From the NCBI GenBank assembly GCA_003223645.1, contig QHVT01000038.1, positions 1 to 34,502 on the forward strand: 34,502 nucleotides of DNA, in the 5' to 3' direction. This DNA is from Acidobacteriota bacterium (lineage in GTDB: Bacteria; Acidobacteriota; Thermoanaerobaculia; Gp7-AA8). Within the stretch, counting starts at the first letter, position 1. Every line of letters starts with the position of its first letter. This document shows positions 1 through 34,502 of this stretch, in pieces. The notes under the pieces are model-generated. The model saw only the letters and a program-made list of their open reading frames with translations. It was not told the origin of the DNA and ran no database searches. A program made the position numbers and the translations under genes.

Positions 1-776
1 ACCGGGTGCTCGCGGCCGATGACCGCGGACTGGTAGGAGTGTTCGAGGATGCGGAAGGTGATCGCGCCGTTGACGTTGGCCGCGACCAGCCCCACGGGCG
101 TCTTGATCGCACCACCGACAGACGCGCGGAGCTGGCTGCCGTAGGTGTCATAGGTGTTGCCGTCCCACGAGGCTGCGAGCCCGTCTGAGAGCGCTTCAGC
201 CAGCCCGTTGATGTGCAGCGTCCGGTCGACGCCACCGAGGTTCTGCCCGCCCTGGTAGTTGTCTATCGCCAGCATCGCCGACATGGTGAGCGCCGCGTTG
301 CCGTAGTCGGTCTTCACCATCGAGAGCACGGCGGTCGGGCCGTTGACTTCGATCTCGACTTCCTCGAGATACTCCGGAATCGACACCTCGTAATACTTCG
401 GACCGAAGAGCAGGCCGGCGAAGGTCTGGCGCTTGCTGATGTTGAAGCCGCCGACGCCTTTCGCGTATGCCTGGCCGATCATCGGCTTGTAGAGGAAGTT
501 CTCCTGGATCTGCGGGCCGCCCGGATAGACGTGGTGCCGGGCCTTGAGAAATTCCATCAGCGGATCGTTCTTGAAGAAGTTGTCCGCCAGCCCCGGCATG
601 ATGTTCTTGGTCGTCGCCGTGTTGATCGGGTCGAGGTTGACCAGACCGACGAGCGGCAGGAGCGAGAGCGCGTAGAGGAACGCGGGGTCGTAGGCGGCGA
701 GGGCGAGGAGGCAGGCGACGACGACGAGGAGTCGATGGGTCGCGAGCCAGCTCGAAAGACAAACGAGCTTGCACAT
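1..776 (-). CDS. Major capsid protein, N-terminal 258 residues (cut by window edge)
   Basis: This is the phage major capsid protein, the subunit that builds the icosahedral shell. Residues 52-100 (NTATTKNIMPGLADNFF, then YPGGPQIQENFLYKPMIGQ) match a capsid family common in environmental tailed phages. The scaffold gene lies directly upstream, the usual order. The start is the ATG at 776, preceded by GAAGGA eight bases away. That start gives an unusual hydrophobic segment at about residues 17-46, rich in Leu, Val and Ala, before the capsid core begins. It could be a membrane anchor, a cleaved arm or an assembly signal; this is inferred. The C-terminus lies beyond the left edge. The assignment rests on remembered family sequence, not on a search. 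Confidence 0.85.
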   Translation of the reverse strand, partial: MCKLVCLSSWLATHRLLVVVACLLALAAYDPAFLYALSLLPLVGLVNLDPINTATTKNIMPGLADNFFKNDPLMEFLKARHHVYPGGPQIQENFLYKPMIGQAYAKGVGGFNISKRQTFAGLLFGPKYYEVSIPEYLEEVEIEVNGPTAVLSMVKTDYGNAALTMSAMLAIDNYQGGQNLGGVDRTLHINGLAEALSDGLAASWDGNTYDTYGSQLRASVGGAIKTPVGLVAANVNGAITFRILEHSYQSAVIGREHP

Positions 777-826
777 GGTCAGTGTCCTTCTCACCCTGCC
801 CTACGGAGAGCCGTCGACAAGGTGCG

Positions 827-1618
827 CTAGGCCGAGGCGCCGGCCTGCTTCTGCATGACGTCCATCGCGGTCGCGACGGCTGCGTCGAGCGAGTACTGAT
901 TGGCGCGGGCCGCCTTCTCAGCCTCGGGTATCCGCAGGCCCGACAGCGTGGTCGCCGATTGACGCGCAGACGGATAGGGGCCCATTGACTTGCCGGCTTC
1001 GGTCAGGCCCGTCAGCCGTCCCCGCTCCTCCGCGGCTTTGATGTCGGCTTCGTACTTCTCTTTGGCTTTGGCTGCACGGCGCTCGGCGACCGAGGCGGCG
1101 TAGAACTGCTTGATGTCCTGGTTCGCCGAGAGCGCTTCGCGTGCGAGCTTCTCCGCATCGAGCACTTCGCCGAACTCCACGCCGTGCTGCGCGACGAGCG
1201 TCGGCAGGATGGTCGAGAGCGCGAGCCCCTGGCCGGCGAGCGTGTCGGCGACCGTGCCGATGCGCTTGTCGATCTCGGTGAGCAGGGTCCGCGGATCGAA
1301 CGGCTGTGGGTTGCCGTTGCCGGGCTGACCGGGCTGGTTGGTCGGTTGTGGGTTGCCGTTGCCGCCAGCGCCGTTGCCGCCGTTGCCGCCGTTGCTCGCC
1401 AGGTGCTTGTTCTTCTCCCACCATTCCGCCTGCTCGCGTGCCCGCTCGTTGACCTCGGCGATACCGGCAGCGAGCTGCCGGCCGATCGCGGTCGCTTCGT
1501 CCTGGGCCTGGCTGTAGAGCGAGCGCGCCGCTTCGCGCTCTTCTTCAGGCAGTTTGCCGAGGACGAGATCGAGGAACGATTTCGCCTTATTCAGTTGTGG
1601 TTGTGTCTGGAGCGCCAT
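827..1618 (-). CDS. Capsid scaffold / assembly protein
   Basis: This 263-aa protein is probably the scaffold around which the procapsid forms. It is largely charged helix: residues 10-70 are Glu/Arg/Ala-rich, a flexible Gly/Asn/Pro/Gln linker covers about 74-107, and a second helical part follows from about 110. The residue make-up, the length and the position immediately upstream of the capsid gene in transcription order all fit scaffold proteins. No catalytic motif is visible, so a fused maturation protease is unlikely. A purine-rich AAGGAG lies about 12 bases before the ATG, inside the end of the previous gene. Function is inferred from position and composition. Confidence 0.7.
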   Translation of the reverse strand: MALQTQPQLNKAKSFLDLVLGKLPEEEREAARSLYSQAQDEATAIGRQLAAGIAEVNERAREQAEWWEKNKHLASNGGNGGNGAGGNGNPQPTNQPGQPGNGNPQPFDPRTLLTEIDKRIGTVADTLAGQGLALSTILPTLVAQHGVEFGEVLDAEKLAREALSANQDIKQFYAASVAERRAAKAKEKYEADIKAAEERGRLTGLTEAGKSMGPYPSARQSATTLSGLRIPEAEKAARANQYSLDAAVATAMDVMQKQAGASA

Positions 1619-1624
1619 TGTCTG

Positions 1625-1777
1625 TTACGGCTCCTTCGCCTTCGCCTTCAGTACCTTCACGACATCGGTGCCAGAGGAAGCGGGATGCTTCGACCTACCG
1701 CGCGTGAGCCAGTACCGCACGCCGCCATACGCCGCCGTCGTAACGAGTCCGCCGAGGAGCAGCTTGAGAAACGTCAT
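1625..1777 (-). CDS. 50-aa single-pass membrane protein
   Basis: This is a tiny protein that starts with MTFLKLLLGGLVTTAAYGGV, one hydrophobic helix at the N-terminus, followed by a basic tail ending KVLKAKAKEP. Its ATG overlaps the stop of the Pro/Gly-rich protein upstream (ATGA at 1774-1777), so it is probably translated by re-initiation. It sits one step upstream of the scaffold. Function is unknown. Together with the leader on the capsid protein and the anchored protein at 7176-7871, it adds to a set of membrane-directed proteins inside the virion gene block. Confidence 0.7.
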   Translation of the reverse strand: MTFLKLLLGGLVTTAAYGGVRYWLTRGRSKHPASSGTDVVKVLKAKAKEP

Positions 1778-2316
1778 GCGACCCGGCCTGCGCCGAAGCC
1801 GCCGCCTGGAAACTGGTTGCCAGCCTGCACCATGCCGCCGCCGCGCGGCATTCCCGCCGTGCCGCCGGGCAGGCCGGCGCCGATCCCGGGGACCGTCCCG
1901 ACCTGCTGCAGATACCCCGCGACCGCGTTGGCGATGAGCTCGCGTGCCTGATCGAGTTGTGCGGCGACGTCGGGCATGACGCCGGCGAGCGTCAGAATGG
2001 CTTCGTCGATCTTTGCGCCGAGCGCCATCAGGCCGCTCAGGTCAGGCCCGGACGACGGCATCCCGCCTGGACCCGGCAGCGCGGCCGCGCCCGGCATTCC
2101 ACCTGGTGCTCCGGCCGGGCCTGGCGGCATTCCCATGCCGACCGGCGGCGCACCGGGACCGGCCGGACCGCCTGGCCCTGGTGGCAGGCCGGGGCGCTGA
2201 AATGGCAGGACGTTCCCGCCGGTCAGCACGCCGAGCTGGCTGGATTCCCGCGCCGCCGGTGGGAAGGTCACCGGATTGGGCGGCGGGCCATCGAGTTGCT
2301 GGCGTCCGAATGGCAT
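1774..2316 (-). CDS. Pro/Gly/Met-rich putative structural protein, 180 aa
   Basis: The protein is low in complexity. About residues 40-90 consist of repeated Pro, Gly, Ala and Met, and the C-terminus (about 140-180) is again Gly-rich. Between them lies one plausible helical segment (about 92-140, beginning SGLMALGAKIDEAIL and including AAQLDQARELIANAVAGYL). Such proteins are seen between portal and capsid genes in some phages and are often virion-associated, but this family was not recognised. The start at 2316 follows the stop of the previous gene by nine bases. The downstream membrane protein overlaps its stop. Confidence 0.65.
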   Translation of the reverse strand: MPFGRQQLDGPPPNPVTFPPAARESSQLGVLTGGNVLPFQRPGLPPGPGGPAGPGAPPVGMGMPPGPAGAPGGMPGAAALPGPGGMPSSGPDLSGLMALGAKIDEAILTLAGVMPDVAAQLDQARELIANAVAGYLQQVGTVPGIGAGLPGGTAGMPRGGGMVQAGNQFPGGGFGAGRVA

Positions 2317-2325
2317 CAGCCGGGG

Positions 2326-2472
2326 TTACTTTCCGAGCTTCGGGGTTGCGATGCCCTGGGTGAAGTTCGTGCGAATTCCTCCGATGCGCTTGCTGGGCAT
2401 CTTCGGCCCCATCTTCTTGCCGCCGATTCCAGGCGGCGAGGACTTCGGCATCCGCGGCATTCCAAAAGCCAT
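2326..2472 (-). CDS. 48-aa basic glycine/proline-rich protein
   Basis: A very short protein (MAFGMPRMPKSSPPGIGGKK and on to TPKLGK) with many Lys, Pro, Gly and Met residues and no obvious fold. It has a near-perfect ribosome binding site, AGGAGG, nine bases before its ATG, and the ATG shares one base with the stop of the preceding gene (TGATG at 2470-2474). Those signals, rather than recognised homology, support it as a real gene. It may bind DNA or the shell surface; that is a guess from charge. Confidence 0.7.
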   Translation of the reverse strand: MAFGMPRMPKSSPPGIGGKKMGPKMPSKRIGGIRTNFTQGIATPKLGK

Positions 2473-2648
2473 CAGCGTCTTCCTCCTATCGACCGCCGTG
2501 GCGCGATCTTCTCGCCGTGGCGACGGCCGACCGATAATGCGATTGCGATCGCCTGCTTGCGACTGGTGACCTTTGGACCGCCCGGGCCGCTGTGGAGCGT
2601 GCCCGCCTTGAATTCATCGAAGGCTTGCTTCTTCGACGTCAGCGGCAT
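2472..2648 (-). CDS. DUF6496-like small phage protein
   Basis: The 58-aa product reads F-DEFKAGTLHSG, then GPKVTSRKQAIAIALS at about residues 25-39. This pattern (KxGxLxSG, SRKQAIAIALS) is typical of the small DUF6496 family, which occurs in phages and prophages and has no established function. It is basic and mostly helical. The start is the ATG at 2648; the stop shares a base with the next start, so the two are coupled. An oppositely oriented HNH gene begins 44 bases upstream. Family recognition is from memory of the motif. Confidence 0.75.
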   Translation of the reverse strand: MPLTSKKQAFDEFKAGTLHSGPGGPKVTSRKQAIAIALSVGRRHGEKIAPRRSIGGRR

Positions 2649-2691
2649 CTCAACTTGCCTGCCTCAATCGGGCGGCGTATGATTGGCCGCC

Positions 2692-3099
2692 ATGCCCGGA
2701 CGAGGTCGACCGTTTCAACACGGAATGACGCCTTGGAACAAGGCGCGCGTCCCGCTGATCTGTGCGCGCTGTCGGCAGCCGTTTACGGTTCCCCGCAGTC
2801 GGGCGGCGACGGCGCGTGCCTGTTCGATGCAGTGTCACAACGAACTGATCGCTGAGGCACATCGCGGAAAGCCGCACCCGGCGCGCTGGACGGGCGGCGG
2901 CATTCAGGCGTACCGACGATGCAGGAAGCCGGCGTGCGAACGGTGCGGATCGACGAAGAACCTGATGGTGCATCATCGCAACCACAATCGGCGCGACAAC
3001 GTACTCACGAATCTTGAAACGGTTTGCCGTAGCTGCCACTGTTCTCATTCGATCAAAGCACGCGATCCGATCACCGGACGCTTCGCATCAGTGTCCTAA
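2692..3099 (+). CDS. HNH endonuclease, inserted opposite to the surrounding operon
   Basis: This rightward gene in a leftward block encodes a free-standing HNH nuclease of the homing type. Two Cys pairs at the N-terminal part (CARC, then CSMQC) and a second set (CERC, CRSCH) would bind zinc. The HNH core is MVHHRNHNRRDN followed by N-x-ETVCRSCHCSHS near the C-terminus. Such genes move between phage genomes by cutting alleles that lack them. A TTG at 2683 would add three residues; the ATG at 2692 is preferred although no clear ribosome binding site precedes either. Its last 12 bases overlap the end of the convergent gene at 3088-3243. Confidence 0.85.
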   Translation: MPGRGRPFQHGMTPWNKARVPLICARCRQPFTVPRSRAATARACSMQCHNELIAEAHRGKPHPARWTGGGIQAYRRCRKPACERCGSTKNLMVHHRNHNRRDNVLTNLETVCRSCHCSHSIKARDPITGRFASVS

Positions 3100-3243
3100 C
3101 TTCTTTCCGGTTGCTGCTGCTCGCTGAAATCGCTTCTTCCCGTACTTGGAACGACCAATACTGGCTGCGACGGCGCCGGGGTTGGAGATCCCCGGCTTCT
3201 TCGCCAGCTGCCCTTTCAATTTCGAGAAGCCAACGTAAGCCAT
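3088..3243 (-). CDS. 51-aa basic phage protein
   Basis: The product MAYVGFSKLKGQLAKKPGIS, then NPGAVAASIGRSKYGKKRFQ, belongs to a recurring type of tiny phage protein with the pattern KKPG-x-NPxAxAAxIGRxKYGKK. It is strongly basic at the C-terminus and probably helical. It resembles the neighbouring 48-aa and 58-aa basic proteins in size and charge, so the three may work together in DNA condensation or head assembly; this is inference. AGGTAA precedes the ATG at a good distance. The 3' end overlaps the convergent HNH gene by 12 bases. Confidence 0.75.
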   Translation of the reverse strand: MAYVGFSKLKGQLAKKPGISNPGAVAASIGRSKYGKKRFQRAAATGKKLGH

Positions 3244-3263
3244 CGGTGCTTACCTGCTAACGG

Positions 3264-3605
3264 CTAGATCGTCGACCCCGGCACCGTCCCATGCTCCTGC
3301 GTCTTGCTGTGGTCGGCCGTCCAGCCCGGACGCTGCCGCATCGCCGCCTGCGCCGCGAGCCCGCCGTCGATCCCGCGGGCGATGACCGTCTCAGTCTTGT
3401 CGGGGTTGTCGTTGTTCTTGAGCGTGATGTCGAAGTCGCGCTCGGTCGTGGTCGGCGGCACCGTGGTCTCGGCAGCTGGCGCCGCGGCGACCGGTTCGGC
3501 CGCCGGAGCGGATCCGGCCGGTGGCGGCAAGGCGCCACTCCCGGCAGACGACGATGTCAGGATCTCGGCCTGGTCGGACTCGGTGGGCTTGCGTGTCGGC
3601 GTCAT
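3264..3605 (-). CDS. 113-aa protein with Pro/Ala-rich linker, unknown function
   Basis: The N-terminal half (about residues 1-55) is a disordered Ser/Pro/Ala/Thr linker. The C-terminal half contains a small ordered part (about 56-95, DFDITLKNNDNPDKTETVIA and on through RGIDGGLAAQAAMRQRPGW) that could be a short beta-alpha unit. No family was recognised. It is the first gene after the intrinsic terminator at 3633-3680, so it probably has its own promoter or is reached by read-through. A run of purines (GAGAGGCAGAGAGG) precedes the ATG. Confidence 0.6.
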   Translation of the reverse strand: MTPTRKPTESDQAEILTSSSAGSGALPPPAGSAPAAEPVAAAPAAETTVPPTTTERDFDITLKNNDNPDKTETVIARGIDGGLAAQAAMRQRPGWTADHSKTQEHGTVPGSTI

Positions 3606-3632
3606 GCCTCTCTGCCTCTCTGCCGCTCTCTA

Positions 3633-3680
3633 GAAAAAGAAAAGGCCCGACCCCCTGAACAGGAAAGAGGAGGCCGGGCC
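3633..3680 (-). terminator. Strong intrinsic terminator for the leftward portal operon
   Basis: Read leftward, the sequence forms a stem GGCCCGGCCTCC paired with GGGGGTCGGGCC (one G-T and one C-side wobble allowed) around a loop of about 13 bases, followed at once by TTTTCTTTTTC. This is a textbook rho-independent terminator. It separates the packaging/portal genes from the small-protein/scaffold/capsid genes. Confidence 0.85.
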
Positions 3681-3815
3681 GCATGACCGCTCGTTCACGA
3701 GTGAGACGGTCGTTGGTGCCCCGATGGACGACACCCTGCTGGTAGAGCAGCGGGTGCTAGTTGGAGAGCGTGAGGCTAAGTGCCGGAGTTTGTCAAGCGG
3801 TTCTCGATCGGACTC
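3681..3815 (-). promoter_or_regulatory. Spacer with a perfect -35 element, possible leftward promoter
   Basis: Leftward, a consensus TTGACA lies at 3796-3791. No good -10 is visible at the usual 16-18 base distance; the nearest is TAGCCT only 12 bases downstream. The stretch also has short inverted repeats, for example CTGCT-GGTAG-AGCAG near 3747-3761 and CTCGTTCACGAG near 3690. Any transcript begun here would first meet the terminator at 3633-3680, so this could be an attenuated or anti-terminated start for the capsid genes. The function is uncertain. Confidence 0.3.
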
Positions 3816-4082
3816 TCAAGCCGACGCCTTGGCTTTGGCAAGGACGATGTCGTCGGCGGTCGGCTCGAACGGGCAGCTGGGCTCGACGGCAGGCCCGACG
3901 CCGGGCTCGACCTCGACCACGATCGGCTTGCCCGCCTCGAGCAGCTTCGGTTGCCCCGATCGGTAGTGCAGGGTCAGGCTGCCGGTGTAGCGCTCCTGCC
4001 GGATGACCGAATCGAGCAGCCGTAGATCGATGGGTTGGTGCCGGGCGGCGTAGCGCTGGAGCAGGTCGGTGAGGCGGGACAT
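3816..4082 (-). CDS. 88-aa phage protein of unknown function
   Basis: The product begins MSRLTDLLQRYAARHQPIDL, a likely helix, and continues with a beta-type stretch (YTGSLTLHYRSGQPKLLEAG, then KPIVVEVEPG) before an acidic helical tail. The start at 4082 shares one base with the stop of the 34-aa membrane protein upstream (TGATG), so it is coupled to it. It is the last gene before the terminator. I do not recognise the family; a reading frame extending further upstream is rejected because it overlaps the membrane protein and portal in a poor-quality sequence. Confidence 0.65.
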   Translation of the reverse strand: MSRLTDLLQRYAARHQPIDLRLLDSVIRQERYTGSLTLHYRSGQPKLLEAGKPIVVEVEPGVGPAVEPSCPFEPTADDIVLAKAKASA

Positions 4083-4186
4083 CAGCGGCGCTCCCGGCGC
4101 TCGAGCCAGATGAAGAGGAGGCTGGTGCTGACGACACCTGTGAGAAACGCGATGCCGACGACTTCCCACGGGCAGGACAGGATCAC
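4082..4186 (-). CDS. 34-aa single-pass membrane peptide, GTG start
   Basis: The peptide has one hydrophobic segment (about residues 9-28, VVGIAFLTGVVSTSLLFIWL) and a short basic end, LERRERR, that would stay in the cytoplasm. It starts with GTG, which overlaps the portal stop as GTGA, and ends by overlapping the next start as TGATG. Both junctions support a real coupled gene in spite of its size. Position after the portal gene suggests a small accessory membrane protein, but no function can be assigned. Confidence 0.65.
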   Translation of the reverse strand: MILSCPWEVVGIAFLTGVVSTSLLFIWLERRERR

Positions 4187-6372
4187 CGGCGGGACTCCGA
4201 CATCTTGATCCGTTCGCCACCGCCAGGGATCGGTTGCCGCTCGATCGACGGCGACTTCTGTGCAGTCGCTTTTCTCCCGGCGCCTTCGCGTGCGCCGCCC
4301 ATGCCGCCGCCGCCGCCCTGGGTCGGGTTGCCGCTCGACGCCGACGAGCCGGCCGGCCCGACCGTCATGCCGCCTCCGAAGAGCTGCATCTCCGCCTGGA
4401 GCCGCTCGGTGATCGTCGTCGGGACGCGCAGGGTCAGGAGCTGACCGGTGTTCGGATCGATCGACATATTCGGCACCAGGCCGGCGGCGACCGCTTCCAT
4501 GAGGGCCGGATCGGGTGGCGTGCCCTGCTCGTCAGACGGCAGCAGCATCAGCGGCGGGCTGCCGCCGTTGGGAATCTCGAGCTTCTCCCAGAGCGTCCAC
4601 CGGTCGCACAGGCCCGCCCGCGCGAGCTGCACATACTTCAGCTGCTCCGACTTGGCGTTGAGCGCGAGTAGCGAATTCGGCGTGACGTAGAAGGTGAAGA
4701 GCTGCAGGAAGAACTGCGCCCGGTCCTTCTGGTCGCGGTTCGAATCGAGCTCGGGGTGGTAGCCGGAATCGGTCGGGGCCATCGCCGGGATGAGGTTGCC
4801 CGGGTCGTAGTCGAAGTCGGCGAGCGTCATCCCGGCGTCGCCCAGGACCGCCATGCGCTTCTTCTGGTCGTAGAACTGGAAGATGTTCGCCTTCTGCATC
4901 TCGGCCAGCTCGCGCAGGCCGACCTCGACGCGCCGGCCTTCGAGCTTCATCTCCGGGGAGAGCGCGTTCATGAAGGCTTCGATCTGCTCGGGGTCGAACG
5001 ACTGGTTGGCGGCGGCCTGCTGCAGCGCGTCGAGCGTCGAGTCGCCGGTCGCTTCGTGGAAGGCGGTCCGGAGCGCCTGCCAGAGTTCGAGCGTGTAGGG
5101 CGGGAGATCCGGGATCTCGACCACCTGCAGGCCGGTGCCGACCTGCTCTTCGGTCCGGATGCGGGCGTTCGGCTTGAGCGGATCGAACTGTTTGAGCTTC
5201 GGTTCGCTGACGCGCGCGTTGCCGGCGAGCGGCGGACGCTTCTTCTGCCGGATGTCGTCGAGCATCGTGTTCAGCAGGTCGTTGATCGCGTCCTGGATCG
5301 GCAGGTTCGAATCGACGATCGGCACGCCGAAGAAGCTCCAGGGGACGTGATCGAGCTGCAGGCGCGCGCACGGAAACATGCCGTGCCAGTAGGTGTTCGG
5401 CCCGTCCCAGAGAATGCCGGCTTCGGTCGCGATGATCAGCCGCTTGCGTGGATAGAGGCGCCCGCCGGGCGGGACCATGTAGGACCACGAGACCCCCGCT
5501 GGTCCCATCAGGACGTTGTGCGCGGTCGTGTTGACCGAGGCGTCGTTGACGTAGCAGCGGTAGAGGATGACTTCGTTGCCGGTGAGGGTCGCCGGGCCGG
5601 AGTGGACCTTGGTCAGCCCCGAGAGGGTTGAGGTCGAGCCGCTGCCCATGATCCGGTTGAGCGCGCGCTTCCACTTGGTGAAGACCCCACCGCCCCAGGG
5701 CGACGCCGACTGCTGGAGCAGCGCCGGGTGGTTCGGATACATCTGTTTGAGGACATTGAGCGAATGCGCCTCACGGATGATCATGCCGAACCAGTTCTGG
5801 ACGCTGCCGTCTCGAGACGGACGGATCGGGATCGTGTCGCGGGGGTCTCGAGCGGACATGACGATGTCGCCCATCGGCCCGTAGTAGGGGTCGTATTCGC
5901 AGACGATGTCACCACTGCCGGCGACGAAGGCGTAGTCGGCGGCGTCGGCGAGCGCGAGATCAGCGAAGGTGTTGATCCAGTGGACGACGGTGAGCTGATT
6001 GAGCAGGAGCGATTGCTTCTGAAAGTTGGGGTTCGGCGTGCGGTAGGCGTAGACCGGCTTGAGGTCGGTCAGCGCCGAGATGTGGCGCTTGCGTGTGCGC
6101 TTGGTTTCGTTGAGGACCGCGTGGCTGACGTAGGCTGGCCGCAGCTCGGTGATCTGGAGCGCGCGCTGCCGGCCCATGATGTAATCCATGTTCCGGTCAA
6201 CGGTGTCCCAGGCCGGGTCCGCCTGCATGAACGCTTCGCCCTCGGCGACCGCTTCCTTGATCCAGTCGTGCACCGGGCCGGTCGTCTGCCCGGGCTTGAG
6301 GAAGGTCTCCGTCGCACGGAGTAGTGGGTTGTCTCGATTCGCCGACAGAGAAGTCAGGACTGCAGGGGCCAT
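4183..6372 (-). CDS. Portal protein (head-tail connector)
   Basis: At 729 aa this matches large portal proteins of podovirus-like phages, the dodecameric ring through which DNA is packed and ejected. Supporting features are the gene order (terminase, small proteins, portal, scaffold, capsid), an N-terminal helical region with WDTVDRNMDYIMGRQ-type sequence, a mixed core with a Trp/Pro-rich part (HVPWSFFGVPIVDSNLPIQD at about residues 360-380, typical of portal cores), long helices in the middle (about 450-520), and a flexible Gly-rich C-terminus that includes GGAREGAGRK. The ATG follows the upstream stop with no gap. The assignment is from size, context and family memory; exact domain borders were not computed. 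Confidence 0.85.
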   Translation of the reverse strand: MAPAVLTSLSANRDNPLLRATETFLKPGQTTGPVHDWIKEAVAEGEAFMQADPAWDTVDRNMDYIMGRQRALQITELRPAYVSHAVLNETKRTRKRHISALTDLKPVYAYRTPNPNFQKQSLLLNQLTVVHWINTFADLALADAADYAFVAGSGDIVCEYDPYYGPMGDIVMSARDPRDTIPIRPSRDGSVQNWFGMIIREAHSLNVLKQMYPNHPALLQQSASPWGGGVFTKWKRALNRIMGSGSTSTLSGLTKVHSGPATLTGNEVILYRCYVNDASVNTTAHNVLMGPAGVSWSYMVPPGGRLYPRKRLIIATEAGILWDGPNTYWHGMFPCARLQLDHVPWSFFGVPIVDSNLPIQDAINDLLNTMLDDIRQKKRPPLAGNARVSEPKLKQFDPLKPNARIRTEEQVGTGLQVVEIPDLPPYTLELWQALRTAFHEATGDSTLDALQQAAANQSFDPEQIEAFMNALSPEMKLEGRRVEVGLRELAEMQKANIFQFYDQKKRMAVLGDAGMTLADFDYDPGNLIPAMAPTDSGYHPELDSNRDQKDRAQFFLQLFTFYVTPNSLLALNAKSEQLKYVQLARAGLCDRWTLWEKLEIPNGGSPPLMLLPSDEQGTPPDPALMEAVAAGLVPNMSIDPNTGQLLTLRVPTTITERLQAEMQLFGGGMTVGPAGSSASSGNPTQGGGGGMGGAREGAGRKATAQKSPSIERQPIPGGGERIKMSESRR

Positions 6373-6846
6373 CTACGCTTTCGGTGCCTCTGACTCAGGA
6401 ATCGCCGCCGCGGTGATCGGCCTGCCCTGTGTGGTCCGCATCTGCCTGGGGTCGATCCGTTCGGACTTGTTCTTCTCGAGCACCGATCCCGAGAAGGTGT
6501 TGACGTGCCTGTTGGAGTGGTTCTGAGAGAAACCTCTGAAGACGATTGGCGAGCCGTCGCCGTTCCGAGATCGCCGGAGTGATTCGTTCTCGATGGTGCG
6601 AATCTCGCGCAGGGAGGAGACGGTCACCTCGCCGCCGTCGGCAGAAGTGACGTTCAGGCCCGTCCCGCCGGTGAGGAGGTCGTGCTGCATCGTCTCGGGA
6701 TAGATTTCCATCTCGGGAACGGTCGGGCAGTTCGGACAACGCGGCCATGCAGATACCCTGTTGTGATTCGCGTCATAAATCGGTGCGGCGTACCACGTCA
6801 TTCCGACGAAGCCACAGCGGGGGCAGAGGAAGCGCTGGCGAGGCAT
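6373..6846 (-). CDS. 157-aa zinc-ribbon protein
   Basis: The N-terminus carries two Cys pairs, CPRCG at residues 8-12 and CPNC at about 37-40, a zinc ribbon. The rest is polar, without a recognisable domain, and ends in a charged tail. Its start shares a base with the stop of the preceding gene (TGATG at 6844-6848) and its stop abuts the portal ATG. A role next to the portal, such as a head-completion or DNA-binding accessory, is only an inference from place. Confidence 0.7.
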   Translation of the reverse strand: MPRQRFLCPRCGFVGMTWYAAPIYDANHNRVSAWPRCPNCPTVPEMEIYPETMQHDLLTGGTGLNVTSADGGEVTVSSLREIRTIENESLRRSRNGDGSPIVFRGFSQNHSNRHVNTFSGSVLEKNKSERIDPRQMRTTQGRPITAAAIPESEAPKA

Positions 6847-7172
6847 CAGGCGACCTTGCCGTGGACTTCACAGTGAGGATCGTAGAGGAGTAACCGCGGG
6901 CGATCCTCGCCGCGGTCGATGCCGGTGCAGGTGCAGACGAGCAGACCCATCTCGCGGCAGCGGGTGACGCGCTCTTCGAACGATGGAACGTGATCAGGCG
7001 GTAGCAGCGCACCGTCGCGGGGGAGCCCCCACCACTCGCCAGTGATCCGCGACCGCTTCCGGCGCCAGTCGTCGTCGATGTCAGCGAGCGGCTCTGTCGG
7101 AAAGACTGCGTCAGGCAGTGGCATGATCAGGCCAACGATTCTCACGGCAGGACGGATCCGGCGCAGCTTCAC
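6846..7172 (-). CDS. 108-aa small Cys/His protein
   Basis: The C-terminal half has CREMGLLVCTCTGIDRGEDR and DPHCEVHG, four Cys and two His that could bind a metal. The middle part (DDDWRRKRSRITGEWWGLPR) is highly charged with two Trp. It is closely packed between the zinc-ribbon protein and the signal-anchored protein. The frame opens with GTG at 7172; an ATG 48 bases further in (7124) is an alternative start that would remove an Arg-rich leader. Not recognised as a named family. Confidence 0.6.
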   Translation of the reverse strand: MKLRRIRPAVRIVGLIMPLPDAVFPTEPLADIDDDWRRKRSRITGEWWGLPRDGALLPPDHVPSFEERVTRCREMGLLVCTCTGIDRGEDRPRLLLYDPHCEVHGKVA

Positions 7173-7175
7173 TCG

Positions 7176-7871
7176 TCATTGAACGTTCCAGCCCGAAATC
7201 GAAATCGACTCGACGAGGTTCGCCAGCAGGATCGAGAACTCTGCGGTCATCGCAGTGTTCGTCGTGCCGACGAGATTCAACCCGCAGATCGAGTAAGGTG
7301 GAACGTTCTGCCCGGTGGCATTCGCCGCCGCGAGCGCGTAGCTCCAGATGACCGTTCCCGCGCCGGTCGCGCCATCGCGGATGTTGATCGTCAGTGCGGT
7401 CAGCGCCGGCGCGGTGGTTGACGCGGCCGAGAACGCAACACAGTCGACGACGTGCCGGACCGAGCCTTCGGCGGCGATTGACGCGGTTGCTTGATTCGAC
7501 ACGGCAGGCGCCGAGACGACCGACCAGCGCGAGGAGTGCTCCATGACTGCGGCACCGACGGCGTTGCGTGATGTCAGGGTGACGGCAGTCGGAAAAGTCG
7601 CCAGCGCGGTGCCCTTGCGCCGGACCCACTGCGTCGTGTCCCACACCATCCCGTCGGCGCCGATCTGCGGAGCGGTCGGATTGCCGGACGTGTCCGAGAG
7701 CGCGGCCGCGGCGGTGACGGTGGTGCCCGACCACTGAGCGACGTTCTGTGGCATCGTCGGATACGTCGACGTCACGGTCGCCTGCTGCGCGACGAGCGCG
7801 GCGAAACCGCCAAGCGAAATGCCGATCGCGATCAGGAAGGCATAGAGGTGGCGCTGCGGGCTGCGTTCCAT
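7176..7871 (-). CDS. Signal-anchored beta-rich putative virion protein
   Basis: This 231-aa protein begins MERSPQRHLYAFLIAIGISL, a short basic head and a hydrophobic segment to about residue 29 ending GGFAALVAQQA, with a plausible signal-peptidase site after it. The rest is rich in Thr, Ser, Ala and Val with no charged helices, typical of a beta-sandwich (STTAPALTALTINIRDGATG and similar). It lies among head genes, so an outer capsid decoration or minor structural protein is likely, though an exported signal on such a protein is odd. The ATG at 7871 has AAGGA eight bases upstream; a TTG six bases earlier is less likely. Confidence 0.65.
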   Translation of the reverse strand: MERSPQRHLYAFLIAIGISLGGFAALVAQQATVTSTYPTMPQNVAQWSGTTVTAAAALSDTSGNPTAPQIGADGMVWDTTQWVRRKGTALATFPTAVTLTSRNAVGAAVMEHSSRWSVVSAPAVSNQATASIAAEGSVRHVVDCVAFSAASTTAPALTALTINIRDGATGAGTVIWSYALAAANATGQNVPPYSICGLNLVGTTNTAMTAEFSILLANLVESISISGWNVQ

Positions 7872-7884
7872 CGACAACGTCCTT

Positions 7885-8280
7885 TCAGGCGACCGTACGG
7901 AACAAATCCTGCGACATCCGCTGGTAGAGATCGGCGACGAGCTGCTCGACGGTGCGCCCGGTCTTCGTCGCGCGGAACTTCAGCTCTTCGAACTGGCCTG
8001 GCGTGATCTCGAAGCGGTGCTCGCCGAAATGGATCGCGGCAAGGCGGCGGACCTTCCCAACGAGGTCGCGTTCGGAGGTCAATGAGCCGCCACCGAGGAT
8101 ACCTTCGAGCTCCTGGAGCACTTGCGCGTCGGCGACGACGAAACCGCGGCGGCGCGGATCGAGCGGCAGCGCGGCCTGGAGGCGCTGTGCAATGACGGTG
8201 TTGACCGGGACTCTCCGCGAGCCCGCTTCCTTCTGGTAGGACTCGACCAGGTCGTCGTCGAGCGAGAGGGTGATCTTCAT
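7885..8280 (-). CDS. Ribbon-helix-helix-type DNA-binding protein
   Basis: The first 40 residues, MKITLSLDDDLVESYQKEAG and then SRRVPVNTVIAQRLQAAL, fit the ribbon-helix-helix (Arc/CopG) fold: an alternating strand followed by two short helices. A similar second strand-helix pattern (HRFEITPGQFEELKFRATKT, then GRTVEQLVADLYQRM) occupies the C-terminus, so the protein may contain two such units in one chain. It lies between the terminase nuclease and the anchored protein. It could be a late-gene repressor or a packaging-site binder. Family call is from pattern only. Confidence 0.65.
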   Translation of the reverse strand: MKITLSLDDDLVESYQKEAGSRRVPVNTVIAQRLQAALPLDPRRRGFVVADAQVLQELEGILGGGSLTSERDLVGKVRRLAAIHFGEHRFEITPGQFEELKFRATKTGRTVEQLVADLYQRMSQDLFRTVA

Positions 8281-8292
8281 CAGCCCGGCATT

Positions 8293-9276
8293 CTAGAGCA
8301 TATGTGGATTGGTCTCCCAGTCCGGCGAGTCGTAGAGGTCGGGCTGTCCCATCAGTTCTGCGTACGTGATATCAGTTGTCTGCGGCGTGATCGGATGCTT
8401 GTCCTGCTGCCGGCGCGCATCGAGCCGGGCGGATTCTTCACTCAGCCGGCGCCGGGTTTCGTGGATCGTCTCGCGGTAGCTCTGTTCCTTCCGCCCGGCG
8501 ACGAAGTTGCCAATCGCCGCCGACATCACGCAGTCGTCGAACGCACCCTCGGCCGCTTCCGCCATCCAGACCGGCCCCGGGCTGATGAAGGTCCGCAGCT
8601 CGCTGATGGTGAGCGGCGAGTTGAGGCGGAAGTCCGGCACGTTGCTGTGGGGATCGACGGTCTTGAGCGCGTGGTAGAGCTCCTGGATGATGATCGGCCG
8701 GGACTGCCGGGTCGTCCACCAGCCCAGTTTGGTCGTGTAGGATTTACTCAGGTCGCGGTTGTCGAGCACCTGCCAGATGTAGAGATTCGGATAGCCGATC
8801 CGCTTGAACAGGATGTCCTGCGTCGTCATGCCTGGCCCCTGCCCGCACTCGACGGCGACTTCTGCCGGAAGGTCGTCGCGGCCCTTGTAGAGCCGGCCGA
8901 TGGCATCGACGACGAAGGCCAGGTCGGACGGGTCGACCTGGTCGGTGACGAACTGCGCGACCTGCTCGTGCGGCTCGCGGATGGTGGCGACGCGGATGAC
9001 GTCGATGACCGAGCGGTCCAGGCCGATGCCGTTGCTGACGTCGACCGGGATGACGTAGAGGAAGCCCTTGCGGGGTGGCTCCCAGACGAGCAGGCGATCG
9101 AACAGGCCGGCGTCGTCAGGCTCGGCGAGGTGGGCACGCCATTCAGCAGGCTTGAGCGAGCGCATCCCGTAGCCGGGCGCGACCCGGTAGGGCGCGTCGG
9201 CGAGCGCGAGCTGGAGCGCCTGCTGGTTGAGCGAGAGGAGGGAGTCGTCGCGGGGGAAGGAGATGAAATCAGCCAT
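8293..9276 (-). CDS. Terminase large subunit, nuclease domain as a separate protein
   Basis: The 327-aa product carries the RNase H-like nuclease of the packaging motor, which cuts the DNA concatemer. Candidate catalytic acids are D79 in LYVIPVDVSNG, E143 in VAVECGQG, and D248/D249 in EGAFDDCVMSAA. The stretch KLGWWTTRQSRP is also usual for this domain. There is no Walker A motif; the ATPase half is encoded by a different gene at 9617-10882. The start overlaps the end of the twin-arginine-leader gene by eight bases. Separate coding of the two halves is clear from the sequence; that they act together is inferred. Confidence 0.85.
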   Translation of the reverse strand: MADFISFPRDDSLLSLNQQALQLALADAPYRVAPGYGMRSLKPAEWRAHLAEPDDAGLFDRLLVWEPPRKGFLYVIPVDVSNGIGLDRSVIDVIRVATIREPHEQVAQFVTDQVDPSDLAFVVDAIGRLYKGRDDLPAEVAVECGQGPGMTTQDILFKRIGYPNLYIWQVLDNRDLSKSYTTKLGWWTTRQSRPIIIQELYHALKTVDPHSNVPDFRLNSPLTISELRTFISPGPVWMAEAAEGAFDDCVMSAAIGNFVAGRKEQSYRETIHETRRRLSEESARLDARRQQDKHPITPQTTDITYAELMGQPDLYDSPDWETNPHML

Positions 9277-9559
9277 AGACGATCGGCACCTCGATCGTCC
9301 GGCCGTCGAAGCGTACTTGTGCCCTCTCCTTCAATTTTGCCAGGAACGGATCGGCGTTGGTATTGAAGAACTGTTCAATCGCTGGCAGATACCTTCGCAG
9401 CATCGCCGCGTTGATGTCGTCGAGCATGATTCGGTGAACGCCGTAGGTCGGCGGCACCACGATCAGCTGCTTCGGGATCCAGAGCAGCTTCTCGACGTCG
9501 AGCGTCGCGGCGATCGGGAGTGCGAGGAGCGAGCGCAGCATCGCACGGCGGGTCAGCAT
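9269..9559 (-). CDS. Small phage protein with twin-arginine-like leader
   Basis: From the ATG at 9559 the protein is 96 aa and begins MLTRRAMLRSLLALPIAATL, which looks like a Tat export signal (RR-x-M-L-R followed by a hydrophobic stretch), then EKLLWIPKQLIVVPP. Similar RR-leader proteins with a following EKLLWxP motif are known from many phage head regions, and their role is not established. A GTG at 9595 would add 12 residues ahead of the Arg pair and seems less likely. The gene lies exactly between the two terminase halves and overlaps the nuclease start. Confidence 0.7.
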   Translation of the reverse strand: MLTRRAMLRSLLALPIAATLDVEKLLWIPKQLIVVPPTYGVHRIMLDDINAAMLRRYLPAIEQFFNTNADPFLAKLKERAQVRFDGRTIEVPIVYG

Positions 9560-9616
9560 GGCTGGAAGTTTAACCCTCCCCCCCACCTTTTCCACTCCAC
9601 CCCAGATTTACACACG

Positions 9617-10882
9617 CTACACCCCAAGCTGCCGGTTCGTCTTGACCTCGACCATCCCGCACAGCGGTCGCTGCTGGCTCTTGATCCTCTCTATAGTTTT
9701 GACCGAGAAGATCGAGTGGCCGGCCATCTGGAAGGCTTCCTCGTCATCGGCCGGAAACTCCTGCAGGAAGTCGCTCAGCAGATCCTTGGCGTCGGCCTCC
9801 TCACGCGCCGTCTCGTACCAATAGAGCTGGTCGCGGGTGAGCGAAACCGGCCGGTGCATCCACCGCGGGCCGTATTCCTCGGCGCGGCGGGCGTGCGCGA
9901 GCGTCTCGGCGGACGGCGACCAGGAGAGCGGCGCCGGCAGCCGGTACTTGGCCGACTCGGCATACCAGGGAATGAAGATCGCGCGGAAGCGGCCCCGACC
10001 GGTCTTCGCGATCTGGAAGTCCTGGCACCAGTAGTTGCGCGGCCCCCAGCCCTGCGCGGTCGACTCCTTCGCGACGAACACGACCGGCGAGTAGGGCACG
10101 GTGGGGAGGAACGAGGAATCGATCTGCTGCGGGTTCGTCCAGGTCGCGATCTCCGAGAGGTGCGCGACCGCAACGGTCCGGCCGCGTCCGAGCTGCCCTT
10201 TCTTGCCTTCGATCGATCCCCGCTTCAACTTGTCGGCGCCGCGGGTGGATTTCGACGCCCCGACGAACAGCCGGCTTCCGGTGTCGTAGACGATCTCGTC
10301 GTTCTTGACACGCTCGACGACGGCGGGTTTCATCCACCAGGGCAGGTGATCGAGCTGCCGCTCGTACATGTCGTAGAGGAACGCCGAGTTGTCGGGCACG
10401 TCGGACGCGAGCAGGCCGAAGGTGTGCGGGTGCGTGGTGGTGCGGTGGCAGAGGATCGAGCTGCACAGGGTCGAGGCACCGAGCTGCCGGGCCTTGAGGA
10501 TGTCGATGAGCACGCCGTCGGGGTAGTGCGACTCGGTCCGTTCGAGCTGAATCCGGCCGATCTCGGCGAGGATCAGGCGCTGCGACTCCCACAGCGGATA
10601 GAGCGGGCCGATCGTCGAGGCTTCCAGGTTGATGGTCGAGTAGCGCTCGGCCCAGTAGCTGTAGTCGATGCGCGAACGGGTCCGCTCGGAGAAGACGAAG
10701 TAGAGCTCTTCGGGTGTGAGCATCCGCTGCTGCTCGCCGCGGTCGTTGAAGACGTCAGCGAGCCGCGTGCGCCAGTGAGGAATGTCTTCAGGCGGGATGT
10801 CGAGCAAGCCTTGAGGGAGCCGATCGGCGAAGGTGGCTTCGAGCGAGGCGCGGGTGCGGTCGACGAGGATCTGGGAATACAG
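9617..10882 (-). CDS. Terminase large subunit, ATPase domain, probable CTG start
   Basis: This is the motor half of the large terminase, which drives DNA into the head. The Walker-A-like loop LKARQLGASTL is near residue 130 and the Walker B region TVAVAHLSEIATW near 236-248, followed by a coupling-type segment (SPVVFVAKESTAQG). The protein ends at 421 aa without a nuclease domain. The frame stays open upstream to a CTG at 10882, directly after the stop of the TerS-like gene, and an AGGAGG lies five bases before that CTG. No ATG is available nearby; the first other option is a TTG at 10807, which lacks a ribosome binding site. I therefore favour the CTG start. Confidence 0.85.
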   Translation of the reverse strand: MYSQILVDRTRASLEATFADRLPQGLLDIPPEDIPHWRTRLADVFNDRGEQQRMLTPEELYFVFSERTRSRIDYSYWAERYSTINLEASTIGPLYPLWESQRLILAEIGRIQLERTESHYPDGVLIDILKARQLGASTLCSSILCHRTTTHPHTFGLLASDVPDNSAFLYDMYERQLDHLPWWMKPAVVERVKNDEIVYDTGSRLFVGASKSTRGADKLKRGSIEGKKGQLGRGRTVAVAHLSEIATWTNPQQIDSSFLPTVPYSPVVFVAKESTAQGWGPRNYWCQDFQIAKTGRGRFRAIFIPWYAESAKYRLPAPLSWSPSAETLAHARRAEEYGPRWMHRPVSLTRDQLYWYETAREEADAKDLLSDFLQEFPADDEEAFQMAGHSIFSVKTIERIKSQQRPLCGMVEVKTNRQLGV

Positions 10883-11824
10883 TTACGCCTCCTCAGACGG
10901 CGGTTCATCGGATTCCGGTGACGTCGATTCGCTCTCCACAATCCTTCTCCCGAACCGGTCTCGATTCTTCCCGTCCAGTGCCTGATCCAGCTCCATCACA
11001 CTCGAGTTGAAGCTGGGCGCAGTACCCTCGCCGAACTTCGTCGCGACGAATACGTTGTTGGTCCCGCCAGGTTTGTCGAGCAGCTTCCCGATCTGTAACG
11101 CCACTTTTCGCAGCTCGGTTTCTGGTCTGTAAGGCACGGTGCCGGTGCCGTCGCAGGTCTTACAGATGCGTGGGACCGGTGACGGATTCTGCGGGGTCGG
11201 GTCGTCGAGGAGCTGGCGCAGACCGCGGCAGACCGGGCAGGTGCGATCGGACGGGATCGCATCCGCCATCAGCCCGGCGGCCACTTCAGGGAGCCGCTCG
11301 CCGACCGCGACGAGCGCGTGGACCTGGCCCCGGATGAGCGCGGCGTCCTTCACGAAGTCCAGCAGCCGGCGCAGCGAGACGCGCGAGAACGCGCACAGCT
11401 GCGCCAGGCTGGTGTTGTCGTTGGCCGGATCGACCAGCATCGCCGCCAGGTGGAGATCGCGTGCGGGCACGTCGGCCGCCGCGAGCAGGGCGGCGAGCTG
11501 CTGCCGGCCGCCGAGCGCGACCTCGAACGAGGCAAACTGGGCTTCTTCGGATGGGGTGAGCGACGCGGCGGCGTTCGACCGCGAGAGCGGCTGCTGTTTC
11601 GGCAGGCCGCGGTGGTGATGTGACGGATGTTCACTCTCGCTGCGGAAGCCAGAGAGGAGTGGATTGTTCCTGATGCCTGCGAGCACGGCTTCGCCTGCCT
11701 TCTCGGCCTGCTCCTTCGGGAAACGCTTTGCGTGCCCGTGCACGAACTTCGAGGGCGGCGGGCAGGGCGGCGGCAGCGGCGACTGCGGCGGCAGCGGCGA
11801 CTGCGGCGGCTGTTCGTCAGACAT
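10883..11824 (-). CDS. Putative small terminase / packaging DNA-recognition protein with zinc finger
   Basis: The 313-aa protein has a Pro/Gln-rich N-terminus (PPQSPLPPQSPLPPPCPPP), a helical region with an HTH-like unit (TSLAQLCAFSRVSLRRLLDF, about residues 139-158), then a DnaJ-like zinc centre (CPVCRG and CKTCDGTGTV, about 206-241), and a C-terminal helix and acidic tail. Its place immediately before the terminase ATPase and its HTH suggest the small terminase, which recognises the packaging site. The start at 11824 overlaps the upstream gene; a longer frame upstream is rejected because it runs through that gene. Function is inferred. Confidence 0.6.
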   Translation of the reverse strand: MSDEQPPQSPLPPQSPLPPPCPPPSKFVHGHAKRFPKEQAEKAGEAVLAGIRNNPLLSGFRSESEHPSHHHRGLPKQQPLSRSNAAASLTPSEEAQFASFEVALGGRQQLAALLAAADVPARDLHLAAMLVDPANDNTSLAQLCAFSRVSLRRLLDFVKDAALIRGQVHALVAVGERLPEVAAGLMADAIPSDRTCPVCRGLRQLLDDPTPQNPSPVPRICKTCDGTGTVPYRPETELRKVALQIGKLLDKPGGTNNVFVATKFGEGTAPSFNSSVMELDQALDGKNRDRFGRRIVESESTSPESDEPPSEEA

Positions 11825-12083
11825 GCCGGCGCCTCGATCTTCCCAGCTTGGACCGGCTGACGCGCTCGACCCGGAGCTGCAGTTCGAACAGGAAGCACTG
11901 CAGGCAGCCGTGGCACACGCGCTGTTTGACGGTCCGCATGACGTCGTTCCAGGGCACGGTGGCCGCAGGGTGCCATGCGCCGCAGATCGCCCGGTCGCGG
12001 CGGCCGCGCAGGATGTGGAGGGCCGGAGCATGGAGGACAGGAGCGTCAGCCAGGGGAGCGTCAGCCAGGGGAGCGTCAGCCAT
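11817..12083 (-). CDS. 88-aa Cys/His protein with repeated N-terminus
   Basis: The N-terminus reads MADAPLADAPLADAP, the product of a 15-bp tandem repeat, followed by RAICGAWHPAATVPWNDVMR and RVCHGCLQCFLFELQLRVER. The Cys and His residues (C39, C63, C66 and C69 by count) suggest a small zinc-binding protein of the kind often found before terminase genes. The stop overlaps the next start. Only a weak GGCGG precedes the ATG. The repeat means the true ancestral N-terminus may be shorter. The function is unknown. Confidence 0.6.
   Translation of the reverse strand: MADAPLADAPLADAPVLHAPALHILRGRRDRAICGAWHPAATVPWNDVMRTVKQRVCHGCLQCFLFELQLRVERVSRSKLGRSRRRHV
12041..12082. repeat. 15-bp tandem repeat, 2.8 copies
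   Basis: The unit GAGCGTCAGCCAGGG occurs at 12041-12055 and 12056-12070 without change, then partially to 12082. It encodes the LADAP repeats at the start of the 88-aa protein, so each unit adds five residues in frame. Confidence 0.95.
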
Positions 12084-12111
12084 CCGCCGGAGTGTAGATC
12101 ACTCGGGATGA

Positions 12112-12138
12112 TTCAGTCGCTTCAGTCGCTTCAGTCGC
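12112..12138. repeat. 9-bp tandem repeat, 3 perfect copies
   Basis: TTCAGTCGC is repeated three times with no mismatch. It covers the last codons and the stop of the 122-aa gene and the short gap after it. Copy-number change would move the place of the stop codon only by whole codons. Confidence 0.95.
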
Positions 12139-12499
12139 CGTAATGGACTGGCAGCGTGCAGAGCTGCCCGTCGCGGTCGACCCAGCCGCGTGCGGCCGCG
12201 ATCTTCTCGACATCGGTGTTGTCGTCAACGGAGAGGTGGGCTTCGCGGCAGAGCGTCTCCAGGATGTCGCGCCGCAGCCAGCCGCTCTCTTCTGATTCGT
12301 AGTGCGGGATGACGCGCTCGGCTTCGATGTCGATGGATGGCTCGTCCTTCGCCACCGTGAACTGCGGCTGCTGCCCGTTGGCGATCCGGAACGAGTCAGT
12401 CGCGATCTCGAGCGTCCGGTTCAGGTGTCTGATTTCTTTCAGCAGGAGCAGCAGGACGCCGAGGATAGTCTTGCGTGCAGCGGTCTCGAGGATCCTCAC
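12131..12499 (-). CDS. 122-aa protein with N-terminal hydrophobic helix
   Basis: Residues 8-22 (RKTILGVLLLLLKEI) are hydrophobic and lead into a helix (RHLNRTLEIATDSFRIANG) that looks like a membrane-proximal coiled segment. The C-terminal half has an acidic, helical part (ESEESGWLRRDILETLCREA) and ends in LPVHYGD. The start is GTG at 12499, with no strong ribosome binding site, so the exact start is open. The gene lies between the lysis-type proteins and the packaging genes. Spanin-like or accessory roles are possible but nothing proves them. Confidence 0.6.
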   Translation of the reverse strand: MRILETAARKTILGVLLLLLKEIRHLNRTLEIATDSFRIANGQQPQFTVAKDEPSIDIEAERVIPHYESEESGWLRRDILETLCREAHLSVDDNTDVEKIAAARGWVDRDGQLCTLPVHYGD

Positions 12500-12753
12500 C
12501 GAAGGGAGAGTCTACACGAGGCGCCGACAGGTGGCACCGGCGGACGGCCGCGTCGAGGTCGGCGAGGTACTGATGCGTTTCCGGACGGATGAGGCCACTG
12601 AGCATTGAGGCTGCCGAGCATCCCAGGCAGTCTAGCAGGTGCATCGAGCAGGCGGCCATGACGCTGCCACTCCAGACGCACGCTGCGACGTGCCGGGACA
12701 CTCAGCCGGACCTCAGTGCCAGAGCACCTCAGTGTCCCCAGATGGACGTCACC
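12500..12753. other. Gap without a confident gene
   Basis: A leftward frame with an ATG near 12660 (MAACSMHLLDCLGCSAASML, then LIRPETHQYLADLDAAVRRC) is open here, but it runs about 100 bases into the next gene before stopping and has no ribosome binding site. I do not call it. Short direct repeats such as CTCAGTG flank 12710-12735. No promoter or terminator is evident. Confidence 0.5.
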
Positions 12754-12831
12754 TTAACGCGGCCCGCTGTAGAGGAGCCGGCCGAGGATCTCACCAACCG
12801 CCAGGCCGAGCGAGGCGAGGAAGCGTTTCAT
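12754..12831 (-). CDS. 25-aa peptide, last gene of the small membrane-protein cluster
   Basis: The peptide MKRFLASLGLAVGEILGRLL-YSGPR has a basic start and an amphipathic or hydrophobic middle. It is supported mainly by its ATG overlapping the stop of the 51-aa gene (ATGA at 12828-12831), the same coupling seen at the junction before it. It could be a holin partner or a toxin-like lysis peptide. At this length chance cannot be ruled out. Confidence 0.5.
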   Translation of the reverse strand: MKRFLASLGLAVGEILGRLLYSGPR

Positions 12832-12983
12832 CGCACCGCTCCTGCCGCGGTCGAAGCTGCTGCGGGCTTCGCCTGGTTCGCCTGATGCTGCGCGGCGACC
12901 GCGTCCACGATCGCCTTGATCACGTCCGGGTGATCGGCGGCCCAGAGCGCGATCCGCGCGAGGATCTTCGCGAAGCCGTTCAC
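12828..12983 (-). CDS. 51-aa amphipathic small protein, GTG start
   Basis: The product MNGFAKILARIALWAADHPD-VIKAIVDAVAAQHQANQAKP is helical, with a hydrophobic face, and ends in an Ala-rich tail. Its GTG start overlaps the holin candidate's stop as GTGA (12980-12983), and its own stop overlaps the 25-aa peptide. The three are therefore likely translated together. It may modulate the holin, but there is no direct evidence for this. Confidence 0.65.
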   Translation of the reverse strand: MNGFAKILARIALWAADHPDVIKAIVDAVAAQHQANQAKPAAASTAAGAVR

Positions 12984-13204
12984 TGCGCCACCGGCTGCGT
13001 CGCTCTGAGCTGCAGCGGCTGGGTGGTCTTGAACCGCAGCACGATGTTGATGACGGCGAGCGACAGCATGTACCACTGCGGGTCGGCCGGCAGGATGTTG
13101 CCGTAGAAGTGCTGGTAGAGCGCGATCCCGAGTGCAACGACGTTGGCCCGGATGGTCCGGCTCTTCGCGCTGGCGCCGATGAACTGAACGATTGCTTGGA
13201 TCAT
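12980..13204 (-). CDS. Holin-like membrane protein
   Basis: The 74-aa product has two hydrophobic stretches (about residues 21-40, RANVVALGIALYQHFYGNIL, and 45-60, YMLSLAVINIVLRF) separated by a short polar turn with PADPQW, and a basic end. The pattern K-x-RT-x-xANVxxLxIxxxQxFYGxxLPADPQW is familiar from small phage holin families that place pores in the inner membrane for lysis. No endolysin is seen nearby, so the name depends on topology and family memory. No good ribosome binding site precedes the ATG. Confidence 0.6.
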   Translation of the reverse strand: MIQAIVQFIGASAKSRTIRANVVALGIALYQHFYGNILPADPQWYMLSLAVINIVLRFKTTQPLQLRATQPVAQ

Positions 13205-13215
13205 GGATGTTGTGG

Positions 13216-13242
13216 TGACGTGGCTGACGTGGCTGACGTGGC
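13216..13242. repeat. 9-bp tandem repeat, 3 perfect copies plus decayed copies
   Basis: TGACGTGGC is repeated at 13216, 13225 and 13234, then continues in decayed form (TGATGTGC, CTGACGTGC) to about 13262. It lies directly upstream of the holin candidate and covers the place where its ribosome binding site should be or just beyond it. Confidence 0.9.
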
Positions 13243-13644
13243 TGATGTGCTGTCTGACGTGCTATCCGAGAAGGCGAGGTTCTGCCTCGCTCGTGGCGTT
13301 GGTTGCTTGAGAAGGGCAAAGAGAGAGAGAGAGAGAGAAGGCCCAGTCCCGCCTGCATGGCCCCCCACCATCCGACGACGCAGAATTGCGCCACGGATTC
13401 ATCCAGGACGAGCCGGGTATTGTCTCTGTTATCGGCTGAGTCGGCGTGAGCTGTAGCCCGGCCGCAGGTGTGTCAAAACGGGACAGAGCCGCTGCTCGAG
13501 TGTGGCGGAAACGGGACGCACGAATGACCAGTCTCAACCGGTGTCACTGGCCTGCTTTCGACCGCCGGGTTTCCCGACCCTCTCCAGCAGCGCGTCCCGC
13601 CTAGCAGACTATCGGCCAGTCAGACGTCGGTGGTGCCCGGTGCG

Positions 13645-13672
13645 GGTGCGCGACCGGGGCGCACCGGTGCGC
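13645..13672. promoter_or_regulatory. Nested inverted repeats with 14-bp perfect palindrome
   Basis: GGTGCGC at 13645-13651 pairs with GCGCACC at 13659-13665. The latter is also the left half of the perfect palindrome GCGCACCGGTGCGC (13659-13672). Two alternative structures or two overlapping dimer sites are therefore possible. A regulatory or replication-related site is likely; the protein partner is unknown. Confidence 0.5.
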
Positions 13673-13824
13673 TGATGCCACCCACCGCGCACAGCGAAAG
13701 TTTACCGTAAGCAGGAAAATCGTGTCGTTGACTTACTCCTGGCAGTCAGATTCACGTCAAACGGGTCGATTTTCAGTAGATATACAGGGGTGTTGATAAT
13801 ATTCCCGATTTATTTCACAACGAC

Positions 13825-13920
13825 TTAGAGGTGGTCGAGGAGCCAGGCGAAGGCGATCAGGAACACGACGAGGACGAGGACGAGCAGGAGTGGCTTGGCG
13901 AATCCCAGGATCTCCGTCAT
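13825..13920 (-). CDS. 31-aa single-pass membrane peptide
   Basis: The peptide MTEILGFAKPLLLVLVLVVF-LIAFAWLLDHL is almost entirely one membrane helix with charged ends. Its ATG overlaps the stop of the XRE regulator as ATGA (13917-13920), and a purine-rich GAGGAG lies just before. Such coupling of a tiny membrane protein to a regulator gene recalls small phage proteins that act at the host membrane, for example superinfection or toxin-like peptides, but there is no motif to choose among these. Confidence 0.65.
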   Translation of the reverse strand: MTEILGFAKPLLLVLVLVVFLIAFAWLLDHL

Positions 13921-14210
13921 GCCGGCTCCTCCCACTGGTCGGCCGGCAGCCCGGTCTGCTGCTCCATCCACCGGCCGATCTTCGCCAGCCGGGCGTCGCC
14001 CTTGCCGACGACCTTGCCGTGGAGCAGGAGCGACAGGATTGACCGGTCGATGCCGGCCCGTCCGGCGATCTGGTAGAAGCGGAGGCCGGTCGTCTTCTGA
14101 TGCTCGCGGATAGCCTCCCGGAGACGGCGCGACATCCGGACGGGTTCCTTGTAAGGATCGTTGATCGGGGCGAGCGGGCTTCCACTGTTGAGCGTTCGAA
14201 TATCAGACAT
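13917..14210 (-). CDS. XRE/Cro-type helix-turn-helix regulator
   Basis: The 97-aa protein has an HTH of the lambda-repressor kind at about residues 29-80: RRLREAIREHQKTTGLRFYQ, IAGRAGIDRSILSLLLHGK, then LAKIGRWMEQQTGLPADQW. Proteins like this bind palindromic operators as dimers. It lacks a peptidase or oligomerisation domain, so it is more like Cro or an accessory regulator than a full CI repressor. Upstream, GAAGACT is doubled just before the ATG. It may act on the palindromes at 15680-15735; this is a hypothesis. Confidence 0.8.
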   Translation of the reverse strand: MSDIRTLNSGSPLAPINDPYKEPVRMSRRLREAIREHQKTTGLRFYQIAGRAGIDRSILSLLLHGKVVGKGDARLAKIGRWMEQQTGLPADQWEEPA

Positions 14211-14216
14211 CAGTCT

Positions 14217-14453
14217 TCAGTCTTCCTCATACCAGTTCGACTCGCCCATCGGGCACTCGTCTCTAAGCAGCGCGAGACAGCGCCGGCGCGAGTCACCGGC
14301 TGTGCCGAACGCCGTCGTCTCGTGGCCGCATTCGCTGCAGGTGGCCCGGACGCCTGCCTGGTGGGTCGTTTCGCCGAACCGGTTGGTCTCCTCGAGGGCG
14401 GTGGCTTCGATCGCGACCGAGACGGTGCGGTGGCCGAAGTGGCTCGAACTCAT
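14217..14453 (-). CDS. 78-aa zinc-finger-like small phage protein
   Basis: The product has CSECGHETTAFGTAGDSRRR-CLALLRDECPMGESNWYEED at the C-terminal half. The pattern C-x2-C-x-HE-x-AFGTA-x-DSRRRCLA-x-LR-x2-CP is a recognisable tiny phage family, probably zinc-binding, without a known role. The ATG overlaps the stop of the exported OB-like protein as ATGA (14450-14453). It ends six bases before the XRE gene. Confidence 0.7.
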   Translation of the reverse strand: MSSSHFGHRTVSVAIEATALEETNRFGETTHQAGVRATCSECGHETTAFGTAGDSRRRCLALLRDECPMGESNWYEED

Positions 14454-14821
14454 CGTTCCTGTTTCGGCGGCCGGATCTCGATCGCCTCAGCCGGGTGAAT
14501 CTCCCACCAGTGATGTTGTCGGTCATAGCGAGAGATGCCACGCACCCTGACCAGGTCTCCAACCTTCGGAATCGTCAGGCTGATCTCGGGGATGACTTCG
14601 ACGACGACGAACCTACCTTGAGCATCTTCGAGCCGAATGTGAATGTCGCCGTCCTCCTCGTGTCGAACGAGCGCGACACGGCCTTCCACTTCAACATGCG
14701 TGAACGTGTTGTGTGCCAGCGAAGCGATGGTGACCGGGTGGTAGACACGGTTCCACGGCGCCGGTGGTTGCAGCGCCACCTGTGACACGAGCAGGAGCAG
14801 GAAGGCACCGATTGATTTCAC
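14450..14821 (-). CDS. Exported protein with OB-fold-like domain
   Basis: The first 17 residues, MKSIGAFLLLLVSQVAL, form a cleavable-type signal peptide. The mature part has regularly spaced beta strands: HNTFTHVEVEGRVALVRHEE, DIHIRLEDAQGRFVVVEVIP, then VGDLVRVRGISRYDRQHHWW and EIHPAEAIEI. The GRV-x-GDIHI-x-L and VRVRG-x-HWWEIHP pattern resembles secreted OB-fold domains seen in bacteria and some phages. It would act outside the cytoplasm, perhaps on the host envelope. Both ends overlap neighbours as ATGA. The fold is inferred from pattern. Confidence 0.65.
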   Translation of the reverse strand: MKSIGAFLLLLVSQVALQPPAPWNRVYHPVTIASLAHNTFTHVEVEGRVALVRHEEDGDIHIRLEDAQGRFVVVEVIPEISLTIPKVGDLVRVRGISRYDRQHHWWEIHPAEAIEIRPPKQER

Positions 14822-15117
14822 GCTGTCACCTCTCCTTCTGTCACCGCTCCTTCTCCCCGCCGATCATGCCCTCGCCGATCTTCCGGGTGCCTTCGCTCGA
14901 CGTCGCGTCGGTCGCCGTGCCGTCTGGCCTCCATGCTTCGGCGGTCGGTCTCTCCCCTTAAGCGGCGGTCCTCGATCGTCCAGCCGCCGGTCCGCAGGCC
15001 GCACTCGTGGCACCGCAGATACATCCGGTTGCCCTGGCGCTCGACGACTGGATCGTGGCGCCCGTGCAGCCGACAGTTCAGATGAGTGAGCCAGGCCGGC
15101 CAGCGCATCGCAGCCAT
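14818..15117 (-). CDS. 99-aa zinc-binding phage protein with Arg-rich tail
   Basis: The N-terminal half reads HLNCRLHGRHDPVVERQGNR-MYLRCHECGLRTGGWTI. It contains Cys and His pairs (C-x2-HGRHD, C-x2-C) that suggest a zinc ribbon. The C-terminal half is a long run of Arg, Asp, Glu and His repeats (RRHGDRRDVERRHPEDRRGH), highly charged and probably disordered, and might bind nucleic acid. The stop overlaps the next start as ATGA. Small proteins with this N-terminus are familiar from phages, without known role. Confidence 0.65.
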   Translation of the reverse strand: MAAMRWPAWLTHLNCRLHGRHDPVVERQGNRMYLRCHECGLRTGGWTIEDRRLRGETDRRSMEARRHGDRRDVERRHPEDRRGHDRRGEGAVTEGEVTA

Positions 15118-15162
15118 CTTAGGGCAGGTCTGTCCACTCGTATCCGCTCGTCCGTTCGATCG

Positions 15163-15429
15163 TTAGTGCATCCGACTGCGCCCCGCCTCCCCGACCCAAC
15201 ATCCCTGCCGCGCCTCCCGCCTCAGCCGGTTCTGCTCCCGCCCCTCTGCCGTCTCCTCCCGTTCCAGCCACGCCTCGTAAGGGTTTGGCTGCTTGGGACG
15301 GGTGTCTTCCATCGTCCGCCACCGCAAGATGCGCCCGCCGGTGACCCAAATCAGCATCCCCGCGGCTGTCCCGAGGACACTGATGACCGCCCCGACCGCG
15401 ACGATGAACAGAAATACGGTCAGCACCAT
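15163..15429 (-). CDS. 88-aa single-pass membrane protein, first gene of the leftward operon
   Basis: The N-terminus MVLTVFLFIVAVGAVISVLG-TAAGMLIWVTGG is one long or two short membrane helices, followed by a charged cytoplasmic part with PKQPNPYEAWLEREETAEGR-EQNRLRRE. It is the first gene after the control region and has GAGAGG nine bases before its ATG. A second frame near its end (27 residues, ending GYEWTDLP just before the next gene) could be a separate tiny gene or sign of a frameshift. The function is unknown. Confidence 0.7.
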   Translation of the reverse strand: MVLTVFLFIVAVGAVISVLGTAAGMLIWVTGGRILRWRTMEDTRPKQPNPYEAWLEREETAEGREQNRLRREARQGCWVGEAGRSRMH

Positions 15430-15451
15430 CTGTGGCTACCTCTCAACGAGG

Positions 15452-15479
15452 AGCATAGCTCAACAGCACCTCCAGTGAA
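15452..15479 (-). promoter_or_regulatory. Leftward promoter for the 15429-13825 operon
   Basis: Read leftward there is TTCACT (15479-15474), a 16-base spacer, and TATGCT (15457-15452), each matching the sigma-70 consensus at four of six places. Long A/T tracts lie immediately upstream (15482-15518), as in promoters with an UP element. Transcription would start about 15 bases before the first gene. Confidence 0.45.
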
Positions 15480-15481
15480 CC

Positions 15482-15518
15482 AAAAATTTTTAGAAAATTT
15501 GAAAAATTTGAAAAATTT
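15482..15518. repeat. A-tract tandem repeat patch
   Basis: AAAAATTTTT is followed by GAAAATTT and two copies of GAAAAATTT (15501-15509, 15510-15518). The period of 8-9 bases and the A/T purity stand out in a GC-rich sequence. Curved DNA, an UP element or an unwinding site are all possible. Confidence 0.85.
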
Positions 15519-15679
15519 CGCTGGAAAAAATGGCTAGATTCAGCGCCGTCCCCGGCGCCTATGCCCGGCCGCATCTGCGGACATTCAGCCGAGCGGCTCG
15601 ACGTCGAGCGGCTCGAGCGGGGCGAGCGCCGCGGTCGAGGTCCAGGCGGCCGGCGAGCGGCGCGCTCGTTCGTCGTTCG

Positions 15680-15735
15680 TTAGCTCTGCTAAGCAGTTTT
15701 GTTAGGTGTGCTAAGCGGTTCGTTAGCTCTGCTAA
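15680..15735. promoter_or_regulatory. Three-site operator array (13-bp palindromes)
   Basis: TTAGCTCTGCTAA occurs at 15680-15692 and 15723-15735, with the close variant TTAGGTGTGCTAA at 15702-15714. The centres are 22 and 21 bp apart, two helical turns, so dimers would bind on the same face of the DNA as in phage repressor operators. Site three covers the stop codon of the broken regulator gene. Likely binders are that regulator's intact ancestor or the XRE protein at 13917-14210. Confidence 0.7.
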
Positions 15736-15966
15736 GTAGCCGCGTCGAGCTGGCGCCAGCTGCGCCGCGACACGATCGCGCGGATGGTTGAAGCCGTGAC
15801 GTCGAACAGCCCAGCAAGCGAAGACTGCGCGACGCCAGCCGCCGCGAGCCGCCGCGAGCCGCCGGATCTCTGCTACCTCGTCGAGCGTCAGTTTGTGCCA
15901 GCCGCTCAACCTCACTCGTCCTGGGAGTGGCGATCTCACCTGATGTGTCCGCGTCCGTGTCGTCAT
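15732..15966 (-). pseudogene. Helix-turn-helix regulator broken by a 10-bp tandem duplication
   Basis: The gene starts at the ATG at 15966 and reads MTTRTRTHQVRSPLPGRVRL, then GWHKLTLDEVAEIRRLAAA. After this the frame changes: the natural continuation GVAQSSLAGLFDVTASTIRA, IVSRRSWRQLDAAT and the stop at 15732-15734 are in another frame. At the break lies CTCGCGGCGG repeated twice without a gap. Removing one copy gives a single 74-aa frame with a clean HTH. The frame as it stands runs on to 15559 as a nonsense tail of Ala and Arg. It is therefore a recently inactivated gene, or one switched by repeat slippage, or an assembly error. Confidence 0.8.
15839..15858. repeat. 10-bp tandem duplication that causes a frameshift
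   Basis: On the plus strand CCGCCGCGAG is present twice in direct contact (15839-15848, 15849-15858), followed by CCGCCGG. Ten bases are not a multiple of three, so the copy number decides whether the HTH gene is open. Confidence 0.95.
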
Positions 15967-16027
15967 GCCAAGTCCCTACCACATCTGTTCGGTAACTGTC
16001 CAGTCTATTCACCCAGCAACTTTCCGC

Positions 16028-16057
16028 TCGACACCTGACAGGTCTTGAGCGTAATCT
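16028..16057 (+). promoter_or_regulatory. Rightward early promoter with palindrome in the spacer
   Basis: TCGACA (16028-16033), an 18-base spacer and TAATCT (16052-16057) form a modest promoter. The spacer contains the perfect 11-bp palindrome ACCTGACAGGT (16033-16043), well placed for a repressor. The first rightward gene starts 75 bases downstream. Confidence 0.35.
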
Positions 16058-16131
16058 TAGCCCGCGGCCGAGCATCCCGCCGGCCAACGGATGAGTAGTG
16101 AGAACAGCCAGACCACAGGAGTTGGCACGAT

Positions 16132-17229
16132 ATGGCAAACGATCTAACGATGCATCGGCAATGGGCCACCCGCCCCGACGACGAACGATTTTCGACACTC
16201 GACGCCATGCACCAGCACCTTGCGACCGAGGCGCAGCAGTGCCGAACGGTGCAAGTCGACACCGACATGATCCGGGTTATCCCCAACGGAGAGAACGGGT
16301 TAGCCGTCGTCGGCAAGACCGGCAACGCGGCTGAGCTAACCCACTGGAGTCTGACCCAAACGGCCGCCATCGCGTCTTCCCCAGCAGCGTATTTAAGGCA
16401 ATTGCCCGCAACGCTCGCAGCGGACTGCCTGAACTACGGCCTGAGTGTCGCGCCGCGGGCCAGTCACCAGCTTTACATCCAGCAGAAGCCGGCCAACGGT
16501 GCGCCAGCGCACCTGGAGCTCAGAGCGCTTACCTCGCCGGGCTACAGCCGAGTGCTGACGGCGAACGTGGTCGACCGGCTGCGGCAACTGCAGCAGCAGA
16601 ACCCGGACTGGCAGGCGCCGATGGTGTACCGCCGCGGGGACTTTGGCGGCGCCAAAGAGCCGTGCGCGGGCTTCAGCGGCGACAGAGATGCCTACATCTG
16701 CCTGCAGAACGAAAGCGTCGGCATCGCGGACCCGGCCGCGCCCGGCGAGCACCTGACGCGGTTCGTGCTGCTGGTGAACAGTGAGGTCGGGGCGAAGAAG
16801 CTCGATCTCACGCTCGGCCTGTGCGAAAGAATCTGCGGAAATTTCATCATCTGGAATGCGCGGCGGCTGGCGACGTTCAGCGCGCGACACTTCGGGGACC
16901 GGATCAAGCGGGAGTGGTCGAGAGGGATCGGCACGGTGTTCTCGGATTACGCGCAGCTCAGCGCGACCGAGGAAACCGCCAAGCTTCAGGCCGCGCACGT
17001 CCGGCAGCTCGGCCCGAAACGCGACGACGTGATCGATCTGCTGTTCAAGAAAGAGATCGCCACGCGCCAGCAGCTCGGCGACGCGTACGACATGGCCGAG
17101 CAGCACGACCGGAACCCGCGAACCGCGTGGGGTATCGTCCACGGCCTGACGCGACTGTCGCAGCTCAGCCCGTATGCCGACGAACGGCTCGACCTGGACC
17201 GCGCGGCGGCCAAGGTGCTCGACTTCTAA
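16132..17229 (+). CDS. DUF932 family phage/plasmid protein
   Basis: This 365-aa protein fits the DUF932 family, which is common on phages and plasmids and has no proven biochemical role; some members are linked to DNA recombination or host takeover. Family-like parts include RVIPNGENGLAVVGKTGNAA-ELTHWSLTQTA near residue 50-75, YLRQLPATLAADCLNYGLS at about 86-104, and LCERICGNFIIWNARRLATF-SARHFG at about 229-254. AGGAG lies ten bases before the ATG. It is the first gene of the rightward block and stands alone, followed by a strong hairpin, so it may be expressed strongly and early. Confidence 0.75.
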   Translation: MANDLTMHRQWATRPDDERFSTLDAMHQHLATEAQQCRTVQVDTDMIRVIPNGENGLAVVGKTGNAAELTHWSLTQTAAIASSPAAYLRQLPATLAADCLNYGLSVAPRASHQLYIQQKPANGAPAHLELRALTSPGYSRVLTANVVDRLRQLQQQNPDWQAPMVYRRGDFGGAKEPCAGFSGDRDAYICLQNESVGIADPAAPGEHLTRFVLLVNSEVGAKKLDLTLGLCERICGNFIIWNARRLATFSARHFGDRIKREWSRGIGTVFSDYAQLSATEETAKLQAAHVRQLGPKRDDVIDLLFKKEIATRQQLGDAYDMAEQHDRNPRTAWGIVHGLTRLSQLSPYADERLDLDRAAAKVLDF

Positions 17230-17243
17230 ACCTTCGACCAGCA

Positions 17244-17271
17244 GGCCGGCAGAGCAGAGCCTCTGCCGGCC
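17244..17271 (+). other. Intergenic hairpin, 11-bp perfect stem
   Basis: GGCCGGCAGAG and CTCTGCCGGCC pair perfectly around a six-base loop. The 3' arm runs straight into AGGAG, the ribosome binding site of the next gene. No U-run follows, so it is not an intrinsic terminator. Confidence 0.85.
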
Positions 17272-17285
17272 AGGAGCCAACGATC

Positions 17286-17684
17286 ATGCGACCGATCATG
17301 TTACCCGCCACCCTCGACGCGATCGCCGCAGCACAGGCCCGCTACGGGTTCCTCGATGCCGCACAGGTGAAGACTCTCGCCGCCGACAACGCCACCCGGC
17401 TCGAATGTCTGCTTGTGAGATGCGGCGCCGTGCGGTTCCTCGCACCGGCCCAGGACGTCGAGCGGATGCTCGGATACGTCCAGGCCGGCGGCGATTACGT
17501 GCGGGATGTGAGCTTGCCGGCGAGCTACCGCTACCCGCCTGAAGCGAAGTTGTCGCCGGCCCGATGCTACCGGGACCGCGAGCCGCCGACGATCAACGAC
17601 CTGCCGCCAGGAACACCGATCACGACACCGTACGACGACGACGACGACGACCCACAGGACGACGACCGGCAATCCGACAGGTAA
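17286..17684 (+). CDS. 132-aa protein with acidic tail
   Basis: The first half (MRPIMLPATLDAIAAAQARY, then FLDAAQVKTLAADNATRLEC) is helical. The second half has an SPARCYRDREPPTINDLPPG linker and ends with YDDDDDDPQDDDRQSDR, a strong acidic tail that could mimic DNA or bind a basic partner. AGGAG is placed nine bases before the ATG at 17286. An overlapping longer frame begins inside the DUF932 gene and is rejected. No family was recognised. Confidence 0.65.
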   Translation: MRPIMLPATLDAIAAAQARYGFLDAAQVKTLAADNATRLECLLVRCGAVRFLAPAQDVERMLGYVQAGGDYVRDVSLPASYRYPPEAKLSPARCYRDREPPTINDLPPGTPITTPYDDDDDDPQDDDRQSDR

Positions 17685-17700
17685 ACGCAGAGGGACGGCA

Positions 17701-17731
17701 GGCCGGCAGCCATTCGAGCGGCTGCCCGGCC
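17701..17731 (+). other. Intergenic hairpin with one bulge
   Basis: GGCCGGCAGCC pairs with GGCTGCCCGGCC with one bulged base, around an eight-base loop. Further short inverted repeats (GCGGCCCGCC, TCCGGCGAGTCTCGCCG) fill the rest of the gap before the next gene. Confidence 0.7.
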
Positions 17732-17806
17732 GCCGGCAATGCGGCCCGCCGGTTCCCAAGCCCGGCGATCCGGCGAGTCTCGCCGCATGAACAGGAGATA
17801 GACGCG

Positions 17807-18190
17807 ATGCACGTCAAGATCATCCCGAATGACAGGGGGAACCCGCCCGGCAAGCTGGCTGATGCCAAGCTGGCTGATGCGGAGCTGCATTTCGGCGGAT
17901 GCGAGAACCCGGAGTGTTGCCCGCTCGCCGGATTGAAGCTGATCGGCTTCGCCATCTGGGAGCGGCACGCAGGGAACGGGCGGAACGTCACGTTTCCGAA
18001 TCGCCAGTACAGCGTCAATGGCGAACGCAGGAGCTTTGCACTGCTGCGGCCGATCATGGACACGACCGCACAGGAGCGGATGCGGGAGCTGATCCTGGAA
18101 GCCTACCGGGAGTACGAGGAGCAGGACGGCAAGGCGCAGGATCTCCGGCAGGACGCGGCCAGTATCGAGACAGCACGCAGAACCTTGTAG
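17807..18190 (+). CDS. SpoVG-like putative nucleic-acid-binding protein
   Basis: The 127-aa product has GLKLIGFAIWERHAGNGRNV, TFPNRQYSVNGERRSFALLR, PIMDTTAQERMRELILEAYR. The order strand, MP/FP-x-R, P-I, then a final helix ending EAY is that of SpoVG proteins, which bind DNA and RNA. A family match is inferred from pattern, without alignment. The N-terminus contains KLADAKLADAE, the product of a 15-bp tandem duplication in frame. AGGAG precedes the ATG by nine bases. Confidence 0.6.
   Translation: MHVKIIPNDRGNPPGKLADAKLADAELHFGGCENPECCPLAGLKLIGFAIWERHAGNGRNVTFPNRQYSVNGERRSFALLRPIMDTTAQERMRELILEAYREYEEQDGKAQDLRQDAASIETARRTL
17851..17880. repeat. 15-bp tandem duplication in the SpoVG-like gene
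   Basis: CAAGCTGGCTGATGC is present twice without change and adds five codons (KLADA) in frame near the N-terminus. Confidence 0.95.
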
Positions 18191-18220
18191 GCGCCCGCAG
18201 GAACGACGAACGGCATAGCA

Positions 18221-18256
18221 GCCGGCCGGTTGGTCCTCCCGGACTCGCCGGCCGGC
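18221..18256 (+). other. Intergenic hairpin with 9-bp stem and inner stem
   Basis: GCCGGCCGG pairs with CCGGCCGGC; inside it GTCC pairs with GGAC around TCCC. The A-rich leader AGAACAAGGACGAACGACG and the next ATG follow directly. Confidence 0.8.
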
Positions 18257-18275
18257 AGAACAAGGACGAACGACG

Positions 18276-18878
18276 ATGAGCGTGATTGAAACCAGAGATG
18301 AGAACGGGAAACCACAGGTGCCGAAGTCGGACGCGGCCAACGCATACGATCTGCTATCGGATGTGATCGCGTGCATCGAGAACGAACCGCGGCGGCTGGA
18401 CATGGGTCACTGGCTGCTGCACGGAAGCCGGTTGGATAGGTTCCTCGACGCCAGCGGACTGGACCCCGAAAACGATGCACCGGCCTGCGGCACGGCCGGA
18501 TGTGTCGCCGGCTGGATCGTGCTGCTGACGACACCCAACAGGCGGATCGACTTTCACGAGGAAACCGTCGCGGTTGATGCAGAGATCGCGGGGCGGGTCA
18601 GAGAAATACAGTTGCCGGTCGCCGATCGCGCGGCGCAGGTGCTCGGAATCGACGACAGCACCAACTTAACGATGCGCGGGCTGTTCAACGGAGACGTGGA
18701 AATCAAGAACCCTGACGCCGATCCCGACGACGACGACGACGACAGTTACACCACCCTGGAGTACGGCGACGAGAGGTATGTCCCCGCCGTGATCGACCGG
18801 ATCAAGACGTTCCAGCGCGCACACCAGGACACGCTCAAGGCGACGGTGATCGAACCGCGCGGTGCGGCGGCGAAGTAA
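18276..18878 (+). CDS. 200-aa phage protein with CGTAGCVAGW motif
   Basis: The region CIENEPRRLDMGHWL and then PACGTAGCVAGWIVLLT (about residues 69-85) is shared by a widespread family of phage proteins of unknown function in which a C-G-T-x-G-C-x-A-G-W core recurs. The central part mentions AAQVLGIDDSTNLTMRGLFN, typical of the same family. An acidic run of Asp (about 151-158) precedes a C-terminal helix. The start has AAGGA upstream. The role is not known; the family usually lies in early regions. Confidence 0.7.
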   Translation: MSVIETRDENGKPQVPKSDAANAYDLLSDVIACIENEPRRLDMGHWLLHGSRLDRFLDASGLDPENDAPACGTAGCVAGWIVLLTTPNRRIDFHEETVAVDAEIAGRVREIQLPVADRAAQVLGIDDSTNLTMRGLFNGDVEIKNPDADPDDDDDDSYTTLEYGDERYVPAVIDRIKTFQRAHQDTLKATVIEPRGAAAK

Positions 18879-18895
18879 GTTGGAGTAAGTTATCA

Positions 18896-18928
18896 GCCCG
18901 GCCCGCGGCGCCCTGCTGCGGGCTGGGC
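18896..18928 (+). other. Intergenic hairpin, 11-bp stem with one wobble
   Basis: GCCCGGCCCGC pairs with GCGGGCTGGGC around an 11-base loop. AGAAACGGCGGATGG follows, which carries the ribosome binding site and the ATG of the next gene. It lacks a U-run. Confidence 0.8.
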
Positions 18929-18934
18929 AGAAAC

Positions 18935-18950
18935 GGCGGATGGCGGATGG
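18935..18950 (+). repeat. Start-site repeat, copy 1 of 3
   Basis: GGCGGATGGCGGATGG contains a doubled GGCGGAT unit; the second ATG (18947) opens the zinc-ribbon gene. Identical copies lie at 19145-19160 and 25684-25699, each at the start of a gene. Confidence 0.9.
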
Positions 18951-19138
18951 TCACGACGAAACCACGGCTCAAACGAACACCCGACCGCGTGCGCTGTCCC
19001 GATTGTCTCGCGCCGCTCCGTTTCATCGGAGCGATCGGATTGACGCTGCACGACAGAGAGAACGATGCACAGGCCGATCGCTACGATTGCCCGAATGGAC
19101 ACACCGTCCTAACGATCAGCACGGACCGGATCGAATAG
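18947..19138 (+). CDS. 63-aa zinc-ribbon protein
   Basis: The product MVTTKPRLKRTPDRVRCPDC-LAPLRFIGAIGLTL and then DRYDCPNGHTVLTIS has two metal pairs, C17/C20 and C47/H51 (C-x2-C, C-x2-GH), a small zinc ribbon. The start is the ATG inside the start-site repeat; the other ATG of the repeat is in a different frame. A role in transcription or DNA binding is typical of such ribbons but not shown here. Confidence 0.7.
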   Translation: MVTTKPRLKRTPDRVRCPDCLAPLRFIGAIGLTLHDRENDAQADRYDCPNGHTVLTISTDRIE

Positions 19139-19144
19139 CAGAAA

Positions 19145-19160
19145 GGCGGATGGCGGATGG
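19145..19160 (+). repeat. Start-site repeat, copy 2 of 3
   Basis: The same 16 bases GGCGGATGGCGGATGG; the second ATG (19157) is the start of the 91-aa gene. Confidence 0.9.
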
Positions 19161-19432
19161 CACAAGCGTATCTCCCCACGAGTAGCGACCACGGCGCGAA
19201 CGGCTGGATCGGACGAGCCGACCAGCTCTATCACGTCCTCAGAATGTTCCGGTGCGACCAGGACGCCGCGGGGAAGTTCTGCGTCGACGGCTCGATCACC
19301 TCGTTCATGGGCGCGGGTGACGAGTATGTAGTTGGAGCCGATGCCGTCTATTACGTCGACGGGAAACCCTGCAACCTTGTCGCGGCGCTGCGGGTTACGA
19401 GTTACGGATTGGCCGTGACGGTGATCTCGTGA
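19157..19432 (+). CDS. 91-aa protein of unknown function
   Basis: The product is MAQAYLPTSSDHGANGWIGR-ADQLYHVLRMFRCDQD and continues with a beta-type part (FCVDGSITSFMGAGDEYVVG, ADAVYYVDGKPCNLVAALRV). No family was recognised. The ATG lies in the start-site repeat. Its stop overlaps the GTG of the next gene (GTGA at 19429-19432), so the two are coupled. Confidence 0.65.
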   Translation: MAQAYLPTSSDHGANGWIGRADQLYHVLRMFRCDQDAAGKFCVDGSITSFMGAGDEYVVGADAVYYVDGKPCNLVAALRVTSYGLAVTVIS

Positions 19433-19662
19433 GCGCGCCGGTCGACAACAAGGCGGACAAGACAATCGTCGTCCGCTGCCCCGAATGCGGCGCGCCGCTC
19501 GACCTCCAGGAACACATCGTCAAGGGCGAGCGTTACCTGCTGCCCTACATGCGCCGCGACCAGGAGATCCCGATCCGATTGATCCGGGTGCCGGGTGTCG
19601 CGTTCTGCTCGGCCTGTGAGTTCTGCCTGGAAGTGTGGCCGGAAGGGATTCGGCGAACGTGA
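19429..19662 (+). CDS. 77-aa zinc-finger protein, GTG start
   Basis: Two Cys pairs, CPECG at about residues 17-21 and CSACEFC at about 60-66, frame a middle part EHIVKGERYLLPYMRRDQE. It is a small zinc-binding protein. It is coupled on both sides through GTGA overlaps. Nothing more specific can be said. Confidence 0.65.
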   Translation: MSAPVDNKADKTIVVRCPECGAPLDLQEHIVKGERYLLPYMRRDQEIPIRLIRVPGVAFCSACEFCLEVWPEGIRRT

Positions 19663-20282
19663 GTTACCCGACTCGTTTCTCGCCCGCCGATACCGCCCGG
19701 ATGCGAGGGCGCTTGCTCCGCATCTGGGCGGATCTCTCATCCGACGAGCGGGACGCCGGCCGCCGCTGGTATCTCGATGCGCGCGAGCTGGTGGACCGCA
19801 CTGCCCGGACCTGGAGCTACGACCATCGGACGGTCGCCGCGATCGTCGCGGCGATCAGTCCCCAATGTGAATGGTCGGTGAATTGGACGATCGCCGAGCG
19901 GTTGGTATCGGGGCTGAAGCGCGTGAAGCCGGCAGGCGGCGCCACCGCGCGGAACCTTCGCATTGCTCGAAGGGTGTTGAAGCAGCGCGCGACCTCGCCG
20001 GCTTACTACTTCCAGAACGCGCCGAAGGTGGCCGCGTTTGCCGAAGCCTTGAGCGGCAACGATTGGAGTGTCGTGATCGATCGGCACGCGAGCGGCGCCG
20101 CGCTGGGGGACATGGACGACGACGGACCAGGGACCGCGGTGCAGTACGAAGCGGTTGCGACGGCGTATCGGCAGGCCGCAGCAGGGTTGGACGTCAGTCC
20201 GTGCCACCTGCAGGCGGCAATCTGGTTGGAGTGGAAACGGAGAAAGGACAGCGGAGCAAGGAACAGGAGAAGAACACGATGA
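19659..20282 (+). CDS. 207-aa conserved phage protein, possibly glycosylase-like, GTG start
   Basis: The protein has RWYLDARELVDRTARTWSYD, VAAIVAAISPQCEWSVNWTI-AERL (about residues 48-71), ARNLRIARRVLKQ, YYFQNAPKVAAFAEALSG and VVIDRHASGAALGD (about 140-155). The order (I-x-A-x-SPQ-x-x-W-x-x-N, then helix, then V-x-D-x-H) recurs in a phage family. The arrangement, with K/N-rich helices and a final Asp, recalls HhH DNA glycosylases, but this is a guess. GGAAGGG precedes the GTG at a good distance. Its stop overlaps the next start. Confidence 0.6.
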   Translation: MSYPTRFSPADTARMRGRLLRIWADLSSDERDAGRRWYLDARELVDRTARTWSYDHRTVAAIVAAISPQCEWSVNWTIAERLVSGLKRVKPAGGATARNLRIARRVLKQRATSPAYYFQNAPKVAAFAEALSGNDWSVVIDRHASGAALGDMDDDGPGTAVQYEAVATAYRQAAAGLDVSPCHLQAAIWLEWKRRKDSGARNRRRTR

Positions 20283-20761
20283 ATGACGAGTGGACCGGAT
20301 TCCGAGAGCCTGCCGCGCCGGCGGGCTCCTCGGCCATGCCCGACGAGTTCGATCGCGCCTTCGGTCTGCTGGACGGCCTGAAGCACGTCCTGAAGACCAA
20401 GCCGGCGATCGTCAACATCGCGCCGCCCTTCGGGATCGGCGGGATGCGGACCTACATCGTCCAGACGGTACGGGAGCGGGAAGTCATCAGCGGCAACGAG
20501 GACAAGGCCCGGCCGCGCTTCACGCTGTTCCTGCAGCGGACCGGCGACAGCCCGATCCGCGTCGTCCTGCCGGCGGCTGTCGGGGATCTCATCGTGCGCC
20601 AGCGCGACCAGCTCACGACGCAGGCGAGGAAGAAGCAGGCGAAGGCGAGCGCCGCGGCGCGGAAGGCGAGAGGCGAGAAGCCGGGATTCCAGTTGTCGGC
20701 GGCTGAGCGGGCGGAGCGGAAGAAGACCAGAGAGAAGGCGGAGAAGGAGAAGCGGAAATGA
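20279..20761 (+). CDS. 160-aa protein with long Lys/Arg/Ala coiled tail
   Basis: Residues 1-110 include a probable small folded domain (KPAIVNIAPPFGIGGMRTYI-VQTVRERE, RPRFTLFLQRTGDSPIRVVL). Residues 115-160 are a very basic helical tail (ARKKQAKASAAARKARGEKP, then AERAERKKTREKAEKEKRK) likely to bind nucleic acid. AGGAG precedes the ATG. Neighbours are coupled at both ends. Not recognised as a named family. Confidence 0.65.
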   Translation: MNDEWTGFREPAAPAGSSAMPDEFDRAFGLLDGLKHVLKTKPAIVNIAPPFGIGGMRTYIVQTVREREVISGNEDKARPRFTLFLQRTGDSPIRVVLPAAVGDLIVRQRDQLTTQARKKQAKASAAARKARGEKPGFQLSAAERAERKKTREKAEKEKRK

Positions 20762-21069
20762 AAATCAGCGAATTGCTCACCGATGCGTCGAAGTGGACGC
20801 AGCGGACCTACGCCAGAGATGAGTTCGGGGATGACGTGGCAGCCACCGATCCCAAGGCGGTCAGCTGGTGTCTCGTCGGCGCCCTGGTGAAGTGCTACGC
20901 GGCCGGCCCGGATTCGGTGCCGGCCGAGCAGGCGCTCCGTGCAGCCTGGGCGCGCTGGAGCACCGAGCACGAGAAGAACCCCACCGCGTCGACGCTCACC
21001 GGCTGGAACGATGCGTTCGGGCGGACCTTCGAGGAGGTCAAGCAGCTGGTCGAGGAGGCGGGCGTATGA
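20758..21069 (+). CDS. DUF6197-like phage protein
   Basis: The 103-aa product carries ASKWTQRTYARDEFGDDV-x-DPKAVSWCLVGALVKCY (about residues 10-48), the signature of a small family (DUF6197-type) seen in many phages. The remainder is a helix (AEQALRAAWARWSTEHEKNP and TFEEVKQLVEEAGV). The ATG overlaps the preceding stop as ATGA. No role is known for the family. Confidence 0.7.
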   Translation: MKISELLTDASKWTQRTYARDEFGDDVAATDPKAVSWCLVGALVKCYAAGPDSVPAEQALRAAWARWSTEHEKNPTASTLTGWNDAFGRTFEEVKQLVEEAGV

Positions 21070-21356
21070 GCGAACAAGCGAAACATACGCCGGGACCGTG
21101 GCAGGTCTCTCCGCTTGACGGACGTACCTGCGGCCCGAGCCGCTTGCTGGTCTCGTCGGGGACGACGCTTCCGCAGATGCAGGCCGTCGCCATTGTGACG
21201 TTGCGGGCGGGTGAGACGGACGCGAACGCCCGATTGATCGCGGCGGCGCCCGACATGCTCGGCACGCTCAAGGCATTCGCCGATCGCCGGACGCTCACCG
21301 AGCAGGACCGCGAGCACATTGATCTCGTCATCGGCAAAGCGGAGGGCCGGCTCTGA
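21066..21356 (+). CDS. Ead/Ea22-like phage protein
   Basis: The start MSEQAKHTPGPWQVSPLDGR and the later ANARLIAAAPDMLGTLKAFA (about residues 57-76) form the KHTPGPW ... ARLIAAAPxML pattern found in many small phage and prophage proteins near the Ead/Ea22 group. Function is unknown; they usually lie in early regions. The ATG overlaps the preceding stop, and the stop shares one base with the next start. Confidence 0.8.
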   Translation: MSEQAKHTPGPWQVSPLDGRTCGPSRLLVSSGTTLPQMQAVAIVTLRAGETDANARLIAAAPDMLGTLKAFADRRTLTEQDREHIDLVIGKAEGRL

Positions 21357-21601
21357 TGGCTGAGAACGGAACGGCCGGTCAAACGATCTACGTCGTCGCC
21401 TGCGAATACAACCGCCCCCACGACTGCGAAGGTGGCATCGCGATCAGCGGCGTGTACGCCAGCCCGGTATCGGCCCGGCGGGCATCCTGGGCGGTGATGC
21501 GCGAACACATTCGAGACTACCAGATGGCCTGCTACGGACGGCGCAACGACAGCGAATGGGATGTTGACGTCACCGTCACTGAGTTTGTGGTGCAGCCGTG
21601 A
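21356..21601 (+). CDS. 81-aa protein of unknown function
   Basis: MAENGTAGQTIYVVACEYNR, then HDCEGGIAISGVYASPVSAR and a strand-like end (WDVDVTVTEFVVQP) suggest a small alpha/beta domain. It shares TGATG with the gene before and GTGA with the RadC-like gene after. I know of no family with a role for it. Confidence 0.65.
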   Translation: MAENGTAGQTIYVVACEYNRPHDCEGGIAISGVYASPVSARRASWAVMREHIRDYQMACYGRRNDSEWDVDVTVTEFVVQP

Positions 21602-22101
21602 GCAGACGACCGCACGGCCCGCACTACGCGCGCGAGCTCCAGGTTACCTACAGAACGCATCCGGCTCGCGTCCTCATCGACAGCAACCAGATCACGACGG
21701 CGGCACAGGCGGCGGCCGTCGTCGTGCCGATCCTGCAGACCCAGACTCAGGAGGTTTTCATCGCCCTGCATCTCGACGCCGGCCGCCGGCTGCTGGGCGT
21801 GCAGGAAGTCGCCCGCGGCGGGCTGACCCGGGTAGACGTCCCTATCCGGGCGATCGTCGCGGCGGCCCTTGGTGCGAACGCGCACGGGGTCTTGGTAGCC
21901 CACAACCATCCGTCGGGCGATCCGGAGCCGAGCGTTGGGGACCGGACCCTGACCCGGCGGATTCACGCGGCGCTCGAGCTGTTCGAGATCGAGCTGGTCG
22001 ACCACCTGGTGGTCGGCGCCGCCAGCTATTGCTCGTTTCAGGAAACAGGAAGGATGAGGCGCTATGCACGGACGACATCCGACGCGAAAGAAGCCCGGTG
22101 A
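21598..22101 (+). CDS. RadC-like JAB/MPN-domain protein
   Basis: The 167-aa protein is close to the RadC domain. The metal site HNHPSGDPEPS is at residues 102-112 with the usual D115; E52 in QEVFIALHLD could be the catalytic Glu; the end IELVDHLVVGAASYCSFQET-G (about 131-151) is also diagnostic. JAB/MPN enzymes are metalloproteases or isopeptidases; the function of RadC itself is unsettled, and phage copies occur in early regions. It begins with GTG coupled to the previous gene. The usual N-terminal HhH part of bacterial RadC is absent, so it is a short form. Confidence 0.85.
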   Translation: MSRRPHGPHYARELQVTYRTHPARVLIDSNQITTAAQAAAVVVPILQTQTQEVFIALHLDAGRRLLGVQEVARGGLTRVDVPIRAIVAAALGANAHGVLVAHNHPSGDPEPSVGDRTLTRRIHAALELFEIELVDHLVVGAASYCSFQETGRMRRYARTTSDAKEAR

Positions 22102-22267
22102 CGCGACATTCGACCCGAAGTGGTCCGGCGTGAGCTACGCGCCGCACGCCAGGGGGAAGCATTGCCCGACCGACGGGACGCTGCTCCACAGGGAGAGCGG
22201 CGCGTTGTACTGCCCGACCTGCGACGACTACGTGCGGGCGAAGGAGGACGGAGGCAAGCCGAAATGA
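22064..22267 (+). CDS. 67-aa zinc-ribbon protein overlapping radC-like gene
   Basis: The product MHGRHPTRKKPGDATFDPKW ... KHCPTDGTLLHRESGALYCP-TCDDYV has CPTDG and CPTC, a small zinc ribbon. The first 38 bases overlap the RadC-like gene in another frame. The AGGATGAGGCGCT sequence before the ATG could serve as a ribosome binding site. The stop overlaps the next gene's start as ATGA. Function unknown. Confidence 0.65.
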   Translation: MHGRHPTRKKPGDATFDPKWSGVSYAPHARGKHCPTDGTLLHRESGALYCPTCDDYVRAKEDGGKPK

Positions 22268-22644
22268 CCAAACGCAGTGAGGAATCGCCCCGCGAGAAGG
22301 ACAGCCGGCACGAGAACCAGCGGCACCAGCTCGCATCGGCCGTGGAGATGGTCTACAGCAACCTCGACCAGCACGACGCGATGACCGTGACGATCGTCGC
22401 GACCGATGCGTTTCTGGCGGTGACGACAGCGACGGGTGGCCTGTCTGGCGGCCTGGTCGACGCGCGAGAGCTGCCGCCGGAAGTCATGCGCGGGGTTGTG
22501 CTGATGTACGACGCCATGATGCGGCGGGTGAAGCCGCTGCTGCCGCGGACCCCCGCGATGCAGCATGTCTTCGACGCTATTGACCAGGTGGAGCGGGTCT
22601 CGGCCGCCATCCGGGAGGCGAGCGGGATGCCGCCGGTGGAGTGA
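22264..22644 (+). CDS. 126-aa helical protein of unknown function
   Basis: The N-terminus is charged (KRSEESPREKDSRHENQRHQ). The rest includes MVYSNLDQHDAMTVTIVATD-AFLAVTTATGG and a helical end (VMRGVVLMYDAMMRRVKPLL, HVFDAIDQVERVSAAIREAS). It may be membrane-associated in the middle, but no clear segment of 20 hydrophobic residues exists. It closes a run of nine overlapping genes. No family recognised. Confidence 0.6.
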   Translation: MTKRSEESPREKDSRHENQRHQLASAVEMVYSNLDQHDAMTVTIVATDAFLAVTTATGGLSGGLVDARELPPEVMRGVVLMYDAMMRRVKPLLPRTPAMQHVFDAIDQVERVSAAIREASGMPPVE

Positions 22645-22686
22645 GGCGGGAAGCAGGGAGATGACGCAGGAAGCGAGAAGGGTGCA

Positions 22687-22708
22687 GGGGCGGCCTGGAG
22701 GTCGCCCC
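22687..22708 (+). other. Intergenic hairpin, 9-bp stem
   Basis: GGGGCGGCC pairs with GGTCGCCCC with one wobble around the loop TGGA. It lies in a 160-base gap before the next gene. There is no U-run. Confidence 0.75.
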
Positions 22709-22804
22709 GCCTGCCGATCGCCGCGCCTGGGCCATTCTAGCCAGCCAGGGAGGCCGTCAGGAGGCAGTCCAGGACGGCCGCTAGGATGAATGCCGGGAGG
22801 TTCG

Positions 22805-23461
22805 ATGTTCACGCACAGACTCGATGGTGACCGGCTGTTCGGCCGGGTCTACGAGTTGGATCTCGAGTGCCCGCAGTGCGGCGAGTGTTTCTATCTCAAC
22901 TCGGTGGGGCGGAACTGGAGCCAGGTGCCGGGACGGCGCAACAAGAAGGGGTTCGATGCCGGGCCGTATAACTTCCGCACGGGGAGGTTCAGCTGCCCCA
23001 GCTGCCACTCGACGTTCGGGGTCGGGCTGTATCTCTTCCCGATCGAGAACAAGGACGGCCAGCTGGATCGGCACGGCGAGGCGGCGCCGGTCGATTGGGT
23101 GCCGACCTACCGGCAGGGGATCGCGCTGAGGAACCAGACCACCGGGCGGATGGCGTTCGCGCCCCAGGGCTGGACGGCCGCGAGGAACACCGTCGTCAGG
23201 GAGGGGTGCCGGTGCCGGATCAGAGGACAGTCGGTCAATGGACGCGCGTTCGACACGGCGGGGGAAGCGTTCTGCAGCCCGGAACATCGAGCGGCGGTCC
23301 GACCGGCGAAGAAGCCTTACAGGACCAGGTTTGTGATCAATCCGGCGTGCCCCATCCACGGAAGTCTGGTCGACAGGGAGATCGGGGAGAACTGCCCCGC
23401 CGGGGTCGCGAGGACGGTGCCGGCGGGGACGGAGATTGTGGAGATCAAGGACAAAACTTAG
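22805..23461 (+). CDS. 218-aa Cys-rich zinc protein of unknown function
   Basis: Several metal pairs are visible: CPQCGEC (about residues 25-31), CPSC (about 65-68), CRCRI near 138-142, and later CSPEH and CPIHG. These suggest two or three zinc knuckles. Between them lies YNFRTGRFSCPSCHSTFGVG, a repeated pattern of the same ribbon. The ATG at 22805 has GGGAGG four bases away; an ATG at 22790 would add five residues. The 3' end overlaps the end of the convergent zinc-finger gene by four bases. Confidence 0.65.
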   Translation: MFTHRLDGDRLFGRVYELDLECPQCGECFYLNSVGRNWSQVPGRRNKKGFDAGPYNFRTGRFSCPSCHSTFGVGLYLFPIENKDGQLDRHGEAAPVDWVPTYRQGIALRNQTTGRMAFAPQGWTAARNTVVREGCRCRIRGQSVNGRAFDTAGEAFCSPEHRAAVRPAKKPYRTRFVINPACPIHGSLVDREIGENCPAGVARTVPAGTEIVEIKDKT

Positions 23462-23667
23462 CGAAAATTCCGCAGACCTTTCCGACGATCACGCTGTTTT
23501 TGTTGTCGTTGATACCCGCGCTTCTTGTTCTTCGTCTGTGCCCGTTCCCAGAGAAGCCGGCAGCTGTCTGAACAGAAGCGGTCATCTAGGGATTCCCAAT
23601 ACACGTTGTGGAGTGGACGACGGCATGTGGGATTGATGCAGGTTCCTTCCCGACTTTCGCTAGACAT
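23458..23667 (-). CDS. 69-aa zinc-finger protein, leftward in a rightward block
   Basis: The product MSSESREGTCINPTCRRPLH-NVYWESLDDRFCSDSCRLLW has four Cys (C10, C15, C32, C36) that would bind one zinc, followed by a very basic tail (KNKKRGYQRQQKQRDRRKGL) likely to bind nucleic acid. GGAGG is placed seven bases before the ATG, so the gene is real in spite of its direction. It lies downstream of the helicase gene on the same strand, separated by a palindrome-rich 300 bp. Confidence 0.75.
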   Translation of the reverse strand: MSSESREGTCINPTCRRPLHNVYWESLDDRFCSDSCRLLWERAQTKNKKRGYQRQQKQRDRRKGLRNFR

Positions 23668-23967
23668 CAGGTTTCCTCCAATAGAGATCGCGCGCGCGCA
23701 TGTGGGTGGGGTATCTAACTTGGCAAATCCGGCTCAGCAGAAGCACTAAAGCCGGTGTACGCAAGTACTTGCCCTATCCAACTCAGCTTGGCAATTTGGC
23801 TGGCAATTTGCCTGCAACTCCGGCTCATCAGGAGTACGTACCGTCCGCTGATGAGGCAGTTCTGCCATACAAATTGCCAGCGCATTGTACGTACAAGGTA
23901 GGATTCTCTCATCTTGCCAGCTTTACACCCCCACCCACCCTACCCGCTTTTTGTTCGCCCTTCGTTT
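23668..23967. promoter_or_regulatory. 300-bp palindrome-rich, lower-GC intergenic region; candidate origin or control site
   Basis: It contains GGCAATTTGCC (23802-23812), an 11-bp palindrome; TTGTACGTACAA (23885-23896), a 12-bp palindrome; CTCATCA/TGATGAG (23824-23830 and 23849-23855); and GCTGGCAATTTG (23799-23810) repeated in inverted form as CAAATTGCCAGC (23870-23881). Related TTGGCAA half-sites lie at about 23720 and 23789. The base composition is visibly more AT-rich than its surroundings. Frames that cross it have no ribosome binding site and are not called. Confidence 0.6.
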
Positions 23968-24999
23968 TTAGTTTGCTTTCGCCCTTTGGTACTGGCCGTG
24001 TGCAGGCTGCTCGACCCAGCCGCCGGCCAGCAAACGATCGAGGCTGTGGCGAGCCGTTCCTTCGGGAATACCGGCCGCTTCGGCGGCTTCCATCAACTCG
24101 CTGCGCCAAGTAGGGACGAGGGGAACGAGGCCATAGAACTGGACATCGCGGGGATCGATCGCCTCGGCGCCCGCGTAGAACTCGAAGTGGCTGTTGTTCC
24201 GAGTGAGCCGTGCCATTCCCCACGGAATGTGCCGCGGCTTCCAGCCGAACTCGTACCAGCTCTCCTTCGCGTCGGGAGCTGGGTCGACGATCCACAGCGC
24301 GTTGTCCGAGAAGTGGAACCAGGCGCCGGCCCCGTTGAACCGCTCCCAAGGCCGAGCGTAACGCTGGCCCCGGTCGGTCTTTTCCTTGTTGAAGTGCTGG
24401 AGGAAGATCGTCGTGATCCCGTAGTCCTCCTGCGCGCGCGTAAGCCGGATGATCGAGGCCGCAACCGCACGCCGGTCGCCATCCTCGCCCTTGACGAAGA
24501 ACGGGGAGAACGGGTCGATGATGAGCACCGAGCCGGGAATGGGACGGAGCTTCAGCAGAACATGGTCGAGCAGGGCAGCGGCGTTGTCCGGCTCGGAAAT
24601 CCATTCCAGGCGGAGTCCTGATGTTCGGCTGATAATGGAATAAAACGTGACGTCGTCGTCGAACCCACCCAGCTCCTTGTAGAACGTCTTGGCGGACTGC
24701 GATCGGTCGCCTTCAACGTAGTAGACATGCGCCGGCTTGTGTGCTGGTCGATTGAGGAATGGCTGCTCCGTGTACCAGCACCGAATGAGCTGCTTCAGGA
24801 GGGTCGATTTTCCCGCGCCGCCAGGTCCGCCAAACAGGGTCGATTGCCTGAACGGAATCAAGTCGACGAGCGGATCTCCGTGTGTGAATTCCAGTGAGAC
24901 CTGTGGGTGCAGCTGATTCTCTGGCGGGGTTGGTGCAGGGATACGCGAGGGGCTGGGTTTCTCCTCTTGATCTTTTGACCTAGCTGTAGTATTCCTCAT
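23968..24999 (-). CDS. RepA-like hexameric replicative helicase (RecA-fold AAA)
   Basis: This 343-aa protein has a Walker A loop GGPGGAGKST at residues 57-66, Walker B VLIIDPF at 158-164, and QHFNKE at 201-206, the conserved Gln/His motif of RepA/DnaB-type helicases. The C-terminus (about 305-340, MEAAEAAGIPEGTARHSLDR-LLAGGWVEQ) is a winged-helix or HTH unit that could bind DNA. The protein probably unwinds DNA at the replication fork or loads at the origin. It runs leftward against its neighbours, with probable regulatory gaps at both ends. GAGG precedes the ATG. Confidence 0.8.
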   Translation of the reverse strand: MRNTTARSKDQEEKPSPSRIPAPTPPENQLHPQVSLEFTHGDPLVDLIPFRQSTLFGGPGGAGKSTLLKQLIRCWYTEQPFLNRPAHKPAHVYYVEGDRSQSAKTFYKELGGFDDDVTFYSIISRTSGLRLEWISEPDNAAALLDHVLLKLRPIPGSVLIIDPFSPFFVKGEDGDRRAVAASIIRLTRAQEDYGITTIFLQHFNKEKTDRGQRYARPWERFNGAGAWFHFSDNALWIVDPAPDAKESWYEFGWKPRHIPWGMARLTRNNSHFEFYAGAEAIDPRDVQFYGLVPLVPTWRSELMEAAEAAGIPEGTARHSLDRLLAGGWVEQPAHGQYQRAKAN

Positions 25000-25378
25000 C
25001 GGTCCTCACTTCCGTGCAGGTGGTTGAGGGTTGTTGAGAGCGGGGAGCCGGATGTCTGCGGCCAGCAGGGTCCGGCTCTAGTCGCGTACAGGGCGCTTGT
25101 TCGCCTGCGCCGGAAACGCGCAAGCCTACTCCAACTCCCGAACGAACGGAATCACAACTAATGGTGTGATCCGCCTCGGCCGACCACTGTGGAAATCCTG
25201 TGGATCCTGTGGAAATCTCGGGTTCGTCGCCAACAGCTCACCAAACTTGACCGACCACTTGACCTGTGGTCAGGGTTCGGTGTAGAAAAGTGCCGTGGTC
25301 GACGCTCCCCATCCACCCGAGTCAACGACGGCGTCTTCGGGCGAGACCGTTGGGCCCGAGTGGGAAGGCGTCGACCGC
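25000..25378. promoter_or_regulatory. Divergent control region between helicase and rightward genes
   Basis: The region contains three DnaA-box-like 9-mers: TGTGGAAAT (25188-25196), TGTGGATCC (25199-25207) and TGTGGAAAT (25208-25216). The consensus is TGTGGATAA, so they are partial matches. Downstream are the rightward promoter and its inverted repeat. The left part (25000-25180) holds no clear signal beyond short repeats. The final 84 bases (25295-25378) could be an N-terminal extension of the next gene from a GTG. Confidence 0.5.
25253..25288 (+). promoter_or_regulatory. Rightward promoter with operator over the -35
   Basis: TTGACC (25259-25264), an 18-base spacer and TAGAAA (25283-25288) form a fair sigma-70 promoter. 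The inverted repeat GACCAC-N7-GTGGTC (25253-25271) covers the -35 box, as repressor sites often do. Another TTGACC lies at 25247-25252. Confidence 0.55.
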
Positions 25379-25675
25379 ATGTCGGACCGCCCCGACCGCT
25401 CGCTCGACTACGTCGCGCGCCAGGCAGCGAAGAGAGGCCAGCCAATCCGTGTCCGCGTCACCCTCAGCCTGCTCGACCCCAAGTCAGGACAGTACAAAGG
25501 CTGGCGCGGCATGAACTGGAAGGTGCTGGTCAGAGACACGGAGGAAGCGAGACGGATGCAGGATCTCCTCGAGCTGTTCTTCGACTGCATCGAGTTGGGA
25601 TCGATTCCTTGGACGAGCGAGGTGATGGCGGGGGCGAAGCGGGTGTTGCTGGAGGCGCAGCAGCAGGCCGGGTAA
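25379..25675 (+). CDS. 98-aa protein of unknown function
   Basis: MSDRPDRSLDYVARQAAKRG-QPIRVRVTLSLLDPKSGQYK, then GMNWKVLVRDTEEARRMQDL-LELFFDCIELGS, gives a small alpha/beta domain. The ATG at 25379 has GGAAGG ten bases upstream. A GTG at 25295 in the same frame would add 28 residues and would lie almost on the expected transcription start, which would make the message leaderless. The shorter form is preferred. No family recognised. Confidence 0.6.
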   Translation: MSDRPDRSLDYVARQAAKRGQPIRVRVTLSLLDPKSGQYKGWRGMNWKVLVRDTEEARRMQDLLELFFDCIELGSIPWTSEVMAGAKRVLLEAQQQAG

Positions 25676-25683
25676 GATGCGGC

Positions 25684-25699
25684 GGCGGATGGCGGATGG
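25684..25699 (+). repeat. Start-site repeat, copy 3 of 3
   Basis: The same 16 bases as at 18935 and 19145. Here the second ATG opens only a two-codon frame (ATG GCC TGA) whose stop overlaps the real start at 25705 with a gap of one base, so it could serve as a re-initiation leader. Confidence 0.85.
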
Positions 25700-25704
25700 C
25701 CTGA

Positions 25705-27210
25705 ATGACAACTCCAACTCCTGAAGCAGCAGCGACGACAGCAGAACCGCCGCTCGTACTTTGGTTGGTTTCCCGCAGTGAGCATGAGCGGGGAACAAAC
25801 GGGTGCGACATGGCTCGGTGGATTGAGTACAGGGCTGGACCTTACGGGATGGGCTTCAGCCGCAAGGCGCAATCCCTGCCGCTCACCACCGGCATCTACA
25901 CGCACCTGGCGATTGCCGAGGTCTGCCAGTGGATCCTCGACGCGCGACTGAAGACCGGGATGCAGCCGGAGCGGGCGCCGGACGAAGTCGTCCGTTGGGC
26001 CGCGGGGCTGGCGGTCGAGGAATACCAGCGGGTGATCGGGTTGAGCGGCCTGCTGCAGATCACCCAGGAAGACCCGAACGCACAGGCCGAGCTCGCCCGG
26101 ACGATCCAGGAGCAGTCCACGCTCATCGAAGGGCTGGTCTGGGCCTGGTGCCTGTGTCGGCTCCCGGTCGTGCTGCAGGAATACCTCATCGTCGCCGTCG
26201 AGGAGGAACAGGAGTGGGTCGACGCCTGCAGCTGCGGGTTGGGCAGCGGGATCGGCGGCTTCCGCGAACATGCAACGAGGAAGTGCGGCGGGATCGGCAT
26301 CGAGTCGAGACCCGACCTGCTCCTCGAGCGCCGGATCGATCACGCCTGGTGCTACGTCGAGCTGAAGACCGCCTCGGTGGCCTGGAAATCGTGGCAGGAG
26401 CAGTTCGAGCGAAACCTCCAGTTGTTAGTCGGGGTGCTGGGCGCTGAACGCCGGCACGGCGTCGAGATCACGCACTGCCGGATCGAAGGGCTGGTCAAGG
26501 GACAGTGGAAGCGGGACTACCCCTACGAGGAGCACCAGCCCAAGACGCAGCAGTCGCCGCTCTGCTACGCCTACCACGAGCCGGCGAACCCGCCTCTCGG
26601 CTTCGGCGACTGGCTGCCGGCCTACGAGTATGTCGACCGGGAGGGCATCAAGCACCGGGTGCCGAAGTCGAGGGACAGCCGCTACCGCAAGATCGGCATC
26701 TGGGAGGCCGACGACGACGGCTTCCCGGGCAAGCCGGCGTGGATGTCCCGAAGCGAGTGGATCGTCCGCTACTGGGCCGAGAACTACCCGTATCACCTGA
26801 CGAAGACGATGGCGCAGGTCGGCCCGATCCCGAAGAAGCGGGACCAGCTGGACATGGCCTTGCGGAGTTTGATCTGCGTCGAGAAGCTGTGGCAGGAGCG
26901 GCTCTGGGCGATCTACGAGTGGCAGGTGAAGAACGCCGGCCAGGGCTGGGGCGACCCGGCGTTCCATGCCTTTGTCGAGACGGTCGTTCCCAGGAGCTTC
27001 CGCTGCCTGCCCTATGACGGGCATCCGTGCCCGAACATCCCGATCTGCTTTCAGGAGGCTGAGAGCTGGCGCGACCCGGTCGGCAGCGGGGCATTTCTCT
27101 ACCGCAAGCCGCACCACACCGCCGAACGGGTGCAGGCCGAGGCGAGAGGCTGGAAGCCGGAGGTCAGTCAAGGAGTCGGGGAAGAGGAAGCGGGGGGTGA
27201 AGATGCGTAA
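25705..27210 (+). CDS. PD-(D/E)XK nuclease, Cas4/RecB-like, with Cys cluster
   Basis: The 501-aa protein has the order of a Cas4/RecB-type nuclease: H67 in TTGIYTHLAIA, E166-E170 in VAVEEEQEW, D204 in RPDLLLE, and E219-x-K221 in CYVELKT. Cys residues at C175, C177 and C194 and a C-terminal group C434, C442 and C448 (FRCLPYDGHPCPNIPICF) could hold an iron-sulphur cluster as in Cas4 and AddB. Such phage enzymes process DNA ends for recombination. The start follows the third start-site repeat. The last eight bases overlap the J-domain gene. Confidence 0.75.
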   Translation: MTTPTPEAAATTAEPPLVLWLVSRSEHERGTNGCDMARWIEYRAGPYGMGFSRKAQSLPLTTGIYTHLAIAEVCQWILDARLKTGMQPERAPDEVVRWAAGLAVEEYQRVIGLSGLLQITQEDPNAQAELARTIQEQSTLIEGLVWAWCLCRLPVVLQEYLIVAVEEEQEWVDACSCGLGSGIGGFREHATRKCGGIGIESRPDLLLERRIDHAWCYVELKTASVAWKSWQEQFERNLQLLVGVLGAERRHGVEITHCRIEGLVKGQWKRDYPYEEHQPKTQQSPLCYAYHEPANPPLGFGDWLPAYEYVDREGIKHRVPKSRDSRYRKIGIWEADDDGFPGKPAWMSRSEWIVRYWAENYPYHLTKTMAQVGPIPKKRDQLDMALRSLICVEKLWQERLWAIYEWQVKNAGQGWGDPAFHAFVETVVPRSFRCLPYDGHPCPNIPICFQEAESWRDPVGSGAFLYRKPHHTAERVQAEARGWKPEVSQGVGEEEAGGEDA

Positions 27211-27946
27211 CAGTGTGCGTGGCAGCGTCGTGCCCTTCGTGACACCCGCCGACGAGCCGGACGAGCACCAGGCGATCCCGCGTTGGCCGCTCGCCTGGCC
27301 GATCGGCTGGGCGCGCACCGTGCCCGGTCGTCGCGTCATTGCCGACTTCCGGCGGACCAAATGGGAAGACTCGACCCGGACCATCGTGGAGCAGGGTCAG
27401 CTCAAGACCGAGTCGGTGCGGAAGCAGCGGACCGTCGCGCTCTCGATCTTCGATGCGACGGTGAGGCTGGAGAAGGAGCTGGAACGACTCGGCGGGCAGG
27501 CACCCGTGCTGTCGACCAACGCCGAGCTGAGACTCGACGGCCGGCCGCGGAGTGACAAGGAGCCAGACGACCCCGGCGCCGCGTGTTACTTCCGGTTCAA
27601 AGGGCGGGCGACGGTGCTCGCGTGCGATCGATACAGGAGAGTGGCCGACAACATCGCGGCGCTCGCCGCGCACATCGACGCGCTCAGGCGGATCCAGCGC
27701 TACGGCGTCGGGACCATCGAACAGGCCCTGGCAGGGTACAAGGCGCTGCCTGCGGATACCGCGGCGGACTGGCGGGCGGTGTTCGGGTTCAGCAAGGGCG
27801 TGACAGTGACCGTCGAGGAGCTGCAGCAGCGCTTTCGGCAGAAGCTGAAGGCCGCGCATCCCGACGTGGGCGGGACCGACGAGATGATGATGCACTTGAA
27901 CCGGGCGAGAGAGTATGCGATCGGGGAGTTGGAGGGGAACGCCTGA
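27203..27946 (+). CDS. J-domain protein
   Basis: The C-terminus (about residues 190-245) is a J domain: DWRAVFGFSKGVTVTVEELQ, QRFRQKLKAAHPDVGGTDEM and MMHLNRAREYAIGEL, with the HPD tripeptide at 219-221 that stimulates Hsp70 ATPases. The N-terminal 180 residues are unrelated to DnaJ and include a probable DNA- or protein-binding alpha/beta part. It may draw host DnaK to a replication complex, as lambda does by other means; this is inference. GGGGGTGAAG lies before the ATG. Confidence 0.75.
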   Translation: MRNSVRGSVVPFVTPADEPDEHQAIPRWPLAWPIGWARTVPGRRVIADFRRTKWEDSTRTIVEQGQLKTESVRKQRTVALSIFDATVRLEKELERLGGQAPVLSTNAELRLDGRPRSDKEPDDPGAACYFRFKGRATVLACDRYRRVADNIAALAAHIDALRRIQRYGVGTIEQALAGYKALPADTAADWRAVFGFSKGVTVTVEELQQRFRQKLKAAHPDVGGTDEMMMHLNRAREYAIGELEGNA

Positions 27947-28659
27947 TGCCCCTGCCCCCGCTGCCTGCCACGCCGAGGACGGACGATCCGAAGGCGCTCG
28001 CAAAGGCGCTCGATTCAACGAACCTCCCGCGCCCGATCATGCTGGTCGCGCACGGCGAGGCGGACGGGACGCTGACCTTGGTGTTGCAGGCGACCGGCAC
28101 TGGAGAAACCGTACCGCTGGTCCTGGGCAGCGGGTTCCGATCGATCGAAGATGTGACGCAGGCCGTCATGCAGGCGCTCGTCGCGCCGGCAGTCGCCGAA
28201 GACAGGCTCCAGGTGGTTGAAGAGGCGGCGAGCCGGGTGAACCAGCTGATCGATGCGGTGAACGAACTCACCAGCCAGGTCGCTGACCAGAAGGTTCGAA
28301 TCGAGTACCTGGAGCAGATGACCGGCCGGGCCGGAATCCCGCTGACGCGGCCGCTGATCCCTCGGCTCGGCGAGCGGCCGCGGCAGCCGTACGCCCAGCC
28401 GGAGCAGCCGCCTCGCGGCCAGTATCACGACCTGCGGAACGCCTGGGACGGGGCGATGGAGCCTGCAGCACCTGCACAGCAGGCACCACAACCGGCGCAG
28501 CCGCCGTCTAGAAAGCCTCCTGCGCCGCGCCAGCCTTCGCAGGAGCCGCGACCGGTTGTGAATGAGGGCCCACGCCCTGACTTTTCCAGAGGGAGTTTCC
28601 AGCCCCACCAGCCGGTCGGCCGCGTCTCGAGAGGCCCGGGTTCGCCAGACAACGAATAA
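27946..28659 (+). CDS. 237-aa protein with coiled coil and Pro/Gln-rich tail
   Basis: Residues 30-75 make a small alpha/beta unit (RPIMLVAHGEADGTLTLVLQ). Residues 88-125 are a coiled coil (EDRLQVVEEAASRVNQLIDA, VNELTSQVADQKVRIEYLEQ). From about 135 the chain is disordered and rich in Pro, Gln and Arg. The start shares one base with the J-domain stop. It is followed by the RecA-like ATPase, which has tails of the same composition, so the two may meet through their tails. Confidence 0.6.
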   Translation: MPLPPLPATPRTDDPKALAKALDSTNLPRPIMLVAHGEADGTLTLVLQATGTGETVPLVLGSGFRSIEDVTQAVMQALVAPAVAEDRLQVVEEAASRVNQLIDAVNELTSQVADQKVRIEYLEQMTGRAGIPLTRPLIPRLGERPRQPYAQPEQPPRGQYHDLRNAWDGAMEPAAPAQQAPQPAQPPSRKPPAPRQPSQEPRPVVNEGPRPDFSRGSFQPHQPVGRVSRGPGSPDNE

Positions 28660-28691
28660 CGACTACCGGAGAACAGGAGAAGAGACAACCG

Positions 28692-30638
28692 ATGCCCAAC
28701 CCGCTGCCACCGCCACCCGCTCCGCCGCCGCCGCCGCCGCAGCCAGCCGACCCTGCGCCGATTGGTGCTGCGGCTGGTCCGAAGCCGCCGAACCGGCCGA
28801 TGCCGCCGGCTGCCGTGCCGGAGCCGAAGGAAGAGAAGAAACCAACGTCGGCTCAGGCGGCTCCGCAGGTGGCACCGAAGCAGGAGCTGACCAGACCGAC
28901 CAACACGGCGGCTCCGGCTCCGGCGGCTCCGGCTCCGGCGACCGCCGCGCCCGCGCCAGCCGTCCACACCACTCCGAAAGGCTCGACGCAGAACCTCGCC
29001 GAAACCACCCGCGCCACCCCCGCGCAGGAGCGCGCGGCCGCCGAGGCCGAGGCCCGGATGGCGGCACTCGCCGAAGTCTCCAGCCAAGCAAACGCCGTTA
29101 CCGGACTGGTGGGAGATTCTGGGGCGGGGAAGACAAGCCAGGTCTGTGAAGCGATCGAGTATGCCTGGGAGGTCTACCACCGGATCGGCCGTGTCTATCA
29201 CTTCGATGCTGGAGGCTTCGGCAATAAGCTCATCCGGCTCGCCAAGCTCGGCATCGCCCAAATCTGGACGCCTCGGAACCGGATCGAGCCATTCGAAACC
29301 GCCGAACTCTGTTCGCTGGGGTACTGGCCCGAGAAAATCGACAATGTCGAAACCGGTTTTGCCGATCCGTACGTGCCGCTCGTCCCGCCACAGACACGGC
29401 GCTGGGTGATCTACTGCCCGAACGGCCATATCGTCCGGACCGTCAGCAACCGGCGCCTGCTCGAGGCGTTCCAGAATGCCTGCCCGGAGTGCCGGACGCT
29501 CGTCACCCTGCAGAACTGGAGCAAGGTCGACGAGCAGGTGATCCGCTCGCCCGGCTTCCGCCACGTCGGTCTGTACGTGTTCGACTCGGTGACGGCGATG
29601 AGCGATCACATTATGACGGACATGGCCGAACGTGCCGCGCGCGACGAAATGGGCGGGAGTGACCGGAACTCGCTCCGCGGTGCCCCGGCGAAGGTGATCT
29701 CAGGCTCGATGGTCTTCGGGTCGAACTCGATGCCGCACTACGGCTTTGCCCAAAACCGGGTCGCGTCATGGTTGGCGAATATGCGGAAGATCCCCTATCA
29801 GGTCGTTCCACCGATCGCGACGTTCCTCGAGAACCGAGGATCAGATGAAGCCAACATCGCGGTGTTCGGACCGAAGATAGCCGGGACCGCACGGACGGCT
29901 GATGTCCCGGCCTGGTTGGGAAATTGCCTGAATCTGACCAAAGTGCCGACCCCGTCCGGTGCGATGAAGTTCCGCATCTGGCTGGAGACGCACGCGCACC
30001 CGAACGAAGGCAACATCCCGCATCTCGCCAAGACGCGAGGGGAGCCGGGCGACTTCCCGCCGTACTTGGAGGACAAGGAGGGACAGCCGCCCTTCTCGAC
30101 CTGCTCGTTGAAGTTTTTCTTCCGCCGCATGGACGAAGCGCTGCAGCGCAGTCTCGCGCGGGCAAGCGAGCAGTATCGAGACGCACCAGCGCTGGTGCCA
30201 TTTACCGATGACGGCGAGGAAGATGTGCTGAGCGAGACGCAGGCATCGCTCGGCGTCACGGCAGGAAGCCACCCGAGTCATCTGGCGCTGACGCCACCGC
30301 CGGTGGTTGCTGGAGCTGTCTCATTGGGAGCGCCGCCGATACAGGCGCCGGTCGGTGTCCCGATGCCGCCGATGTCGATGGCTGGCATCGGTGTGCCTCC
30401 GCCACCGATGGCTGCAGCGCCTACTCCGCCAGCCGCAGCGCCCGTCCCGCACCGTGAGCCGGTCGTCGCTGCGCCAGATGCGCCAGTGCAGGCCGGCCTG
30501 CATCTGGTTCCTGCTGCTGCTGCTGCATCGCCGACAGCAGAGGCACCGGCTGCGTCAGGGGCTCCAGCTGTGCCACCGAAGACATCAGCCGTCCGCCGCG
30601 GTCGGCCGCCCCTGCCGTCTGCCGGAGGGCAGAAATGA
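28692..30638 (+). CDS. RecA/Sak4-like ATPase with long Pro/Ala-rich tails
   Basis: The core ATPase is at about residues 135-480: Walker A GDSGAGKTSQ at 141-150, Walker B VGLYVFDSV at 292-300, and in between a likely zinc site YCPNGH (242, 246) and CPEC (264, 267). It resembles phage RecA-fold recombinases of the Sak4 kind, which help single-strand annealing. The first 110 and the last 150 residues are nearly all Pro, Ala, Val, Gly and Met and must be disordered. Total length, 648 aa, is far above the usual 200-300 for Sak4. An AGGAG precedes the ATG. Confidence 0.7.
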   Translation: MPNPLPPPPAPPPPPPQPADPAPIGAAAGPKPPNRPMPPAAVPEPKEEKKPTSAQAAPQVAPKQELTRPTNTAAPAPAAPAPATAAPAPAVHTTPKGSTQNLAETTRATPAQERAAAEAEARMAALAEVSSQANAVTGLVGDSGAGKTSQVCEAIEYAWEVYHRIGRVYHFDAGGFGNKLIRLAKLGIAQIWTPRNRIEPFETAELCSLGYWPEKIDNVETGFADPYVPLVPPQTRRWVIYCPNGHIVRTVSNRRLLEAFQNACPECRTLVTLQNWSKVDEQVIRSPGFRHVGLYVFDSVTAMSDHIMTDMAERAARDEMGGSDRNSLRGAPAKVISGSMVFGSNSMPHYGFAQNRVASWLANMRKIPYQVVPPIATFLENRGSDEANIAVFGPKIAGTARTADVPAWLGNCLNLTKVPTPSGAMKFRIWLETHAHPNEGNIPHLAKTRGEPGDFPPYLEDKEGQPPFSTCSLKFFFRRMDEALQRSLARASEQYRDAPALVPFTDDGEEDVLSETQASLGVTAGSHPSHLALTPPPVVAGAVSLGAPPIQAPVGVPMPPMSMAGIGVPPPPMAAAPTPPAAAPVPHREPVVAAPDAPVQAGLHLVPAAAAASPTAEAPAASGAPAVPPKTSAVRRGRPPLPSAGGQK

Positions 30639-31102
30639 TCGACCCGGTCGACATCGAGGCGGCATTCGAGAAGCTGCTTGGTCGTATCGAGCAGTCGCCG
30701 ACCGGCTGCTGGCTCTACACCGGCGGTATCGGCGATCACGGCTACGCGCGGTTCTATCTGCCGCGGCGCGGCAGCAAGCGACCCCGGCTGCGGTGGGGGC
30801 ATCAGGTTGCGTACGAGCTGTTCATCGGGTCGGTCCCTGCTGGGCGGCAGCTCGATCACACCTGCCGTGTGCGGCACTGCATCAATCCGACGCACGTCGA
30901 GCCGGTGACACAGAAGATCAACCTGCTGCGCGGCGTCGGCTTCTCAGCGATCAACGCACGGAAGACACACTGCCCTGAAGGACACCCCTACGATTCCCTG
31001 AATACGTGGCATCGGCAAACCGGCGCGCGTCGCTGTCGGACTTGCCACCGACAATCGGAACGGCGACGGCGCACGCAACGCGCAGAATGCGTCAATACGT
31101 AG
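30635..31102 (+). CDS. HNH endonuclease
   Basis: The 155-aa protein carries the HNH core QLDHTCRVRHCINPTHVEPV at about residues 73-92, preceded by GCWLYTGGIGDHGYARFYLP-RRG and HQVAYELFIG, all typical of free-standing phage HNH nucleases. The C-terminus has a zinc unit (CPEGHPYDSLNTWHRQTGAR-RCRTCHRQ). The start overlaps the stop of the ATPase as ATGA. It may be a homing enzyme inserted between two recombination genes. Confidence 0.88.
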   Translation: MIDPVDIEAAFEKLLGRIEQSPTGCWLYTGGIGDHGYARFYLPRRGSKRPRLRWGHQVAYELFIGSVPAGRQLDHTCRVRHCINPTHVEPVTQKINLLRGVGFSAINARKTHCPEGHPYDSLNTWHRQTGARRCRTCHRQSERRRRTQRAECVNT

Positions 31103-31134
31103 GCAACAGTAGAACAGGAACAGGAGCGTAGACG

Positions 31135-31923
31135 ATGGCGAATCACGACGACGAACAGCGGCCGCGGGGGATCAACAATCTTCAGATTCGGGACGAAGTT
31201 TCTGACGACGTCCCGAGCGACTTACCCGAACAGATGGGGGGAGTCGGCCTGCCGCCGCTCTTCCCCGGCACGCACATCTTCCGCATCCCGTCGACGATCG
31301 CACAACTCGTCGAGACCTACGACGAGGTCGTCAAGGACGCACAGGGCAACGCCGTCGCGGACCCGGCCAACCCGCAGCAGGCGCTGCTCGTCCAGCGCAT
31401 CCGGGTGCGGTTCGACAAGGACGACCCCCTGATCGTGGTCGGCACGCCCGAGGACGGCCAGCCGGTCGCGACCTCGATCAGCAACCAGCCGCGGAACCGC
31501 TCGAGGAAGGGTGAACCCCGCGTGCTGGTCTCAGACATGGCGTACCTGCTCCGCGAGTCGATGAAGTACACCGGCCCGCTCACGAAGAATTCCGAGTGGA
31601 TCGCCGGCCTGCAGTGGGCCGCAGGCAAGGTGTTCCGGGCCGAGCACGGCCTGAGCGCCTACTGCAACACCGAGAAGGTCCGCTACGTCCACGACCCCAG
31701 CGACCCGACGATGCGGGGTTCGATGCTGGACCCCAGCGGGCAGAAGGGCTGCGGCGAGCGCCTCTATACGAGCAGCTTCCGGCTGCCGGCGCAGAACGGG
31801 CAGCCGGGTGGGTACAGCGACCTGGCCTATTGCAAGAAGTGCCAGGCGAAGCTGCGCGGGTTCTTCCAGATTGAGCGGTTCTTGAAGCCGACCGAGGCGA
31901 TGCTGAGCGACGTGCCGTTCTAG
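31135..31923 (+). CDS. SSB-like candidate, 262 aa with zinc pairs and SDVPF end
   Basis: The last residues, AMLSDVPF, resemble the C-terminal tip of bacterial single-strand-binding proteins (DDIPF), which recruits repair enzymes. The body has a beta-rich part (HIFRIPSTIAQLVETYDEVV, QRIRVRFDKDDPLIVVGTPE) and a zinc site formed by C203 or so (QKGCGERL) and CKKC near 237-240. It sits between recombination genes and the helicase. The OB fold is not proven; an alternative is an unrelated recombination accessory. AGGAG lies nine bases before the ATG. Confidence 0.5.
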   Translation: MANHDDEQRPRGINNLQIRDEVSDDVPSDLPEQMGGVGLPPLFPGTHIFRIPSTIAQLVETYDEVVKDAQGNAVADPANPQQALLVQRIRVRFDKDDPLIVVGTPEDGQPVATSISNQPRNRSRKGEPRVLVSDMAYLLRESMKYTGPLTKNSEWIAGLQWAAGKVFRAEHGLSAYCNTEKVRYVHDPSDPTMRGSMLDPSGQKGCGERLYTSSFRLPAQNGQPGGYSDLAYCKKCQAKLRGFFQIERFLKPTEAMLSDVPF

Positions 31924-31986
31924 CGAATCCGTTCGAGCGAGCCAGCAGCGAGTCAGCAGGGGGGCGTGTTCTAGACGCGGCTGTGG

Positions 31987-32017
31987 CGCAGGTGCTTCCG
32001 TACGGAGTTCACCTGCG
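31987..32017 (+). other. Intergenic hairpin
   Basis: CGCAGGTG pairs with CACCTGCG; the loop holds the smaller palindrome CCGTACGG. C-rich sequence and the leader AACGAAAGGACGTAACCG with the next ATG follow. It lies in a 126-base gap. Confidence 0.75.
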
Positions 32018-32049
32018 TTCCCCCCGTTCACAACGAAAGGACGTAACCG

Positions 32050-32529
32050 ATGCCTCGACCCAAGGCGGCGACCCCGGCGGCACAGATCCGCTCGGTCCTC
32101 CGCTTCTTCGAAACTGCCAACCTGGAGCTCGCCGGCGTCGCCTTCGAGCTGGTGCGGGCGGCGCTCGCCGACCGGAAGGCGAAGAAGAAACTGACGACGC
32201 CAGCAAAGCCGGCGGAGAAGGTGGAGCCACTGGAGCAGAAGGTCATGGTTGGCACGAACTACCCGGCGGCGAATGCGCCTGGCGGACGGCTCGATACGCC
32301 ACCGCCGCCGGCGCAGGTCGCCCGGCCCGCGAACAAGTCGCGCGTGCAGCCGAAGAAGAAGAAGCCGGCAGCCCCGGCAGGAGCAGGGAAGAAGCGTGGT
32401 GTGGCTCGCCCTCCGAGCGGTGGTGGCTCGCCGACGGGCGCATCTGGCGATGGGACCACTAACGTCGAGGTGCTCCCCGAGCAGCACCCGCCCGGCGAAA
32501 ACGGTGACGCGGCCGATCTCACCTGGTAA
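32050..32529 (+). CDS. 159-aa protein with helical head and basic linker tail
   Basis: Residues 1-45 (PAAQIRSVLRFFETANLELA, FELVRAALADRKAKKK) form one or two helices. The remainder is a Lys/Pro/Ala/Gly linker (VQPKKKKPAAPAGAGKKRGV) with an acidic end. Such composition is seen in histone-like or DNA-coating proteins, but no match was recognised. AAAGGA precedes the ATG by a good distance. Confidence 0.6.
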   Translation: MPRPKAATPAAQIRSVLRFFETANLELAGVAFELVRAALADRKAKKKLTTPAKPAEKVEPLEQKVMVGTNYPAANAPGGRLDTPPPPAQVARPANKSRVQPKKKKPAAPAGAGKKRGVARPPSGGGSPTGASGDGTTNVEVLPEQHPPGENGDAADLTW

Positions 32530-32569
32530 GCGGCCCGCGTTCATGGGCCGGGCAGAAAGGGCTAACCGT

Positions 32570-32938
32570 ATGGCACGCGAGGCCGCACCCCTGTTGGATA
32601 GATTCAGGCGCCCGCTCTTCCCCGGCGTCAAGGCGGAGTTCCATCCCCGCCTGCCGCTGGTCTTCACGATTGCCGACGTCGCGCCGGTGGTCGACCCGCG
32701 CCAGCCCGCCGGCCTGTGGCAGCTGACGCTGACGACGACCGTCATCTTCAATGCGTTTGGCGGCGCGCCGATCGAGGAGCTGACGGCGATCGTGTACCCG
32801 AAGCCGATCGATGCTGATAAGAAACCGGATCAGGCACTCACAGAGATGGCCGCGAAGCAGGACAACGACAGCCCGGCCGGGCCGGACGAGTATTACCCGC
32901 CGGACGGAGACAGAGACGACCATGATGCCAAGAGCTGA
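32570..32938 (+). CDS. 122-aa beta-rich protein with acidic tail, unknown
   Basis: MAREAAPLLDRFRRPLFPGV, then RLPLVFTIADVAPVVDPRQP and WQLTLTTTVIFNAFGGAPIE suggest a small beta domain; the last 35 residues are Asp, Glu and Pro-rich. The ATG at 32570 has AAAGG at a proper distance; an earlier ATG at 32543 lies inside a hairpin and is less likely. The 3' end overlaps the cold-shock-domain gene. Confidence 0.6.
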   Translation: MAREAAPLLDRFRRPLFPGVKAEFHPRLPLVFTIADVAPVVDPRQPAGLWQLTLTTTVIFNAFGGAPIEELTAIVYPKPIDADKKPDQALTEMAAKQDNDSPAGPDEYYPPDGDRDDHDAKS

Positions 32939-33182
32939 TATGCCAAGACACGATTCGGCGCCCGGGCAGGCCGAGGAGCGCATCGACGGCATCGTCATCC
33001 GCCGCATCGACAAGAAAGGGTTCGCGTTCGTCAAGGCCCAGGACGGGACGGAGTACTTCCTCCATCTCTCGGACTGCGTCGGCGACGAGACGTGGACCCG
33101 GATCGAGGAAGGGACGCGGGTGACGTTCGTGCCGACGACGACGGCGAAGGGGCCGAGAGCGAGCTTTGTCAAATTGAGGTGA
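32922..33182 (+). CDS. Cold-shock-domain-like protein
   Basis: The 86-aa product has GIVIRRIDKKGFAFVKAQDG-TEYFLHLSDC and RVTFVPTTTAKGPRASFVKL. This is the cold-shock (S1-like OB) pattern, G-x-V-x3-KGFAFV ... YFLHLSD ... V-x-F, in which the aromatic residues bind single-stranded RNA or DNA. Phage copies may act as RNA chaperones or antiterminators; this is family knowledge, not shown here. The start could be ATG 32922, 32925 or 32940; the first is given. Confidence 0.8.
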   Translation: MMPRADMPRHDSAPGQAEERIDGIVIRRIDKKGFAFVKAQDGTEYFLHLSDCVGDETWTRIEEGTRVTFVPTTTAKGPRASFVKLR

Positions 33183-33186
33183 GCCG

Positions 33187-33387
33187 ATGATCGACGAGCC
33201 AGCCGCACGTCTGCTGAAATTTTTCCAGTATGCCCACCTGCCGGATCATCTGCAGAAGATCTCGGCGGAATTCAAAGACCTCGCCGAATGGTCCGTTGAG
33301 AACGTGCAGCCGGGAGCGGAGCGGACCGTGGGCCTCCGGAAGCTGCTCGAAGCCAAGGACTGCATGGTCAGGGCACAGCTGCCGTGA
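33187..33387 (+). CDS. 66-aa helical-hairpin phage protein (Acb2/Tad1-like?)
   Basis: The product reads LLKFFQYAHLPDHLQKISAE, FKDLAEWSVENVQPGAERTV, GLRKLLEAKDCMVRAQLP: two amphipathic helices linked by a turn. The FxYAHLPxHLQ ... RKLLEAKDCxVRA pattern is very common in phages. The helix-turn-helix hairpin with a final E-x-K-D-x-x-V-R-A resembles the layout of Acb2/Tad1 proteins, which bind cyclic nucleotide signals of bacterial defence. That relation is only a suggestion. Its stop overlaps the helicase GTG. Confidence 0.65.
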   Translation: MIDEPAARLLKFFQYAHLPDHLQKISAEFKDLAEWSVENVQPGAERTVGLRKLLEAKDCMVRAQLP

Positions 33388-34502
33388 CTCCGGAAGCCAG
33401 CGTCGCCGACGAACCCGTCGTGTCGCTCGACCCACTGACCGAGCCGGTCTTCCAGTACATCTCCGGCGTCGCCGGGACCGGCAAGACCACCCTGATCCAG
33501 AACCGCGTGGCCGAGTATGACGACGCGCTGCTGATGGCGACCACCGGCATCGCCGCGGTGAACCTCGGCGAAGGCGTCACGACGATCAACTCGAACCTGA
33601 TGTTCTACGACACCCGGGACTTGCGGAGCGCCTACGAAGTCGGCCGCCTGGGCGTGTTTCTCAAGCGCCTCTATAACTCTGGCTACAAGCGGCTGATCGT
33701 CGACGAGGTCTCGATGATGGACGCCGAGCAGCTGACCATCCTGGTCACCTGCATCGAAGGACTCAACGAGTGGTATGTCGAGAACGGCCAGACCCCGCTC
33801 GGGCTGACCATCGTCGGCGACTTCTTCCAGCTGCCGCCGGTCAACGCGCCGTTCGTGTTCGAATCTCCCGTGTGGGATCGATTTGAGTCGAACACGCTCA
33901 AGCTGATGAAAATCTGGCGCCAGACCGACCCGGCCTTCCTCAAGGCGCTCCACGCGGTGCGGTGTGGCGACGGGAAGGCGGCGCTCGATTACTTCGGATC
34001 CAGGCTCAGTCGCAGTCAGGAGAGCCAGTGGGACGGCACGACCATCTTCGCCAAGAACGACGAGGTCGATCGTCACAACAAGCTGCGGATGCTGCAGCTG
34101 CTCGCCAAGCCGGACGTCTACGTCGCCGAACGGCACGGTAAGCAGGCAAGCGAGTGGAAGCACATTCCCGATCGGCTCGAGCTGAAGGCGGGCGCGCTGG
34201 TGATGCTCCTGGCGAACCGGCGCTACCCGAAGGGACCGGACGACCGCGGACCGATGCCGCTCATGTATGCCAACGGCGATCTCGCCCACTATCTCGGGCA
34301 GACCAGCGCGCACATTGCGCGGGTGCAGCTCATGAGGAACGGCGAGGAGGTCGACGTCATCGAGGTGATGAAGGAGAAATCGACAGCGACCGGCAACAAA
34401 GGCGTGAAGGCGCCCAGGGCGGACGTCGACGGCTGGGTGAGATACATGCCGATTCGCGTCGCCTACGGCAGCACCGTGCACAAGACACAGTCGCTCACGT
34501 TG
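33384..34502 (+). CDS. Dda/Pif1-like SF1B helicase, first 373 residues (cut by window edge)
   Basis: Motif I GVAGTGKTT is at residues 28-36, motif II IVDEVSMMD at 105-113, motif III GDFFQLPP at 145-152, and the segment ending YGSTVHKTQSLTL at the edge is motif V/VI-like. This is the order of 5'-3' SF1B helicases such as T4 Dda and Pif1, which start origin firing and clear proteins from DNA. The GTG start overlaps the stop of the small helical-hairpin gene as GTGA. The C-terminus lies outside the window. Confidence 0.88.
   Translation, partial: MTPEASVADEPVVSLDPLTEPVFQYISGVAGTGKTTLIQNRVAEYDDALLMATTGIAAVNLGEGVTTINSNLMFYDTRDLRSAYEVGRLGVFLKRLYNSGYKRLIVDEVSMMDAEQLTILVTCIEGLNEWYVENGQTPLGLTIVGDFFQLPPVNAPFVFESPVWDRFESNTLKLMKIWRQTDPAFLKALHAVRCGDGKAALDYFGSRLSRSQESQWDGTTIFAKNDEVDRHNKLRMLQLLAKPDVYVAERHGKQASEWKHIPDRLELKAGALVMLLANRRYPKGPDDRGPMPLMYANGDLAHYLGQTSAHIARVQLMRNGEEVDVIEVMKEKSTATGNKGVKAPRADVDGWVRYMPIRVAYGSTVHKTQSLTL

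Follow-up and report, generated by a model that had tools for sequence, protein, structure and literature searches.

The DNA analysed here, referred to as the window, is an entire contig (C38) of 34,502 bp from a 6.38-Mb assembly that comprises 51 contigs, and judging by its predicted genes it is phage-like (Table 1). The feature under study, a minus-strand HTH gene broken by a tandem repeat, sits between leftward open frames (for example, 15163-15429) and the DUF932-like gene at 16132-17229, the DUF932 match of which (19.6 bits) lies below the Pfam cut-off of 23. Farther away, the terminase large subunit appears in two separate open frames with a gap of about 340 bp, and two such frames (967-2085 and 2263-3399) are likewise found in the comparison contig IMGVR_UViG_3300046795_000078 (hereafter L019). 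A small protein at 13917-14210 matches part of the DNA transposition family phrog_296, looks HTH-like by eye, and appears by eye to have a counterpart in L019 at 6747-7091. Moreover, a 138-aa open frame on the plus strand (2683-3099) gave weak HNH-like matches to a SBSphiJ2 protein (E 6e-4) and to the L019 HNH endonuclease (E 0.006), and it coincides with a region of the window, about 2.75-3.14 kb, that gave a weaker match of HNH type. No sigma-70-like promoter or terminator was found in 15100-16250, and Rfam gave no match at the gathering threshold in 14900-16300.

Table 1. Features of the window and their coordinates (in order of position)
Feature	Position	Strand	Remarks
Weak portal match	4183-6372		E 1e-4
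Terminase pieces	8293-9276 and 9617-10807	minus	
A+T-rich block with 9-bp repeats (AAAATTTGA, 15494-15518)	15478-15530		next to the array; L019 has a shorter A+T-rich block that aligns with it (by eye)
Present open frame, 135 aa	15559-15966	minus	unmatched in Pfam, PHROGs and NCBIfam
Array of three TTAGC-N3-GCTAA copies	15679-15739		two exact and a third with a single mismatch; spacings of 22 and 21 bp
HTH gene, 3' part (other frame)	15732-15857	minus	...GVAQSS...RRSWRQLDAAT; stop 15732-15734
Perfect period-10 tandem repeat, 28 nt, 2.8 units	15837-15864		in the minus-strand gene; one-base frame shift
HTH gene, 5' part	15844-15966	minus	ATG 15964-15966, AGGGA six bases upstream; ends ...EIRRLAAA
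DUF932-like phage protein, phrog_1362	16132-17229	plus	divergent neighbour of the broken gene; comparison anchor
AAA/helicase-like protein	23968-24999		
HNH_3 endonuclease gene	30635-31102	plus	separate; without an HTH tail of the broken-gene type

Within the period-10 repeat, positions 15839-15848 and 15849-15858 both read CCGCCGCGAG on the plus strand (CTCGCGGCGG on the minus strand), and a partial third unit then follows; this is the sole adjoining pair of CCGCCGCGAG in the window. From the ATG at 15966, the minus-strand frame runs as MTTRTR...IRRLAAA, beyond which the HTH reading departs from it. The rest of the domain lies in the other frame, which carries ...RRLAAAGVAQSSLAGLFDVTASTIRAIVSRRSWRQLDAAT and in which no ATG, GTG or TTG is found between the preceding stop and GVAQ. 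Hence the HTH domain is split over two frames, where a whole one in a single frame would be expected of a phage transcription regulator, and the removal of one 10-bp unit joins both frames as a single 74-aa protein. The unit lies within the reading frame and its length is not a multiple of 3, as would be expected of a phase-variable locus. In fact, among the 14 perfect tandem repeats in the window with units of 9-39 bp, the unit length is divisible by 3 in 13 (three of which are simple runs of a triplet, and one or more of which, including 15494-15518, are non-coding), with the period-10 repeat as the sole exception. These observations confirm the preliminary description in placing the halves of an HTH protein in different frames at two adjoining 10-bp copies (15839-15858), to which the partial third unit is now added. 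They also bear out its prediction that taking out one copy gives a clean 74-aa protein, with a whole HTH domain that fits public profiles across the junction. The range that it gave, 15732-15966, holds for the HTH parts, but the present open frame reaches lower, to 15559.

The joined protein matched the profile phrog_20467 with 33.9 bits, its residues 23-71 falling on profile positions 60-108 (49 on 49), as compared with 23.6 bits when the 3' part is taken by itself. It also matched phrog_517 (28.8 bits) and, with residues 23-58 on positions 2-37, Pfam HTH_38 (23.2 bits, below the curated cut-off of 27). The present frame of 135 aa matched nothing in Pfam or PHROGs. With our own HTH profile, built from 15 relatives, the joined protein scored 69.2 bits, a version with one base skipped 60.1, the 3' part alone 46.9, the 5' part alone 22.0, and the present frame 20.2, though this profile favours the joined protein by construction because 14 of its 15 members were found with that protein (the remaining member is the L019 sequence). 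When the window was scanned with it in six frames (841 segments of at least 15 aa), the top two segments were both frames of this gene (46.9 and 20.2 bits) and the next scored 6.0 bits, while the top score among 60 sequences randomised by a first-order Markov model was 11.5 bits. Judged by these scores, the predicted HTH signal across the junction exceeds chance. Both halves fit the HTH domain undamaged apart from the duplication. A search of the PDB by sequence gave no clear relative (best E 0.014). At the first, second and third codon positions, the G+C content is 0.65/0.57/0.70 in one half and 0.70/0.65/0.82 in the other, which fits poorly with six genes of the contig (0.61-0.67, 0.43-0.51 and 0.74-0.90, respectively), and so the HTH gene may be a newcomer or may already have been decaying before the duplication.

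As for the relatives of the joined protein, it was matched by 22 phage and 6 plasmid records. Of the 26 matches listed, 13 carry an endonuclease annotation, a figure that includes some duplicate records, and the rest include small HTH proteins. The preliminary description had spoken of a regulator gene; the HTH character stands, but given these endonuclease annotations the role as a regulator is unproven. Eight of the 15 relatives that we inspected are annotated HNH endonucleases, and in seven of the eight the match lies at most 5 residues from the C-terminus. The others comprise two 87-aa mycobacteriophage HTH proteins, two unnamed longer proteins, one match lying mostly upstream of an annotated gene, and two that are unannotated there but whose frames look HNH-like by eye. 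Here, the joined protein resembles the endonuclease class in carrying an HTH of the phrog_20467 type at its C-terminus, as is also borne out by its alignment with the 15 relatives, but there is no HNH catalytic domain in the same gene, and Pfam gave no HNH family for the joined protein. Moreover, tblastn with the 15 relatives found no minus-strand match for an HNH part beside the broken gene, near 15.7-16.1 kb, and its sole plus-strand HNH match near the gene (15901-15963) is at chance level (E 0.88). Among the viral_contigs, single-protein patterns of the joined protein picked up 95 stretches, none a relative, and a search with alignment A5 picked up 33 stretches, including one relative (L117). 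A side observation from the ORF list of L117 is that a stand-alone 65-aa HTH ORF (1144-1341) overlaps a separate HNH-like ORF (1338-1787) by 4 nt, an arrangement that looks like an endonuclease divided into two genes. Because this 65-aa ORF and the 87-aa mycobacteriophage proteins exist, the gene of the window may likewise have encoded a stand-alone small HTH protein. Such a free-standing protein is a real possibility, and an endonuclease remnant is one as well.

Two contigs allowed a comparison with the surroundings of the gene. The DUF932 protein of L019 is 79% identical to that of the window, and 18 aligned blocks occur in the same order on both sides of the site. Nevertheless, the main blastn search of the window against L019 gave no block between window 14445 and 16131, and in a finer search of 15300-16200 only 16019-16084 aligned; by eye, the A+T-rich block and CGGACATTCA correspond in a MAFFT alignment. 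At the syntenic place, L019 has neither an HTH ORF of this type nor a three-site array, and the only clear HTH of this type that it carries forms the tail of an HNH endonuclease of 204 aa (8641-9255), which lies beyond the A+T-rich block. Before the DUF932 gene of L019, positions 9812-9866 are also rich in palindromes (around ATTCTCTAGAGAAT, by eye), but these are different ones and not the array of the window. The other contig, IMGVR_UViG_3300006791_000004 (L020), aligns with window 27-13303 at 99.91% identity (13,277 bp, 12 mismatches and 0 gaps) and ends 2.5 kb short of the repeat site. Five tandem repeats in 27-13303 (units of at least 9; repeats longer than the one at the site) have an equal copy number in L020, their units all being multiples of 3. 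This indel-free match argues mildly against both an assembly error and fast slippage.

Wider searches were made with the gene and its surroundings. Among the ORFs of loci L012-L101, our HTH profile scored above 30 bits in four contigs, namely L019 (identical with L021 and L022), L091, L025, and L087. The exact flanks of the repeat with a gap of 0-30 had 0 matches in the viral_contigs, from which records very near the genome of the window may be left out. Not one of 147 further genomes from the class gave a one-unit sequence (E 1e-5), and two of 395 other genomes of the phylum (E 1e-3) gave a match, both weak. As no one-unit sequence was found, it is the family profiles that point to a one-unit ancestor. 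An 801-bp stretch gave DNA matches in 30 of 59 other genomes (E 4e-6 to 1e-3), which were rejected as not being the locus on account of their lengths, mostly 26-80 bp; in the phage collection there was no DNA match. In genome_contigs, the DUF932 protein picked up 26 stretches and the terminase 31, with 0 relatives in either case.

The preliminary description had also set the gene beside a three-site operator array. The array is real and far above chance: 0.14 occurrences of its motif with at most one mismatch are expected in the window, and its two exact sites are the only exact matches in the whole assembly when no mismatches are allowed. However, it is located at the 3' end of the gene and not at its start, the final site overlapping the last codons and the stop of the HTH 3' part. 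Its layout would fit either the operator of a phage regulator or replication-origin repeats. Nothing links the broken HTH gene to the array, for which the HTH-like predicted protein at 13917-14210 is as good a candidate. The idea of a host LexA box was dropped, the exact motif being confined to the array in the assembly and the only LexA match lying on another contig. Also dropped was the idea that such an array accompanies DUF932 genes: among 83 loci (window included) for which the upstream sequence spanned 300 bp or more, 6 passed a test for repeats with loose settings, and by eye a palindromic array is seen at the window alone, another high scorer being a GCT triplet run, with none of the 82 other loci having a convincing array.

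Taken together, we consider this feature to be, probably, a phage HTH gene that was recently inactivated by a tandem duplication. The original product would have been a small HTH protein, either free-standing or the leftover of an HNH endonuclease without its catalytic part. Duplication of a short unit beside a partial copy is a common result of replication slippage, and it is probably by this route that the 10-bp unit was doubled. The one-base shift removes the second half of the DNA-binding domain, and with this shift and no usual start codon in the 3'-part frame, loss of function is judged the most likely outcome. Such a loss would be tolerated because the gene is presumably accessory; on the best reading of its sequence, the gene would be dispensable, whether an HTH gene or an endonuclease remnant. 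That there is no damage beyond the duplication suggests a young, if undated, break. Of the outcomes left side by side in the preliminary description, recent loss is therefore favoured, a slippage switch is without positive support beyond the repeat itself, and an assembly error is less likely.

Largely overlapping with this explanation is a possible, though doubtful, reading in which the HTH part is a non-coding tail left after deletion of a nuclease and never a working protein, so that the duplication was neutral in a dead gene. It would agree with the many HNH endonucleases among the relatives, with the whole L019 endonuclease bearing such a tail, with the weak codon-position signal, and with the stretch before KLT, which by eye resembles an endonuclease linker (the DumpsterDude match runs from 15921 to 15847). 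It agrees less well with the AGGGA that precedes the start codon, the lack of other damage, and the existence of small stand-alone HTH proteins of this type in L117 and mycobacteriophages. That the phage really carries a single unit and an intact HTH gene, the second unit being an assembly or sequencing error, is unlikely: two units are indeed known from a single assembly, but the gapless match with L020, which stops short of the site and may or may not be independent, makes indel errors look rare in the contig, and a repeat of 28 nt is shorter than ordinary sequencing reads.

Quite improbable, too, is an on/off switch in which the number of 10-bp units would vary reversibly in the phage population and toggle the HTH protein. 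Here, one unit fewer does give a whole domain, and tandem-repeat copy number is reported to be phase-variable in Mycobacterium tuberculosis promoters (PMC12817950). Against this, the repeat has only 2.8 units, no other unit number was seen (with no second copy of the site found), the five repeats shared with L020 keep their copy number, albeit with units that are multiples of 3, and the HTH gene is absent from the syntenic place in L019. Very unlikely is the more elaborate version, in which a one-unit minority of phages would make the HTH protein and this would bind the three-site array, slippage choosing between two regulatory states. Should reads hold both forms, a DNA-binding gene of a phage would be controlled by slippage, and this would be directly testable. 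Least credible of all is a programmed frameshift, whereby the ribosome would skip one base in the repeat and produce a 77-aa protein with three extra residues; such a version still scores well against our profile, but the three-residue insertion worsens the fit relative to the one-unit reading, and by eye the repeat shows no slippery motif familiar to us. Read as a recent inactivation, the site is a clear example, from an uncultivated phage, of a reading frame disrupted by a short tandem duplication, and it shows that operator-like repeats next to such a frame do not by themselves imply a switch.

In comparison with known systems, the window gene shares with phase-variable tandem-repeat loci the unit in the reading frame that is not a multiple of 3, but many classical loci of this kind have longer runs of short units, whereas there are 2.8 units here. 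There is also a likeness to I-TevIII of T4, which is described as a phage homing endonuclease inactive through a large deletion (PMC2988022), a degraded nuclease gene with a working relative in another phage; in contrast, the break in the window gene is a 10-bp duplication, and no homing is claimed for it. Closer in sequence are the HTH tails of phage HNH endonucleases (phrog_20467), such as Gordonia phages DumpsterDude gp62 and Bradissa gp60, in which the same gapless HTH pattern lies near the C-terminus; these proteins are 195 aa each (about 190 for the class), as against 74 aa for the window gene, with its broken frame. Likewise small and of the HTH type are the stand-alone phage proteins (phrog_517) Naca gp42 and PetterN gp44 of Mycobacterium phages and the L117 ORF, which, unlike the window gene, have whole frames and adjoin a gene for thymidylate synthase or, alternatively, an HNH-like ORF. 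Here, the L117 ORF ends in IVSRRSWKHI, comparable to the end of the 3' part in the window.
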